Assembly (NCBI GenBank): GCA_022410635.1
Contig: JAJVDF010000494.1
Location: 752,191-816,190 of the forward strand
DNA from: Tretioscincus oriximinensis
Taxonomy: Eukaryota > Chordata > Lepidosauria > Squamata > Gymnophthalmidae
DNA: 64,000 nucleotides
Direction: 5' to 3'
Shown here: positions 1 through 64,000 of the stretch, one piece after another
Layout: the number at the start of each line of letters is the position of its first letter
How positions within the stretch are numbered: position 1 is the stretch's first letter
Translations under genes and position numbers: made by a program
The notes under the pieces: model-generated
What the model saw: only the letters and a program-made list of their open reading frames with translations
Told to the model about the DNA's origin: nothing
Databases searched by the model: none

Positions 1-205
1 TGCAATGTCTAGATATCCAGATATCTGAATCTACGGACCTAGAACTCTAAAGAAACTGGATTTACATTAATGTATTCTTGGCATATGTTTCCTTCAAATT
101 GCTTAGAAATACGGTAGCCTTGTTTAATCATCTCAGCAGCATGCTGCTCGCCTTTTGGAGGTGAGATCATATATACAAGTAATATGAAAATTCTGTTTCA
201 TGCAG

Positions 206-398
206 ATGTATACCAAAACCCCAGGTGTGTTTAACCAGTTTTGAGACATTTGGGTGTAACCAGTATGAATGTGTATCCAGACAATTCATTTGTGACCAAC
301 TTCGGGATCCTGTTTGTGACACAGACAACATCGAATACAATAATCCATGTGCTTTGCACCAAAAAGGAAAAAGTGTGTCTTATAAAGGGCCATGCCAG
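206..398 (+). CDS. RECK: RECK exon: Kazal module
   Basis: The acceptor TTTCATGCAG precedes 206 and the donor CAG|GTATC follows 398; the exon is 193 nt and starts with the last base of a split codon. It reads a cysteine-rich stretch with the Kazal pattern: DPVCDTDNIEYNNPCALHQ, then a closing GPC. The end is in phase 0 with the next exon. Confidence 0.92.
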
Positions 399-3300
399 GT
401 ATCAAAAATATTTAAAAATCTTTGTATGAGATTTTTAATCTATTTCAATAAAATCTGTGGTGTATGGGACAAAATCCAGCCACGTCGTTGAGTGGCAGTG
501 GCAAGGGGTTGCAGTGAGGGGATGCATCTGAAGAAGCAGATTTGTCTACATATTTCTTGTCATTATTTAGATATTTGTGCAAAGTGCAGCTAATGACCAT
601 AGGGACACAGCTGGAGCCACACCTGCAAGTACCTACATCATGCTAAAAGAAATAATCAGAAATGAGCCCTGCTTAAGCTTGATATTTATAAAGCCTTCAA
701 TTCTGTCAGTCATGATGCTTTATTCCTAATTTTTTTAAAAAATGGGTTTAGGAGAAGGTTTTTGTAATGTTTTAAAATATTTATACTGTAATAAGGCAAG
801 AATAAACATTAATGGAAAGTTATCAAGGTCTATAGAACTGAAAAACGGAACTAAGCAGGGATGTCCGCTTTCTCCACTTCTGTCCCTGCTCTGTGTAGAA
901 GTTTTAGCCAATGAGATTAGACAAGCTCCAGATATCAAGGGATACAAGATTGGATCACATGAGTTGAAAATTAATTTATATGCAATTGACGCAATGATTC
1001 TATTATCAGACCCCGGCTCTTTAATGCCAGAATGCAATAGAATAATACAAAAATTCAAAACTACCACTGGTCTGAGAATAAATCTGGCTAAATTGGAATT
1101 ATTATGTCATAATGTCCCACCAGAAGAACAATTGTAAATTAAATGTGGTGCAAACTCATTGCTAGGAACAAAAAAAAAAAGAAATACCTAGGAACAATAT
1201 TAACTAAAACTCTGAATAGATTCATGACTGTGAATACCAACATAGTTCGGTTTTCCATTAAAAAAATGAATATGAGCTGATTATATTACCAAAAGTATTG
1301 TTTTGTTCCAAACCCTATCTGAAATCATCTCAAAAAATGCAATTAATAAATGGGACAAATTCTTAGTAAAATGGATTCAAGGGTCAAAAACTTAAACAAG
1401 ACAAACTTTATTCTAACAAAGAAGGGAGGAGTCTGGGGTGGGCTGAATTTACAAGTATATTACAATTCAACCCAAGTTACAAGGTTATTAGGTTTAGAAT
1501 ATAAAAATGCAAAATGGTTTAGTCTTGAGAGAAAAATGCATCTATTCGTTGATCTATAAAAAACGGACTCATCAAAAAATTAACGAATTATATGGACCAT
1601 TTAAAGCCACCATAGAGACTTTTAAGAAATGGGTAAATAAATTAATAGTAAGAGAATCACACTACGATGCGATTTTAAAGATTAATAATGATACCAATGC
1701 TATCCCTAGCCATGTGATGTCTAAATTAAGAGAAAACAATATTTTTATGTTTGAAGATTTTTATTCACAAAATCTTACATTGATCTCCCATGAGGAATTA
1801 TTAATTATTCTTGTACAATTATTCTTGTATATAGAAAATTACTTTTAGGAGTAGAATTAAATGACTGGGAAAAGGTGCTAAAAATGTAATAAACCAGCAT
1901 AAAGATATAATAGGAGACATTTATAAAATGCTAACTTGAAGTTTGATTTTATAAACTTTATTTACCAAGAACGGAGGCAGAAAATGAGTACACAAACTGT
2001 ACAAATTGATACTTTTCTTACTATAATGAAAAGAACATTTAATAAATTGCTCGAATTTAGATTCAAATTTATATCCTTGTGGTACAGAACACTGGCACAG
2101 TTAACTCATATTCCTCCAAACTGTTGGCATTGTCAACAGATTCCAGCAGATTATAAACACATGTGGTGGTGCTGTCCAGAAGTTCAGAAATGTTGGTGTA
2201 TAATTCAGGCAATAATAGATGTAATTATGTGTAGAACAATCAGTTGGTCTTACAAAAAATGGTTTTTAATGGATCAAATTTCTTGGATTTTTATAATGAT
2301 AATGATACATATATTTACCGCAGTCTTATATCAGCTGTCCATTTAGTAAATGTAAATGGGAAAAAGTCTTGAATTATAATTCCGGAAGATGAAACGGGTC
2401 CCTATGGAATTATGTTGAATTACAAATATTCCCTCTGCTGTACAAATAGAAATAATAACTTTTGCGGGGTTGGTTTTCTTTTAGTATATCTGTATGTTTT
2501 TGTATTTTTTTTGTANTTTTTTTTTATTATGTGTGCTGTTATCAGGCTTCATTGAAGGCCAAATTGTGGCACAAATCTCCCTTTGATCCTGAAGAATATG
2601 TGCCACTGAACTCCATATTTTATAATTTATCTCAACAGGCTTAAAGTTTTGTTTTTGTTTTTAGATCAACTATGAATTGGTTAATGAATGTTTTCTTTTG
2701 ACCAATGCGCACATGTTTCTGAGTTTACTAGATTTTAAAAGTGATTGGTAATCAAAAACTCCTTAGTAATATTAAAAGGAAGTCTAGGGATATATTTATT
2801 TTTAAAACTGTTGATACATCACCTAAAAATAAACTTTTAAATAATGTTGCTTAATGGAATCACTAGAAAATTGGTTTCCTAATTGATCTAGAAATGTTTT
2901 GCTGTCATGGTGGAAAGAATGATGGTGCCCTCAGGTCCATAAGAAAATAGGAACATAAAAAGAGTCCTGCTGAATTGGACTACAGCCCACTTAGTCCAGC
3001 ATACTGCCTCACCCTCATCGTTACATATCACTGGGAGTATTTAGCAAGTGATGGGAACCTATGTCGATACTGTAAGACTTTGTGAATACTTCATATAAGA
3101 CTTTTAATAATTTTTTAAAGTAATGAGCTCTTGATATACAGGGTGCTTCAAAAAATGTATACACACTTTGAACTTNCATACAATGTACAGAATCAATGGT
3201 GACTCGTACTAATATGTTATTTACGTTTTATTTACATTGGACTTTAAGCTTCCTAATTTCCTGAAATTTAGCTTTGTAAAACAGTAAATAAATTTTCTAT

Positions 3301-6300
3301 GGAAGTTCACAGTGGGTATACTTACCTGTTTAAAGAAATTCCTGATGAGCAGTTCCGCTTGGACCGATCCATTCGTTAACCTGTTCACATTTTGAACAGT
3401 GATTTAGTAGGATATAAGGCCTAGCCTCCTTTCCCCTTGCAGGCCATCCTAAGCAGCAGCAGATGTTACTGCTATTGGATAAAAAGAAGGCTTAGTCTAC
3501 TGCGTTGACAGTTTCCAGGAAACTGGTCAGTTTGCTTAAGTATGCTTTGGAAGTGATTGGGGAATAATTAATTAGCAATGTGAATGCTTTTCTTGTTAAT
3601 TTGTTTTCAGAGCCCATGTTGTACATTTTAATCCTCCACAAAAACACCTAGACATGTGAAGAATGAGTTCTAAACAAACCTAGTTGCTTGTTTCTGTTAA
3701 TCCAACTGGGGGTTAGCCCTATAATGGGTTTGGTTTGGTATGTGTCTGTTTAAGTATAGAGCCTCAGGCTGGTCCCCTAATCCCTTTCATCCCATTACGA
3801 AAGTACCTGCAGCCCCTTCAAGTATAAATAACAAGTCAGAGCACAAAAAAATGGATAAGGGAAGATGCCTTCCAACTAGACAGACCAGATTTTCTGAGGC
3901 CAAAACTGGGGTAATTAATATTCTTGCTAATATACAAATCACCCAACAACCTGCATACCGCTCTGAAATCCCTGCCTGAGAAATACGCGAAGCACATGAG
4001 AATTTTTTTAAATGTGTGAGAAATTTTTTATTTATTACTGTGAGGAGGGCGCCTTCAGGAGCTGGCCCCAGTTTCCAGAGCCCCCTAGAGGTGGTGCAGT
4101 GAATTTTAAAAATAAAAATTAAAGATTTTTTTAAAAACAATCCTCAACAAAAAACAGCGGAATCAGATAAACACCCCAAAACTAGCTTCCCCCCCAAAAG
4201 GGGTCATCTAATCAAGTCTGCTCCCAACTGTTTCCCAATTATAAATGATTTTTTAAAAAGTGTAAGTGTTATGATTTGCGGAGAAGAAAGAAAGCCTTTA
4301 TTTAAAAAATAAGTTTATTAAAAATCAGCCCCTGGTTTCAGAACTTTATAAACTGGGAAATAAAAAACATTCTTCCAAATAAACAAATTAAACAAAATCT
4401 TCTACACTTCCCTCTGGAGAACCAAACTTAAAAGCATGGCTGGTTTACAGTTTTTAAGAACTGCTTCTTCTTAAGCAGGCATGGACAGATCAGTTGCTAA
4501 GGAATCTGTCACTCAACTGGGAGATGGGCTTTCGAAGCCCTATATGGGGCGTGGGGAGGGCTGAGCCCCTTCCACTAGCCTGTAGCTCTAGCCAACCCAG
4601 CTATTCGAAAGCAGGAATTGCAAGAAATTGCAACTGAATGCAAGTANATACATGGGAACCACCACAGCCTGGTGGGGAAGATAGAATGTGAGCCTTTAGG
4701 CAAAAATACCCTTGTAAACCGCTTTGAGTCCCTTTGAAATGTGAGAAAAGTGGGGTATAAGAACCCAGTTCTTCTTCTTCTTCTAGCCAGCTGGTTCGGT
4801 TCAGTTTGCCTTACGCTATAGAGGGAAAAATTGGTTCTTGCAGATTTTTTTNAAAAAAACATCACTTGCAGATCTAGGAAACAGAAAAGTTTACATGGCT
4901 TTCTTTTATATGTGTTTCAAAAGTTCTGTTCTGCGTTTTGTTTATAAGGCACTGTAATATTAAACTACTGCTTTTTTTTTTTAATCCTGTTCAATTTTGC
5001 AGTCCTTCTGCAAATCGGTAGACCTGGTTTGTGGCCACAATGGAGAAACCTACAGCAATGTGTGTGCTGCTTATTCTGACCGAGTTGCTGTAGATTACAG
5101 TGGACCTTGTCAAGCTGTAGGAATAATTTCCAAATACAATTATCAAGGACAGTGTGCATTTGTGACATGCTCCCATCTTTCTGAAACTGGATACATGCCC
5201 ATGATTCCACCAGGTGATAATATCATATTAATAATTATGAAAAATATTCAACCTATGCCTTGTATATGTAGCTGAGTTTACATCAAAATAGGGTTTTTTA
5301 TGAGTGTTCATGATATAGAAAATGTTCATTTGTATGTACTACCATCAAGCAAGGTATTATATTAGCCCATTGTTGAATTCCAATTTTTAAAAGAGTAACA
5401 ATTACTGAACTTGAAAGTACTTGTTTCCCTTCTCCAGGCAACGTATAATTAAATGAGTCTTCATAACAACAATCTGCCAGCAAAAGTTGGCAGATAAGTT
5501 GTCCTTTTGTCCTTAGTTTACTAAATAGTGGGGGACTTGAACGTAGGCAGCAGGGAACAATTTTCACCATTTGATTGCCTGATGATCAGGAAGTGTAATT
5601 TTCTTTTAAGGAGAAGTCTGCAGGCATGTGTTCTCTGTGCTATATTCCCACAGTGCAAGAATGGAAGAACTAGTAGAAAAATAAAATGAACACTCTTAAA
5701 TATTTGACTGAATTTCATTTCAAATCCCCTCAAAGTTCTTGAATATATATCAAAAATTCTGAAGGGATCCTGTTTGTTTTTTCAAGGCAAGTAAAAATAC
5801 ATACACCACTCTGGATCGCTTGTTTTGGAAGCAACATCAATGGACAGTTGTTGCTTACATGCTTAACTTTTAGATTGGCCACTGAAGGAGATAGGATTCT
5901 ACGCTGATGGACCTTTTATATTTTCCAGTGAGGTGTTTTGGTTTCTCTGTAGCAGTTTTATATACATTTGAGAATTCTGTTTCTTTTTGTGATTGTGGAT
6001 GTCTGTTGATCAGGAGCTTGCTGTCCTATGTATGCTGGAATACTGCGAGTCTTATATGATAAAGAAAAGCTGGATACATTTTCCAGGGTAAGCACCTCAA
6101 GATTTCCTACGAAACTATTAAAATACTGTTAGTGCGGTAGATATTCATTAGCACTTGTATATTTCATTTTTGCATTTCTTTGTAATCTTTACAAATTGCA
6201 GCTTTATAAAGCTCAAAAATATATCCATACAAAAAAAATAATTAAATACACAATAAAAGTAGCACAAAAGATGGAATTATTTCACATTATCGGAGTAATG

Positions 6301-9029
6301 TAGTTCTAACATGTTGACTTGAATTCTTCAAGTCCCTACTGTGGATGGAGAGTGGTGAGCTTGATTCAGCAGTGCTCCATTAACTGAGGTAACTTCACAG
6401 ATTAGGTATAAACATAAATGAAAAACAGATGATTAGTGGCTTAATGGGATGGTTTAATGAATCCTGCATNGAGCAGGGGGTTAGACCCAACGACCCTGGA
6501 GGTCCCTTCCAACTCTATGATTCTATGGCCTCCGACTCAAATTCTTCGATAGGAGTATGATGAACTATAGCTTGCCAAACACAAACTCTTGAATTCCATC
6601 CTGTCAGAAAAGAGGAGGTGGGGAGTGAAATGGCTCCAAAAAGCCCAGTGCAGGATACATCAGTTTCCTCTTTCCATTTTGCCTTTGCCATAGCTCTGGA
6701 TTGATCAATGACCTTTCATGACTGAGTGACAAGTACAAAAAGATAACTTTTTGCCATTAGATTATACAATTTGATTCAGTGGTTGAGGTTTGTGTGTGTA
6801 GGGATAGTTGTCTCAAGTGCAAAATTCTTAGGGGAATAAAATTTCAAAAGAAAAGAAAATAGTAATCATAAATAGAAACAAGAGTGCTATCAACCAATAT
6901 TCAAATGTTCTAAACCGAATGTCCCCAGGCGTAGCAGCATAGAACTGCTCAGGTGGAAGAGGTGGGAAAGAGTGGCTACCACTACAGAAATAGGTAGCAG
7001 TGGCATAGGCAGGGGCCTCTTAACTACCGAGCCACTGCTGCCTGTCCCATGGAGAGCAGCATGATAGTAAGCAAGGTAGTGATTGAGTGAAGGAGAATTG
7101 TTAGTGTCCACCCTTGTCCTAGCAACTGGCAACCCACACTGTGGTATGACTTCATTTAGTGCAGCTGGGTCTGACATTTAGGCTTAATTTATAGGGGGCA
7201 AATATTTTATGTAAATATTCTAAAGATTTTTCTTTTCTTCTAGATAACTGATAAGAAGCCAATCACTGTACTTGAAATACTTCAGAAAATCCGCCTTCAT
7301 GTCTCTGTGCCACAGTGTGATGTATTTGGATACCTCAGCATTGAATCTGAAATTGTGATTCTTATTGTACCTGTGGATCAAAATCCCAAAACTCTTCAGG
7401 TATCAGCTGTCATATTTGTTGGTAGATAGGGAGAGGGGAGAATTGCGTATCGTTTTGTTATCTGCACAGGGAGAAGTCCACTGAAACAAACTTGAATAAT
7501 ACAGTCATATTAAATTGGCTAGTAAGTAATTTGGAAAAATAAGATAATTTCTTTTAAATTCCGATGAGCAAAAATCAATTGTAAATTCTCATTCTATTAT
7601 CCCACCATTGTTCACTCTAAATAATTTAAAGCTACACTTTCCTTTTGAGCAGAAGTTTAAAAAAATCAACAATTCTTTTTTGCAGTCCCGGGCTATATAT
7701 TGGAAGAACAGTAGAATATCTTAAACCAATTATAAATAGATGGAAGTAAGAGCTTGTTGGGGATATATTGTATATTCACAGTGAAGCATAGACTTAAAAA
7801 ANGCCCCCTCGTTTGCAGTACTATTCATGAGAAAAATAATAATTGATATGCTGAAAGTTCATCGGTAACCAACTATAGAAGTCTGGCTAGATAAACTGTT
7901 AAAAAAATTCAATTGTTATGATCACATTGTATTTCCCGCCTATTTCCTAATCTCAGAGTGTGTGCCTTAAACTTCGCACGCACTTTTGCCCCTTTTTAAA
8001 GAAGCTGACATTAGGATTTCCTTTTGATCAGAATACCTTTGACACTGGTAGTCTCAGAGAAACAACTCTACTTCTAGTTGAAGAATATAAGAGAAGGCTT
8101 GCTGAATTGGGCCACAGCACATCTAATCCAGCATTTTGTCTCATACAGTGGGCCACCAATTGCACCTGGACATTTTTAAGCAGAAGGCAAAACTTCACCT
8201 CGTATTAATTTTGCAAATTGGCATTTAAGGAATATTGCTTGTGCTCCAACCCAGAGACAGTACTAAGATTTCCGTACTAGTAGCTACTGATGAACTTGGT
8301 GCTCATGTGTAAGAGTGTAAAATCACCTGTTTAATGTCAAGGCTGAAGAAACCTTACATAAAGGAGGTGTTTCAGTCTCTTGTTCTTTTTTGTTGGCCTG
8401 TTTTGTATTTTCTCAAGTTTTACAGTATATTTTCTAAGGTGTGGTGACCAGAACTGTACACAATATGACAAATGTTGCCTTACTATAGATTTACAAAGGG
8501 GGGAAATAATACTTTCCAGCTTATTATTAATTCCTTTCCTAATTTTCTCTAACATTGAATTTGCTTTTTTCACTTTCGCTCTATTTATTGAGTTGGCCAC
8601 CAACATGCCAAGATACCTTTCCTCATCTGTCCCTGAAATCTGATAGGAGTAATTGGGATTCTTTGCCCCAGTGTGCATAACTTTGCATTTGGCATTTGTT
8701 GCCTACTATTTGTAGAGAGCTGAGTTCCTTCTGAAATCTAGGGGACATTTAACTGCTCAGTAAATAATTTGCAACAAGGAAGATATTTGAAGAATTCTCT
8801 TATTTTTTTCTAGATTGAAGCCTGCAATAAAGAAGCAGAAAAGATAGAATCGCTGATCAATTCTGACAGTCCTGCGTTGGCTTCCCATGTGCCACTTTCT
8901 GCACTAACAGCGGCCCAAGTGGAAGTTTCATTCAAAATATTTTCTTCCTCTAGGCGGCTTGTGTCAACATTGTATATGCTATTTTGGAGCCTTGCGCTCA
9001 CTTTCTCAGGCACTGCATTTTATACATAG
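206..9029 (+). CDS. RECK: RECK, C-terminal five coding exons (5' part outside window)
   Basis: Exons 206-398, 5003-5213, 6014-6087, 7244-7399 and 8814-9029 join in frame with AG/GT borders (phases 1, 0, 1, 0, 0, then the TAG stop at 9027). They encode Kazal-type modules followed by a C-terminal region ending in a hydrophobic GPI-attachment signal, which is the RECK C-terminal layout. RECK is a GPI-anchored cell-surface glycoprotein that restrains MMP2, MMP9 and MT1-MMP and works with ADGRA2 (GPR124) in Wnt7 signalling. No frameshift or stop is seen, so the gene looks functional. GLIPR2 lies downstream, as in human 9p13.3, which supports the identification. The N-terminal cysteine-knot repeats lie beyond the left edge. 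Identification is from remembered family features, not a search. Confidence 0.93.
650..2400 (+). mobile_element. L1-type LINE fragment, ORF2 decayed
   Basis: Broken frames read reverse transcriptase: YKAFNS near 690, NGTKQGCPLSPLL near 845-885, YAIDAMILL (decayed YADD) near 980, then the downstream domain and a C-terminal WYRTLAQ...CWHCQQ...HMWWCCP at about 2080-2190, the L1 zinc-knuckle-like motif. Multiple stops and frameshifts: old and inactive. It lies in a RECK intron. Confidence 0.85.
2936..3060 (-). mobile_element. CR1-type 3' end fragment
   Basis: Reads GAACATAA...GAGTCCTGCTGAATTGGA...AGTCCAGCATACTG, a decayed version of the CR1 3' end seen intact at 36.03 and 39.29 kb. Confidence 0.6.
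3139..3321 (-). mobile_element. Mariner-like MITE, truncated copy
   Basis: Begins CAGGGTGCTTCAAAAAATG after a TA dinucleotide. It matches the complete copy at 18146-18355 in opposite orientation but breaks off after GGAAGTTCACAGTGGGTATAC, losing the other terminal repeat. Confidence 0.75.
4483..4784 (+). mobile_element. tRNA-derived SINE with (TTC)n tail, copy 1
   Basis: The head resembles a tRNA (CAGTTGCTAAGG...TTTCGAAGCCC as A and B boxes), the body is shared with the copies at 41.65, 42.56 and 52.0 kb, and the 3' end GGGGTATAAGAACCCAG is followed by TTCTTCTTC. Confidence 0.8.
5003..5213 (+). CDS. RECK: RECK exon: Kazal module plus linker
   Basis: The acceptor TTTTGCAG precedes 5003 and the donor G|GTGATA follows 5213; the exon is 211 nt. 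It encodes SFCKSVDLVCGHNGETYSNV and on to a closing GPC, a complete Kazal pattern, then a cysteine-containing linker ending MPMIPPG across the splice. Confidence 0.93.
6014..6087 (+). CDS. RECK: RECK exon: ACCP segment
   Basis: The acceptor GATCAG precedes 6014 and the donor AGG|GTAAGC follows 6087; the exon is 74 nt. It translates to (G)ACCPMYAGILRVLYDKEKL and a few more residues with no stop. Phase matches both neighbours (enters phase 1, leaves phase 0). Confidence 0.88.
6470..6526 (+). mobile_element. CR1 3' terminal fragment
   Basis: GGTTAGACCCAACGACC then GGAGGTCCCTTCCAACTCTA and TGATTCTATG: the classical CR1 3' end. Confidence 0.75.
7244..7399 (+). CDS. RECK: RECK exon: conserved C-terminal domain
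   Basis: The acceptor TTCTTCTAG precedes 7244 and the donor CAG|GTATCA follows 7399; the exon is 156 nt, exactly 52 codons. The protein begins ITDKKPITVLEILQKIRLHV and continues with a cysteine and alternating hydrophobic residues, typical of the region before the GPI signal. Confidence 0.9.
8085..8170 (-). mobile_element. CR1 3' fragment
   Basis: GCTTGCTGAATTGGGCCACAGCACATCTAATCCAGCATTTTGTCTCA matches the 3' part of the other CR1 copies in reverse. Confidence 0.55.
8333..8690 (-). mobile_element. CR1 LINE fragment, ORF2 C-terminal part
   Basis: The minus strand reads MHTGAKNPNYSYQ, AKVKKANSMLEKIRKGI and CVQFWSPHLRKYTVKLEKIQ, parallel to the copies at 36 and 40 kb but with indels. It lies in the last RECK intron. 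Confidence 0.8.
8814..9029 (+). CDS. RECK: RECK terminal coding exon with GPI-anchor signal
   Basis: The acceptor TTTTTTCTAG precedes 8814. There are 71 codons and a TAG at 9027. It begins IEACNKEAEKIES and ends with a hydrophobic tail (LYMLFWSLALTFSGTAF), the pattern removed when a GPI anchor is attached. Small residues (SDSPALAS) lie upstream of the tail as possible cleavage-site context. Confidence 0.92.
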   Translation: MEACNKEAEKIESLINSDSPALASHVPLSALTAAQVEVSFKIFSSSRRLVSTLYMLFWSLALTFSGTAFYT

Positions 9030-11160
9030 TGGCAAAAAAATCCCCCATAGTTCAATTTTCTATTTGGTTTGCGAAAGACATTCAGGAACTTATTGTGTGT
9101 TAATTTGTAATGCAGGCCGTATCTCCATGGCTTAACCTGCCTTGGAAGTGCATAGCACTCCGTGTTCAAAGGGCATGAGGGCAACATGGAGGGATTTCAA
9201 TCCCCCTCCAAGTCATGGAAACCTGAGTGTGTAAAAAGCAGCTATGAAGCTGCTGCTTACATACTGGGCCAGGCTCTCACTTTGATCCATTGGGTTGCAC
9301 TTCCAGGCCAGCTTTCAGTGCCTTGGGGACAGCGATGGAGCCAGCAAGCTCCTTCCTGTTACTTCCTGAAGCCAAGGTTTACAGAGAAGCCTGGTCTGTC
9401 CCTGAGGCAGGTTTTGTGGAAATATGGCCATAATATTTATATGTGAAACCAAATTACACGACCAAAGTGATTGCTCTTTACAATCCCAGTAACAGTATTT
9501 TTATTACTGTTTTAGCAGTATTACAGTACAGCTTTATTTTGAATATAAGTTTTTTTTAGTCTTGAAGGAATTAAGGTACAGTTATAATTGTCTCTTTTTC
9601 ACTCTCTCATGTCTTCCTTGGTGAAGTCAGTTCTCATAAATTTTGTAGCACTTCAGACCTCTCCCTAGCCTTTTAACTGATGATGGGAGTAAGTCAAGGC
9701 AACTTTGGACCTTATAGAATCACAGAGTTAGAAGAGATCTCCAAGGTCGTTGGGTCCAACTCTCTGATTGATGAAGGATTCATTAAACCATCCCCACCTC
9801 TGCTTGAAAACTTCCAGTGAAGGATCACTTCCTTACTCTGGGGTTTAACAACCTTACTGTACAACATCCTTACTGTAGAATTTAACAACCTTACTGCACA
9901 TTTTATTTAACAGTAAGTCACGCTATTCAGTGATTCTTATGCTTTAAAACAAAAGTGTCACTGTTTGACTCTGTCTTGCAAATTGTAAAACTAAGGTGCC
10001 TTAGCACTCCATTTATGGCCATTGAACTTTACAGATAGGATTGATGGAACTGAATTTTTATAGATTCAAGGGCCACTGGTTCCTCATACCAGCTCTTAGC
10101 CAAAGACTGTCATGCCAACAAACTGCATGACTAATGCTGCATAGGAAATAGTTATATTCAAGCCTTTAAAAAATAGATTGAACATTGTCCTTATCAAAAG
10201 TTACGTAATGACCTACATTTTTGTGTATTAATTATTCTTCTATATTCATCCACTTGTGTCTATCAAAGTTGTTGCATCCAAGATTCTCCTGTGTGTATTG
10301 CATATGCAGTGCATATGTTTGTGTATTTTCCACTGCAAATCAATTAAATTTTATTGCAGTATTTAAAGATTTTAAAAATGTTTCTGTTGCAAAGCAAATA
10401 ATAATATTCTTTAAATATAAACAGTATTGAAATTGACATAGTTGTTCATAGGCCACTCAGCCAATTCTTATCACAAGAGTGATCTTAGCAGAACAGTTTT
10501 GATTAAAAACTTGCTAAAGTCATGTCTACTTTTCATGTAAAAATTCCAGACTAGAACTAATTACTTAACAAACTCAATCTTGTGTTTGTTGCAAGGGCAA
10601 AACTTCTGTAGAAAAAAGCCTACAGATGATCAGAAATGCTACAAATGATCCGATGATCAGTAAACTAAAATTCAAGTTGTGTAAACTTGAAGCTGTTTTA
10701 ATTATTGCCTAAGGGTAAGGTAAATCAGATTATTTTGTTTTGACTGTTAACTCTAAAATTTTAGTTTTTAATAAGTAGTAGTGAGTTTCTTTTGAACTAA
10801 TAATTTATGCAATTAGCTCTTAAGATTATCGTTTGAAACATGAAGGAGGCCATATGTTTTCTTAAAAACAAAAGATTGAACAATATGTTTGAAATGGTTC
10901 ATTTCCTTTTAACAAGGTAATGGCCCACATATATATTAAAAGTAGGACTTGGGAAATTAAGATTTAATAAAAGCATTGTCTAATTTCTTTTGGCTTTGGA
11001 ATAGAAAGAAAAGGAAGAAGTCGGTGAAACAGCTTCTCTGTTGAGCTCAGACTGTCAGTGAAGGAACACGATAATCAGTTTTTAATAAATTGTGCTTCAA
11101 ATCTGTCCAAATGAAGGATCACAAATTGACCACCTACAATAAACAGTGTTTTCCTCAAAC
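9030..11160 (+). other. RECK: Probable RECK 3' UTR
   Basis: No convincing coding exon follows the stop. The stretch is AT-rich with several AATAAA motifs, including 10966-10971, 11084-11089 and 11138-11143; another AATAAA lies near 12340. A CR1 3' fragment lies at about 9714-9830. The true end cannot be fixed from sequence alone, so the right limit is an inference. Confidence 0.45.
9714..9830 (-). mobile_element. CR1 3' terminal fragment
   Basis: TAGAATCACAGAGTTAGAAG, then CCAAGGTCGTTGGGTCCAACTC: the CR1 3' end in reverse. Confidence 0.7.
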
Positions 11161-14060
11161 ACTTCCTTACAAGTTTACTTCCTTACAATCAGTAACTTGA
11201 GTCCTGTCTTACTTGTGATGTACTAATTCCTTATTATGAAGGCAAAATATTTGCTGGATCAAGGTGACTGTTTTCTTTTTCCCAAAATGAGGGAATAGTG
11301 TTGCAAGTGTTTTTTTATTTTTTTTTACAGTAGGCAAATACAATGCAAGATTACTGAAAAGTATTATTTTTGTATTGCTTAGAGGTATATTGTTCAGACT
11401 ATTTTTAAACAATTTCTGAAACAAAGAATGCTGCTACTTAACAGTGTAAAGTCTGAGTTCTGCTTAATCTAAAAACCTTCAGCTAAGCATGGTTTTTGGA
11501 AAATAATTTTTCCAGCCAAACCTTTTGTTGGCATGNCTACTTCTGACTGCATCTTTATAGCATAGTATGTCAGGATCACTGTTGCTCCTATGTATATTGG
11601 TTATGGGCTCCTGTATGCCAGGAGTACTGGGTTATGTTGGTCAATTCGCCCTGCAGTTTTACTTTGACCATAACAGAGCAATCGGACGTCCTTCATTCAA
11701 GATTTGGAGAGATTTAGATTGCACTGTAACGTGCCAAAAACCTGGGGTTGGGGGAAGAACAGGTTTGACCTGAATTAATAAAAATCTTTTCTATATTTAA
11801 ACATATAGCCACATGTAGAATTCTGCAAAAGATGCAGATTTAAAATTCTGCACGCAAACGTTTTTCAGCTTTCCCAAAATTGTCAATTATATTTTAAGGT
11901 TATATCGTTCATAAAATATATACAATGTAGGGAACAGTGATCTTTCTTTTAAAAGCTACATTTTTGAGAAATTTATAAATATATTTATATACCTTTTTTA
12001 ATTTCACTATGTTTGCAATACTTTGTATGTTTATATTTTTAATACTGTATTCATGTTTTTATCCATTGTAATCCAGAGGGCAGGTCTCCTGTTCCGGAGT
12101 ATAGCCATACAGTTCTCCTTCATTTATATACAGAATGTCTGGAGGAGATATTCTTGCTTGTTTGTGTCTTTTTATGTTCCCTTAAACTTATCTAAATGAA
12201 GAATTTTTATCAGTATTATGAAAGAATCGTTGTTGCCAAATTGCTAAGTTTTAAATGAAGGCACTGAAAACTAATTTTCAGCTACGTTGTATTGTTAAAT
12301 GTGAGAAGTGTTTTTTGATCAAAAGAAAAGGAAAACTTTGCAATAAAATATGAAATATTTTATTTTAATACAAATAATGTTTATATTCCTTGTGTTCTTC
12401 AAAATATATGAAATCTTAAACTTGACCTATAAAGTTGTATGCTTTAATATTATTATTAAATTAATATGAATGAATACCTTGTGTTAGTAATCATGTCCTG
12501 TAGTTCTCTGAATTGATTCTTTATTTTGATTACAACAAAGGGATGTACATGAAAGCAATGATTTTGCAGTCCACTTGGTGAGATAAGCTATTGGAGTGGA
12601 TTCTGGTTAAAAGTAAAACAGTTAAGTAAGCAGCACAAACCAACTATATTTACAGTTCTAGATAATTTAGAACCAACAGCAGTATGATGACCTACTTTTG
12701 TAGCAAGTCATGTGAAGAGACTTAGATGTACAACTAGGGTTGCTACATGTCATGGATTTCATAGACCATTAGCAAATTTAGGGTGTTGTGTAGACTAAAA
12801 AGAGAAAATCTGTAATTTTGTGGAGAGGGGGTAGAGCTTGATACAGTTGGGGAAGGATTACAAATTTAATCTGATTTAGAAGATTGGATTGCCCTATGTA
12901 GTTCTTGCAACACAAGTTAACAATTTGAAAATAATCCTCAGAGAGAAACCCATGCAGAATCCCAACCTAAACTATACATGATTTGTTTGCAAAACCCAAA
13001 AACAAATGGAAGCCAGAACAATGTCAGTAGCCATGTTTATGAAACAAAATTCATTGATATGGATGAGGATTGAAATTGAACAACATAGTCTTATCAATAG
13101 AATCAGTTTAAGTTGCATTAAAGATCCAGAGCACATACCGGTACATTATACAAAAAATCCAACAACTGCAATCAGCCAAACAATTGGTAGAGAATATATG
13201 ATGTGTGCATGCTAGCAGAAGGAAAGAAGGCAAAGTTTCCCCATCTCTTTGCATGTCTTTATATAGTTAGCCATCATTTTTCTCATTTTATTCTTCTCAC
13301 TCCCCAAATACATTGTGTGCACATATGCACACATATAAGATGTTTTTCTACCATTAGCTACAAAATGTGCAAATGAAAGCAAATTTAATGCTCTAGATGC
13401 ATAGTTCTAGCCATAGCGTTGCAGTTTCATTTTGGGCTACCTTTATCATTGTAGAATTTGATCGCAGAAGCAAGCAACAGGTTGTCCGTCCACATCAGCA
13501 GTTTTCCCTTTTTCAATGAGCCAAGAGAGCTCCAGTTTTGGATTGAGGGGAAAAAGAGGGCTCTGATGTCTGAGTCAAGATTGAAACATCTTGTGATGGC
13601 AGAGGAAGAAAAGGGAGCATTCCAATTCTTTAAATTCACATGGGGCTGGTACTGGTTTTGAAGACTCCCCTCTTCCTCCTTTTCAGATTGAAATGATGGG
13701 GAGGGGGTTGTGTACAGACAGCGAGCCCTTGCATTAAGGCAGCTAAGTCAAGGTCACATATTCATAGAGATGAAGCCAGCTCTGAACCCTTTACGAAAAT
13801 AATTCATTTATTCTTCTATGACAATGTCTGCTAATGCTGCTATATATTTTTCCTCAGAATATGTACCTTTTTCCTCTGACTTACTTGTCCCTTTCTCCGG
13901 TCAAAAAATTCATAATTTAAGCAGCACTGAAACTTGAAAACTTCAAATTTGCATGACTGCATAATCAAGTAAGACCACACTTTTAGAATCCTTTTGCATA
14001 ATAAGACTTGCTAGTCAGCATATATTTGTTCAAGTTACACTGCTTCAGAATAATTATCTG
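11161..14060. other. AT-rich gap between RECK and ZPBP-like 3' ends
   Basis: No exon, RNA gene or clear repeat recognised. It separates two convergent genes. The short open frame at 11567-11773 is treated as chance. Confidence 0.5.
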
Positions 14061-14464
14061 AATATTTTTTTTAACTTTATTTGTAACTTTAATACACAAT
14101 AGATGTCACATCAATACACAACCATATGCCATACCTTTCCCCACATTGCTCTAACTTTTGTTTGAGTGTTAAAAGTTTTTTATGGAGTGAGTTGCCACAA
14201 CCGTTTCCCTGGCCAGTTTGACTCTTCACAAGTAGGCCGTTGAGAGTAGATACTTTAAAAGCAACATTTTCGTGAAACCTGAAGTGTCTATGAAGAAAAC
14301 TGTACCTGCGATGGTTTCAAGGAGAGATGGCTGTGACGTCCTACCTTCAAACATTAAGTGACGCCACTTCTCAGTTTTCCTAGAATTGTATTCTGTGGCA
14401 GGATTGAAACCACTTCTTTAACTGTACCTTCGTGTACAATTTTAAAGAACTTATTCTACAGCAA
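14060..14464 (-). other. ZPBP-like 3' UTR with poly(A) signal
   Basis: Noncoding after the stop. AATAAA on the minus strand (plus TTTATT at 14076-14081) is the first good polyadenylation signal, giving a 3' UTR of about 400 nt. The cleavage site is inferred. Confidence 0.5.
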
Positions 14465-14855
14465 CTAGGGCAGATTGTGCTTCATTAAATTTATTAGTTT
14501 TTGCTGATAGGGTGGCAAGTTATCTGGAATTAAATTATGTTCTTTTTGTGAAGTTGGTGATAACTGTTCTTCAAAGCTAGTATCTAATTCACTAGGTCTT
14601 GTGGGCTCTGGAGATAATGTACCAGCAGGTGTGGAGTTCTCTGATGCTTCATAAGTGCTTAATAATTCCATGGATTCTTCTAGAACATCTACTTTGCTTT
14701 TTTGTATTTTGATAGGACATAATTTCATTCTTTGGGCTTGTATTTCAGCATCATTTGCAATGTTTGCAAATGCCTTCAGCCTCCTTTTAAGCTCTGATTC
14801 TGCTTCCTGGATGTACTGACCTGCTATTGTTTTTTTGAAACATTTAGTTATGATG
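14465..14855 (-). CDS. ZPBP-like exon 10: cytoplasmic tail
   Basis: Acceptor TCTCACAG before 14855; TAG at 14467-14465; 391 nt. It begins IIITKCFKKT, then a charged helix-prone stretch (YIQEAESELKRRLKAF), then a Ser/Thr/Pro/Glu-rich low-complexity part and an end LPPYQQKLINLMKHNLP. No known tail domain. The long open frame fits real coding sequence. Confidence 0.82.
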
Positions 14856-17800
14856 CTGTGAGAAAGATAGGAAAGAAAAGTAGTTTAGAAGTGATATTAC
14901 AGTTTAAGTTGTGCTCACATTTAATTTTTGACCCAGCTTCAGTTCAACTTCAGAATGCGGTGTCACTTCAGCAAAGTGACTACTTGTTTTCTTTCCACTT
15001 AACTAATGTAAAAGGTGAATTTTTAAGTTAGAAGATGTTTTATCCAAAAACTTGGGGCATGTTCATGCTTATCTGCCTTAATTTACTAGTAAAAGTAAGT
15101 AGTTTGCAGTTTGGGGTTAGCTGTAAGCAGTGGGCTTTAGTTAAAGTGTTTAGCTAAAGTCTAGCTTTGGCTGGTTGGAGAACTAAAAAAAATGATCCAA
15201 GACGATGTGCAGCCACACAAATTTGTATGGAGCAGGGAAATCCACTTTAGAAGTAGGTTACAGTCTGTCTCTGCTAAGCCAAATAAAGGAAGAAAGCCTC
15301 TGTGCTTCAGCTTGTTAACTTCCATTGCTATTGGAGGCAGATAGGACTTCTGTGTGCGCTGATAGAGAGTTACATTAGAAGCCAGTTCCAAGCATACAAA
15401 TCTGATGCATGTGCAAATGTGCTACTGCTATTGTGGATTAACCAGCGTTGCTGCACATCTAGAGCAGATTAAAGTGCTTTACCAATAATCAATTTTAAGG
15501 GCTGTTGTTGTTCTACACTTCAGTCATGTCTGATTTTCCATGACCCCATAGATCATAGCATACCAGGCCTCTCTTATCTTCCACAGCATCCCCAAACCTG
15601 GCCATGGTCATGTTGGTTACAACATATCTAATGTGTTTACCACTATGCCTGTGCAAATGATGTGGAACAGAAAGATTCCTAAAACAGGGCAAGTCTGGAA
15701 ACAGTGCCTCTGAATCAAAATTGAATTCTGGAACATAGAACAGAACCTCCAATAAATTAAAAGGCATACATCTTGATAATTACTGCAATATGATTCTTGG
15801 AAGCGGATAGAATATGCCATAATAAAATGAGCATAAGAATTCCATCTTACTACACATAACTCTCAGAACTCAAATTTCCATTTGTCACACACTGAGAGCT
15901 GATTATCAATTTCTTGCCTCTGCTTTCCACATACATGCTGGCAATCAGAGCTGGCTATTTCTGGTGAATCTGAGGAGATGTTCTTAGAAATAAGCCAGAA
16001 AGAGTGTAGTGTTTCAACATCTGGGGCGGGGGGGCACACTTTATCGACATCTACAGATTAGAGAGCTACAGAAGTTAAATTTCTTACATCCAAACTGTCA
16101 CAAAGATAAAACTGGTTGCTGCTGAGGATATTAAAAAGACCATCCACATAGGGAGAATTTCTGAAAAACAAAATAGCAACGCTGTTCATTAGGTTCTTAC
16201 ACAGATGTGCAGAGGATTATTTAGATCATGTAAGAGAAAAAAAGCATTATAAATTATAGCATTTATTTATTTTATTTGTACTTATTCCCCACCCTATACC
16301 CGAAGGTCTCAGCATGAAACATACTATTAATAAATGAAATTTCAAAATTATATATTGCGATGACTGGTCAAAAGTGGGAGTGGCTTCCCTGAGTTGCCAA
16401 TTGGGTGGTTCCAATCCGGAACCGGTTAGAAGCTGAGGAAAGGACTATAAAGGGAATGTTGGGGCTTTGCAAGGGGCTTCAGTTAGGGTGAGCTGGAGTC
16501 AGATACTTCAATTTGGGGTTAGCTGTAAGCAGTGGGCTTTAGTTAAAGTGTTTAGCTAAAGTCTAACTTTGGTCGGTTGGAGAACTAAAGTGAGCCTGAG
16601 TCTGTAAGTCAATACAAGGCTGCAGTCACACATTTTTAAAAAACCCTTCTCACAATGGGAGAATCTATGATATGTGTTGTGAAAGTTACCGTTCTCTTTT
16701 GAAATAGTTTAAATTATTTGGGGGTTTATTCACTGGGTCATATTTCAGATTATATTGTGGAGTAAGAAGCAGCCATCCCACACCAGAGAACATAAGAGAA
16801 GCTCTGCTGGATCAAGTCCAATCCAACAAGTGCATCTCAAGGAGAAGGCAAAACCTTTGCCTGCTTGACTCCCTAAACAAATGGCTTTCAGAGGAACCCA
16901 CCCTGTTATACCAACTGGAGGCAATACTAAGGCATCCACTTTGATACACTTGGTCTCTTATATGCCAGTGAAAATTATAGCAGACCTTGCAAAAGTCTAC
17001 CAACCAGGACTGGATTTAGGCTGTATTTTGCCCATTGGCTTTAATTTACTAACTTATTTACTTACTTACTTATTTTACTTCCCCTCTTCCCTCAGCTATT
17101 TTGGGTTTTATAATAATCATAGCAATAAAAAATATTGATACCTTCTTAGTACTACCAGTATCTATATTTTGCCTAAATACATTCCTGGTACCAACATACA
17201 ATTGGCAGGCTGCTATTCCTGGTGTTATCTAATTTAAGGTCAGATGTTTGGTTTAAATTTAAATTGTCTTAAGAAAGTTTATTCTGTTACTTTTAGTCTA
17301 TGAAATCCTTGTTAAACAACTATTAGCCGGTTTTTTATTTAAAATACAAAACTGTGAGGGAAACATTTCTGTAGGTATAAACCTATATGCTTTTGACTCA
17401 TCTGTTGATTATAAGTAATCACTTTATATACATTTCCTAACCTTAACTTGTATTTTGTCTTTTTCATAAACAAATAAACAAACGGAAAGTCTTATTTTTA
17501 TGATAGTACAATTCATAATACCAGAAAACATCATCGTGAATAATATAACTTTATCTCTGATAAGCCTGTCACACAGCACAGGGTAGTAATGAAGGAGGTA
17601 AATCAGTAAAATTTATGTCAAAACACACCCTGCAGCCTTACCATACACAGCCACGCATTTGAAAATATAGTGATCTTCACTTTACTGATTTATATGGGCA
17701 AAGGACTGTTCTAATTGCTGCTCTAACCTCCTGCTTCAACTGCATGAATATATGAATAGATAACGAAGGGATTGTAATAAAATATCTGGTTTTCACTTGT

Positions 17801-20800
17801 CGTATTTGCAGCTGCTACACTCTACACCCTCTCATTTGAAGTGAAAATCCTTTCCTATTGTTAATCTGTATTTCAGGTGTGCAGAATATGACTCAGTTAT
17901 TATGAAGATAGTTAAATTTAGACAGTATTTATTCTTGGGTAATCCAGAGGTACCAATGGATCAGGAAATGGGAATATCTTTTGAAAAAAAACCATGTTCA
18001 TCTGACTGAATCCAACCTAATCTGAGATGTCTACAGTCAAGTATAATTTTGAAAATGCAGAAATACAGTTTCTAATTGTATGTCCATTTGGTTGGGGTGT
18101 TGATAGTTAGAAAAGCATACAGGTGTGTGGAATAAATTGCATATACAGGGTGCTTCAAAAAAATGTATACGCACTGTGAACTTCCATAGAAAATTTATTT
18201 ACTGTTCTACTGTTCTACAAAGTTAAATTTCAGGAAATTAGAAAGCTTAAAGTCCAATGTAAATAAAACGTAAATAACAAATGAGTACGAGTCACCACTG
18301 ATTGTGTACATTGTATGGAAGTTCAAAGTGTGTATACATTTTTTGAAGCACCCTGTAGAATATTTGGTGGTTGTTTCTATGTACCATGTGTATGTCTGTT
18401 AATAATGTGGTTATACAAAATACAAAAGGTTATTTTTATCACAGTTATCATGGGGATACTTTTAACAAATTCCTTCTGTTTAGATTTTCTTTCTATTATT
18501 TTACACTTAGAGATTACACAGTACAGTGAAGCACTAGCAGCAGGAGGAGAGGGATGAGGAGGGATGGCCAATGTATGGTTAACGGGGATGGCCAATGATT
18601 GGACTGGCCTTGGGTCCACTAGAAGCCAAATGTCTTTCCATTCTCAGCAGCCTCTTCATACCATTGTCCAAAATCAGGGAACCGTCAAAGAGCCGGGAAG
18701 AACAAGCTGGAAACAGCTCACTTCCTATAATGATGTTCTCTGATGGGAGGATTAATGCTGAATGACAGGATTAGAAGCTTGCCAGCTAACCCCCTCTGGA
18801 TTTCCCACCACTAGGAAGTTTCTACCATCTGCCCTGTCCCCAAAACACCCAGTTATACTATGGAGCATCCTGATTTATGAACTAGTCCTGAGATGAGATA
18901 ACATGAGCAGTATTCTTCAGCCTTTACCCAGATTCTTTTGGGGGAATTCCCTGAAATCCCATGTGGCTCTCAGTCCAGCTCAATACCAATCTGTTTTCCA
19001 TTCAGATTAAACAAAAAGGAGTGAGGACAGCATATGTTGTTTACCCCATTTTAATTGAAATGTTAGACTATTCCAGGATATAATTCAGAATAATGCCCAG
19101 TGCAGGGCTTTAACTGTTTTAAACACCATTAAATTTGTGCAGCCTGCCTTGAAATAAAAGAAAATTAAGACAAATCCAAAATAGTTATTTATCAAATCTT
19201 TCTATCCACATGATGTATCTCACTTGTGCATGTGCCGAGTAGAATTCCAGGAGTAAACGCAGAAAATGAAAATCCAAAATTGATTTCATCTCCTGGCATC
19301 CTCTAAATTTCAGTTTAGCAAAATGGAAGTATNTTGGCCATGATAATATACTGCATATCTGCTTTGTAAATACTAAATGGATTACTAATGGAATATTTAT
19401 TAGTTATAAATAGTAATGGATTATTAATGGAATGAAATGAGAACTGTTATGTGTGTGAAAACTAAGTGCGATGTATATAAATGTAGTAATAACTTACTAT
19501 GACACTTTTTTANTGTCTTTGCACCTGGTTCATCACTGCTCTGTGCTTTTGGACAGTTTTTACATGCTGCTTGTCCATATTTTTCATTGTAAGATCCAGC
19601 AGGACAAAGAATGCAGATGGTCCCATATTGTGCACTGTATCTGCCTGGCGGACATGTTACTATTCAAAAGTAAGCAAAAGAGCATAGGTTTAATTAGTAC
19701 AGTCTTCCATCATTAGCTATTACTTTTACTAGCTTTTGTTTATACATAGAAGGCAGTAGTTGTTACCTTGAGGGTTAGACAAAGTCTTATCTTGCCTAAA
19801 AGGAAAGCCTCAGACCTACGTTGCATAACCTTCTTCATGTGGCCAATAATGGCAGTTTGAAGGTTTGACAATCCCAGAACTAGAAAATAGCATACAGTGT
19901 TGTGGTATAAGAGGAATTGCCTTGCAATGTGCTATGATTTTTGCTGAATTCTCTTTGAATTAGAAAATGCAGCAGAGAAGGCAACAGGGTTCAGATCCTT
20001 GAATCTAGAGACCGGCTAGGGATGGCACCGATGAGAATACTGGTTTCATAAAGGTGTGATCATGTGGTTCTCTGCCACAATTGCCCCATCTGCAGATGTG
20101 TAAAAATGTGTCACATCATTTCCAAAATAAGTGCCTAAAATGATTATCTCACTGCTCTTCAATGCCACCGACTGATTGTCCATCTGTTGGGTTACAGTGG
20201 CCTTCATTGGTCAACCATCTCTAAGATCCATTTCTAGGTTATGATTATCCACAAGAACTTCTGTAGCTTCTCATTTAATTTGACCTCCAAAATAAGTCAC
20301 CTTTGGAATGATTATTACCATATGGAAAAAGCACACTTTCAGAGGCTTCAAGATGCAGCAAGTTATTTTGGGTAACTTATACCTGATCTTTGGACCTCAC
20401 ATTTTCTATGGTTAAATTTTCTTTAACCATGTTGCACCCATGGTTAATCACAAGGCAACACATTTTAATTCAGTCCCTTAGCTTCAACACAAGACCTGGC
20501 AGTTTGAAGTGATACTTCAGGACCTCACTTTCTGATCAACTGCAGTAATACAAGCATATAAAGACTTCTAGAATCCCTGGGGGTGGGAGAAAGTACTTCA
20601 TCGTCATTGCTCTACTCTACACATCCATCTGAGAAACTAATGCACTTGGATTACTGAAGGTCTTGGAGGTGAGAAGCAAATATGCTTTTGGCTGCAAAGA
20701 CATCTTCCATTCACACACTTCTATGATCTGGAACCTATTCTGCAGCATCTAGAAAACATGTTTAGCTGACAAACACGTCACCATCTACTCTTGGAACAAT

Positions 20801-23800
20801 GGGAAATATAGTGCAACCTTCCAGTTTTTTACTGAATTAAAATTAATTACCTTCCCATTCATAACATTTTAGCATTATACTATATTTTTCATCTATACAG
20901 ACTTTTTTATTCCGTTCAAAATCATCCAGTTTGCAAGGTGTGTGTGTAGGGAGATAATCAAATCAAGAGTAGATTTGGATTGATTCCGATTACGCCACTA
21001 AATTTCAGTTCATGCATATTGTGGCCCAATTGGTGTATGTGACTCCAAAAGCCTAAACTGAAGCAGTTTAAATAGCACATCACCAGGGGATCAGTAGCAG
21101 GGAAGCAGGAGCAGGAGTGAAGACAAGAAGGAGGAGAGATCAGGATCACTATTGCCAACAGGGGCGGCAATACTTGGGACAGCCCAGAGCTCACTAGAAA
21201 CCAATGGGAGGGGGGTTATTGACTAGCATGTTTATCCTGCTTTAATGTTAATGTTTCTTGAAAGTCCCTGAGCAACTCTGGTGATGAAGCAGTTAATACA
21301 AATGAAAGAAAGTAAAAAGGAGGGACCCAGTACTCTTTAACAACATTGAAATAATATCAGTAAGAAATTTAGTTTTCTGCAATAGGATTTTCTTCTGTTG
21401 ACCTGATTTATCTCTGTTAAGAGACTAGTTAACAAGTTGACAATAACTTTTTCTAAAAAAATAAGTAATACCTAAAATGTAAATAGTTTATACCATTTTA
21501 CATAGCTTCTCATTAAATTGTGTCAGGAATCACCATTAAATGTGTTTTGGCCTGTGAGGTTCTTTTATTCAATCCTGTTGTATTGCATCATAGCTCAGCT
21601 TTCAACTGCCTCTGGGATTTTTATCTAAGTTTTAATCATTTGATGGTAAAAGTGTTAATACAAATACTAACATAACAAATTAAAAAATTGTTTGGGAACT
21701 CACCACAACAACCTGGGCATCTCATGCTATTGTTATTAGNGTCCAGGTTTTTCCCAAATCCTGGTTTGCAGTGATCTATTTTAACACCATTAAAAGTACC
21801 ACGTATATATCTCAATTGATCACTTTGAGAGGTGTCTGCAGTTTGGCCTTGAAAGAAGTGTTTGATTTTTACATATGCCTAGAAATGTAACAATCAACAG
21901 AAGCATTGAAATGGACTAAATAATATTAGGCAAAATGATGGTAGAAGCATTATAAACAGTAGATCAGGAAAATAAGGTAAGTACAACAAAACAAGTTTTT
22001 AATTTGTTTATTCACATAACTTTGAAAATCTAGCCAGACATTGGTCTGGATCAGAGATTACATATTAATGCAAGCAAACTAGAATAATTGCCTCTGCTAC
22101 TGACATGTCTCCACAAAGCAAAGCCAAAAGTATGCTCTGGGGGAGAGAAGGTATGGATTGTTTAAAACATTTTATTTATATGTGTTGTTGTTGTTGTTGT
22201 TGTTGTGAAGGGCAGGATATAAATCACTTTAAATAAATAAGTAAAAAATTTCCCAGTGACTTTTTCTTACAGTGTTTTAATTTATTTGTCTTGCCTTTGT
22301 ATTCCTTTCACAAAAATTAGGTGTAAACAAATAACATTCCCAATAAAATGCAGACTTGATAAAATGCTTCTGTGACAGATAGGTCACTTCAGATGACCAT
22401 CCACATCCTTCTGGTTTATTTTTCAACTTTCCAGTCTAGCTTACTTTACCTGGAATTTCCAGGTGAATTTCCAAGTGATTGCCCATTCAAAACAGCCATC
22501 GCCTCAAGACCTTTGAACAGTCTCCCAGTGAAGATATGCCAGGCACCAATATTGTATGGTTTTTTTTTTAGCATCTGTTTGAACTCTAGGCTTGTGATTG
22601 TAAGTTTCTTCTGCATGCCTTACCAGTGAGGCAGGTAAGTGATATTTTTGGTATGTTTTATAGATTTGATGTTTTCATTGTTGTAATCTTCATTTGAGGG
22701 ACAAGCTATAAATTCCTGAATGAATGGTCTGATTTTGCAAGTGTGTATGGATATAAATTTAGATGTAGCTAGAGATGCATATCTACACACACACACACTC
22801 ATGTAATCACATGTAATCGAGATAAATCCCATACTTTTGAATGAAATTTCAGAATAATTTAATATTACCGTTTTTACATCACTTGTAGAATTTTCACATT
22901 GAGAGCTTCTGCAAAGTTCTATTCTAGTGGGAGCTGAAGTGAATACTGCAAATTAAGAAAAAGTTACATAGTATATATTTTTAATTCACTTTCTCTGAAA
23001 ATACTGAACATTAATGAAGTTCAAATGCTTTTTCATTTCAGAAACTTCCAGCACTATTCATACGGTATCTACATCACCTGTATTTTATGGTCTTGATTTG
23101 AATGTTACTACAAACAAGTACACACCACTAAAACAACTTATTAATTACCTCAGTTATTATGCAGCCCCTTGATAAATCAGGAAGAAACCATCATTAAGCA
23201 TAATTAGAAGGGTTCAGATGTAATATTTATTTACATCATGTCCATGGACATAATGGCAAGTCACAATAAAATAAATTCCAAGCAGTTCCCAAAGGTTCTG
23301 TGGGCGCCCCTGGTTCTTTACATGGCCCCTGCTATGCAGCCCCACTCCTTAATTCCATCTGGGAGTGCGCAGTTTGGGATAAGAGGTGTGTGTGTGTTTG
23401 CCAACTGATAGCTACGACCCATTGGCTATGGCTTCTCCCCGTTGCCTGGTGGCGATTGGTAGGACTGAGCGGATGGTCCAGCTGATCTTTCCCCTCTGAG
23501 CTTAAAGAAGGCTGGGGCATGGGGGAAACCTTTACCGAAATTCTAGTCCTTAAGAGGAGGGAATTGGCAACCCCTGAATAGTTTTTGTGTCATCCTTAGG
23601 ATGACCAAATCCTGAGACTGATGGCCTGCTGGTGGTCACATATAAGAAGGCAGGAGATGCTTCCATATTGAGAAATGATAGAGGAATGGGAGGAGCTATC
23701 TACCAATGGAGTATGTAAATTTATTTTGAAAGGTGAAATCTCTGTTGCTTCTAGCTTGGAACCTGCAGTAATAACCCATAGTTAAGGCAGTCATCTTTAG

Positions 23801-25826
23801 ATATCTGTGGCCCAAGTTATTTATGGCCTTGTTAACGTTTAACATCTTGAATTGGACATAGTAGCAGATTGGCATCCAGTGCAGCTCTTTTAAGACCAGC
23901 CAGTCATTTCGGTCAGCAGTCTAGCTGCTGTATTCTGTACCAACCGCAGCTTCCGAACCATTTTCAAGGGCAGCCCCATGTTGAGTGCATTACAATAGTC
24001 CATTCTGGAAGTTGTCAGAGTATGAATTATTGTGCCCAGATCATCCCTGTCCAGAAGTGGCTGTAACTAGAAGTGGCACGACCTACTTTTCAAGTGTCAG
24101 TGCAGAGTCTAGAAGCACTCCCAGATTTTGCACCCATCCATTATAGGGCAGTTTTACCCCATCAAGGATAAGATGCCTCCCCACTTCACGAACTCAGGGT
24201 GCTCCAACACACAGCACCTCCATCTTGTCTGTATTCAGCTTCAGTTTATTGGCCTTCATGAGGCCCATCACTGCTTCTAGGCACTTTGATCACCTGTCTT
24301 GATCAGATGGAACAGAGAGATAGAGCTGAGTGTCATCTGCCTATTAACATAAGAACATAAGAAGAGCCACAGCCCATCAAGTCCAGCATTCTTTTTCGCA
24401 CAGAGGCCCACCAGATGCACCTGGCAGTCCGAACAGAGGAAACCAAAATATGCTCCTGTTCATGACTCCCTGCAAATGGTATTTCAGGAGTCCTGCCTGT
24501 TGCTCCATCCCAGAGGCAACATCCAGACATCCATCCTAGGATCCATTTATACCCTTGGTGTCCATAAACCTGTCTAGTCCTGTCTTGAAACTATCCAAGC
24601 TGTTAGCTATCACTTCCTCTTCAGGAAGTAAATTCCACAGGCCAATGACCCTCTGGGTGAAAAAATACTTTCCTTTGTCTGTTCTCACTTTCCTACCCAA
24701 CAGTTTTAAGGAGTGACCCCTGGTCCTTGGTCCCCTGGAGATAGAGAAAACATTTTTTCTCTATTCACCCTGTCAACCCCATGCATGATTTTGTACACTT
24801 CAATCAGATCACCTCTCTATTGATGGCACTTCATTCCAAATCTCTTTATGGCCTCCCCCAGTGGTTTCATATAAATGTTAAACAGCATGGGAGAGTGGAT
24901 TTACCCCTGAGGAACCCCACAAGTGAGCTCCCAGGGTGTCAAGCAAGATTACTCCATCACCACTCTCTGGAAGTGACCTTAGAGATATGGAGCGGAACCA
25001 CTGCAATGCAGTGTCACAGACTTTGCCATCCAATATCTGCTCCTTTATCCAAGCATGAAAAAAGCAGCAAGGGATCTCTCAATGTCTCCTCAGGCATCAC
25101 TCATTTACAGTACCTCTGCTTTACAATGTGTCTAGCACAAAAAACTGGGGAAGAAGAAATATAATGAAATTTCTTTTCATCTTTAGCCTTCATAATCATC
25201 ATAATACTAACCCAGCACATGCCCTCTAAAATATGCTATATTCTCTTTACGGTTTAGCTCAGTTTTATGCACTTAAATTCTCAGTATTTTCTTTTATGAA
25301 AGATTCAAAAATTAAATTTAAGTAGGAAGTTACCTGCAAAATGGAAGATAATTGTATGAGTTATCTTTTCCAGTGTATCTGTCGAAGCATGGCACTGTGC
25401 ATTCCATTGCCTGATTTCACATCCCACATCATGGACTAAACTTCCCAGTTGCTCTAAAAGATATTTTTCAAATGAAGCAACAGTTTTGGTTGCACAGGTC
25501 CCAACTGCGAATTGAGCTGACAGATGTATACTCTTCCCTGGCATGTGATACACTAATTGAAATTAAAAGGAAAATGTTGTCTCTTAACATTTTGTGCTAA
25601 TGATCTAAAGCTAATATTTTGGGACCATAAAATGCCACAGTGATTTTACACCTGCTCATCTGTGATTTCTCTTTAAACCAAAAACAGTCCTCTTAATTTA
25701 GAAATTTTTCACATTAACACTCAAGATATATATAATATACTATAGATATATATACTATATATATCTATATCTATATTTGTATCTATCTATCTATCATCTA
25801 TCTATCTATCTATCTATCTATCCATT

Positions 25827-25861
<35 letters not shown>

Positions 25862-25887
25862 CTATATTATCTATCTATCTATCCATT

Positions 25888-25918
<31 letters not shown>

Positions 25919-28900
25919 CTATATTATCTATCTATCTATCTATCATCTATCTATCTATCTATCTATCTATCTATATCTATATCTATATCTATATCTATCT
26001 ATCTATCTATCTATCTATCGATAGATAGATAGATAGATAGATAGATATAGATATAGATATAGATATAGATATAGATATAGATATAGATATAGATCTATCT
26101 ATCTATATATAGATATATAGATATATAGATATAGATATATTATCTATCGATCGATCGATCGATCGATCGGTCAATCGATAGATAGATAGATAGATATACT
26201 GTATATATACTCAAGATGTATAATGCCAGATTATACATGGTCCATTTTTCTCAACATTTTTTCACATACAAGTTCCTTGCCATAGTACTTTGGCTACAAT
26301 CATACCTTTACTTTAGACCATCTCCACACCCAAAGAATGGTGTTTAATCCAGAAAAAAAAGAAAGGGGTTAAGCCCCAGTGAGAGTGACTGAAGATTAAC
26401 TGAAAGATGGTCATGGCCCTGAATTTCTACTGCATATCCAGGCCCCACATGGGCAGTCATAAACATGTTTAATTTATGTTTATATGTGGCATGCAATAAA
26501 TGTAATAATACTATTTGTATTCGTCAAACACAATGCATACATATTGGCAACAGTACGTGAACCCCATCAAGTATAAACCCATTGCTAAACTAAGATCCGT
26601 TGAAGAAACAATTATTTCACCCTCCCTGTTTTGCCAAACTAAGAAGTCATCTTACGAAACATCTTGCTGCACTTGCCTTACTAGAATCCTCTGGAATGAG
26701 AAACTACCAAAAATGCTTCTCACAAGCCTCACTTCTGCCTTCAAAAACAACTTAGACGGTGCTTGTTTCGGGGAACCAGTTTGGTGTAGTGGTTAGAGTG
26801 TTGGGTTCTTATCTGGTAGTCTCCCGGTTCGATTCCTCATTCCTCCATTAAGCCAGATGGATGACCTTGAACAAGTCATAGTTCTTTAGAACTCTCTCAG
26901 CCCCACCTACTTCACAGAGTGTCTGTTGTGAAGAAAGCAACAATATATGTCCCACCCTGAGATCTTTGGGTATAAATAAATAAAAAATAAATTTAAAGCC
27001 TAAGATCACATGTTAGGCTGCAGACATATTGCCCCTTAAAGCGCGTACGACTGTGAAGCNAAAGTCCATTGTTTCAACTGTGTTACCATAAAAACAGTCT
27101 TGAAAGTGCTGCAGTATCACTCTGAACACACATCACAGGTTTCTGCTCCGCAGTTTGTGGTGGAATTGTGTCGTCGCTGCTTCTTTATGTAATTTGCGCC
27201 ACTTGCACACTGACAATGGGGGATCAGGCAACAAAAAGCGAGCAAGACACCGGGGGCTGGGGGCATTGTTTGGCATTCCCTCCAGGCTCAGTAGCTTTTT
27301 TCCCAGCTGCTGCAGCACTGTGAAAGAGAATCATTGAGCACTCTCAGCTCACAGCTCAGGGAATGCTCAGGTAAAATTAAGCCCTCAGTTCACTTTCATT
27401 TTGGAACAATAAAATCCCTTTTCCATTCCCTTTTAAAGTTCTAATGGGAATGCAGCCTTAGTGTGGCTGAAAGTCCACAATGATAAAATGCTCGTGGTTC
27501 CAATGCAAATGTATACCATTTCCACTTTGGATTAAGCAAAAGAAATGCCAACTCAGTGGGAACTAAAACCTTTTTGATAAAAGTCATGTGGGAACAGCTC
27601 CTTACAGCCCAAGTCTTACTTCATGAGAGTTTTTTAATGGCTTTGCACAACAGTATCTAAGTATTTTACCATTTTAATAGTACAACAAAAATATGAAAAC
27701 TTTACATACCATAGACCATATATTGGACTTTTGTAGACAGCTTTTTATTTTTATGAATGTAGCTCACTTTGCAAGTATAATGCCCAGAATCACTGCCTTC
27801 AACATTATGGATCTCCAGGCTGCCATCATCCGTGAGAACCAATCTATGAGATTCTATGAATAAAAAGCCAACACATTACTATTTTCATCGCAATTTAAAT
27901 AAACAATTTAAAGCATTTTCCACACTGAATCTTTTTCTGAATTACGTCTCAAAATATAGATTATTTACATACCAGTGCAGCCCCCATGCTTCATTTTAAT
28001 CAACTGTAAACAGACTTTTCCAGATTTAGAAACAGGCAAAACACATCTACTGAAAGCCGTTGCATTCAGGCAACACTATATGGAAAAGGCTGTGCTGTAT
28101 TTTCTATTCCCTGACCTCCACTACTCCCTGATTTCCAGTTGTCAGTTCTTTGTGATAAAACTAAATCCAACCAAAATATTTTGCAGATTCAAATTGAACT
28201 CTTAAACAAAAATACAAACCAACCAATCAATTTGCTACACTCTAGAATAGTGAATGATATCCTGTATGAAGACGAGTATTATAGCCATTAAACTTCAGCG
28301 AGCAGGAAAACATTTGTGTAATCCCATACAGTACACTTAATATGTCCTAGTCAGTTTATACATCCTTAGCAAGAGAGAACACATCAGCAAAGTGATAAAC
28401 AGTTTTCCTTCCACATCATTCAACACAGAAAATCTATATTTGAGATAGATAATGGGAAAAGTATCTTTGTTGTTCTCTCACTTTGAAGGTGAACTGAAAG
28501 GAATCGAAAACAAGTCAGCAAATGCTGTTTTGCCTCTTTATAAATCTGTGGTGAGGCCACATTTGGAATACTGTGTTCAGTTCTGGTCACCACATCTCAA
28601 GAGGGATATTTTGGAACTGGAGAAGGTGCAGAAAAGGGCAACAAAAATGATCAAGGGTCTGGAGCACCTCCCTTACGAAGNNAGGCTGCAACNTNTGGGC
28701 CTCTTCANCCTNGAAAGGNGANNTTTGAGNNGTGATNTGATTGAAGTGTACAAAATCATGCATGGGATAGACAGGGTGAATAGAGAAAAAATGTTTTCTC
28801 TCTCCCACAACACTAGGACCAGAGGGCACTCCTTAAAACTGTTGGGTAGAAAAGTGAGAACAGACAAAGGAAAGTATTTTTTCACCCAGAGAGTCATCGG

Positions 28901-31900
28901 CCTGTGGAATTTACTTCCTGAAGAGGTAGTGGTAGCTAACAGCTTGGATAGCTTCAAGACAGGACTAGACAGGTTTATGGACACCAAGGGTATAAATGGA
29001 TACTAGGATGGATGTCTGGATGTTGCCTCCAGGATGAAGCAACAGGCAGGACTCCTGAGATACCATTTGCAGGGAATCATGAACAGGAGCATATTTTGCT
29101 TTCCTCTGTTCAGACTACCCAGGTGCATCTGGTGGGCCTCTGTGTGAGAGAATGCTGGACTTGATGGGCTGTGGCCTGATCAAGTATGGCTCTTCTTATG
29201 TTCTTATGAAGATGGAATAAAACTTGGTACTTGGGATGCAATGCTTTCTGAACACAGGCCTAGAATGCAGGTATACTAACTGATCCATAGCTNGTATCAA
29301 CCATACTACCATAGTGTAATGTATAGTAATCAGATGAGGTACTTACAGTTATAAAAAAAATCATATTACTAAAACTCATTTAAAATTGTGCCTAGAACCA
29401 TCTGAACTAATCAAAGCTGTATATTCATGTGTCAGAATTTAATGTTTCCAAAACTTGGGAACACACAATACCCACAGTTCAAATTTGCTATCAACTGTCC
29501 AAAGGACTGAAATGTTTATTCACAGTAGTTACAGTGAAAATGACTGTTACCTTTTGTTATCTGCCCTAGAGGACCAGTCCAGTGGTATTTGGGATCCATG
29601 ATTCTTTGCATCAACATCTTGTCAGTCAAACAGTTCAAAATCAAATTGTTTGAATAAATAAGAGCAAATACTGGAACTACAAAAAGAGAAAATAATATTA
29701 TATAAGAACTAAAAATACAGGGAATTTAACAACAAGAATATTTCCTGAAGTCTTCACTTTGGGTGCGTGCACACAGCTATTTTCATCGGCGCGAGATGAA
29801 TGAGGTTCTGGCACACGTGTTAAGCGTCTCTCAGCTGTCATCCCGCAATAAATGCCGTTTATCTCAGAATAAACTATTGCTGGGATATTCAGGCATCTTT
29901 CCTGTGAACCGCCATCTTCTCACGGCCAACCTCCGTCTTTTCACGGCCATCCCCCGAGCTTAGGCGTGTGCACAAAAGGCACGAGAGGTTAAAACGAGGG
30001 TTCAGCAGTAGCTGTCAAAACAGACTGCACTGCACTGACAGGCTGCATCCACAGGGAGCCAATCTGTTCCTTGGAATAAGAGCCTGCCTACCACATGCTA
30101 GTGTAGACTATGGCAGGTCCAATGGGTTGGCAGGCTCCTCTAAGGAGCTGCTGAATTGGGAAATTCTGCCAAAGCAAGAGGAGGTAGAGGCAGTATTACT
30201 GGCCCCATCCACATGGAGCCTAGTTCTGGGTAACATTTTGGGACATTGGTCATCCACATGCCAGTTGGTTATCATGGTAGTTTACCTGCAACATTATGCA
30301 GAGGAGTCCGTAATACCCCATTATATTTTAGGTAATTCCCTCATTTAATTTTTCTGCCATGTTTTGAAATGTAGTTGAACATTATTGAGGGGGTATTGGA
30401 GATGATAAGGAAACAGAAAAATATTGCAACTGTTTCCATCTGCATATATTGCAACTGGAGATATTTCGTCATGTCTTTTTACCTTGCATTCATACATTTT
30501 ATTAAGCTTCTGCCAGTTTGTTCTTTGCAATGAATCACAGTCCTCACCTTTTGTATTGTAAACTTTTTCTGATTTGTCTTTTTTTAAAATGTGGTTTCTG
30601 GCATGTATCTGAGATATGGAAGAATTCCTTTTTATTAGCTGTGCAGGTTATGCTGCCACACTTGTATGGATAGAAATGTCTTACATGGCCAAAATAGAAT
30701 ACAAAATTGTAAGTACCTAAAAATCCTACTGGGAAATTGTAAGAGAATTTACTGACATTTTATTTTATTTATTTATTTATTTATTTGTACTTGTATCCCG
30801 CCCTATACCTGAAGGTCTCAGGGAGGCCAACCATAGGGCGGTGCACATAGCTTTTGTTGCTTTCTCCACAACAGACACCCTGTGGAGTAGGTGGAGCTGA
30901 GAGAGTTCAAAGAACTGCGACTGGCCCAAGGTCATCCAGCTGGCTTTCATGGAGGAGTGAGGAATTTGAACACATAATTCCCTTCTATGAAATACTCAAA
31001 GCAAACAACATAGGAAGCTCAACACTTCCTATGTTGCCTACCAACACTTAAGTGTCATCCACACATGTAGCAGCCCTAGTGCCATTAAGATTGCAGACTT
31101 GTTCATGGTCTGAACGCCTATAAATAGCTTCAATTTGTTTAGATGCGCTTACTTCTGTAAACATCGTTCTCAGCATGTGCATTCACAGTTCTAGGATCAA
31201 ATATTAAGAAAGATGTGCACAAACATCTTTGTTATGCCAAGCTGACAACAATTTGGCATGGACTGCATAACGAATCAGCAAATACAGGATTGCAATGGAA
31301 AGTACTGTGGTCTCATCATAATGGCGAACAAAATCCTGTCTCCGTATAGCTTGAAGAACTGCTGAGAATGGAGAATGATGGTAGCAGGTAAATGTTACCC
31401 TGGTTAAGTGTTTATTTGGCCTTCGTCTTCCTTTTGTTTTTATAGAAGATCAGACTTGCAAGATATCAGACCTTGCAAACCTGACCCGCTAATGCAGCGG
31501 TTCTCCAACCTGTGGGTTGTGACCCCGGCAGGAGTCAAACAACCAAAACACAGGGGTCACCTAAAGCCATATTTCTGATGGCTTTAGCCGCTGAACCGGG
31601 GAGGACACATTATTTTATTTATTGGAATTAGTAATAAATATTTATCAACATATAATTGAATATTGTTTTTGTGATTAATCACTATGTTTAAATTATGTTT
31701 GATTTGTAGCAATGAGAATACATAATGCATATCAGGTATTTACATTCCGAATCATAAATGTAGCAAAATTACAGTTTTGAAGTAGCCACGCAACATGAGG
31801 AACTGTATTGCGGGGTCAGGGCATTAGAAAGGTTGAGAACCACTGCACTAGGGTTGCCATATTCTGGCAACCCAAAACCGGGACGGGGTGGGGTGGGGCG

Positions 31901-34900
31901 CGCGCATGCGCACATACGGACGCTTGTAGCGAGATAGGCAAAACCTCTTCTGCCTGTCTCACCACAAGCGTCCGTGCACGCCTACCTGTTCCTTGGCTGG
32001 AAGTGGGGTTTTGCCCTGCTCTCGCCGCCAACTTGCCTGCAGCAGCGGAGCAAAAACACTTGGGTTTGTGAGAGGAGAACAGAGCTGCCCTCCTGTCAGA
32101 AACCCAGGCGTTTCTCCTCTGCTAGAGGCGAGTTGGCAGCGAGAGCAGGGCAAAAAACCCCTCCAGCAAAGGAGCAGCTACTCGGCACGCTCTGAGGGTG
32201 TTTCCTGGACCCCGGAAAGCGCTGCCGGGCTGCAGCTGTCAGCTCTGACGGCTGCTTTTCCTTTAAAATCCCGCCTTTTTACATTCCCTGATGCAGCATC
32301 GGGGAATGTAAAAAGCTGGGATTTTGCCTTAAAACCCGGAGGGGACTATATTTTAGTCCCCCAAACTGGGATTGTCCCGGTTTATCGGGACGTATGGCAA
32401 CCCTACACTGCGCTAATGGGTTTACGTTCTTGCAAAGAGCATAATGAACTCATTCATGCAAAACCAAGCCCATATTTTGGATGTGTGATGCCCCTGTGCA
32501 GTAATGTATTTTACATCCCTTCTTCCCTCAGCTAAACTTCAGCATACAGTTCTGAACAATTCTTAATCTCAAATGGACACTTCTCACGCTTTCAGTAGGC
32601 TGTGACCAAGTGGGTGCAAGCCAAGGCACTTTGGGTGATTCAGTATAGGTGGTGCCATCTCAAGGAGAAGTGGTGTACTAATAGTACATCCATACTATTT
32701 TAATGCCAGAACATTCGTCTACTCCAGGTTTTATAATGGTAAAAGCAATTTAAAAATTAATTATCTTTTTACTATTAACTATATTTTGCTGCCCTCAAAA
32801 TCTTGCCACCCTGTGCAGCTGCTCATGCTGCCTATGCCTAAATACGTTCCTAGGTAGAAATTGATGCACATGTAGAGTACAACAGCACACACATGAACCA
32901 CTCCAGGAAATCAGCAAGTTAAAAGGGACAGTTCAATTACCAGTTGCTTCTTCTGTTCCAACTATTTGATGAGTTATTGGCTGAGGTTCTGAGATAGTAT
33001 CATACTGAGTCTCATGGTCTAGGGATAGCTCTCCATTATTTTCTTCCAAGTGAACTGTCCTTTTTTGTAAATTGCACATACCATTAATAAAACATGGATT
33101 TCCAGCTAGAGTAACACATTAAAAAGAATTACAATTTGAAAAACAAAATGAAATGCCAGGGAGCATTTACTGTGGCAGCAGATAGCTATTCAACTCTGAA
33201 TCCCTTTCAAAACAGTATTGCTCTACATGTGAAATTTGCAAATGGATTTTATTTCAATTTTCTAACTCTACCAAATGAAGATGGGCTGACCTCTATGATA
33301 CTCCAGTGGGCTGACTTGACATATAGACCTTTCCACATTGTGCTTTGTTCTGGGCTATATCACAGAGACTTGTCATCCACATGCTAGGGTAGACTATGGC
33401 AGGCTCCATTGAGGGTCATTCATGTCTACTAAGATATTTCCTGAGAAATGAATTTCACAAAATTAAATCAATTTGGAATTGTGATGAGGAATCCAATATG
33501 GAATTTTTCTCTTTAGTAACATAGAAGAAGACATTACTTACATTGGAAACTCCAACTGCTGAAACCTCATTTTCTGTAGAGCTATTGCAACTCCTTTTTG
33601 GACTGAGGACAGATTTTAACCCATCTTCAGTCCTGAAGAAGCCAACTAAACCAGAGTGAAAGGGTTTGTTTTTGTTTTGTTTAGCCCAGTTCTTCTGGTT
33701 TATATTGCATCAGGCCTATGTGCATTATGGTGATCCAAATCTAGGGCTCTATCACCTTTCATTGCTCTGGGTGAAAACAATAACCTAGCAGATGCTGTTC
33801 TTTGGCCCTTTCTGCACTGAATCTTATTTTGGTCTATATTTCAGAATGGGAGCCTGCCATATCTTACACTGGCATGTGGACTGCAGACCCCTGTTCCAAA
33901 ATACAGCCCAGAATAAGCTCAGTGCAGACACTGGCATGTGGATGGCAGTCTCTATTTCAAGATATTGTCCAGAATATGTTTTAGTGCATGAAAGGTCTCA
34001 CTTTGCCACATTCTAGTTTTCCTAAATTTAAAATATTTCATCTAATAGCTTCCAATCTTTCAGGAACCAGAGCAAAAAGAAGCACAGTGATATTCACACT
34101 TGTTTTAATCCAGCTTCTGTTCCCTTTCAAAGTGGTACGAGCAAAGCAACCAGTCATTTTCATTCTATATTATTTAACCCAGAGGGTTTTCTAATGAGTG
34201 TCCTCACTAAAGTTGGATTAAATGCTAGGTTTAATGCAAAGAGGTGATAGATGAACTGACAGTTTGTGACATTTCCCATGACAGCTGTATCCAGCTATGC
34301 TTAAGTAACTGAAGAAAGACTGCAGACACACTCGGGCTAAAAACGGATGCGATAGTGGGCTCACTGTTCTCTGGACACATTTGGTTACCAAACAAACAAC
34401 TGCAGGGTGCTCCCAAGTCCCTCAGTATGCACAACTCCTGTTTCTGATACGGAGCTTTTGGTCAAAACCCAATGCCACTGCTGTTTCTCGCCATTCGCGT
34501 TAATTTTACTCCAGCTACAGAATTCCCATACAGAATTCTCCTTTGTGCGGGTGCTTCCGTTTCAGATTCGTGCTGATCTGTGATCTTGGTGAAAGGGGAT
34601 GTTTCCAGACTGGGTTGCTGTGCACATAATATTTTCTTCCAGTTCTTCCTAACCCCCATTAAAGTAACATCTGGGCAAAGGTCCTTTCGGACAGCACAAC
34701 ATTCCAACCTTGATCTCATTATTTTTATTTGTAGCTAGAACATAACACACTGTGCACAGTAACTCTACTGCCTGCACTTCTGTCCTAATCTCCAGTGAGA
34801 CCATGCTGGAGACTCCATTCCCAGCCACAGCAGCAGCAGCCGCTATGACCTCCCTCCCTTCCTCCTTCTTTCAGGACTGACAATGAGAAAGGAAACCACA

Positions 34901-35611
34901 CAGCTTGGGTTGAGTCTTGAATTGTCCTCTCCACCCCCTTCCTAAGCAGAGAAAAGGGTTTCTTCCTAGCCTTTCTCTGATCAGGGAGAGGGCGGAGTAG
35001 CAGCTTCAAAACCCTGAGCCCAGCCAGGTTACTTCCCATCTTTCAAGGAGGGAAGGGAGGAAATGGGAACGGGGATAGAGGGAGGAGTTACGTAGCAGCT
35101 GCAGATGGAGCAACTATGGACAGAAGATAGGAGGGAGTTAAGGGGATCCAGTTGCCACCATGTGTTCTGTGGGGATGTTGAAACAGGACTGGAAATGGAT
35201 GCGGGATTTGGCGTTCATTTCAAATTGGCTTTGAAGATTTCCAAAGCGCTTTCGCATTTGTTTTTAGCCCTAGTGCATCTGCAGACAAAGAGTTATTAGG
35301 ATGAAAATCCACTTTGTTAAACCTCTTACATTTTAAGTTCCCCTGAGGACTTAAGGAGGAGAGGAGGACAATGAAGAAGCACCTGCTATTAAAGATGGAA
35401 CATAATCATGACAAACTTGAGGAACTTTATGATGAGGAAAGGGTTCATGAACTGAATAACAAAACACATTAAAACCACTCACACTTTCACTTATTTTTCA
35501 TTACTTACAAGTGGCCTCTGAGAAAAGAATGACCAGTAACAGCAATGCAAGTGTGAGTAGAAGCTCTAAGCTGCAAAGCTGACCTTGAGAAGAGGTTGTT
35601 TTCACTGCCAT
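14465..35611 (-). CDS. ZPBP/Sp38-like single-pass membrane protein, 10 coding exons
   Basis: Minus-strand exons: 35611-35509, 33105-32941, 29676-29551, 27853-27710, 25552-25334, 22945-22869, 21878-21704, 19659-19498, 16160-16088, 14855-14465. All have GT-AG borders and matching phases; total 1635 nt, 544 residues, no internal stop. Predicted order: signal peptide 1-34; unique linker 35-89; Ig domain about 90-178 (Cys105, Trp122, DSGHYTC with Cys159); Sp38-like domain about 180-336 ending CKPGFGKN...CPGCC; GCC2/GCC3-like cysteine repeats 337-390; transmembrane helix about 392-418; cytoplasmic tail about 419-544. The Ig plus Sp38 order and the CCV-C-PG motif match ZPBP1/ZPBP2, acrosomal proteins in sperm-egg binding. 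Unlike them, this protein has a membrane anchor and tail. Sperm function is inferred from family only. The start has a good Kozak context (ACCATGG). Confidence 0.85.
15108..15186 (+). repeat. Partial copy of the 16.5-kb LTR-like repeat
   Basis: About 78 bp almost identical to 16509-16588 (TTTGGGGTTAGCTGTAAGCA... to GGTTGGAGAACTAAA). Confidence 0.7.
15505..15612. mobile_element. BovB-like LINE fragment
   Basis: CAGTCATGTCTGATTTTCCA, TGACCCCATAGATCATAGCA and ACCAGGCCTCTC follow the well-known BovB-related string (gtcgtgtccgac...gaccccatggactgtagc...accaggct). BovB is abundant in squamates. Confidence 0.6.
16088..16160 (-). CDS. ZPBP-like exon 9: transmembrane helix
   Basis: Acceptor TTTTTCAG, donor GGAT|GTAAGA; 73 nt. 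It encodes ILPMWMVFLISSAATSFIFV and then TVW; the helix continues III across the splice into exon 10 and stops at TKCFKK. One uncharged run of more than 20 residues with positive charge on the inner side indicates a type I orientation. Confidence 0.8.
16258..16328 (-). mobile_element. Sauria-type SINE 3' fragment
   Basis: TTTATTTATTTTATTTGTAC...CCCTATACCCGAAGGTCTCAG is the tail end of the SINE seen in longer form at 53.6 kb, reverse orientation. Confidence 0.65.
16360..16620 (+). repeat. LTR-like remnant
   Basis: A TATA-like box (GACTATAAAGGG) near 16444, about 80 bp of downstream sequence shared with 15108-15186, and a terminal CAGTCACACA. No coding part or primer-binding site is seen, so an LTR origin is a guess. 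Confidence 0.3.
16789..16925 (-). mobile_element. CR1 3' fragment, decayed
   Basis: GAGAACATAAGAGAAGCTCTGCTGGATCAAGTC... resembles the CR1 3' end of the intact copies. Confidence 0.55.
17005..17187 (+). mobile_element. hAT MITE (CAGGxxxGGATTTAGG ends), copy A
   Basis: Ends CAGGACTGGATTTAGG / CTAAATACATTCCTG, with 8-bp flanks CTACCAAC (16997-17004) and GTACCAAC (17188-17195), 7/8 matching. The interior matches 49926-50152 in reverse. Confidence 0.75.
18146..18355 (+). mobile_element. Mariner-like MITE, complete
   Basis: Terminal inverted repeats CAGGGTGCTTCAAAAAAATG / CATTTTTTGAAGCACCCTG extend for tens of bases (GAACTTCCAT... at both ends), flanked by TA on both sides. 210 bp, no coding capacity. 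Confidence 0.85.
19498..19659 (-). CDS. ZPBP-like exon 8: GCC2/GCC3-like cysteine repeats
   Basis: Acceptor TTTTGAATAG, donor CATA|GTAAGT; 162 nt with one N. It encodes VTCPPGRYSAQYGTICILCP, then AGSYNEKYGQAACKNCPKAQ. The CPPGxYS...C..CPAGSY...C..CP spacing is that of ephrin-receptor-like GCC2/GCC3 modules. ZPBP proteins have a shorter cysteine-rich end at this position. Confidence 0.85.
19730..21703. other. Intron 7 of ZPBP-like gene: no recognised element
   Basis: Read on both strands; nothing supported beyond AT-rich intron sequence. Confidence 0.4.
21704..21878 (-). CDS. ZPBP-like exon 7: Sp38 domain core
   Basis: Acceptor TTTCTAG, donor TGTTGTG|GTGAGT; 175 nt with one N at codon 325. 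It encodes HFFQGQ, then HCKPGFGKN and SMRCPGCC. The C-(K/R)-PGFGKN followed by a CxxCC cluster is the most diagnostic ZPBP-like signature in the gene. Confidence 0.87.
22182..22250. repeat. (GTT)n microsatellite with SINE tail
   Basis: About eight GTT units at 22182-22206, followed by GAAGGGCAGGATATAAATCACTTTAAATAAATAAG, a SINE-like 3' end. Confidence 0.75.
22869..22945 (-). CDS. ZPBP-like exon 6: Sp38 domain, part 2
   Basis: Acceptor TTTGCAG, donor ACG|GTAATA; 77 nt. It encodes VFTSAPTRIELCRSSQCENS and continues to phase 0. Two cysteines and an N-glycosylation sequon (Asn271-Ser-Thr) are visible. Short, but framed by good splice sites and phase-matched to both neighbours. Confidence 0.78.
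23690..24344 (-). mobile_element. L2-type LINE, 3' part of reverse transcriptase
   Basis: The minus strand starts with ADDTQLYLSVPSDQD, then MGLMKANKLKLNTDKMEVL and LLDSALT, typical of the L2 reverse transcriptase after its active site. Broken by stops. The upstream half resumes at 24816 beyond a CR1 insertion. Confidence 0.8.
24345..24815 (-). mobile_element. CR1 inserted in L2
   Basis: Starts with the octamer tail AACATAAGAACATAAGAAG (TTCTTATG repeats on the minus strand) and ends in ...TGTACACTTCAATCAGATCA. About 470 bp, with the same end as the 36-kb and 39.3-kb copies. Flanks share CTATT. Confidence 0.85.
24816..25125 (-). mobile_element. L2-type LINE, 5' part of interrupted reverse transcriptase
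   Basis: The minus strand reads a decayed CG(V)PQG motif, then LLFNIYMKPLGEAIKR-like sequence with stops, up to the CR1 border. It continues into 24344 downward at the ADD motif. Confidence 0.7.
25334..25552 (-). CDS. ZPBP-like exon 5: Sp38 domain, part 1
   Basis: Acceptor TCAATTAG, donor GCAG|GTAACT; 219 nt. It encodes VYHMPGKSIHLSAQFAVGTC, a helical stretch (FEKYLLEQLGSLVHDVGCE), then NAQCHA and ITHTIIFHF. The cysteine layout resembles the region after the Ig domain in ZPBP. Confidence 0.83.
25728..26208. repeat. TCTA/TAGA array with strand switches
   Basis: 481 bp of TCTA, TAGA, TATC, ATAG and TCGA units in alternating blocks, so most of the array can pair with itself. The 9-bp direct repeat ACTCAAGAT borders both sides (25719-25727, 26209-26217). 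It lies in intron 4 of the ZPBP-like gene. Confidence 0.95.
26769..26996 (+). mobile_element. Sauria-type SINE
   Basis: GGGAACCAGTTTGGTGTAGT and GGTTAGAGTG (A box), CCGGTTCGATTCC (B box), then the body and an AATAAATAAAAAATAAA tail. This tRNA-derived family is squamate-specific. Confidence 0.88.
27016..27457. mobile_element. Harbinger-like MITE candidate
   Basis: Short inverted ends GGCTGCA / TGCAGCC and 3-bp flanks TTA on both sides (27013-27015, 27458-27460), as in PIF/Harbinger. The interior has no match I recognise. Confidence 0.45.
27710..27853 (-). CDS. ZPBP-like exon 4: second half of Ig domain
   Basis: Acceptor TTCATAG, donor TATG|GTATGT; 144 nt. It encodes RLVLTDDGSLEIHNVEGSDS and then GHYTCKVSY, the classic D-x-G-x-Y-x-C Ig motif. 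It leads into the VQYMVY strand before the Sp38 part. Confidence 0.88.
28465..29212 (+). mobile_element. CR1 LINE, 3' part of ORF2
   Basis: Reads ANAVLPLYKSVVRPHLEYCV, QFWSPHLKRDILELEKVQKR, then LLGRKVRTDKGKYFFTQRVI and GLWNLLPEEVVVANSLDSFK, a CR1 ORF2 C-terminus with Ns around 28681-28740. It ends with the TTCTTATGTTCTTATG octamer tail. It lies in ZPBP-like intron 3. Confidence 0.93.
29551..29676 (-). CDS. ZPBP-like exon 3: first half of Ig domain
   Basis: Acceptor TTTTTGTAG, donor AAAG|GTAACA; 126 nt. It encodes VPVFALIYSNNLILNCLTDK, then a turn and KYHWTGPLG. NCLTDK holds the B-strand cysteine and HWTGP the core tryptophan of an Ig fold, both in ZPBP-like spacing. Confidence 0.85.
29762..29975 (+). 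repeat. Interspersed repeat, copy of 38.46-kb element head
   Basis: GTGCGTGCACACAGCTATTTTC...GTTCTGGCACACGTGTTAAGCG...AATAAACTATTGCTGGGATA is near-identical to 38460-38610. It ends ...GGCGTGTGCAC, an inverted copy of its start, so it is a small DNA-transposon-like unit. Confidence 0.7.
30025..30265. repeat. Fold-back MITE fragments
   Basis: CACATGCTAGTGTAGACTAT, GGCAGG and, further on, GGCCCCATCCACATGGAGCC and CATCCACATGCCAG are arm sequences of the palindromic family complete at 45654-45832. Confidence 0.65.
30755..30985 (-). mobile_element. Sauria-type SINE, reverse
   Basis: Starts ATTTATTTATTTATTTGTAC, then ATCCCGCCCTATACC and GAAGGTCTCAGGGAGGCCAACC; the body matches 53.63-53.87 kb. The promoter end is truncated. 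Confidence 0.8.
31495..31845 (+). mobile_element. Charlie-like hAT element (outer)
   Basis: Ends CAGCGGTTCTCCAACCTGTG / AGGTTGAGAACCACTG, the standard Charlie-type hAT ends. The left target-site copy is CGCTAATG (31487-31494). The right copy is displaced to 32411-32418 by a second insertion. Confidence 0.88.
31849..32405 (+). mobile_element. Non-autonomous hAT element, family TAGGGTTGCC, copy 1 (nested)
   Basis: Ends TAGGGTTGCCAT / TATGGCAACCCTA, with 8-bp flanks CACTGCAC (31841-31848) and CACTGCGC (32406-32413). GC-rich 557-bp interior with CpG-rich GCGCGCGCATGCGC. Copies 2 and 3 are at 57112 and 58557. Confidence 0.9.
32941..33105 (-). CDS. ZPBP-like exon 2: N-terminal linker
   Basis: Acceptor ACTCTAG before 33105, donor G|GTAATT after 32941; 165 nt. 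It reads SGNPCFINGMCNLQKR and then a Glu/Asp/Thr/Gln-rich stretch of about 35 residues. No known domain recognised. The two cysteines near the start may pair. The exon bridges signal peptide and Ig domain in phase. Confidence 0.75.
33315..33415. repeat. Fold-back MITE arm fragment
   Basis: CACATTGTGCTTTGTTCTGG, CATCCACATGCTAGGGTAGA and CTATGGCAGGC: one arm of the palindromic family. Confidence 0.6.
33797..33995. repeat. Fold-back MITE copy, decayed
   Basis: GGCCCTTTCTGCACTGAATC near 33804, paired later by GCATGTGGATGGCAGTC...CAGAATATGTTTTAGTGCA. It belongs to the family at 45654. Confidence 0.6.
34450..35300. other. GC-richer block in ZPBP-like intron 1
   Basis: Two minus-strand open frames (34719-34462, 85 codons; 35039-34785, 84 codons). 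The first reads LECCAVRKDLCPDV and NWKKILCAQQP, unlike any repeat here. No splice phase joins them to exon 1 or 2. It could be a promoter or alternative 5' exon, an old retrocopy, or chance. Confidence 0.3.
35509..35611 (-). CDS. ZPBP-like exon 1: signal peptide
   Basis: ATG at 35611 in ACCATGG context, donor T|GTAAGT at 35508. It encodes MAVKTTSSQGQ followed by a leucine-rich core (LELLLTLALLLLVILF), a clear secretion signal. It ends with one base of a split serine codon completed by exon 2. Confidence 0.82.
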
Positions 35612-36029
35612 GGTTTGGCTTAGCTCCTTTCCACCTGAAAAAAGGGCAGTAATACACACCCCATCCAATGCATAAGGCAAGGTGAAGAACCTCTGGTTTA
35701 AGAACCCTGAACTGAGAGGGAGGTGGGATTGGCTGGTTTCAGTATGAATCTTTCAACATTCCATGCTGGGCAGCGACTGTTGTGGGAAGACAGTTAGATG
35801 CCGTGGCCTAGGATGGATGGATATATGGAAATGAAGATGGTCTCTACACAATAAATTGTCAGGCAGTGGATGGGTAGTCTACAATTGACTTTCCCAATGT
35901 GGAGCCAACTATGGCCCTTTCTAAACTGCTTCTTATTCTGGATTATATCCAGAAATAAGGACCTATAATCCATATGGCAGTCTTCAGAAGATTAGAGAAA
36001 GACCAGAAAAGGACTGCAAGAAAGACCAG

Positions 36030-36995
36030 AGAACATAAGAACATAAGAACATAAGAGGAGCCATACTGGATCAGGCCACAGCCCATCAAGTCCAGCATTC
36101 TGTCTCACACAGAGGCCCACCAGATGCACCTGGGCAGTCCAAACAGAGGAAAGCAAAATATGCTCCTGTTCATGACTCCCTGCAAATGGTATTTCAAGAG
36201 TCCTGCCTGTTGCTCCATCCCGGAGGCAACATCCAGACATCCATCCTAGTATCCATTTATACCCTTGGTGTCCATAAACCTGTCTAGTCCTGTCTTGAAA
36301 CTATCCAAACTGTTAGCTATCACTTCCTCTTCAGGAAGTAAATTCCACAGGCCAATGACCCTCTGGGTGAAAAAAAACTTTCCTCTGTCTGTTCTCACTT
36401 TTCTACCTAACAGTTTTAAGGAGTGCCCTCTGGTCCTAGCGTTGTGTGATAGAGAAAACATTTTTTCTCTATTCACCCTGTCGATCCCATGCATGATTTT
36501 GTACACTTCAATCAGATCACCCCTCAAACGTCTCCTTTCAAGGCTGAAGAGGCCCAGACGTTGCAGCCTTGCTTCGTAAGGGAGGTGCTCCAGACCCTTG
36601 ATCATTTTTGTTGCCCTTTTCTGCACCTTCTCCAGTTCCAAAATATCCCTCTTGAGATGTGGTGACCAGAATTGAACACAGTATTCCAAACGTGGCCTCA
36701 CCACAGATTTATAAAGAGGCAAAACAACATTTGCTGTTTTGTTTTCGATTCCTTTCCTAATTATCCCCAACATGGAATTTGCCTTTTTTGCTGCTGCTGC
36801 ACACTGGGTTGACATTTCCATTGAATTGTCCACCAACACCCCAAGATCCTTTTCTTGCTCGGTCACAGAAATCTTGGTTCCCATCAGGTGGTAGGAGTAT
36901 TTTGGGTTCTTTGTCCCAATATGCATGACCTTGCAGTTGCTTAAGTTGAAGGATGAGATAAACTTTCCTTGCCACTCTATTACTTCCAGTAACAT
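36030..36995 (-). mobile_element. CR1 LINE, 3' part of ORF2, open frame
   Basis: Open for 249 codons (36995-36246), reading KVMHIGTKNPKYSYHLMGTK, VTEQEKDLGVLVDNSMEMST and the usual C-terminus ending DRFMDTKGINGY, then the 3' end and AACATAAG octamers. Near-intact, so recently active. Located just upstream of the ZPBP-like start. Confidence 0.93.
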
Positions 36996-37423
36996 AGAGA
37001 TTTAAAAATACTCTGGTGTTCTTTTCTGAATATGCATACACACAGAGATGAAGAGTTATGAATGGGAAAATAGTGATAAACTGAAAGATGGGAATAAAGG
37101 AGCAGGTGAAAGGGGCTGGGGGACTTGGACTTTGATTTGAGCTAAGGGTTTCCACCCACAATGACTGTGCAACTATTACAGCAGCTTTCTCCACTAACAG
37201 CAATATAAAAAGAATAGACTGCTCAGAAAACCAATGAAGAAGCAAAGACTTTCCAGCCTGAATGGAATTTATTGAATTTGAAAACATGCAGGGGGAAAAA
37301 CAGAGATGGAATGAAATATGACCAGCTACAGTAAAACTCTTTAAACATGGGAATAAGGTCAGCTGTGTGTACATAGTTTATTGGGCTTTTTAAATAGAGA
37401 GGTAGAGAAATTGGGACATAGGC

Positions 37424-37508
37424 CCTGTCTTCACAGAGCCTTATTCTGGGTAGTATCTCAGAATAGAACCCACCATCCACATGCTAGTCTAGACTATGGC
37501 AGGCCCCA
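37424..37508. repeat. Fold-back MITE, single arm
   Basis: GGCCCTGTCTTCACAGAGCC, TTATTCTGGGTAGTATCTCA and CATCCACATGCTAGTCTAGA: one arm only. Confidence 0.65.
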
Positions 37509-38456
37509 AATTCCATCCAATCAGTGAAACTGTTCCATAACACGGGAGGTAAGAGTCCTTTCCTCCAATCAATGGAGCCAGCTGGCTTGGGGGATGGAAG
37601 TTCCAGAGGTAGGAGAACCTGTCTTTTAAGTCCACAGGAAAGGAAAGCAGTAATGGCAGTCCCGAGGCCAAGTGGTTGTGTGGTTGAGGTGCCAGCCTGG
37701 GTTGATGAAAGTTCTCCAGTCCATTTACCTGAAAAACAGGTGAAAATCGATGCAGGAACACCAGAGACATGACATCTAGACGTTTTAAGAGAAATAAACC
37801 TATGAAACCCCGAACTGGAATAGACATTTTCCTTTAAGTCAAGCCATGAATAAAAGCACACTGACATCTATGACGTTTCCCCACTGCAAAACGAGACATT
37901 TCCTCTATCCATGTCAATGGCCCATAGGCAATAATTGCAGTGCTTAGTAACGTAGGAAGTTTCATTGCATAGTGAAACCAGTCCAATTATCCCCTTAAGA
38001 CTTGAAACTTTAAAGGTCAGTCAGTTGGTAGGGGAGAATGATCAAGGATAAATTCATAGTTTTATGAAACTTGGTGCGTATGTCCTGGGGATTGGTGGAG
38101 ACTACTTTGCTCACTTAGTGGTTTGAAAGTGAAGGGGGCCCTAGGCAAAGGCAACTTAATGCTCAGCTCTCTTTTCCTGAGGGTGGCTTCCTGGGGAGAC
38201 AACGCTGATGGAGCTATTAGTCCCAGGTCCTTGTGTCTCATTATCTTATCTTTAGAATTTGCATTCTCCTCTCTGGGCCTGATATCCTGGATGGCGCAAG
38301 GGTTCTGGGGGTCTTGGGGGCACATTCTGGAGGATATGGGAGGCATCCAGGCATGGCAGGCATTCACAGTTCCTATCAAGGGTATTTACTCAAAATAAAA
38401 TTAAAAGAAGCCCACGCCTACATTGTTTTTCACACTCTACGTTTTAATCCAGCTTC
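37509..38456. other. Unassigned spacer
   Basis: No supported exon. Open frames here lack splice context and known motifs. Confidence 0.4.
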
Positions 38457-38754
38457 AGGCTGCGTTCACACAGCTATTTTCTTACTCAATCGGTGAGAGA
38501 TGGGGGAGGTTCTGGCACACGTGTTAAGCGTCTTTCAGCAGTCGTCCCGCAATAAACGCCATTTATCTCGGAATAAACTATTGCTGGGATATTCAGGCAT
38601 CATTGCTGAGAACCTCCGACATCTCACAGCCAACCTCTGTCATTTCGTAACCAACCCCCTTCCTCTCCTGTGTGGTCACATTAGGTGCAAGAGACAGGAG
38701 GGGAGAAATGACAGAAGGAAGCGCCGCCTCCTTGCTTCAGCAGGGAAATCTGCC

Positions 38755-39268
38755 TGCCCTTTCCTATGCCCTGCCAGCCCTCTGCCTGCTTTCGGGGGCT
38801 GCTGCCTGGAGATCGGCTCGGTGAAGCGATGAGTAGNATGTCGTCGCTGTCAAATGGTTCAGCCNAGGCAAGGAGGAGGAGGTGGGGAGGTTGACAGGAT
38901 GTCTCTCAATGCTGCTCGACGCTTCACTGAGTCGATCTCCAGTCAGGAGCCCCCGAAAGCAGGCAGAGGGATGGCTGGACTTAGGAAAAGTCTTCTCGTG
39001 ACACGCAGCCAGCTCTGCCACGTTGCTTTAGCTGTGCCCTTCTTCCAGCCAGCCCTCCTCCTGCTTTCGAGGGCCACTGGCTGGAGATCAACTCGGCAAA
39101 GCAGCGAGCAGCATTGAGATGTCCGGTCAACCTCCCCACCTCCTCCCCCTCACCTCAGCCGAACCATTTGACAGTGACGACAGCCTACTTGTTGCTTCGC
39201 CAAGCTGATCTCCAGGCAGCAGCCCTCAAAAACAGACGGAGGGCTGGCTGGAAGGAGGGCACAGCTAA
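38755..39268. repeat. Nested inverted repeats
   Basis: CTGCTTTCGGGGGCTGCTGC...GGAGATCGGCTCGGTGAAGC near 38790 reappears inverted near 38925-38975, and the same module recurs near 39060-39110 and inverted near 39195-39240. The right half also ends with an inverted copy of CTTTAGCTGTGCCCTTCTTCC. Confidence 0.75.
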
Positions 39269-39288
39269 AGCAACGTTGCAGAGCAAAA

Positions 39289-40495
39289 AGAACATAAGAA
39301 CATAAGAAGAGCCATACTGGATCAGGCCACAGCCCATCAAGTCCAGCATTCTGTCTCACACAGAGGCCCACCAGATGCACCTGGGCAGTCTGAACAGAGG
39401 AAAGCAAAATATGCTCCTGTTTATGACTCCCTGCAAATGGTATTTCGGGAGTCCTGCCTGTTGCTCCATCCCAGAGGCAACATCCAGACATCTATCCTAG
39501 TATCCATTTATACCCTTGGTGTGCATAAACCTGTCTAGTTCTGTCTTGAAACTATCCAAGCTGTTAGCTACAGCTACCTCTTCAGGAAGTAAATTCCACA
39601 GGCCGATGACCGTCTGGGTGAAAAATACTTTCCTTTGTCTGTTCTCACTTTTCTACCTAACAGTTTTAAGGAGTGCCCTTTGGTCCTTGTGTTGTGTGAT
39701 AGATAAAACATTTTTTCTCTATTCACTCTGTCCATCCCATGCATGATTTTGTACACTTCAATCAGATCACCTCTCAAAAGTCACCTTTCAAGGCTGAAGA
39801 GGCCCAGACGTTGCAGCCTGACTTTGTTAGGGAGGTGCTCCAGACCCTTGATCATTTTTGTTGCCCTTTTCTGCACCTTCTCCAGTTCCAAAATATCCCT
39901 CTTGAGATGTGGTGACCAGAATTGAACACAGTATTCCAAATGTGGCCTCACCACAGATTTATAAAGAGGCAAAATAACATTTGCTGACTTGTTTTCGATT
40001 CCTTTCCTAATTATCCCCAACATGGAATTACCCTTTTTTGCTGCTGCTGCACATTGGGTTGACATTTTCATTGAATTGTCCACCAACACCCCAAGATCCT
40101 TTTCTTGCTCAGTCACAGAAAGCTTGGTTCCCATCAGGTGGTAGGAGTAGTTGGGGTTCTTTGCCCCAATATTCATGACCTTGCACTTGCTTAAGTTGAA
40201 GTGCATTTGCCACTTTGATGCCCACTCACCCAATTTCAGTAAATCACTCTGGAGTGCCTTACAATCATATTCAGTTTTCACTACCCTGAACAGTTTAGTG
40301 TCGTCAGCAAACTTGGCTACTTCACTATTTAATTCGGCATCCAGATCATTTATAAAAATATTGAAAAGCAAGGGTCCCAGTACAGATCCCTGGGGTACCC
40401 CACTTCTTACCTCTTTCCACTCAGAGAACTGTCCATTTAATACTACCCTCTGTTTTCTATCTTTTAGCCAGTTCCCAATCCAGGACAAAGTCTGG
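39289..40495 (-). mobile_element. CR1 LINE with reverse transcriptase
   Basis: The minus strand is open for 235 codons (40488-39781): SWIGNWLKDRKQRVVLNGQF, SGVPQGSVLGPLLFNIFIND, FADDTKLF (active-site YADD variant), then the CR1 C-terminus. One frame break near 39780 separates it from the final segment. Ends with AACATAAG octamers at the low side. Confidence 0.93.
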
Positions 40496-40849
40496 AACCA
40501 GTTGAGTATGATGAGAATTCAAGGGACACCGTTGTTATGTTCCGGAACATACCTTTGTGGTGTGCACACACACGCCATTGCTATATTCCGGAATATAGCT
40601 TTGTAGCACTTGTGTGAACGCAGCAGAGATGAAACACTTCAGTGAAGTAACAAGCTGTTTTTATTTGTTACTCCCTAGTTCAAAAAAGCCGTCTTTGGTT
40701 TAGCTAATATGGAAAGAACATTACTCTTCCCTTTGCTGCTGCATTATTCAGTTATGAAAATTGAGTGAAACTGGATTAAAACAGGTGTGCCTCAATGTTA
40801 ACAACTTTTCCACTCCCGTCTTCACCCCGCCTCCCTTTTTCAGTCTGCC

Positions 40850-41035
40850 TCTGGCTTGTGGCCAAGTCTGCAACAGAGAGAAAAGGAGGCCTATTGGCAG
40901 CCAGTGCCTAGACTTTTCTCCTACGCTCATTCAGTCTTCAGCTGCATTGTCTTGTTAACTGTTGCAACACCACAGTAGCAACAGAGCTCTGCTCTTTAGT
41001 CTCCTCCAGCTGCTAACCAGATTTCCTTGGGTAAG
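40850..41035 (+). promoter_or_regulatory. Possible upstream promoter / 5' exon, GLIPR2 side
   Basis: Contains an inverted CCAAT box (CTATTGGCAG near 40890) and a strong donor-like AAGGTGAGT near 41033, upstream of GLIPR2. No transcript evidence; purely inferential. Confidence 0.2.
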
Positions 41036-41489
41036 GTGAGTCTCTGCTGTAATTTGCATGCCTGCTAGTGCTGTGCTGTGTGCCGTTGAGCGTTCAACTC
41101 CTATTGCTGTGAAGGCTTCAGTGCAGGAACAAAGGAAACTCAGGAGCACTTTTCAGGCATTGCAGAGCAGCAGGCAGTAATGGTATAAGACACAGGACCT
41201 AACGGTATTTGGTGAGCTCTTCTGCTAAGGAGTCATCAGCCTTCACAGTGCAGTTAATGCAAGAGCCAAGGAAGTGGTTTTGGGGCAGAGTTTGATTTCT
41301 CTGCTCCACCCAGCCAGCAGCATCACCGGAAGTCAGTGCCTGTCTGATATTCGTTGTTGCATTTCTACAGGTGATTTCTCCTTCTGGCATCTGAAGTGCC
41401 CATCTGGTCATCTGCCCACATACACACACATACTTTCACTTTGCTGCTTAGAAAACTTATTTTTCAAAGAAACATTTCAGAGAAATAGC

Positions 41490-41960
41490 TGAATCCACAT
41501 GGAGGTTTATCCTGGGCTGTCCCTTGGAATAGGAGCCTGCCAATCACATGCTAGTGTAGACTATGGCAGGCCCTGAATGGGGCCTGCTATAGTCAATACT
41601 GGCATGTGGATGGCCAATCTCTGTCCCGAGATGTGGCCCAGAATAAGGCACGGATAGCTCAGTCGCTTAGGAATTTGCCTCTCGCCTGGGAGATGGGGTT
41701 TCGAAGCCCTGTGTGGGACGTGGGGAGGGGTGAGCACCTTCCACGTGCCTGTAGCTCTAGCCAACCCAGCTATTCGAAAGCAAGAATTGCAAGAAATTGC
41801 AACTGACTGCAAGTAGATACATGGGAACCACCATAGCCTGGTGGGGATGATAGAATGTGAGCCTTCGGGCAAAAATACCCTTTGAGTCCCTTTGAAAGGT
41901 GAGAACAGCAGGGTATAAGAATCCAGTTCTTCTTCTTCTTCTGTGTGGACGGGGCCTGTG
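41490..41960. repeat. Fold-back MITE split by a SINE
   Basis: Left arm TCCACATGGAGGTTTATCCTG...CTAGTGTAGACTATGGCAGG, centre near 41575, right arm GGCCTGCTATAGTC...CCCAGAATAAGGC up to 41650. It resumes GTGTGGACGGGGCC at about 41943 after the SINE. Confidence 0.75.
41650..41942 (+). mobile_element. tRNA-derived SINE, copy 2
   Basis: ACGGATAGCTCAGTCGCTTA (A box region), GGGTTTCGAAGCCC (B box), then the body and TTCTTCTTC tail; inserted in the fold-back element. Confidence 0.87.
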
Positions 41961-42558
41961 TTTTAGTAGAAAGTCCAGCAAGTTTGTAGCATTTGGAGAC
42001 TAACAGCAGAAAGGTAGGTGGCATGAGCTTTCGTGGATGCATCTGCTTCTCAGATGCTGGACTTTCCAAGGAACAGCTGTGTTAGTCTTTGTTCAGAGCA
42101 TTTAACAAGAAACAAGCAGCACTTTTAGAGACTAATAAGAGACAGGTAGGTGGGTGGTGTTTTCATAGATCAAGCAGCATCTGAAGAACTAGACTTTTCT
42201 ACCAACGCTTATACTGTCTACGTCCTTGTTAATAAGCGCTAGTACAACCCCCCACTCCCTTCCGTGGTGATAGATCTTCTTATTGGTAAATGGTCCTCGG
42301 CAGATCCCTGGGTTGGCATGGCTCTTGTGGGGCTTCCTCAGTCTGCCTGTTGCCTGCTACCTTATCTTGGGACGAAGTGCCTAGAGGATGTCATAGAAAA
42401 GGGATGCTGATCACCCAACTCCTTGTGAAGGAATATAGGTGTTAATCTTTTCCTGAAGGTAGTAATGGTTTGGATGTAGGCTAATAAACTGAAAGTAAAT
42501 TCACATGAAATAAGTATCTTTTGTGTCATAAGGACTCAGGATCAGGACCATGAGGTAT

Positions 42559-42836
42559 NTTGGAACAGTGGTTAAGAACCCGGAGGTTTCAGCAGAGATG
42601 TCGGAGTTCAAAATTCTATGTTGGCAGTGGAAAGGAGTGAGTGCCCTCTACTGGCCTCAACTCTAGCCAACTCAACTATTCAAAAGCAAGAAATTGCAAT
42701 TAGATAAATAGGAACCATCACAGCATGGTGGGGAAGTTAGAATGTAAGCCTTTGGGTGAAACATAGCTTGTAAGCTCCTTCGAATACCTTCAGGGTAAGA
42801 AAAGCGGGGTATAAAACCCAATTTTCCTTCTTCTTC
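42559..42836 (+). mobile_element. tRNA-derived SINE, copy 3, diverged
   Basis: The body CTCTAGCCAACTCAACTATT...AGAAATTGCAATTAG...GAAAAGCGGGGTATAAAACC is shared with copies 1, 2 and 4; the head is degraded. Confidence 0.7.
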
Positions 42837-43034
42837 AAGCCAGCAATAGATTACCTTCTTGGGGTCCAGGAATTGTTTGAAAACTGCTTTTAAATGGGAT
42901 ACATCCTATCATTAATTTTAAAATGGCAGGCAGGGAGGGGCTGCTGCCCTGAAATGCTTTTGGCACCAGAATAATTCGTATACCTTAGTTACTTGCTTGT
43001 CAGGCAAGACATCCTTTAGCTGTGCAGATGCATG

Positions 43035-43340
43035 AAAACCAGCCTGTGGAATTTACTTCCTGAAGAGGTAGTGGTAGCTAACAGCTTAGATAGTTTCAAG
43101 ACAGGACTAGACAGGTTTATGGACACCAAGGGTATAAATGGATACTAGGATGGATGTCTGGATGTTGCTTCCGGGATTCGAGCAACAGGCAGGACTCCTG
43201 AAATACCATTTGCAGGGAGTCATGAAAAGGTGCATATTTTGCTTCCTCTGTTTGGACTGCCCAGGTGCATCTGGTGACACAGAATGCTGGACTTAATGGG
43301 CTGTGGCCTGATCCAGTATGGCTCTTCTTATGTTCTTAAC
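43035..43340 (+). mobile_element. CR1 3' fragment
   Basis: AGCCTGTGGAATTTACTTCC, GACAGGTTTATGGACACC, ending in TTCTTATGTTCTTA. It lacks the upstream ORF. Confidence 0.85.
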
Positions 43341-43349
43341 CACCAGATG

Positions 43350-43460
43350 CCTGATGGGCACGTTCTGTTAGTGTAAGCTGTGGCAAGCCCTGACACTCAC
43401 TGGCATGTGGTTGGCAATCCCTTAATTCAAGATATATCCCAGAATAAAACACCAATAAGA
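43350..43460. repeat. Fold-back MITE fragment
   Basis: CACTGGCATGTGGTTGGCAA, TCAAGATATATCCCAGAATA: an arm of the palindromic family. Confidence 0.5.
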
Positions 43461-43684
43461 CCCTGAGGAACAATGGAGTTGCGATTGGTTTCATCTGATT
43501 TGATCTGATTTTTCCAGAGTTTATACCTGTGGGGAAGATGTTTAGCTGTAGAGGATCCCCAACCTTATATGGAATGTCTCAGTGCGTTTTTAGGCTCTAT
43601 ACACAATATACTTTATTCTGTAGTTCTGGTTTGCTCTGAAAAGGCCCAGAAAGGATGTAATATTCTAAAGCTTTTGCAGCTTAT

Positions 43685-44262
43685 ACCAACAAAAATGATC
43701 AAGGGTCTGGAGCACCTCCCTTATGAAATCAGGCTGCAACTTCTGGGCATCTTCAGCCTTGAAAGGCGACGTCTGAGGGGTGATCTGATTGAAGTGTACA
43801 AAATCATGCATGGAATCGACAGGGTGAATAGAGAAAAAATGTTTTCTCTATCACACAACGCTAGGACCAGGGGGCACTCCTTAAAACTGTTAGGTAGAAA
43901 AGTGAGAACAGACAAAGGAAAGTATTTTTTCACCCAGAGCGTCCTCGGCCTGTGGAATTTACTTCCTGAAGCGGTAGTGGTAGCTAACAGCTTGGATAGT
44001 TTCAAGACAGGACTGGACAGGTTTATGGACACCAAGGGTATAAATGGATACTAGGATGGATGTCTGGATGTTGCCTCTGGGATGGAGCAACAGGCAGGAC
44101 TCCTGAAATACCATTTGCAGGGAGTCATGAACAGGAGCATATTTTGCTTTCCTCTGTTCGGACTGCCCAGGTGCATCTGGTGGGCCTCTGTGTGGGTCAG
44201 AAATCTGGACTTGATGGGCTGTGGCCTGATCCAGTATGGCTCTTCTTATGTTCTTATAGAAC
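43685..44262 (+). mobile_element. CR1 LINE 3' part
   Basis: Open through TKMIKGLEHLPYEIRLQLLG, LRGDLIEVYKIMHGIDRVNR, to DRFMDTKGINGY, followed by the 3' end with TTCTTATGTTCTTAT. Confidence 0.92.
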
Positions 44263-45000
44263 ACCTTATAGATTTCATCACCAGCTATATCAATCAGTTG
44301 CATACTTATATGACTTTCTTAACAGACCTGGCTAAATAGTGTGAAGGTGACTGGAATCTCCTCTCTGGTTTCTTTGAACCATCCAGTTGTCTTGCTCTTT
44401 CTTATTGGTGAACTGTCTCTGGCTTGTGGGAATCATATACATATATCTCCAGAATATTATTCTGGGAAAAAGGCTTCAGACTTCTCTAAACCTAAAGTAC
44501 ACTGGCTCNGTGACTAATTTACCTGGGCTAATGGGTAACCTGCTTTTCCGCTGGCACACCACAGATAAAGCTCAGGTTTACTCTGCAGATCAGGAAGGAT
44601 TACATTCTGCCCAAAGTGTTAATTAGCCATTGTTCATGCAAAGGCAGACCGGGATTGTGTAAGCCTTGTGAACTCTCAATAAAAAGGAGCCTGAGTACGA
44701 GGTCTGTAGGTTCATCAGGACGATGACCTCACAGCCTTTCTGAAGGGTCCAGGAAAATCCAAAACGTGTCTCGTTTATGTTGTGACTCTGTTTGCAACAC
44801 TGGCTGTAATTTTAGATACCGCTGACTACCTCTTTAGCTATATTTAAGAGTTGTAAGGCCATTACGGTTACGGCAGTACGTTTGAGTGGCTTGGTGTTAT
44901 AACTTTCCTGTGCCTATTTGTCTATCATCAAGTTCCATCTCTAAAGCCATCCATGCTTACTGGAATTCATCCAGTGGTCCTATTCTGTTTCAGAAAAATT
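44263..45000. other. Spacer, possible LTR-like piece
   Basis: GTGAACTCTCAATAAAAAGGAGCC near 44670 looks like the poly(A)-signal part of an LTR, but no boundaries were found. Otherwise nothing recognised. Confidence 0.2.
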
Positions 45001-45004
45001 TAAG

Positions 45005-45090
45005 AGATATGCTGTCCACATGTCATTCTGGGCTAACACAGGCTTGCCATGTCCTGTGCAGCCCAGAATGGCATGTGGACAGCCATTTAA
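45005..45090. repeat. Fold-back MITE, small palindrome
   Basis: CTGTCCACATGTCATTCTGG and CCAGAATGGCATGTGGACAG pair around ACACAGGCTTGCCATGTCCTG; about 60 bp overall. Confidence 0.7.
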
Positions 45091-45194
45091 CGTACCACAT
45101 TTAAAACCACTTTTTAAACAGGACTACTTTCTAGAATAGAATAAGGCCAAGATTGAATCGGACTGAACATAGTACTTCTGGAGTCTGCCAAAAA

Positions 45195-45408
45195 GCTCCT
45201 ATTTATTAATTTATTTGTACTTGTATCCCGCCCTATACCCGAAGGTCTTAGGGCGGCCAACCATGGGGTGGCGCACATAGCTTTTGTTGCTTTCTCCACA
45301 ACNGACACTCTGTGGAGTAGGTGTGGCTGAGAGAGTTCAAAAAACTGTGACTGGCCCAAGGTCACCCAGCTGGCTTTCGTGGAGGAGTCGGGAACTGAAC
45401 CGAGAGAC
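45195..45408 (-). mobile_element. Sauria-type SINE, reverse, truncated
   Basis: TTATTTGTACTTGTATCCCG, CCCTATACCCGAAGGTCTTA, ending GGAGTCGGGAACTGAACC. Confidence 0.8.
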
Positions 45409-45653
45409 TAAGTTTTCCCAAAATAAAATTTGACCATAAACTGCTACTTTGTAGTCTCAGTTCATTATTTCTAATCTTGCACTCTGGACCGTAAGAAATC
45501 AAGTCTGATCCTTCTTTTGTCTGCTTGCTCCTCAGATATTTTAAGGAAGTTGCTGTGCCTTCCCTTACCAGCTGTTTTAAACAATCTTTGCGGGACTTGG
45601 ATTCCTGTCTTCACAATAATAGTTTCTTCTTCTGGTTACATTGTGATTCTCGG

Positions 45654-45832
45654 GTCTTGTTCCCACTGAGCCTTAGACTTGCCTATATTTCAGAATAGAA
45701 TCTTGCCATGTACATGCTAGTGTAGGCTATGGCAGGCCACGAATGGGGCCTGCCATAGCCTACACTGGCATGTGGATGACCAAGCTGTGTACCGAGTTAT
45801 AATCCAGAATAAGGCTCAGTGGGGACAGGGCC
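45654..45832. repeat. Fold-back MITE, most complete copy
   Basis: Left arm GTTCCCACTGAGCCTTA...CATGCTAGTGTAGGCTATGG, right arm CCATAGCCTACACTGGCATG...AAGGCTCAGTGGGGACAGGG: arms of about 83 bp around an ~8-bp centre. Confidence 0.85.
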
Positions 45833-46535
45833 TCAGAGTCCTCCAAATGAATTAAATATATTTTCAGACTAGACAATATATTTTAAAGTTAAAGCAAAAA
45901 GGCGCATGCGCGTAAACAGACTTGAAATAAAATCAGCTTTACATACACACGCTCATAATTTTATCAAACAGTAATTTGAATATACAAATGAGCAAATCAT
46001 ACTCACGTTTCAGCGGAAACAGCGAAGTTGCATCTAATGAGTTAATTCATACACTGGTCTATCAGGGATTAGGTCATGAGAAATAAACAGCATTTGTGAT
46101 TACAAATTCCTTAGATCCACAGAAAAGTAAACAATGCAAGCAAGGGGGAAACCCTGTCTCTTGAGAAATCTTGGTTCTTGCTGAAAGGTTTTAGGAACTT
46201 TTTAAAAAGTCTATCTAGCGTGTTTCCATGTAACAGTTTTGTTTCTGACATTATGCAGAGAAACCTCTGATGCTTAATTACATTGGTATGTCTTTTATTT
46301 ATTTTTAAAAATCCCTGAACCCCAGGAAACATCCAGTAATGACAGGCAAAAAGGAACTTTATTCCATATAAGGCACCAAGGCTGCACAGTGAATGGATGG
46401 CTGCATTTTTATTATTCACATTTGCTTCATCCAGGCTGTGACCTCAACACGATACCAGGAAATCAGAGACTGTGAAACTGAAGCAACGTTCAAGTCAAGC
46501 AGCTTCTTCAGCAGCTATCAAACAAGGACGTGACT

Positions 46536-46548
46536 ATGGGGAAATCAG
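46536..46548 (+). CDS. GLIPR2: GLIPR2 exon 1, MGKS
   Basis: ATGGGGAAATCAG then GTTGGT. Only 13 coding bases; they join exon 2 to read MGKSASKQF. The bases before the ATG (GTGACT) are a moderate Kozak context. The 5' UTR limit is not determined. Confidence 0.85.
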
Positions 46549-47327
46549 GTTGGTTAAAAAGATCCTAACTAAAAATATTTTTCCCCTCATTTGTTTTCTG
46601 CAACAGATCATAATAATTAATGTCTTCTCTTTAAACAATGGAAAATATTTTTCTTTTGATGCCAAAGTACAATGCCTTGTTGGCATTTAAATCTAAAGTT
46701 GCTGGAAGTTCAGTATAGCCAAGAACAGAACAAACCAGTTACATGTGATAGTAGCAAAAGATATTCTGGAGATCATATTTCTTTAAGACTACCGCTTGTA
46801 AATATACATTGCTGATTTTTTTCTGATTTCTTTATATTTCTTTCTTGCTGATGGGTTAATGGTGCACAAACACTTCCTCTTTTGGCTTGCTATAATTTCA
46901 AAAGTACTTTAGAAACAACTCTTTCCTTGTGCTGCTGCATTTTGATGTGAACCAGATGTACAATGATGGCTATTTGGCAATCCTTGCCTGCCTCCTCCCT
47001 GTTCCTGGATGAGCAATGAAACTTCCCTCTCAGCTTTCTTCACAGGGAGGGCAACACAACTGAAAATGAAATCTTTAATGGACGATAAGGTTAATGGTTG
47101 TACCTACATTATGTGTGGTAGCTGAGGGCAATGTTTCCTAGAAGTTCAGCAGAATGGGAAGTGGCAGAAACAGGTTTTCATTGTCCTATGCACAGAATAT
47201 GTAACCTCCCCACCCCCCAAACCCCCAAGTAAAGCTCATCTGCAGCAAAAAAAATTCTAAGGAAGTTAGAATTCTAAGGAAGGCTGCTGTATTAAATTAC
47301 TTACTGTGTGGGGTTGTGGGCCTCAAG

Positions 47328-47358
<31 letters not shown>

Positions 47359-50300
47359 AAAAGAGAAAGAAAGACAATTACACAGGCTAAAGTAAGAAGG
47401 ATTAAATTTGCCTTCTGTTGTACTATTTATCAGGGAACAAAATCTTTTCCAAATGTACTTGGGAACAAGTATGTTGGGTAAACTAAGAAGGATTATAAAG
47501 TAAACATTCATCCAAGCACCTGCGTTTCTGAACAGATTTTTCTTCAGCTGAAGAGGATAGAGGCTTAACAATGTTTTGGGCTTGGGGGAAGTTGGAGTAC
47601 AAATTCATGATCTAGCTCACTTTTTGATGATGGTGGTGATGATATGAAAATGATGCCTCGTTTATTATTCCCCACTCAATTTTGGAAACATCTTGATGCA
47701 GCGGCGGCTGATGCGGTTTGGGGCTGGGGGGGAGGGGCGCAGGTTCCTCCAGCTTCGGCAAAGTTGGGAACGAGGTTGGGAGGAGGCACGTTCAAGGGCT
47801 TACCGGTCTCTCTCTCAGTCTGGAAGTTGAATGTCAATACAAAATGGCACCTCTTCGGAAACTGAGAGANACTGTAGCCCCTCCTAGGCAGCCCTCCCAT
47901 TGCTTCTGGGATTGGCAACTCCTTTTGTCAATTAAAAAAGCTGCCTGGAGCTTTTTGATTTGTTGACAGTTCCTCTATGAAAGGAGGTTTTATAACTGAT
48001 TTTAATCTTTGAGTGTTCGCCGAACCCCACAAACACAGTGGCCAGCCAATCATTGTTCATTACTGAAGCGGCTAATAAGTCCTTTTAGGCAATTGCAACA
48101 GCAAGAGTGTCTCTTTGTATGCATGCAAGGGAGCCAATTGAAGACTTTCCATTGCTCTTTAAACTGCTCTAGCATTAAAATATTATAAAAAGCTGGTATG
48201 GTGGCACAGCAGTGTGGCATGGCAGTGCAATAGAATTGTGTCCATGCAGTCACAATGCAGTTCCTCTGGAAGGGCAATAAGAGTGCAGTGTCATGCAGAC
48301 ATTGCACCTCCACTGTGCATTGAAGATGCAAGAAGCGATGATAGGTGGTGCTAGTGAATACCTTTATAGAGATCTGCAACTACTGTGGAATATGGATCCC
48401 TTGGAATGTTTATCGGACAAGATATATAGACAAAACATTAAAGGAAGAAACTTGTTCTGGAAAGCCCTATGTTTTTAAAGCTGCAAATGCGATTTAAGTT
48501 CAATATTCCTCATTGATAGTGGTAATACACATTAAATTTGTAGTAGTAGCTTTCTCAAGTGTATTGTTGATTGATCAGCCCAGACGTGTAATAACAACAG
48601 CTAATGCACATTGTAGATGTGTGTTTGTAGCTGAGTGGGAGAGCAACAAAGCAGAAATGACATTCTGTGAGTGCTTAATAACACAACCTTCAGAGATGCC
48701 TCCACATTGCTTCTGGAGATGCCTTCAAGGTTGCAGGAGCTTCCATAAAGTGCTGATTTTATTGGAGGTAAATGCAAAGCTGCATTTGGAATCTGTGCTG
48801 ATGTGACCAGATGCAACGTATGATTGATAGCAGTGTCATATGGAATAACAGTTTGGTGTTTGCACACCAATGGCCATTGTTCCACTTGTAAAGTAGATCT
48901 AGCTACGTAATGAAAACATAGCTATAGCTAATGCACATTTGCCTTTAAAACAAGTACATGCAAAGAAGGTTTTTGTTCCAGTGTTTCCTTTACCCATCAT
49001 CAGAGGATCTATAATTAAGTAAAGCAAGGTACAAACTTTTTAAAACGAGTGCTCTAGTAATAAAATAACACAAATGTTCCTTTTCAGACATGTTGTCAGT
49101 ATTTTTTTTTTCTTGTAGGATTTTTGGATTTTTCTTTTGAGGATTTTTTTAATTTTTAATCTTCTTTTTGGCTTTAGCTTCCAAACAGTTTTCAGAAGAG
49201 GTCTTAAAAGCTCACAATGATTACCGCAAGAGTCATGGTGTCCCCTGCCTAAAACTCTGCAAAAAGTTAAATCGGGAAGCACAGCAGTGAGTATTTCCAA
49301 TTCTTCACTTGGTAATTTAGAAACATGCAACCATTTTAATAATTAGATTAGAAGTTATGCTTTGTACTTTGGTTCTGATGGGTCTGTAGAGAACCAGTGG
49401 TATTTATCCTAAGAGATGTCAAGGGCAGAAACTGCTCAACGTGCAGACACTGTAAAGAAACATAATGGATGGTGGCATGGTTGAAAACACCATTTTCATC
49501 CCCCCTGTTGCTGCACCAGTGCCTGGGGCTGCCTCCAGACAGGAAAAGGAAAAAGTAAGAACTTGTTTGTGTCTTGCTATTTACAACGCTGTTTCTGTAC
49601 CTAGATTGCAGAAACTGCACCAAATATCCTCATGCTCTACAGTATTTCCCTGTCAACCTCATGCTCCGTTGTTCATGTCAGAGTAAGGCAGCCACATCAG
49701 GTATTTCGATGTCACAAAACATCAGGAATCAGACATGTACATAGTGGGGGAATAAGGAATCTCCAAACCAAGCTTCTAGACATGTATAGGATGCTTCAGG
49801 ATTTTATCCCCATATTGTGAGGTTATGTTGAGATTAGCAAAGATAGAAAGATGCAAGAGTGCTCTCAAGAAAATGGATGCACCTTGGGACACAGTTTAGA
49901 TGAGAAGAAAAATGGTCTCCATTTGCAGTGCTGTATTTAGGCAAAATATAGATACCAGTAGTACTAAGAAGATATTAATATTTTTATTGCTTTTATTATT
50001 ATAAAGCCCAAAGTAGCTGAGGGAAGAGGGGGAGTAAAATAAAGAGAGAAAGAGAGAAAAAAAGAGAGAAAGTGAGAAAATAAATAAGTAAGTAAGTAAA
50101 CAAGTAAGCAAATTACAGCCCATGGTCAAAAGACAACCTAAATCCGCCCCTGTCCACTTGTGTGTCTCTTCCTCTGGTCTTAAGTTTCTGTTTCCTGTTG
50201 GTATAATTCTGAGCAACAGTGCTGTCTTTTTCCTCAGAATTCTTGCACAAGCAAAGAAGGGTGATCTATTTCAACCTTCGTGAGCCTTTATTACTCTGCA

Positions 50301-53300
50301 TTTGTTACTCTAAAATAGTAGCTACTTCTGGCTGCTCTGTTCTGCTTCAAAGTTTTCCCTAGATAACATGAACAATCTGAAAAATGTTAGTTGGTCTCAT
50401 GACTGGATGAGTCAGGTCCTATCTTATCTGACTTTGTAAGAGAAGGAATCTGTTAAAAACCCAGAAAAGCATCTTTAAATATATTACCTTAAGTGCTTTT
50501 GGTTGTAAATGTTGCTCAGAGGTTTTCTGAGTAAATCAAAGTTAATTTTTAAAAAAGAGAAAATTAGTGGCATTAATGAAAAACTGTAAGTTAAACGAAT
50601 GTTACATATAGGAAATGATTTAGGGGTATTATTTATATGCAACTTGTTTTTGTCAGGTATCTTCTTTATTTCATGAACCAGGAAAATATTTCTTTCTTCC
50701 TTTCCTGGGTTAACCCTTGCTTTCAAGACTAAAGATGAGGAAAGTCTAAAATAAATGTGTCACCGAGGTCTATGTTGAATCTAATTTCTTGTCAATTCCC
50801 CAAGTGCCTTCATATAGTTTTCTTAACAAAGATACAAAATAATTTTTTTACTGCTTTTCAATGGGCAGTCTTGCCAATGTCTTGGCTGCAGTTCTGCTAT
50901 CCTAAGTTCTCTTCTTCCTCATTTCTTGCACTTGGACATAATAGCTTTCCATGTTGCTTTTTCATCTACTCAAATTTTGTTTACAGAAGGAACCAGCAGG
51001 ATGTTATTATCAACTTTCAACACTCCCCACAACATCTTGTGGGCTTGAAACACCATTGGTTCATTTGACCTGATGGCTCACTAAGGAGGTTCTTACAACC
51101 TCTTACCCGGCTCACACAGAGGTGAGATAGTTCAGCAAGAGGAGAGTCTACTCAAATATATATTCGTCAGGGCATTCTTTGCAACAGTGACCAGACTGTT
51201 CAACAAAAGGGATCACATTCCCTTCTTCTAAGTGTGGCTATTAATTAGGTGAATTAACCACACTAACCTGCATGAATTATCCCTAAAACTGTGACTTGCT
51301 AGCTTGGCTATAGGGACTTGGTTTAGTCTTTCAACTGTCATTTAGCTTTACATCTACGAGGCAGGAAAGTTTCATCTCTTCCTAAATAGATTTGTTGCTG
51401 CAACCTCATTTTGACTGTTAAGCAAGGAAAAGAGGTTTAATTGGGAGCTTTGACATGGGAATGGTTGGTTCCTTTCCCCTAGGAGAAGCAATTATGGATC
51501 ATGTCAATCAATCACACTTTGTATTTCCATACATATGTGCACATTGGTTGATCTGTACTGGCCTCCTCCACTGTTTTAATCTTGTCTTTTATCCTTCTCC
51601 TAGATCATCTTTTGGGTATCCACAACCAATAGTGAAGTCAGCCGGAAAAACCAACCATTAGTTGATGTGTTGAGAACGTTACTTATTATTCACCTCTGTG
51701 GCTGTCAACTGAATCAGAACCAGAGCATTTAACTGACCCAAATGCTGCCCTTTTATGCTATTGACCCTTGGGCCCCTTAGCCAATGATAATCAATCTGGG
51801 CACCTTCTAAAATGTTCCCCAATTTGGGGCCAATCAGTATGAATTGTAATTGTTATCTACTTCAAACATTCAAATACCAGGGACCTGTTAACAAGTAAAC
51901 AACCAACTGTCCTAATGGACTACAGACTCCACCCACCTTACTGCCCACCCTCAATAAAGACCAATTAACGGTTGCTCTCCGTCCTTGGTTCCCAAGAATG
52001 GAGACACGGATAGCTCAGTCGCTAAGGAATCCATCTCTCATTTGGGAGATTGGGTTCTAAAGCCCTGTGTCGGACATGGGGAGGGGTGAGCACCTTCTAC
52101 TAGCCTGTAACTCTAGCCAACCCAGCTATTCGAAAGCATGAATTGCAAGAAATTGCAATTGACTGCAAGTAGATACATGGGAACCACCACAGCCTGGTGG
52201 TGACGATAGAATGTAAGCCTTCAGGCAAAATACCCTTTTAAGCCGCTTTGAGTCCCTTTGAAAGATGAGAAAAGCGTGGTATAAGAACCCAGTTCTTCTT
52301 CTTCTTCTTCTTCTTTTTCTTCTTCTTTTTCTTTTTCTTTTTCTTTTTCTTTTTCTCCTTCTCCTTCTCCTTCTCCTTCTCCTTCTCCTTCTCCTTCTTC
52401 TTCTTCTTCTTCTTCTTCTTTTTCTTCTTCTTCTTCTTCTTCTTCTTCTTCTTCTTCTTCTTTTCCTTCTCCTTCTCCTTCTCCTTCTCCTTCTCCTTCT
52501 TCTTGAGTTTCTGCTACTGGTATCCTTTGAAGCAAACTACTCCCTAAAATCTCACACAGCTGCTTCTCAATGTTTAATCATTTCTTGCATTCTTTACCCA
52601 CACAAGAAGAATAGCTTCTACAAAATGGGTCCTCTATTGCTAACTAACATTTTACATTTCATTCTGTACATAAACCTTACAACTGCCAAGAGGGGTTATA
52701 ATAAAGCCAATTTTATTAATTGAATTAAAATTCAATTAATATAAACACTATATAAAAGGGAGGGCATATTATTTCAGCCAAAGCCTAGAGTAATGTACAC
52801 CTTTATCATGTATCTGAATGCAAACAACAATGAAGGAAAATAATTTCACAACCTGGGACATTTCTACAGAGAAGGCAAGGCCCTTTGGCAGGTGTTACAA
52901 GGAGAATTTCTTTACATATTTTAAATCCTAGCAAGATTTACGAGAGGAAGGGCTTCTTTAGATATTTGGGAAGCACATAATTTACGCTCAAGAGAAGATT
53001 ATTTAAGATGAACAGTCAGAGCAAAGGATGTTTTAAACTTTTCTTCCATAAATGGGGATTTCTAGTGTATTTTCATTTAGGATTTAGTGCCCTCTTCTTC
53101 ACTATTATGATCTGTATTAATTCTAATTTTTAAAACTCTAGATATTCAGAAGCACTTGCTAATACAAGAATCCTTAAACACAGTCCTGAATCAAGTAGTG
53201 GAAAATATGGAGAAAATCTAGCGTGGGCTTCTTATGATCAGTCAGGTAAGATTTTTGTTTGTTCCTTGTGCAAATAGTTGTGAAACTGTGAAACTAAAAC

Positions 53301-56300
53301 TTGAAAAGTAAAGCTACCATTACGTAGTGATATGATTGTGATATCTTATCTTATGGTTAATTTTTGGATCATTGCTGCATTTTATGTTTCTGTAACTAGC
53401 TGGGAGCCAGATTCTGGTTCCTCAGTTAAGTACTGGATGAGAAAAAGATCCTTTTCACAGGGCTCAGGCTCTTTTGCACTGTACTGGCCTAATAGTAACT
53501 ATTCCAAGGGCTGTCAACGTTCTGGATAGCCATTCAGATAACCATTCAATGCTGACAACTGGAGTATTTTGGGCCACACATCCAAAAGTGGTTCATTTCT
53601 GGTGCCATTTCCTGACTATAATTGTTATTTATTTATTATTTATTTATTTGTACTTGTATCCCGCCCTATACCCGAAGGTCTCAGGGCGGCCAACCATAGA
53701 GTGGCGCACATAGCTTTTGTTGCTTTCTCCACAACTATGGAGTAGGTGGGGCTGAGAGAGTTCAAAGAACTGTGAGTGGCCCAAGGTCACCCAGCTGGCT
53801 TTCATGGAGGAGTGGGGAATCGAACTGGGAGACAACCAGGTACGAGTCCAACACTCAACCACTACACCAAACTGTAGTTGTTCCATTGCTTCCAAATCTT
53901 TATGACCCCATGGACTATAGCATTCAAACTGACATTTTTTGTTACCTTCATACCCAGCCCAAAAAAGGAAGATGGGCTGATCTGTATCTGTGCACCCTGA
54001 TATACCGTCTACCATAGTAGTTAATATGTTTATTATAGTGTGTACCATAGCTACAATGGATCCAGGGTGGAGAGTCTGTTCAGGAATGGGCCTGGTTTCT
54101 AATAGAGCAGTCTGTACCTGTGAGTGCAAAAAAAAGACATAATTTCTTCACAATATATTTTGTGCCTCTTGGTGATAATTACAAACCTCTCTAGGAAAGG
54201 AGAGGTCCCTTTTTATTTTAAGCCCATATCCTTTTAATATAAAATTTTAAAAGTCATGACACTGGAGTCAGACACATACTTTTAATCCTACTTCAGTATT
54301 GAAGAACTGGACTAAACCAGAAAAAAACAGGACTTCCAAAAATGCTTTGGAACATTTTTTTAAAGGTTTCTGACTTGCTTTTCTCCTTCAGTTTTTTTTA
54401 TACAGCTTAATTACTTATTATTACTTTGTCTATTTAAATGTTTTTCCAGTGGCAATTACATACAAACACCGGTCACTGAATGTTTTATTCTTGTCAAAAA
54501 GGAACAGTGGAAACTTGGAACATTTTTTACATTGTTTTATAAAAGTAATAATTTTAAATTTTCAGCTCAACTTCACAAGGCAACAAATGTTATAGATGTG
54601 TTTAAAATTTTCAATGTTTGTTACATTTACAGGCTCTGGTCATACAGCACTAATTTGAAAGCTCAATTACTGCTAAACTTAAATTGAATAGCAGCAGTGG
54701 CTGGTGCAGTTTGGGGATGGGGGGCGCAGGTTCCTCCAGCCTCGGCAAAGTTAGGAAAGTGGCTGGAAGGAGGCACATTCAGGCACTTACTGGTTTCTCT
54801 CTCAGCCTGCAAGTTGAATGTCAATACAAAATGGCACCTCTACGGAGACTGAGAGAGAGACTGTAGCCCCTCCTAGGAAGCCCTTCCATTGGTTCTAGGA
54901 TCGACAATCCCTTTTGTCAATTAAAAAAGCTGCCTGGAGCTTTTTGATTTGTTGGCAGCTCCTCTATGAAAGGAGGTTTTATAACTGATTTTAATCTCTA
55001 CGTGTTCGCCGAACCCCATGAACACAATGGCCAGCCGCCACTGTTGAATAGGGAAATAGCTTCTCTCGCTTTCCAGCTGACATTTCTTAAAGCATGGTAA
55101 CATTTCTGGGATTGGGTAAGGGAGGGAAGTGACAGGTTTTGGAGGGGAGAAGAGAATAGACAAGGGGTTCTGGTTCTTCATGGTTCAGTCTCTTTGTTGT
55201 AATCTTATAACATCTTATCATTTAATTTATAGGGAAAGAAGTAGCTGAGAGATGGTACAATGAAATAAAAAATTACAACTTTCAGAGTCCAGGGTTTTCC
55301 TCAAACACAGGTGAGTGTTGTGACTGTTTGGCATTTTAAGGTTTGCATTTGTTTTATATACTTATTGTGCTATCCCAGAGGGAGGGGGGAAGAGCAGTCC
55401 TGGGAAGGGGTGTGGCTTCCTGATTCCCTGTTTAGGAGGAGCCAGCCAATAGGGCTTCAAGTAGCCGGCTGGTCAGAATTTAAAAGGGGAACTGACCAGG
55501 GCTACTGGCCTTTCTGTCGCGTAAAACCTGTGGTGTAGCAAGTTGACAGAGGGGTCCGCTTCTTATCTGCCTCAGAGGGAGGTGTGGAAGTGTCATAGTT
55601 GATACTTGACTTGAGCTGGAATAAATAGGTAAATATGGTGCCCGTCGCTTTAAGTTTCTGAAACTAAAGTTACTGTTTCTTGGAGCTTTGTGCTTGAACT
55701 CAGGCTTGTTCTATAAAAGCTGAGTCCTTATTATTATCTTCCTTCAATTTCTTTGCTTTAAACAATAAACTGGTTCTTTGTTTGAATTCAAATATCTTTA
55801 TCTTTCTTTTGTTTCCTGGACAACATTATACAAACACGCTACAGATGGAGGCTGGGAATAAAACTCCATCATTTAAGTAAACATTATTAAATAACATATA
55901 TTATGTTATTACTGTTTTTCCAAGCAGTCGTGGGAGCTGGCTTGGACATCAAGGAGATATTGTGACACCTCTAGCCGGGAGGGTCAATTATTTTAGGGGC
56001 CCTCAGGTAGGGGTCGCCACAAGTGTGGCCTTGGAAAATCTAACATATAGTATGTTACAGCATTGAGGAATATTTCACTTTTGTGTTTTTCTACATAATC
56101 ATTTATTACAATGAAATAGGGCACAAAAAGTGCTATTCAAACTGTGTCAGAAAACTGTATTTTTACTCATAAGAGGAAGCTAAAATTTTAGCATTTATTT
56201 ATTCTGTTCTAATGATGACGTCATATGAAAAGGCATAGTTCTAACAATGTAATTCATTTTTTCTAAAACATAATGATACAATACTGTATTTTAGCTTTCT

Positions 56301-59300
56301 GGAAAGTAAAATGTTAAATGCAGTAACAAGCAGCTGTACTATTTTATTTTGTTTTGCTTAACTGAAGTTGCTGAAGCTTTTTCATTTTTTACACGAACAC
56401 AGTCCAAGTTAACAATGCAATTGACTCTAGTCTAAAAGTCAGTTTCACTCAGTGATTAAGATCAGGGAGGTGAAGGTTATTTTTCTGCAATGGATTCAGT
56501 GAGTCATTGAAAGCCTTAAAATANCTCATAGACTCCTTTTTTATTTAGTAGTTTCAAATAATGACTGGAAACTTACTTAAACAAAATGATAATTCACCCT
56601 TTATCCTAATCTCCTAGAATAATGAACAAAATGAAAATTAAGAAGAGAAAATCTTATAAACTAATAAACTGAATTTAATATAATAAAATACTAAATTTAA
56701 ACAGTAAAATTAATACAAACTCACCACCAGACCACAGCTGGGTGCCTTGAGAACAGAGGAAGAGATTCTCTTAGCTTGGAAGTAGGCAAAGGCAATCCAC
56801 ATCAGTATTTCTGATGAAAAACGTTCTAGAGGTGCTTATGCAGTCAACCAAGGAATCGGTCATGTCTCAGTGGTACCCAATAAGTACAAAGTAAGACTTC
56901 TAATTGGGGCCTGACTCCTCCACATTGCCTTTGAGAAAATGCCCCACAAACCACGATTTTGCAAATGAAACTAAGAGTGCAGAAATCACAATACATAATA
57001 TATCTAGAAGAGAGCAAGTGTGTAATAAAAGTCCAGCTTTCCTTCAAATGATTAGACTTTGCTCTCCAGTAAAGAACTATTGTGGATAAACTATTCAGGA
57101 TGAAATAAAGATAGGGCAGCCACATTATGGCAGCCCAAAACCGGGATGGGGTGGGGTGGGGGTGCTTCCATGTGCGTGCACACACACGTATGCGCTCGCT
57201 CATACGCGCGCACATACCTCTCTTCTGCCTGTCTCACCACAAGTGTCCGTGTGTGTGCGCGCGTGTACATGCGTAGTTGCTCCAATGCTGGAGGCGGGGT
57301 TTCGCGTGCCAACTCGCCTCCAGCAGAGGAAAAATGCCTGGGTTTGTGACAGGAGAACAGAGCTGTCCTCTGGTCACAAACCCAGCGTTTTTCCTTTGCT
57401 GAAGGCGAGTTGGCGTGCTTTGCAAGCAGGCACTAAACCCCGCCTCCAGCATTGGAGCAGCTACGGCATGCTCCGAGGTTCCCTCCAGGACCCCGGAAAG
57501 TGTTGCTCGGGCTGCAGCCGTCAGCTCTGATGGCTGCTTTGCCTTTAAAATCCTGCATTTTTACGTTCCCTGATGCAGCATCGGGGAATGCAAAAAGCCA
57601 GGATTTTGTATTAAAACCCAGAGGGGACTATATTTTAGTCCCCCAAACAGGGACTGTCCCGCTTTCCCGGGATGTATGGCAACCCTAAATAAAGACCATA
57701 ACAGATAAAGATGAACTAATAAAACCAAAGGTTATTTTCTTAAAAAAAACCATGATATTGGTAATTTGAAGTGTTGTAGGGCAAATAAGGAATTTTTATA
57801 CTTCCTCATTCAAGCAGTAGTGCAATTATTGCCCAAAAATGGAATTCTACACAAGAACTGATGCATCCATATTGGTATGACCAAATACGGGAGATAATGA
57901 TACATAAATTGATTAAGATGCAGAAAAAATTACTGGAGTGGAACCAAGCAAGACAGGATTGGGACAGGATATGGAGGTCATTTGTGATATGAGCACAAAA
58001 TTTTTGACGAGGATTAATACCTAAATTCACATTTTTTTGTTGATCTGTTATTGTAAGGGAAGATTTTGTTGGATGATAAAGGGAAGTGTGCAACTGTGGG
58101 AACAGTGGGGATAGATGAAGGAAAGCATGAATGTGTACTGAAATAAAAAAGGACTCCACAAAATTGTGCTTTGTTTACATTCTTATTTGTGTTGTTGATT
58201 AAAACATGATGTGAAAGGTGTAAGAACTGATAAGAAAAACTGTACCAAAATTGATTTTTAAAAAGTTCCAAATTGCTTGTATGCAACTTTATATCTGAGT
58301 AGGATCTTATTAATATATTTTAGGAATCCATTAAAAGAATTTAGGGCAATCTAGGATGTGTTAACATTTTCAGCAAACTTCCTGCATGACAACAATATTG
58401 ATAAACAGTCTCAATGCCATGTTGATGTGCTTTTGGCATATCACTGCCAAACTCTGAATTAAAGATGGTGCTAGAAAGTTTCTTTAATGCACCAGCTTTT
58501 AGTCAGATAATCAAGTATTTGAAAAGTTTATCTCTGAGACAGAATAATGGAATGATTAGGATTGCCATATTCTGGCAACCCAAAACCGGNACGGGGGTGG
58601 GGTGGGGTGCACGCGCGCACACGTGTGCGCATGCGCACATACGGACGTTTGTAGCAAGACAGGCAAACCTGCTTGTCTCACCACAAGCGTCCGTGCGCGC
58701 ACACACGCGCACCTGCTCTTTTGTCGGAGGCGGGGTTTCGCCCTGCTCTGGCAAGCGGGCCGCCACCTCGCCTGCAGCAGCGGAGCAAAAACGACTGCAT
58801 TTGTGACAGGAGGACAGAGCTGCCCTCCTGTCACAAACCCAGGCATTTCTCCTCTGCTAGAGGCGAGTTGGCTTTGCCTGAGAGCAGGGCGAAACCCCGC
58901 GTCCATCCAATAAGCAGCCACGGCGCGCTCCGAGGGTCCTCCCAGGACCCCGGAAAGCGTTGCACTCGCTGCAGCTGTCAGCTCTGACGGCTGCTTTTCC
59001 TTTAAAATCCCGCCTTTTTACATTCCCTGATGCAGCATCGGGGAATGTAAAAAGCCGGGATTTTGCCTTAAAACCCGGAGGGGACTATATTTTAGTCCCC
59101 AAAACCGGGTTTGTCCCGGTTTACCGGGACGTATGGCAACCGTAGGAATGATAGAACAATATAATTGGAAGGGACCTCCAGGGTCTTCGAGGCCAATCCT
59201 CTGCTCCATGCAGGATTCTCAAAACCATCTCANACAGAATAGAATCATAGAATGACCATGTAGAATTTTGGGATCTTACCATATGGGTGGACATAATATA

Positions 59301-60534
59301 GGCAAACCAGATTAACCCTTTTGGGTGGTGGTGGTTGAAAACCTGTTTTTGGAGTGCCTCCCAGTTTTTTCTGAGGAAATTGTTTTCAAAAAAAGTTTTT
59401 TTTATCAATTTTTTTTCCTCAGAAAAAAGTGGGAGGCACCCCCAAAATGGGTTTTCAACCCCCCAAAAAAGGAGTCATCTGGTCAGCCTAACATAGTAGA
59501 TCAATCTGATGCTGCATCATAGTGGTACATGGAAATCTGGCGGCCTATGTTGTGTGAAAATGCTGGAATTCCTTCCTGAGGAGCTATTCCCTGTACTGTC
59601 TGGAAGGTCCTTAAGATGCAGAAAAATGCAGCTAAATTTAATATGCAAACCATCTCCTAAAATTGCTTCTCAGAATGTTTAATGTAGGGTGTTTTTGCAT
59701 TTTGTCTTGGAGACACATTAGGAAATGAGGAATATTTGGGCCACAAATTGCTAGATGTGTCCTTCTTTTTCCTTGCCTACTTTAAATGTATATCTGGCAT
59801 GGAAGTAAAGTGTCAGAGTCTCATCAGCAGTTGCAGAGTGAGATGCAAATAGATCTCAGTGCAGGCTTCTGGTTCAAACAGATCCTGATCACCTAAGCAG
59901 CTCAGCATGACAGAATAAGCGACCGATGTGTACGCTGTACGTGAAGCATGTATCCCCTCATCAAATCGCAGTGGGGTGGGGGGTAGTGCCCTGGACCTGT
60001 CTGCCCCCAAAGCCTCAGTGTGATGCCTTGAACCTTGTTCACTCACTAACATTGCACAAATGAATGGGTTGCTCGATGTAGAGAATGATTCCAGGATCCA
60101 TTGCAATTAGGTAGCTTCAAAAACACTTACAATTGTTTTNCCATTAATCTATATCATAACAATTTTGATCCTTCTAGTCTGTTTCTGTGATCATCTTTTA
60201 TTACCTAGGGCCAATCAGAAAAGCTAATTTAAGATATGCATTCTTTTTTTATTTGCAATGCAAACTTGTAGTACTGTATATATTTACTATGTAGAACAGT
60301 CATTTTTATAATGCTACTTTTTCATTCCCGGCAACATTTCCTTGAAATTGAACATTTTGTCTCTCCGTTTCAGGGCATTTCACAGCAATGGTTTGGAAGA
60401 ACACAAAAAAGATGGGAGTTGGAAAGGCAGCAGCCAGTGATGGTTCTACGTTTGTAGTAGCCAGATATGAGCCTGCTGGTAATATCGTAAACTCTGGCCA
60501 GTATGAACAAAATGTGCTTCCACCTAAGAAATAA
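46536..60534 (+). CDS. GLIPR2: GLIPR2 (GAPR-1), complete, five exons
   Basis: Exons 46536-46548, 49178-49286, 53142-53245, 55233-55310 and 60374-60534 join in phase with GT-AG borders: 465 nt, 154 residues, the same length as human GLIPR2. The product is a CAP-superfamily (PR-1-like) protein bound to Golgi and lipid-raft membranes, linked to autophagy control through Beclin 1. MGKSAS at the N-terminus is a myristoylation signal. The four CAP pocket residues are present: His54, Glu65, Glu86, His103; [16 protein letters not shown] is the CAP signature. The C-terminal NVLPPKK is conserved. It has no signal peptide, as expected for this cytosolic-face CAP protein. No damage is seen. Confidence 0.96.
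46549..47320 (+). other. GLIPR2 intron 1, left part
   Basis: No repeat or exon recognised. Confidence 0.4.
47326..47374. repeat. (GAAA)n microsatellite
   Basis: About 49 bp of AAGAAAGAAAG units with one AAGAG interruption. Confidence 0.95.
47699..48055. mobile_element. hAT-like MITE, family CAGTGGCGGCTG, copy 1
   Basis: Starts CAGCGGCGGCTGATGCGGTT; the body (GTCAATACAAAATGGCACCT, TGAGTGTTCGCCGAACCCCA) is shared with 54692-55043. The right end is decayed, so no target-site duplication is seen. Confidence 0.75.
49178..49286 (+). CDS. GLIPR2: GLIPR2 exon 2
   Basis: Acceptor GGCTTTAG, donor CA|GTGAGT; 109 nt. It reads [20 protein letters not shown] and then [15 protein letters not shown], the first helix of the CAP fold. 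Confidence 0.95.
49926..50152 (-). mobile_element. hAT MITE, copy B of the 17.0-kb family
   Basis: Ends CAGTGCTGTATTTAGGC / CCTAAATCCGCCCCTG, flanks TCCATTTG (49918-49925) and TCCACTTG (50153-50160), 7/8 matching. An AGAGAAAG-rich run lies inside. Confidence 0.78.
50160..52000 (+). other. GLIPR2 intron 2, middle
   Basis: Unassigned AT-rich sequence; no exon or recognised repeat. Confidence 0.4.
52005..52292 (+). mobile_element. tRNA-derived SINE, copy 4
   Basis: ACACGGATAGCTCAGTCGCT, body, and GGTATAAGAACCCAG, running into the large pyrimidine tract. Confidence 0.88.
52293..52504. repeat. 212-bp pure pyrimidine tract (TTC, TTTTTC, TTCTCC)
   Basis: Every base on the plus strand is C or T. 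TTC, CTTTTT and CTCCTT blocks recur, suggesting growth by slippage from the SINE (TTC)n tail. Confidence 0.97.
53142..53245 (+). CDS. GLIPR2: GLIPR2 exon 3
   Basis: Acceptor AACTCTAG, donor TCAG|GTAAGA; 104 nt. It encodes [17 protein letters not shown] and [11 protein letters not shown]. It carries His54 and Glu65 of the CAP pocket. Confidence 0.95.
53625..53874 (-). mobile_element. Sauria-type SINE, near full length
   Basis: From TTATTTATTTATTATTTATTT through GCCCTATACCCGAAGGTCTC and CCAAGGTCACCCAGCTGGCT to the promoter end CCAACACTCAACCACTACAC (reverse). Confidence 0.9.
53876..53960. mobile_element. BovB-like fragment
   Basis: AGTTGTTCCATTGCTTCCAA, ATCTTTATGACCCCATGGAC and TATAGCAT resemble the BovB end seen at 15505. 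Confidence 0.5.
54692..55043. mobile_element. hAT MITE, family CAGTGGCGGCTG, copy 2, intact ends
   Basis: Ends CAGCAGTGGCTGG / CCAGCCGCCACTG, flanked by perfect 8-bp TTGAATAG duplications (54684-54691, 55044-55051). 352 bp. Confidence 0.92.
55233..55310 (+). CDS. GLIPR2: GLIPR2 exon 4
   Basis: Acceptor AATTTATAG, donor ACAG|GTGAGT; 78 nt. It encodes [20 protein letters not shown], with Glu86 of the pocket. Confidence 0.95.
55365..55860 (+). repeat. LTR-like block
   Basis: TATA-like CTATAAAAGCTGAG near 55711, AATAAA near 55764, and GAACTGACCAGGGCTACTGG. No duplicated flanks or primer-binding site were confirmed. Uncertain. Confidence 0.25.
55861..57100 (+). other. GLIPR2 intron 4, left part
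   Basis: No recognised exon or element. Confidence 0.4.
57112..57687 (+). mobile_element. Non-autonomous hAT element, family TAGGGTTGCC, copy 2
   Basis: Ends TAGGGCAGCCAC / TATGGCAACCCTA, flanked by perfect AATAAAGA (57104-57111, 57688-57695). The interior matches 31849-32405. Confidence 0.93.
57775..58300 (+). mobile_element. L1-type LINE, 3' ORF2 fragment
   Basis: Reads [40 protein letters not shown], then [14 protein letters not shown]: the ORF2 C-terminal tail, followed by 3' UTR. Confidence 0.75.
58557..59144 (+). mobile_element. Non-autonomous hAT element, family TAGGGTTGCC, copy 3
   Basis: Ends TAGGATTGCCAT / TATGGCAACCGTA, flanked by perfect GGAATGAT (58549-58556, 59145-59152). 588 bp, CpG-rich interior. 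Confidence 0.94.
59153..59255 (-). mobile_element. CR1 3' terminal fragment
   Basis: GAAGGGACCTCCAGGGTCTT, GCTCCATGCAGGATTCTCAA and ATAGAATCATAGAATGA. The (CR1) 3' end, reverse. Confidence 0.7.
60374..60534 (+). CDS. GLIPR2: GLIPR2 exon 5, CAP signature and stop
   Basis: Acceptor CGTTTCAG; 161 nt to TAA at 60532. It encodes [31 protein letters not shown] and a lysine end. His103 is in GHF. Confidence 0.96.
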
Positions 60535-61290
60535 TTCCACCGGGGACAAAAAAACAGCTAACCCAACCACCCACCCCCCAACATGAAACTGGGTATTTGG
60601 TTAGAAGAAAGAGAGCTGTCTCATACATCTGAAAACAATATTTAAGACTTTCCATAAAGACAGCAACTTCAGTTCTTGTCAAATGCTAATGTATGAAGGA
60701 ACTCCAACAAGCCCAAAATATGGCATTTGTATTAGTTGTTTGTGAAGGTGACTTTTCAATAGAACACTTCTTTGTTTATAATTTTTTTAAAAAATTAAAA
60801 AAAAAGAATCAGAGTTTTGTTGGGTGAAGATTTTGCTTTCTCCTGCACCAGTTCGACATGGCTCCCCTTACATTTTTATTTTAACAAAGGATTTTTAAAT
60901 ATTTATGCATTTTATATAAAATTCCGTTTTTCTTTCAGTGTAAAAGTAATATAGGATTTCTAATTGAAAATGGAATTTTTCTCAGTACAAATCCAAGGCT
61001 AACAAGTGAACTTATGAGAAGTACAAGGCTTAATCATACAAACCCAATCATCTTGTCTATATCTGCAGCTCTACTAGTAGAAAAATATCCATAACAAAAA
61101 TATTGTTCTCTTATAAGATTTGCATTAGCAAATAATTTTATTATCAAAGTGATTTATGTTACATCAACAGCATTCTGTTTCTGGCAGTTCAGACTTATAT
61201 TTAGCTACAGAACTCAATTCTTTAAAGATCCCAAACAAATCAGAAAAACACTGCTGATGAACAGAATGAGGAACAAGAGGAACAATAAAA
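60535..61290 (+). other. GLIPR2: Probable GLIPR2 3' UTR
   Basis: AT-rich, no open frame of note. ATTAAA-like and AATAAA motifs occur, the last AATAAA at 61284-61289 immediately before a hairpin MITE. The end of the transcript is inferred. Confidence 0.4.
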
Positions 61291-61292
61291 TA

Positions 61293-61370
61293 TACTGCTC
61301 AAAACAATTAAGGGAACACTTTAACATAATAGTGTACGTTAAAGTGTTCCCTTAATTGTTTTGAGCAGTA
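61293..61370. mobile_element. Perfect hairpin MITE, Tc1/mariner-type
   Basis: Two 33-bp arms that pair perfectly (left 61293-61325 starting TACTGCTCAAAACAATTAAG; right 61338-61370) around a 12-bp loop, with TA flanks (61291-61292, 61371-61372). Confidence 0.93.
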
Positions 61371-61649
61371 TATTTAATTTGCATCTTTTCATTTTGTTTG
61401 ACTACATTCATCAGGATATTTCTTCCATTGCATTTTATTTTCTTACTTCATTTTTTCTGTCTGGTGTATTCTATAAAGCTGAAATAACTTAGTGGGGGAG
61501 AATCGAGCTTAGTGAATTCTTTTCTAGTGCTGAAGTTCAACCAGGAGTTTGACAGAAATATTAACATAAATACAAAACTCCATCAGTACCTTCTGGAAGC
61601 TACCTAAAACCATTAGTTTCTAGAACAAGTTTCATATATCCTCTATTCT

Positions 61650-62330
61650 ATTGGAGAGGAAAAGTCAGCATGATCTTGAATCTGAACAGATAATTATCCA
61701 ACAAATGACGTGAGAGAAGAAAATCATTCTCATAATTGAATGGTGGACCTATGAGAAGGACCAATGAGATATGGGTCAGAAATGCATAAATCTGATAAAA
61801 GTTTGCAAAAGAATTTTACTTATTGGATTTGATAGCTAAAACTCTATACAATATAAAGGTGATGTTACAGTCTATGTTTATAGCTGCCAGAATTGTCTAT
61901 GGTCAGATTTGGAAAGGAGAATTCCTGTGATTGAGGGCTGGCTTATCAAATTAATAGATTTAATTTACATGAACAAGTTTTTGATTAGGAACAAAGCACT
62001 GGACAAATTTATTTTGAATTGGAGATCTTTTATTGAATTTTTACAAGAAATGGATTTACAATTTTAGCTTTTGAAGTTGGAAGAATTTATTGATGTGGCA
62101 GAGAACAGCAGATGTGTATATGTATTCAGACAAAAATAAGTAACTGACCAAACTTGTGAGGGAAGCAGAACAGGAGAGAGTAATCCAATGAGTAATTAAA
62201 TGTGTTAAAATTATTGTTTTGGCTTTCAATGACATGTTATTTCTATGTTTTAATTGAAAATAAATTAGAATTTTAAATGAAAATAGAGGAAAAGAACAAT
62301 GGGGTGCATAGTAAGTCAATAGGTCTATAA
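61650..62330 (+). mobile_element. L1-type LINE, 3' ORF2 fragment
   Basis: AARIVYGQIWKG, FLIRN-like and DKFILNWRSFIEFLQEMDLQ: the ORF2 C-terminal tail with few frame breaks, near 61880-62065. Confidence 0.65.
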
Positions 62331-62430
62331 ATATACTTTTATGCTCCAATACCAGATGTTCTAGATTTTTTAATTTTTTTTTTTTTAACAGCACAAACTT
62401 TATTAGAACAAAAAAAGGCTCTTGGTGAGA

Positions 62431-64000
62431 TTTTTTTTTTAATTTTATTATTATTATATCAATACAGTACGGTACACAAAAAAAAAAACAAGAAAACACA
62501 CACAATAAATGTACATACATACAACAATTAATATATAACAATCACTTGCCCCCCACCCCCCACCCTCTCTCCCGATCCGGGGTCCATTTCGGTATGGTCA
62601 TTTAAGGTATCAATCTCAATGTGTGCATAAGAGCTATCATCTCTTTAATTATTCTATGCCTGTTTTGATTGCCTGAGTTCACCTTATCATATATTAGTTT
62701 CCATTTTTGCATCCAATTGTGTTTTATCTGGATATTCATTATCTTTAGCCTCCTTTCCCTCACCGCATCTAACATCATAATTTCGGCCATATAGTCATAC
62801 CATAACTCCCGGGACCATTTTGAATGGTCTTTCCAACCACGCGCCATAACTATATGAGCGGCATATATTCCTTGTTTTATAATATTCAATTGATCTGTTG
62901 TCCCTGTTATTATCTCTATATTGTTGATGATCCACATTTTACTATTGTTTGGAATAATCCAACCCGTTAAGTCTCTCAACTCATTATATATACTGTCTCT
63001 AAATGCGACTACATGTGGGCATGATGCCCACATGTGGATATACGTCCCTGGGGTGTTACACCCATGCCAGCAATGTGGTGATAGAGCCACTATGTGTGCC
63101 ATTTGTTTCGGTGTTCTGTACCAATAATTCAGTAATTTTTTCTCTACTCCTTTGAATTTATTATATTTAATTTTTTCCACTTCTTGTATCCATTTATCCC
63201 ATTCATGATCTGTTATATTTATGTCTGTATTCCAGTGCTCTCTTATTTTTGATTTCCTAGTGAATTCCTTATCTACTAGTAGCTCGTACAATTTAGCAAT
63301 TATGTTTTTTTTATTTTGTATTCTATTTTCCACAATCTCTTCCATTTTAGTTTTAAGAGCTAGCATTTGATTTTTAACCTTATTCTTACGTATATAGTGG
63401 AATACAGACATAATTTTTAACCAATCATTGCTGTCATTGGCTAGATTTCTGATGGTTTGTATATTTAGCGNCACCCCGGTATCCTCATATAATTCCCTTA
63501 ATCGGGTTACCTGTAGAGACTTCAAGAATATTCCTAGGTTTTCTTCTCCGTTAACATTTATAATTTTGGTTGATGCTATTGGATTAATGGCCGGAACTAT
63601 CTCTTTCCGATGTTTCTGCCATATCTTCCAGCACCCTTTTAACGGTGGAAGCCAGTTTTGTTTTACTCTTCTGTCGACGTTATCCGTGAGGATTGGATAG
63701 TATGTTATATTATTTAATATCCTCTCTACTCGGATTGACTTGTTTATATCTTTGTGTTCTAGGTCAATAATTTTTAATAATTGCCACGCTATGTGGTAGA
63801 GTCTTACGTTAGGGAAACCCCATCCTCCTTTTTTCTTATCCATGTAGAAGTTAAGATTCGAAATTCGGTTCTTTTTGTTATTCAATACCCATTTTTTTAT
63901 TTCCGTATCCCATAGTTTAATCTTTGGAATTTGAATTATCCCTGGGACTACTTGAAATAAGTACATGAACCTGGGTAGTATCATCATTTGTGTTATTCGT
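62431..64000 (-). mobile_element. L1 LINE, 3' half, ORF2 largely open
   Basis: The minus strand is open for 461 codons (63987-62602), from GIIQIPKIKLWDTEIKKWVL to RIIKEMIALMHTLRLIP, including WYRTPKQMAHIVAL and HCWHGCNTPGTYIHMWASCP, the L1 ORF2 C-terminal cysteine motif. The 3' UTR is G-rich on this strand and ends in an A/AAT-rich tail near 62431. It runs off the right edge. Nearly undamaged, so recently inserted. Confidence 0.93.

Follow-up and report, generated by a model that had tools for sequence, protein, structure and literature searches.

Within the window, the 64,000-nucleotide stretch of Tretioscincus oriximinensis DNA analysed here, splicing of ten exons on the minus strand between positions 14465 and 35611 yielded one open frame of 1635 nt, corresponding to 544 codons plus the stop. 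The start codon at 35611 lies in a good context (AAACCATGG), the stop codon ends at 14465, AATAAA signals are present downstream of it, and all nine introns (9/9) are of the GT-AG type. Two residues are unread, since exon 7 and exon 8 each contain one N base. The ten exons, their in-phase frame and their start and stop agreed throughout with the initial annotation of this DNA. The features of the gene are as follows.

35509..35611, minus strand: exon 1, hydrophobic signal region with the start codon (splicing; hydropathy 2.77 at residue 12)
32941..33105, minus strand: exon 2, N-terminal linker, fast-evolving (splicing; 18-46% identity to seven relatives)
29551..29676, minus strand: exon 3, first half of the Sp38 Ig domain (splicing, Pfam; 126 nt, as in the lizard's own ZPBP1 and ZPBP2)
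27710..27853, minus strand: exon 4, second half of the Sp38 Ig domain (splicing, Pfam)
25334..25552, minus strand: exon 5, first half of the middle domain (splicing; 219 nt, as in the lizard's own ZPBP1 and ZPBP2)
22869..22945, minus strand: exon 6, middle domain (splicing; 77 nt, equal to the lizard's own ZPBP1)
21704..21878, minus strand: exon 7, end of the middle domain and CKPGFGKN...CPGCC core, where EGF_Sp38_C starts (splicing, Pfam; one N)
19498..19659, minus strand: exon 8, remainder of EGF_Sp38_C and ephrin-receptor-like cysteine module (splicing, Pfam; one N)
16088..16160, minus strand: exon 9, the greater part of the transmembrane helix (splicing, hydropathy)
14465..14855, minus strand: exon 10, remaining part of the transmembrane helix, then the cytosolic tail with the stop codon (splicing, relatives, hydropathy)
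14660..14677, minus strand: acidic dileucine signal ESMELL in the tail, residues 475-480 (motif count across tails)
14076..14081, minus strand: candidate poly(A) signal AATAAA (sequence)

Exons 4 and 5 are separated by an intron that contains a long imperfect GATA/ATCT simple-repeat array (25726-26196). A pseudogene reading was rejected, because the frame is open in the window and related database models keep it.

The placement of the gene between RECK and GLIPR2, as claimed initially, was borne out by matches to solved protein chains. On the plus strand, a RECK exon at 183-488 matched the solved RECK chain (E 1.6e-30), and a probable second RECK exon at 4985-5272 gave a sub-threshold Kazal match only. 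GLIPR2 exons lie at about 49177-60531, also on the plus strand; the last of them (60352-60528), searched with the window's own DNA as the query, matched the solved GAPR-1 chain (E 1.4e-26), and one further GLIPR2 exon search used a human sequence as bait. A local duplicate array was rejected, since only one copy of the gene is present in the 64-kb window. Open frames that resemble pieces of LINE-type reverse transcriptase, as read from the frames, occur at 738-2343 (plus strand), 39784-40518 (minus strand) and 62605-63999 (minus strand).

Pfam profile analysis placed the encoded protein in the Sp38 family, both Sp38 models scoring above their curated cut-offs: the Sp38 Ig domain (PF07354) at residues 92-181 (53.6 bits against a cut-off of 23.1, E 2.3e-14) and EGF_Sp38_C (PF20626) at residues 315-369 (32 bits against a cut-off of 24, E 1.3e-7). 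An ephrin-receptor-like cysteine module (PF07699) was also found above its curated cut-off at residues 342-389 (E 9.3e-9). Hydropathy readings, as opposed to a trained predictor, place a hydrophobic region at the N-terminus (from residue 12) and a single transmembrane-like stretch that starts at residue 399; the ectodomain lies between the two, and a tail of about 125 residues comes after the second. The colinear core of the family aligned over 110 listed database rows, and 13 cysteines were invariant across a turtle row of the same type and human ZPBP1 and ZPBP2 sequences not drawn from a database record. Taken together, the sequence gives good support to a predicted type I membrane protein, a third paralogue of the Sp38 family with an ephrin-like extension and a cytosolic tail.

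The 1.54-Gb genome of the same animal was searched with the Sp38 profile. Four matches were obtained, two on contig C39 and two on contig C708, and the exons of the window gene (contig C494) were not among the matches of this search at E ≤ 0.001. That the Sp38 model finds the ZPBP1 and ZPBP2 exons but not those of the window gene may explain the patchy annotation of the third branch. Splicing by hand identified the C39 locus as ZPBP2, with eight exons that code for 348 residues (one of them unread), and the C708 locus as the core of ZPBP1 in six exons. ZPBP1 and ZPBP2 are held to be neighbours of Ikaros-family genes, as the initial annotation also states; in this genome, no Ikaros zinc finger was seen in 70 kb around the lizard's own ZPBP1 or in 60 kb around its own ZPBP2.

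The three genes have a common exon skeleton. Exon-end phases are 1,1,1,1,1,0,1 in the lizard's ZPBP2 and 1,1,1,1,1,0,1,1,2 in the window gene, and the five introns found in its ZPBP1 agree with these; all three genes have an exon 3 of 126 nt and an exon 5 of 219 nt, and ZPBP1 and the window gene also have the 77-nt exon in common. ZPBP2 (alias ZPBPL) has the Sp38 Ig domain, the middle domain, EGF_Sp38_C and the first seven intron phases in common with the window gene, and the two proteins are 28% identical over 301 alignment columns, but ZPBP2 ends at exon 8 after the EGF module, without the ephrin-like extension, the transmembrane helix or the tail. ZPBP1 (Sp38), with the same core and 29% identity over 272 columns, likewise has a last exon, the counterpart of window exon 8, that stops after the EGF module. 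Exon 8 of the window gene is longer than its ZPBP1 and ZPBP2 counterparts, and is spliced on to the membrane exon and then to the tail exon. Both comparison genes lie on contigs other than that of the window.

Database searches identified relatives of the same, third type in at least 29 named species: 18 squamates, seven turtles, three ratites and one monotreme, the platypus. This count was drawn from the rows listed in the protein searches, which include fragments and mixed models (Varanus), and one species name is incomplete. The best annotated relative was 62% identical across 94% of the window protein. The first two protein searches, which scored about 8000 candidates each, yielded 32 rows, all of squamate, turtle or emu origin, and both missed platypus, rhea and ostrich. 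Third-type members from these three species were added by a third search, for which human ZPBP2, the core of human ZPBP1 and a turtle row served as queries, among the best 120 of its 331 matches; genuine ZPBP2 sequences from numerous reptiles, birds and mammals were also among the matches listed. Within the same best 120 of 331 matches, PF07699 was present in nine of the ten third-type rows and in none of the 110 others. The database names of the third-type proteins are mostly ZPBP1-like, ZPBP2-like or uncharacterised. The initial description of the gene as uncharacterised needs correction in so far as public databases already contain related proteins, under misleading "-like" names. One entry named ZPBP1, P0032 from Varanus, appears to be a mixed model in which the third-type part comes after a long unrelated-looking stretch.

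Phylogenetic analysis of 28 rows, all taken from databases or from this genome and rooted by midpoint only, separated a third-type clade (100/100) from ZPBP1 (100/100, two rows) and from ZPBP2 (100/99), and an earlier tree that contained one row of other origin gave the same result. The window gene falls within the third-type clade, together with platypus, ratites, turtle and squamates, while the lizard's own ZPBP2 groups with that of the tegu Salvator (100/99), which would point to a teiid-like host. A relocated ZPBP1 or ZPBP2 was rejected as the identity of the gene, because the lizard has both of these genes elsewhere and the tree places the window gene apart from them. The echidna sequence falls inside the ZPBP2 clade, and the presence of platypus in the one clade and echidna in the other indicates that the third type and ZPBP2 split before the amniote ancestor. 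The suggestion first made from the window alone, that the ZPBP/Sp38 family has a third branch and that this branch is membrane-bound, was upheld by the Pfam matches, the tree, the gene structure and the conserved transmembrane segment and tail described below, although the branch is not specific to reptiles, since platypus and ratites have members.

Hydropathy analysis identified a transmembrane-like stretch (above 1.6, in the second half of the protein) in 31 of 36 third-type rows, one of which, P0029, is a fragment with a misplaced match rather than an anchor. The rows without the stretch were P0013, P0025, P0027, P0030 and P0032; four of them are short (291-353 residues), and P0013, which is 474 residues long, counts against the anchor unless its model is wrong. 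An N-terminal hydrophobic stretch above 1.6 was seen in only 14 of the 36 rows (0.97 in the platypus row), and several of the models are without exon 1. In the ZPBP1/2-type proteins, a membrane-like stretch was seen in four of the 110 listed rows, all of them isoform models. The juxtamembrane block was 41-78% identical to that of the window protein in seven relatives.

After P0020, whose tail is truncated, and P0029 were dropped from the 31 rows, 29 complete tails remained, from 22 named species and the window. Exactly one [DE]xxxL[LI] motif was present in every one of these tails (29/29), always in the form ESxxLL, as compared with 19% of shuffled tails; the rows are related and several are models of one gene, so the tails are not independent. 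The platypus tail is only 29-36% identical to seven others and yet keeps the motif, as EESVGLLS. Both the membrane segment and the whole tail were thus seen in 22 of the at least 29 named third-type species. The existence of the gene, its family membership, the predicted membrane anchor and the probable age of the branch are well supported by these sequence comparisons.

Structure prediction from the third-type rows alone was poor (mean pLDDT 42.9), and prediction for a turtle relative with 110 rows reached a mean pLDDT of 65.5, with low values in the tail and values of 71-96 in 27 of the 29 ten-residue blocks covering residues 81-370. The middle domain of this model, with the DSSP order beta-alpha-beta-beta-alpha-beta, would suit a ferredoxin-like or SEA-like fold. 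The best 50 of 1867 Foldseek matches to the turtle-relative model were mainly Ig chains, and thyroglobulin (rank 18) and a dystrophin-complex chain (rank 26) were among the matches listed, both over longer stretches. The 50 listed VIA fold rows were almost wholly confined to residues 82-180. Sequence comparison and fold comparison both indicated that the Ig domain also matches general adhesion and receptor Ig domains.

The function of such a protein may be considered in the light of what has been described for mammalian spermatids. Signals of the type [DE]XXXL[LI] are read by the adaptors AP-1, AP-2 and AP-3, according to PMC4114066. In PMC10483240, the acrosome is termed lysosome-related and AP-1 is proposed to act as adaptor on pro-acrosomal vesicles; AP-1, AP-2 and AP-3 all bind inceptor (ELAPOR1) in testis, and ZPBP1 is among the most reduced proteins in the inceptor knockout. 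Loss of ZPBP1 leads to failed compaction and fragmentation of the acrosome (PMC6759486), and IAM38, a protein on acrosomal membranes, is equated with ZPBP2 in PMC3429778 and with ZPBP1 in the review PMC7827414. A further protein that resembles the third type by description is SPACA1, which sits in the acrosomal membrane, fastens the acrosome to the nucleus (PMC6759486) and is reduced in Zpbp knockout mice (PMC10483240).

The explanation that we prefer, and consider somewhat better than an even proposition, is that the gene encodes a third Sp38 paralogue that is sorted by AP adaptors to the acrosomal membrane, where it serves as a ZPBP tether of the matrix or as a contact with the egg coat. The gene would be expressed in spermatids, and the ESxxLL signal in the tail would be read by AP-1 or AP-3 for transport from the trans-Golgi to the acrosome. 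The ectodomain would then face the acrosome lumen beside the soluble matrix of ZPBP1 and ZPBP2, and may hold this matrix to the acrosomal membrane while compaction proceeds. Protein that stays behind on the inner acrosomal membrane once exocytosis has taken place might serve as an anchored adhesion molecule towards the egg coat. From family and tail motif we infer testis expression and an acrosomal location, and by analogy a role in sperm is likely; the mammals in which ZPBP function has been studied may lack the third-type gene, so that this role is carried over from distant paralogues.

The dileucine signal also fits lysosomal or endocytic receptors of any tissue, and other readings were weighed. 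It is rather unlikely, but worth considering, that the protein is a spermatid sorting receptor comparable to inceptor. Its ectodomain would then bind ZPBP1/2 or proacrosin in the trans-Golgi, and the dileucine signal would load it into AP-coated carriers that deliver this cargo to the acrosome; at the egg it would have no part to play. Inceptor is a membrane protein with a related cysteine-rich stretch, and in mouse it binds AP adaptors and has a role in acrosome formation; its binding in testis and the strong reduction of ZPBP1 in its knockout (PMC10483240) are in keeping with such a function, as is the single conserved AP-type signal in the third-type tails. Residues 263-387, which are cysteine-rich, matched ELAPOR1 at E 1.2e-4 to 1.3e-4. 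This was the best stretch, however, and similarity along the whole chain was not seen: the match spans only about 120 of the 990-1006 residues of the ELAPOR1 chains and sits in a cysteine repeat for which thyroglobulin is the better match. In addition, the signal named for inceptor is YXX-theta, not dileucine (PMC10483240), and a binding partner for the window protein is a proposal only.

A somatic adhesion or scavenger receptor at the cell surface, which has an ectodomain of Ig and EGF-like parts, has abandoned the sperm role and undergoes uptake and recycling driven by the dileucine signal, seems doubtful to us. The fold rows listed for the Ig domain came for the most part from Igs of neural and immune adhesion molecules or receptors, and AP-2 too reads dileucine signals (PMC4114066), but both Sp38-specific domains and the exon skeleton of the family have been retained. 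It is highly improbable that the 3' part of the gene model is wrong, with exons 9 and 10 taken from another gene and the protein being a secreted ZPBP. The splice from exon 8 to exon 9 is computed in the window, and 5/36 third-type rows are without the membrane stretch; squamate, turtle, ratite and platypus models nevertheless continue in frame into the same transmembrane segment and tail, and the conservation of the juxtamembrane block also led to rejection of a tail from another gene.

If the preferred reading of an acrosomal-membrane ZPBP is extended to the history of the family, it can be conjectured, with little confidence, that the amniote ancestor had three ZPBPs, of which the third type was the AP-sorted anchor of the ZPBP1/2 coat on the inner acrosomal membrane, and that the lineages that lost it, perhaps therians, anchored the coat otherwise, for example by placental ZPBP2 isoforms with a hydrophobic C-terminus.

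A third ZPBP gene is apparently undescribed. No description of one was found among the open-licence PubMed Central papers searched, nor were the names "zona pellucida-binding protein 1-like" and "2-like"; the near-names in use in the passages retrieved were ZPBPL, which stands for ZPBP2, and "ZPBP-like", which occurs in the title of a cited work of 2003 on a human gene. The main text of a python sperm-gene paper does not mention ZPBP. In mammals ZPBPs sit on acrosomal membranes (PMC3429778 and PMC7827414), yet the lizard's own ZPBP1 and ZPBP2 are anchorless, and a paralogue bearing an anchor and a sorting signal makes the tethering of the coat and the delivery of ZPBPs to the acrosome testable in lizards, turtles, ostrich and platypus. 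The misleading names "ZPBP1-like" and "ZPBP2-like" can also be corrected, since the proteins that bear them form a separate clade.

The four isoform models with a membrane-like stretch (P0096, P0100, P0091 and P0133) are models of placental ZPBP2, from two cats, hippopotamus and sloth, in which the EGF exon has given way to a hydrophobic stretch, itself conserved, followed by a short tail. P0096 represents 158 sequences, and if these models are real, some mammals make a membrane-anchored ZPBP2.
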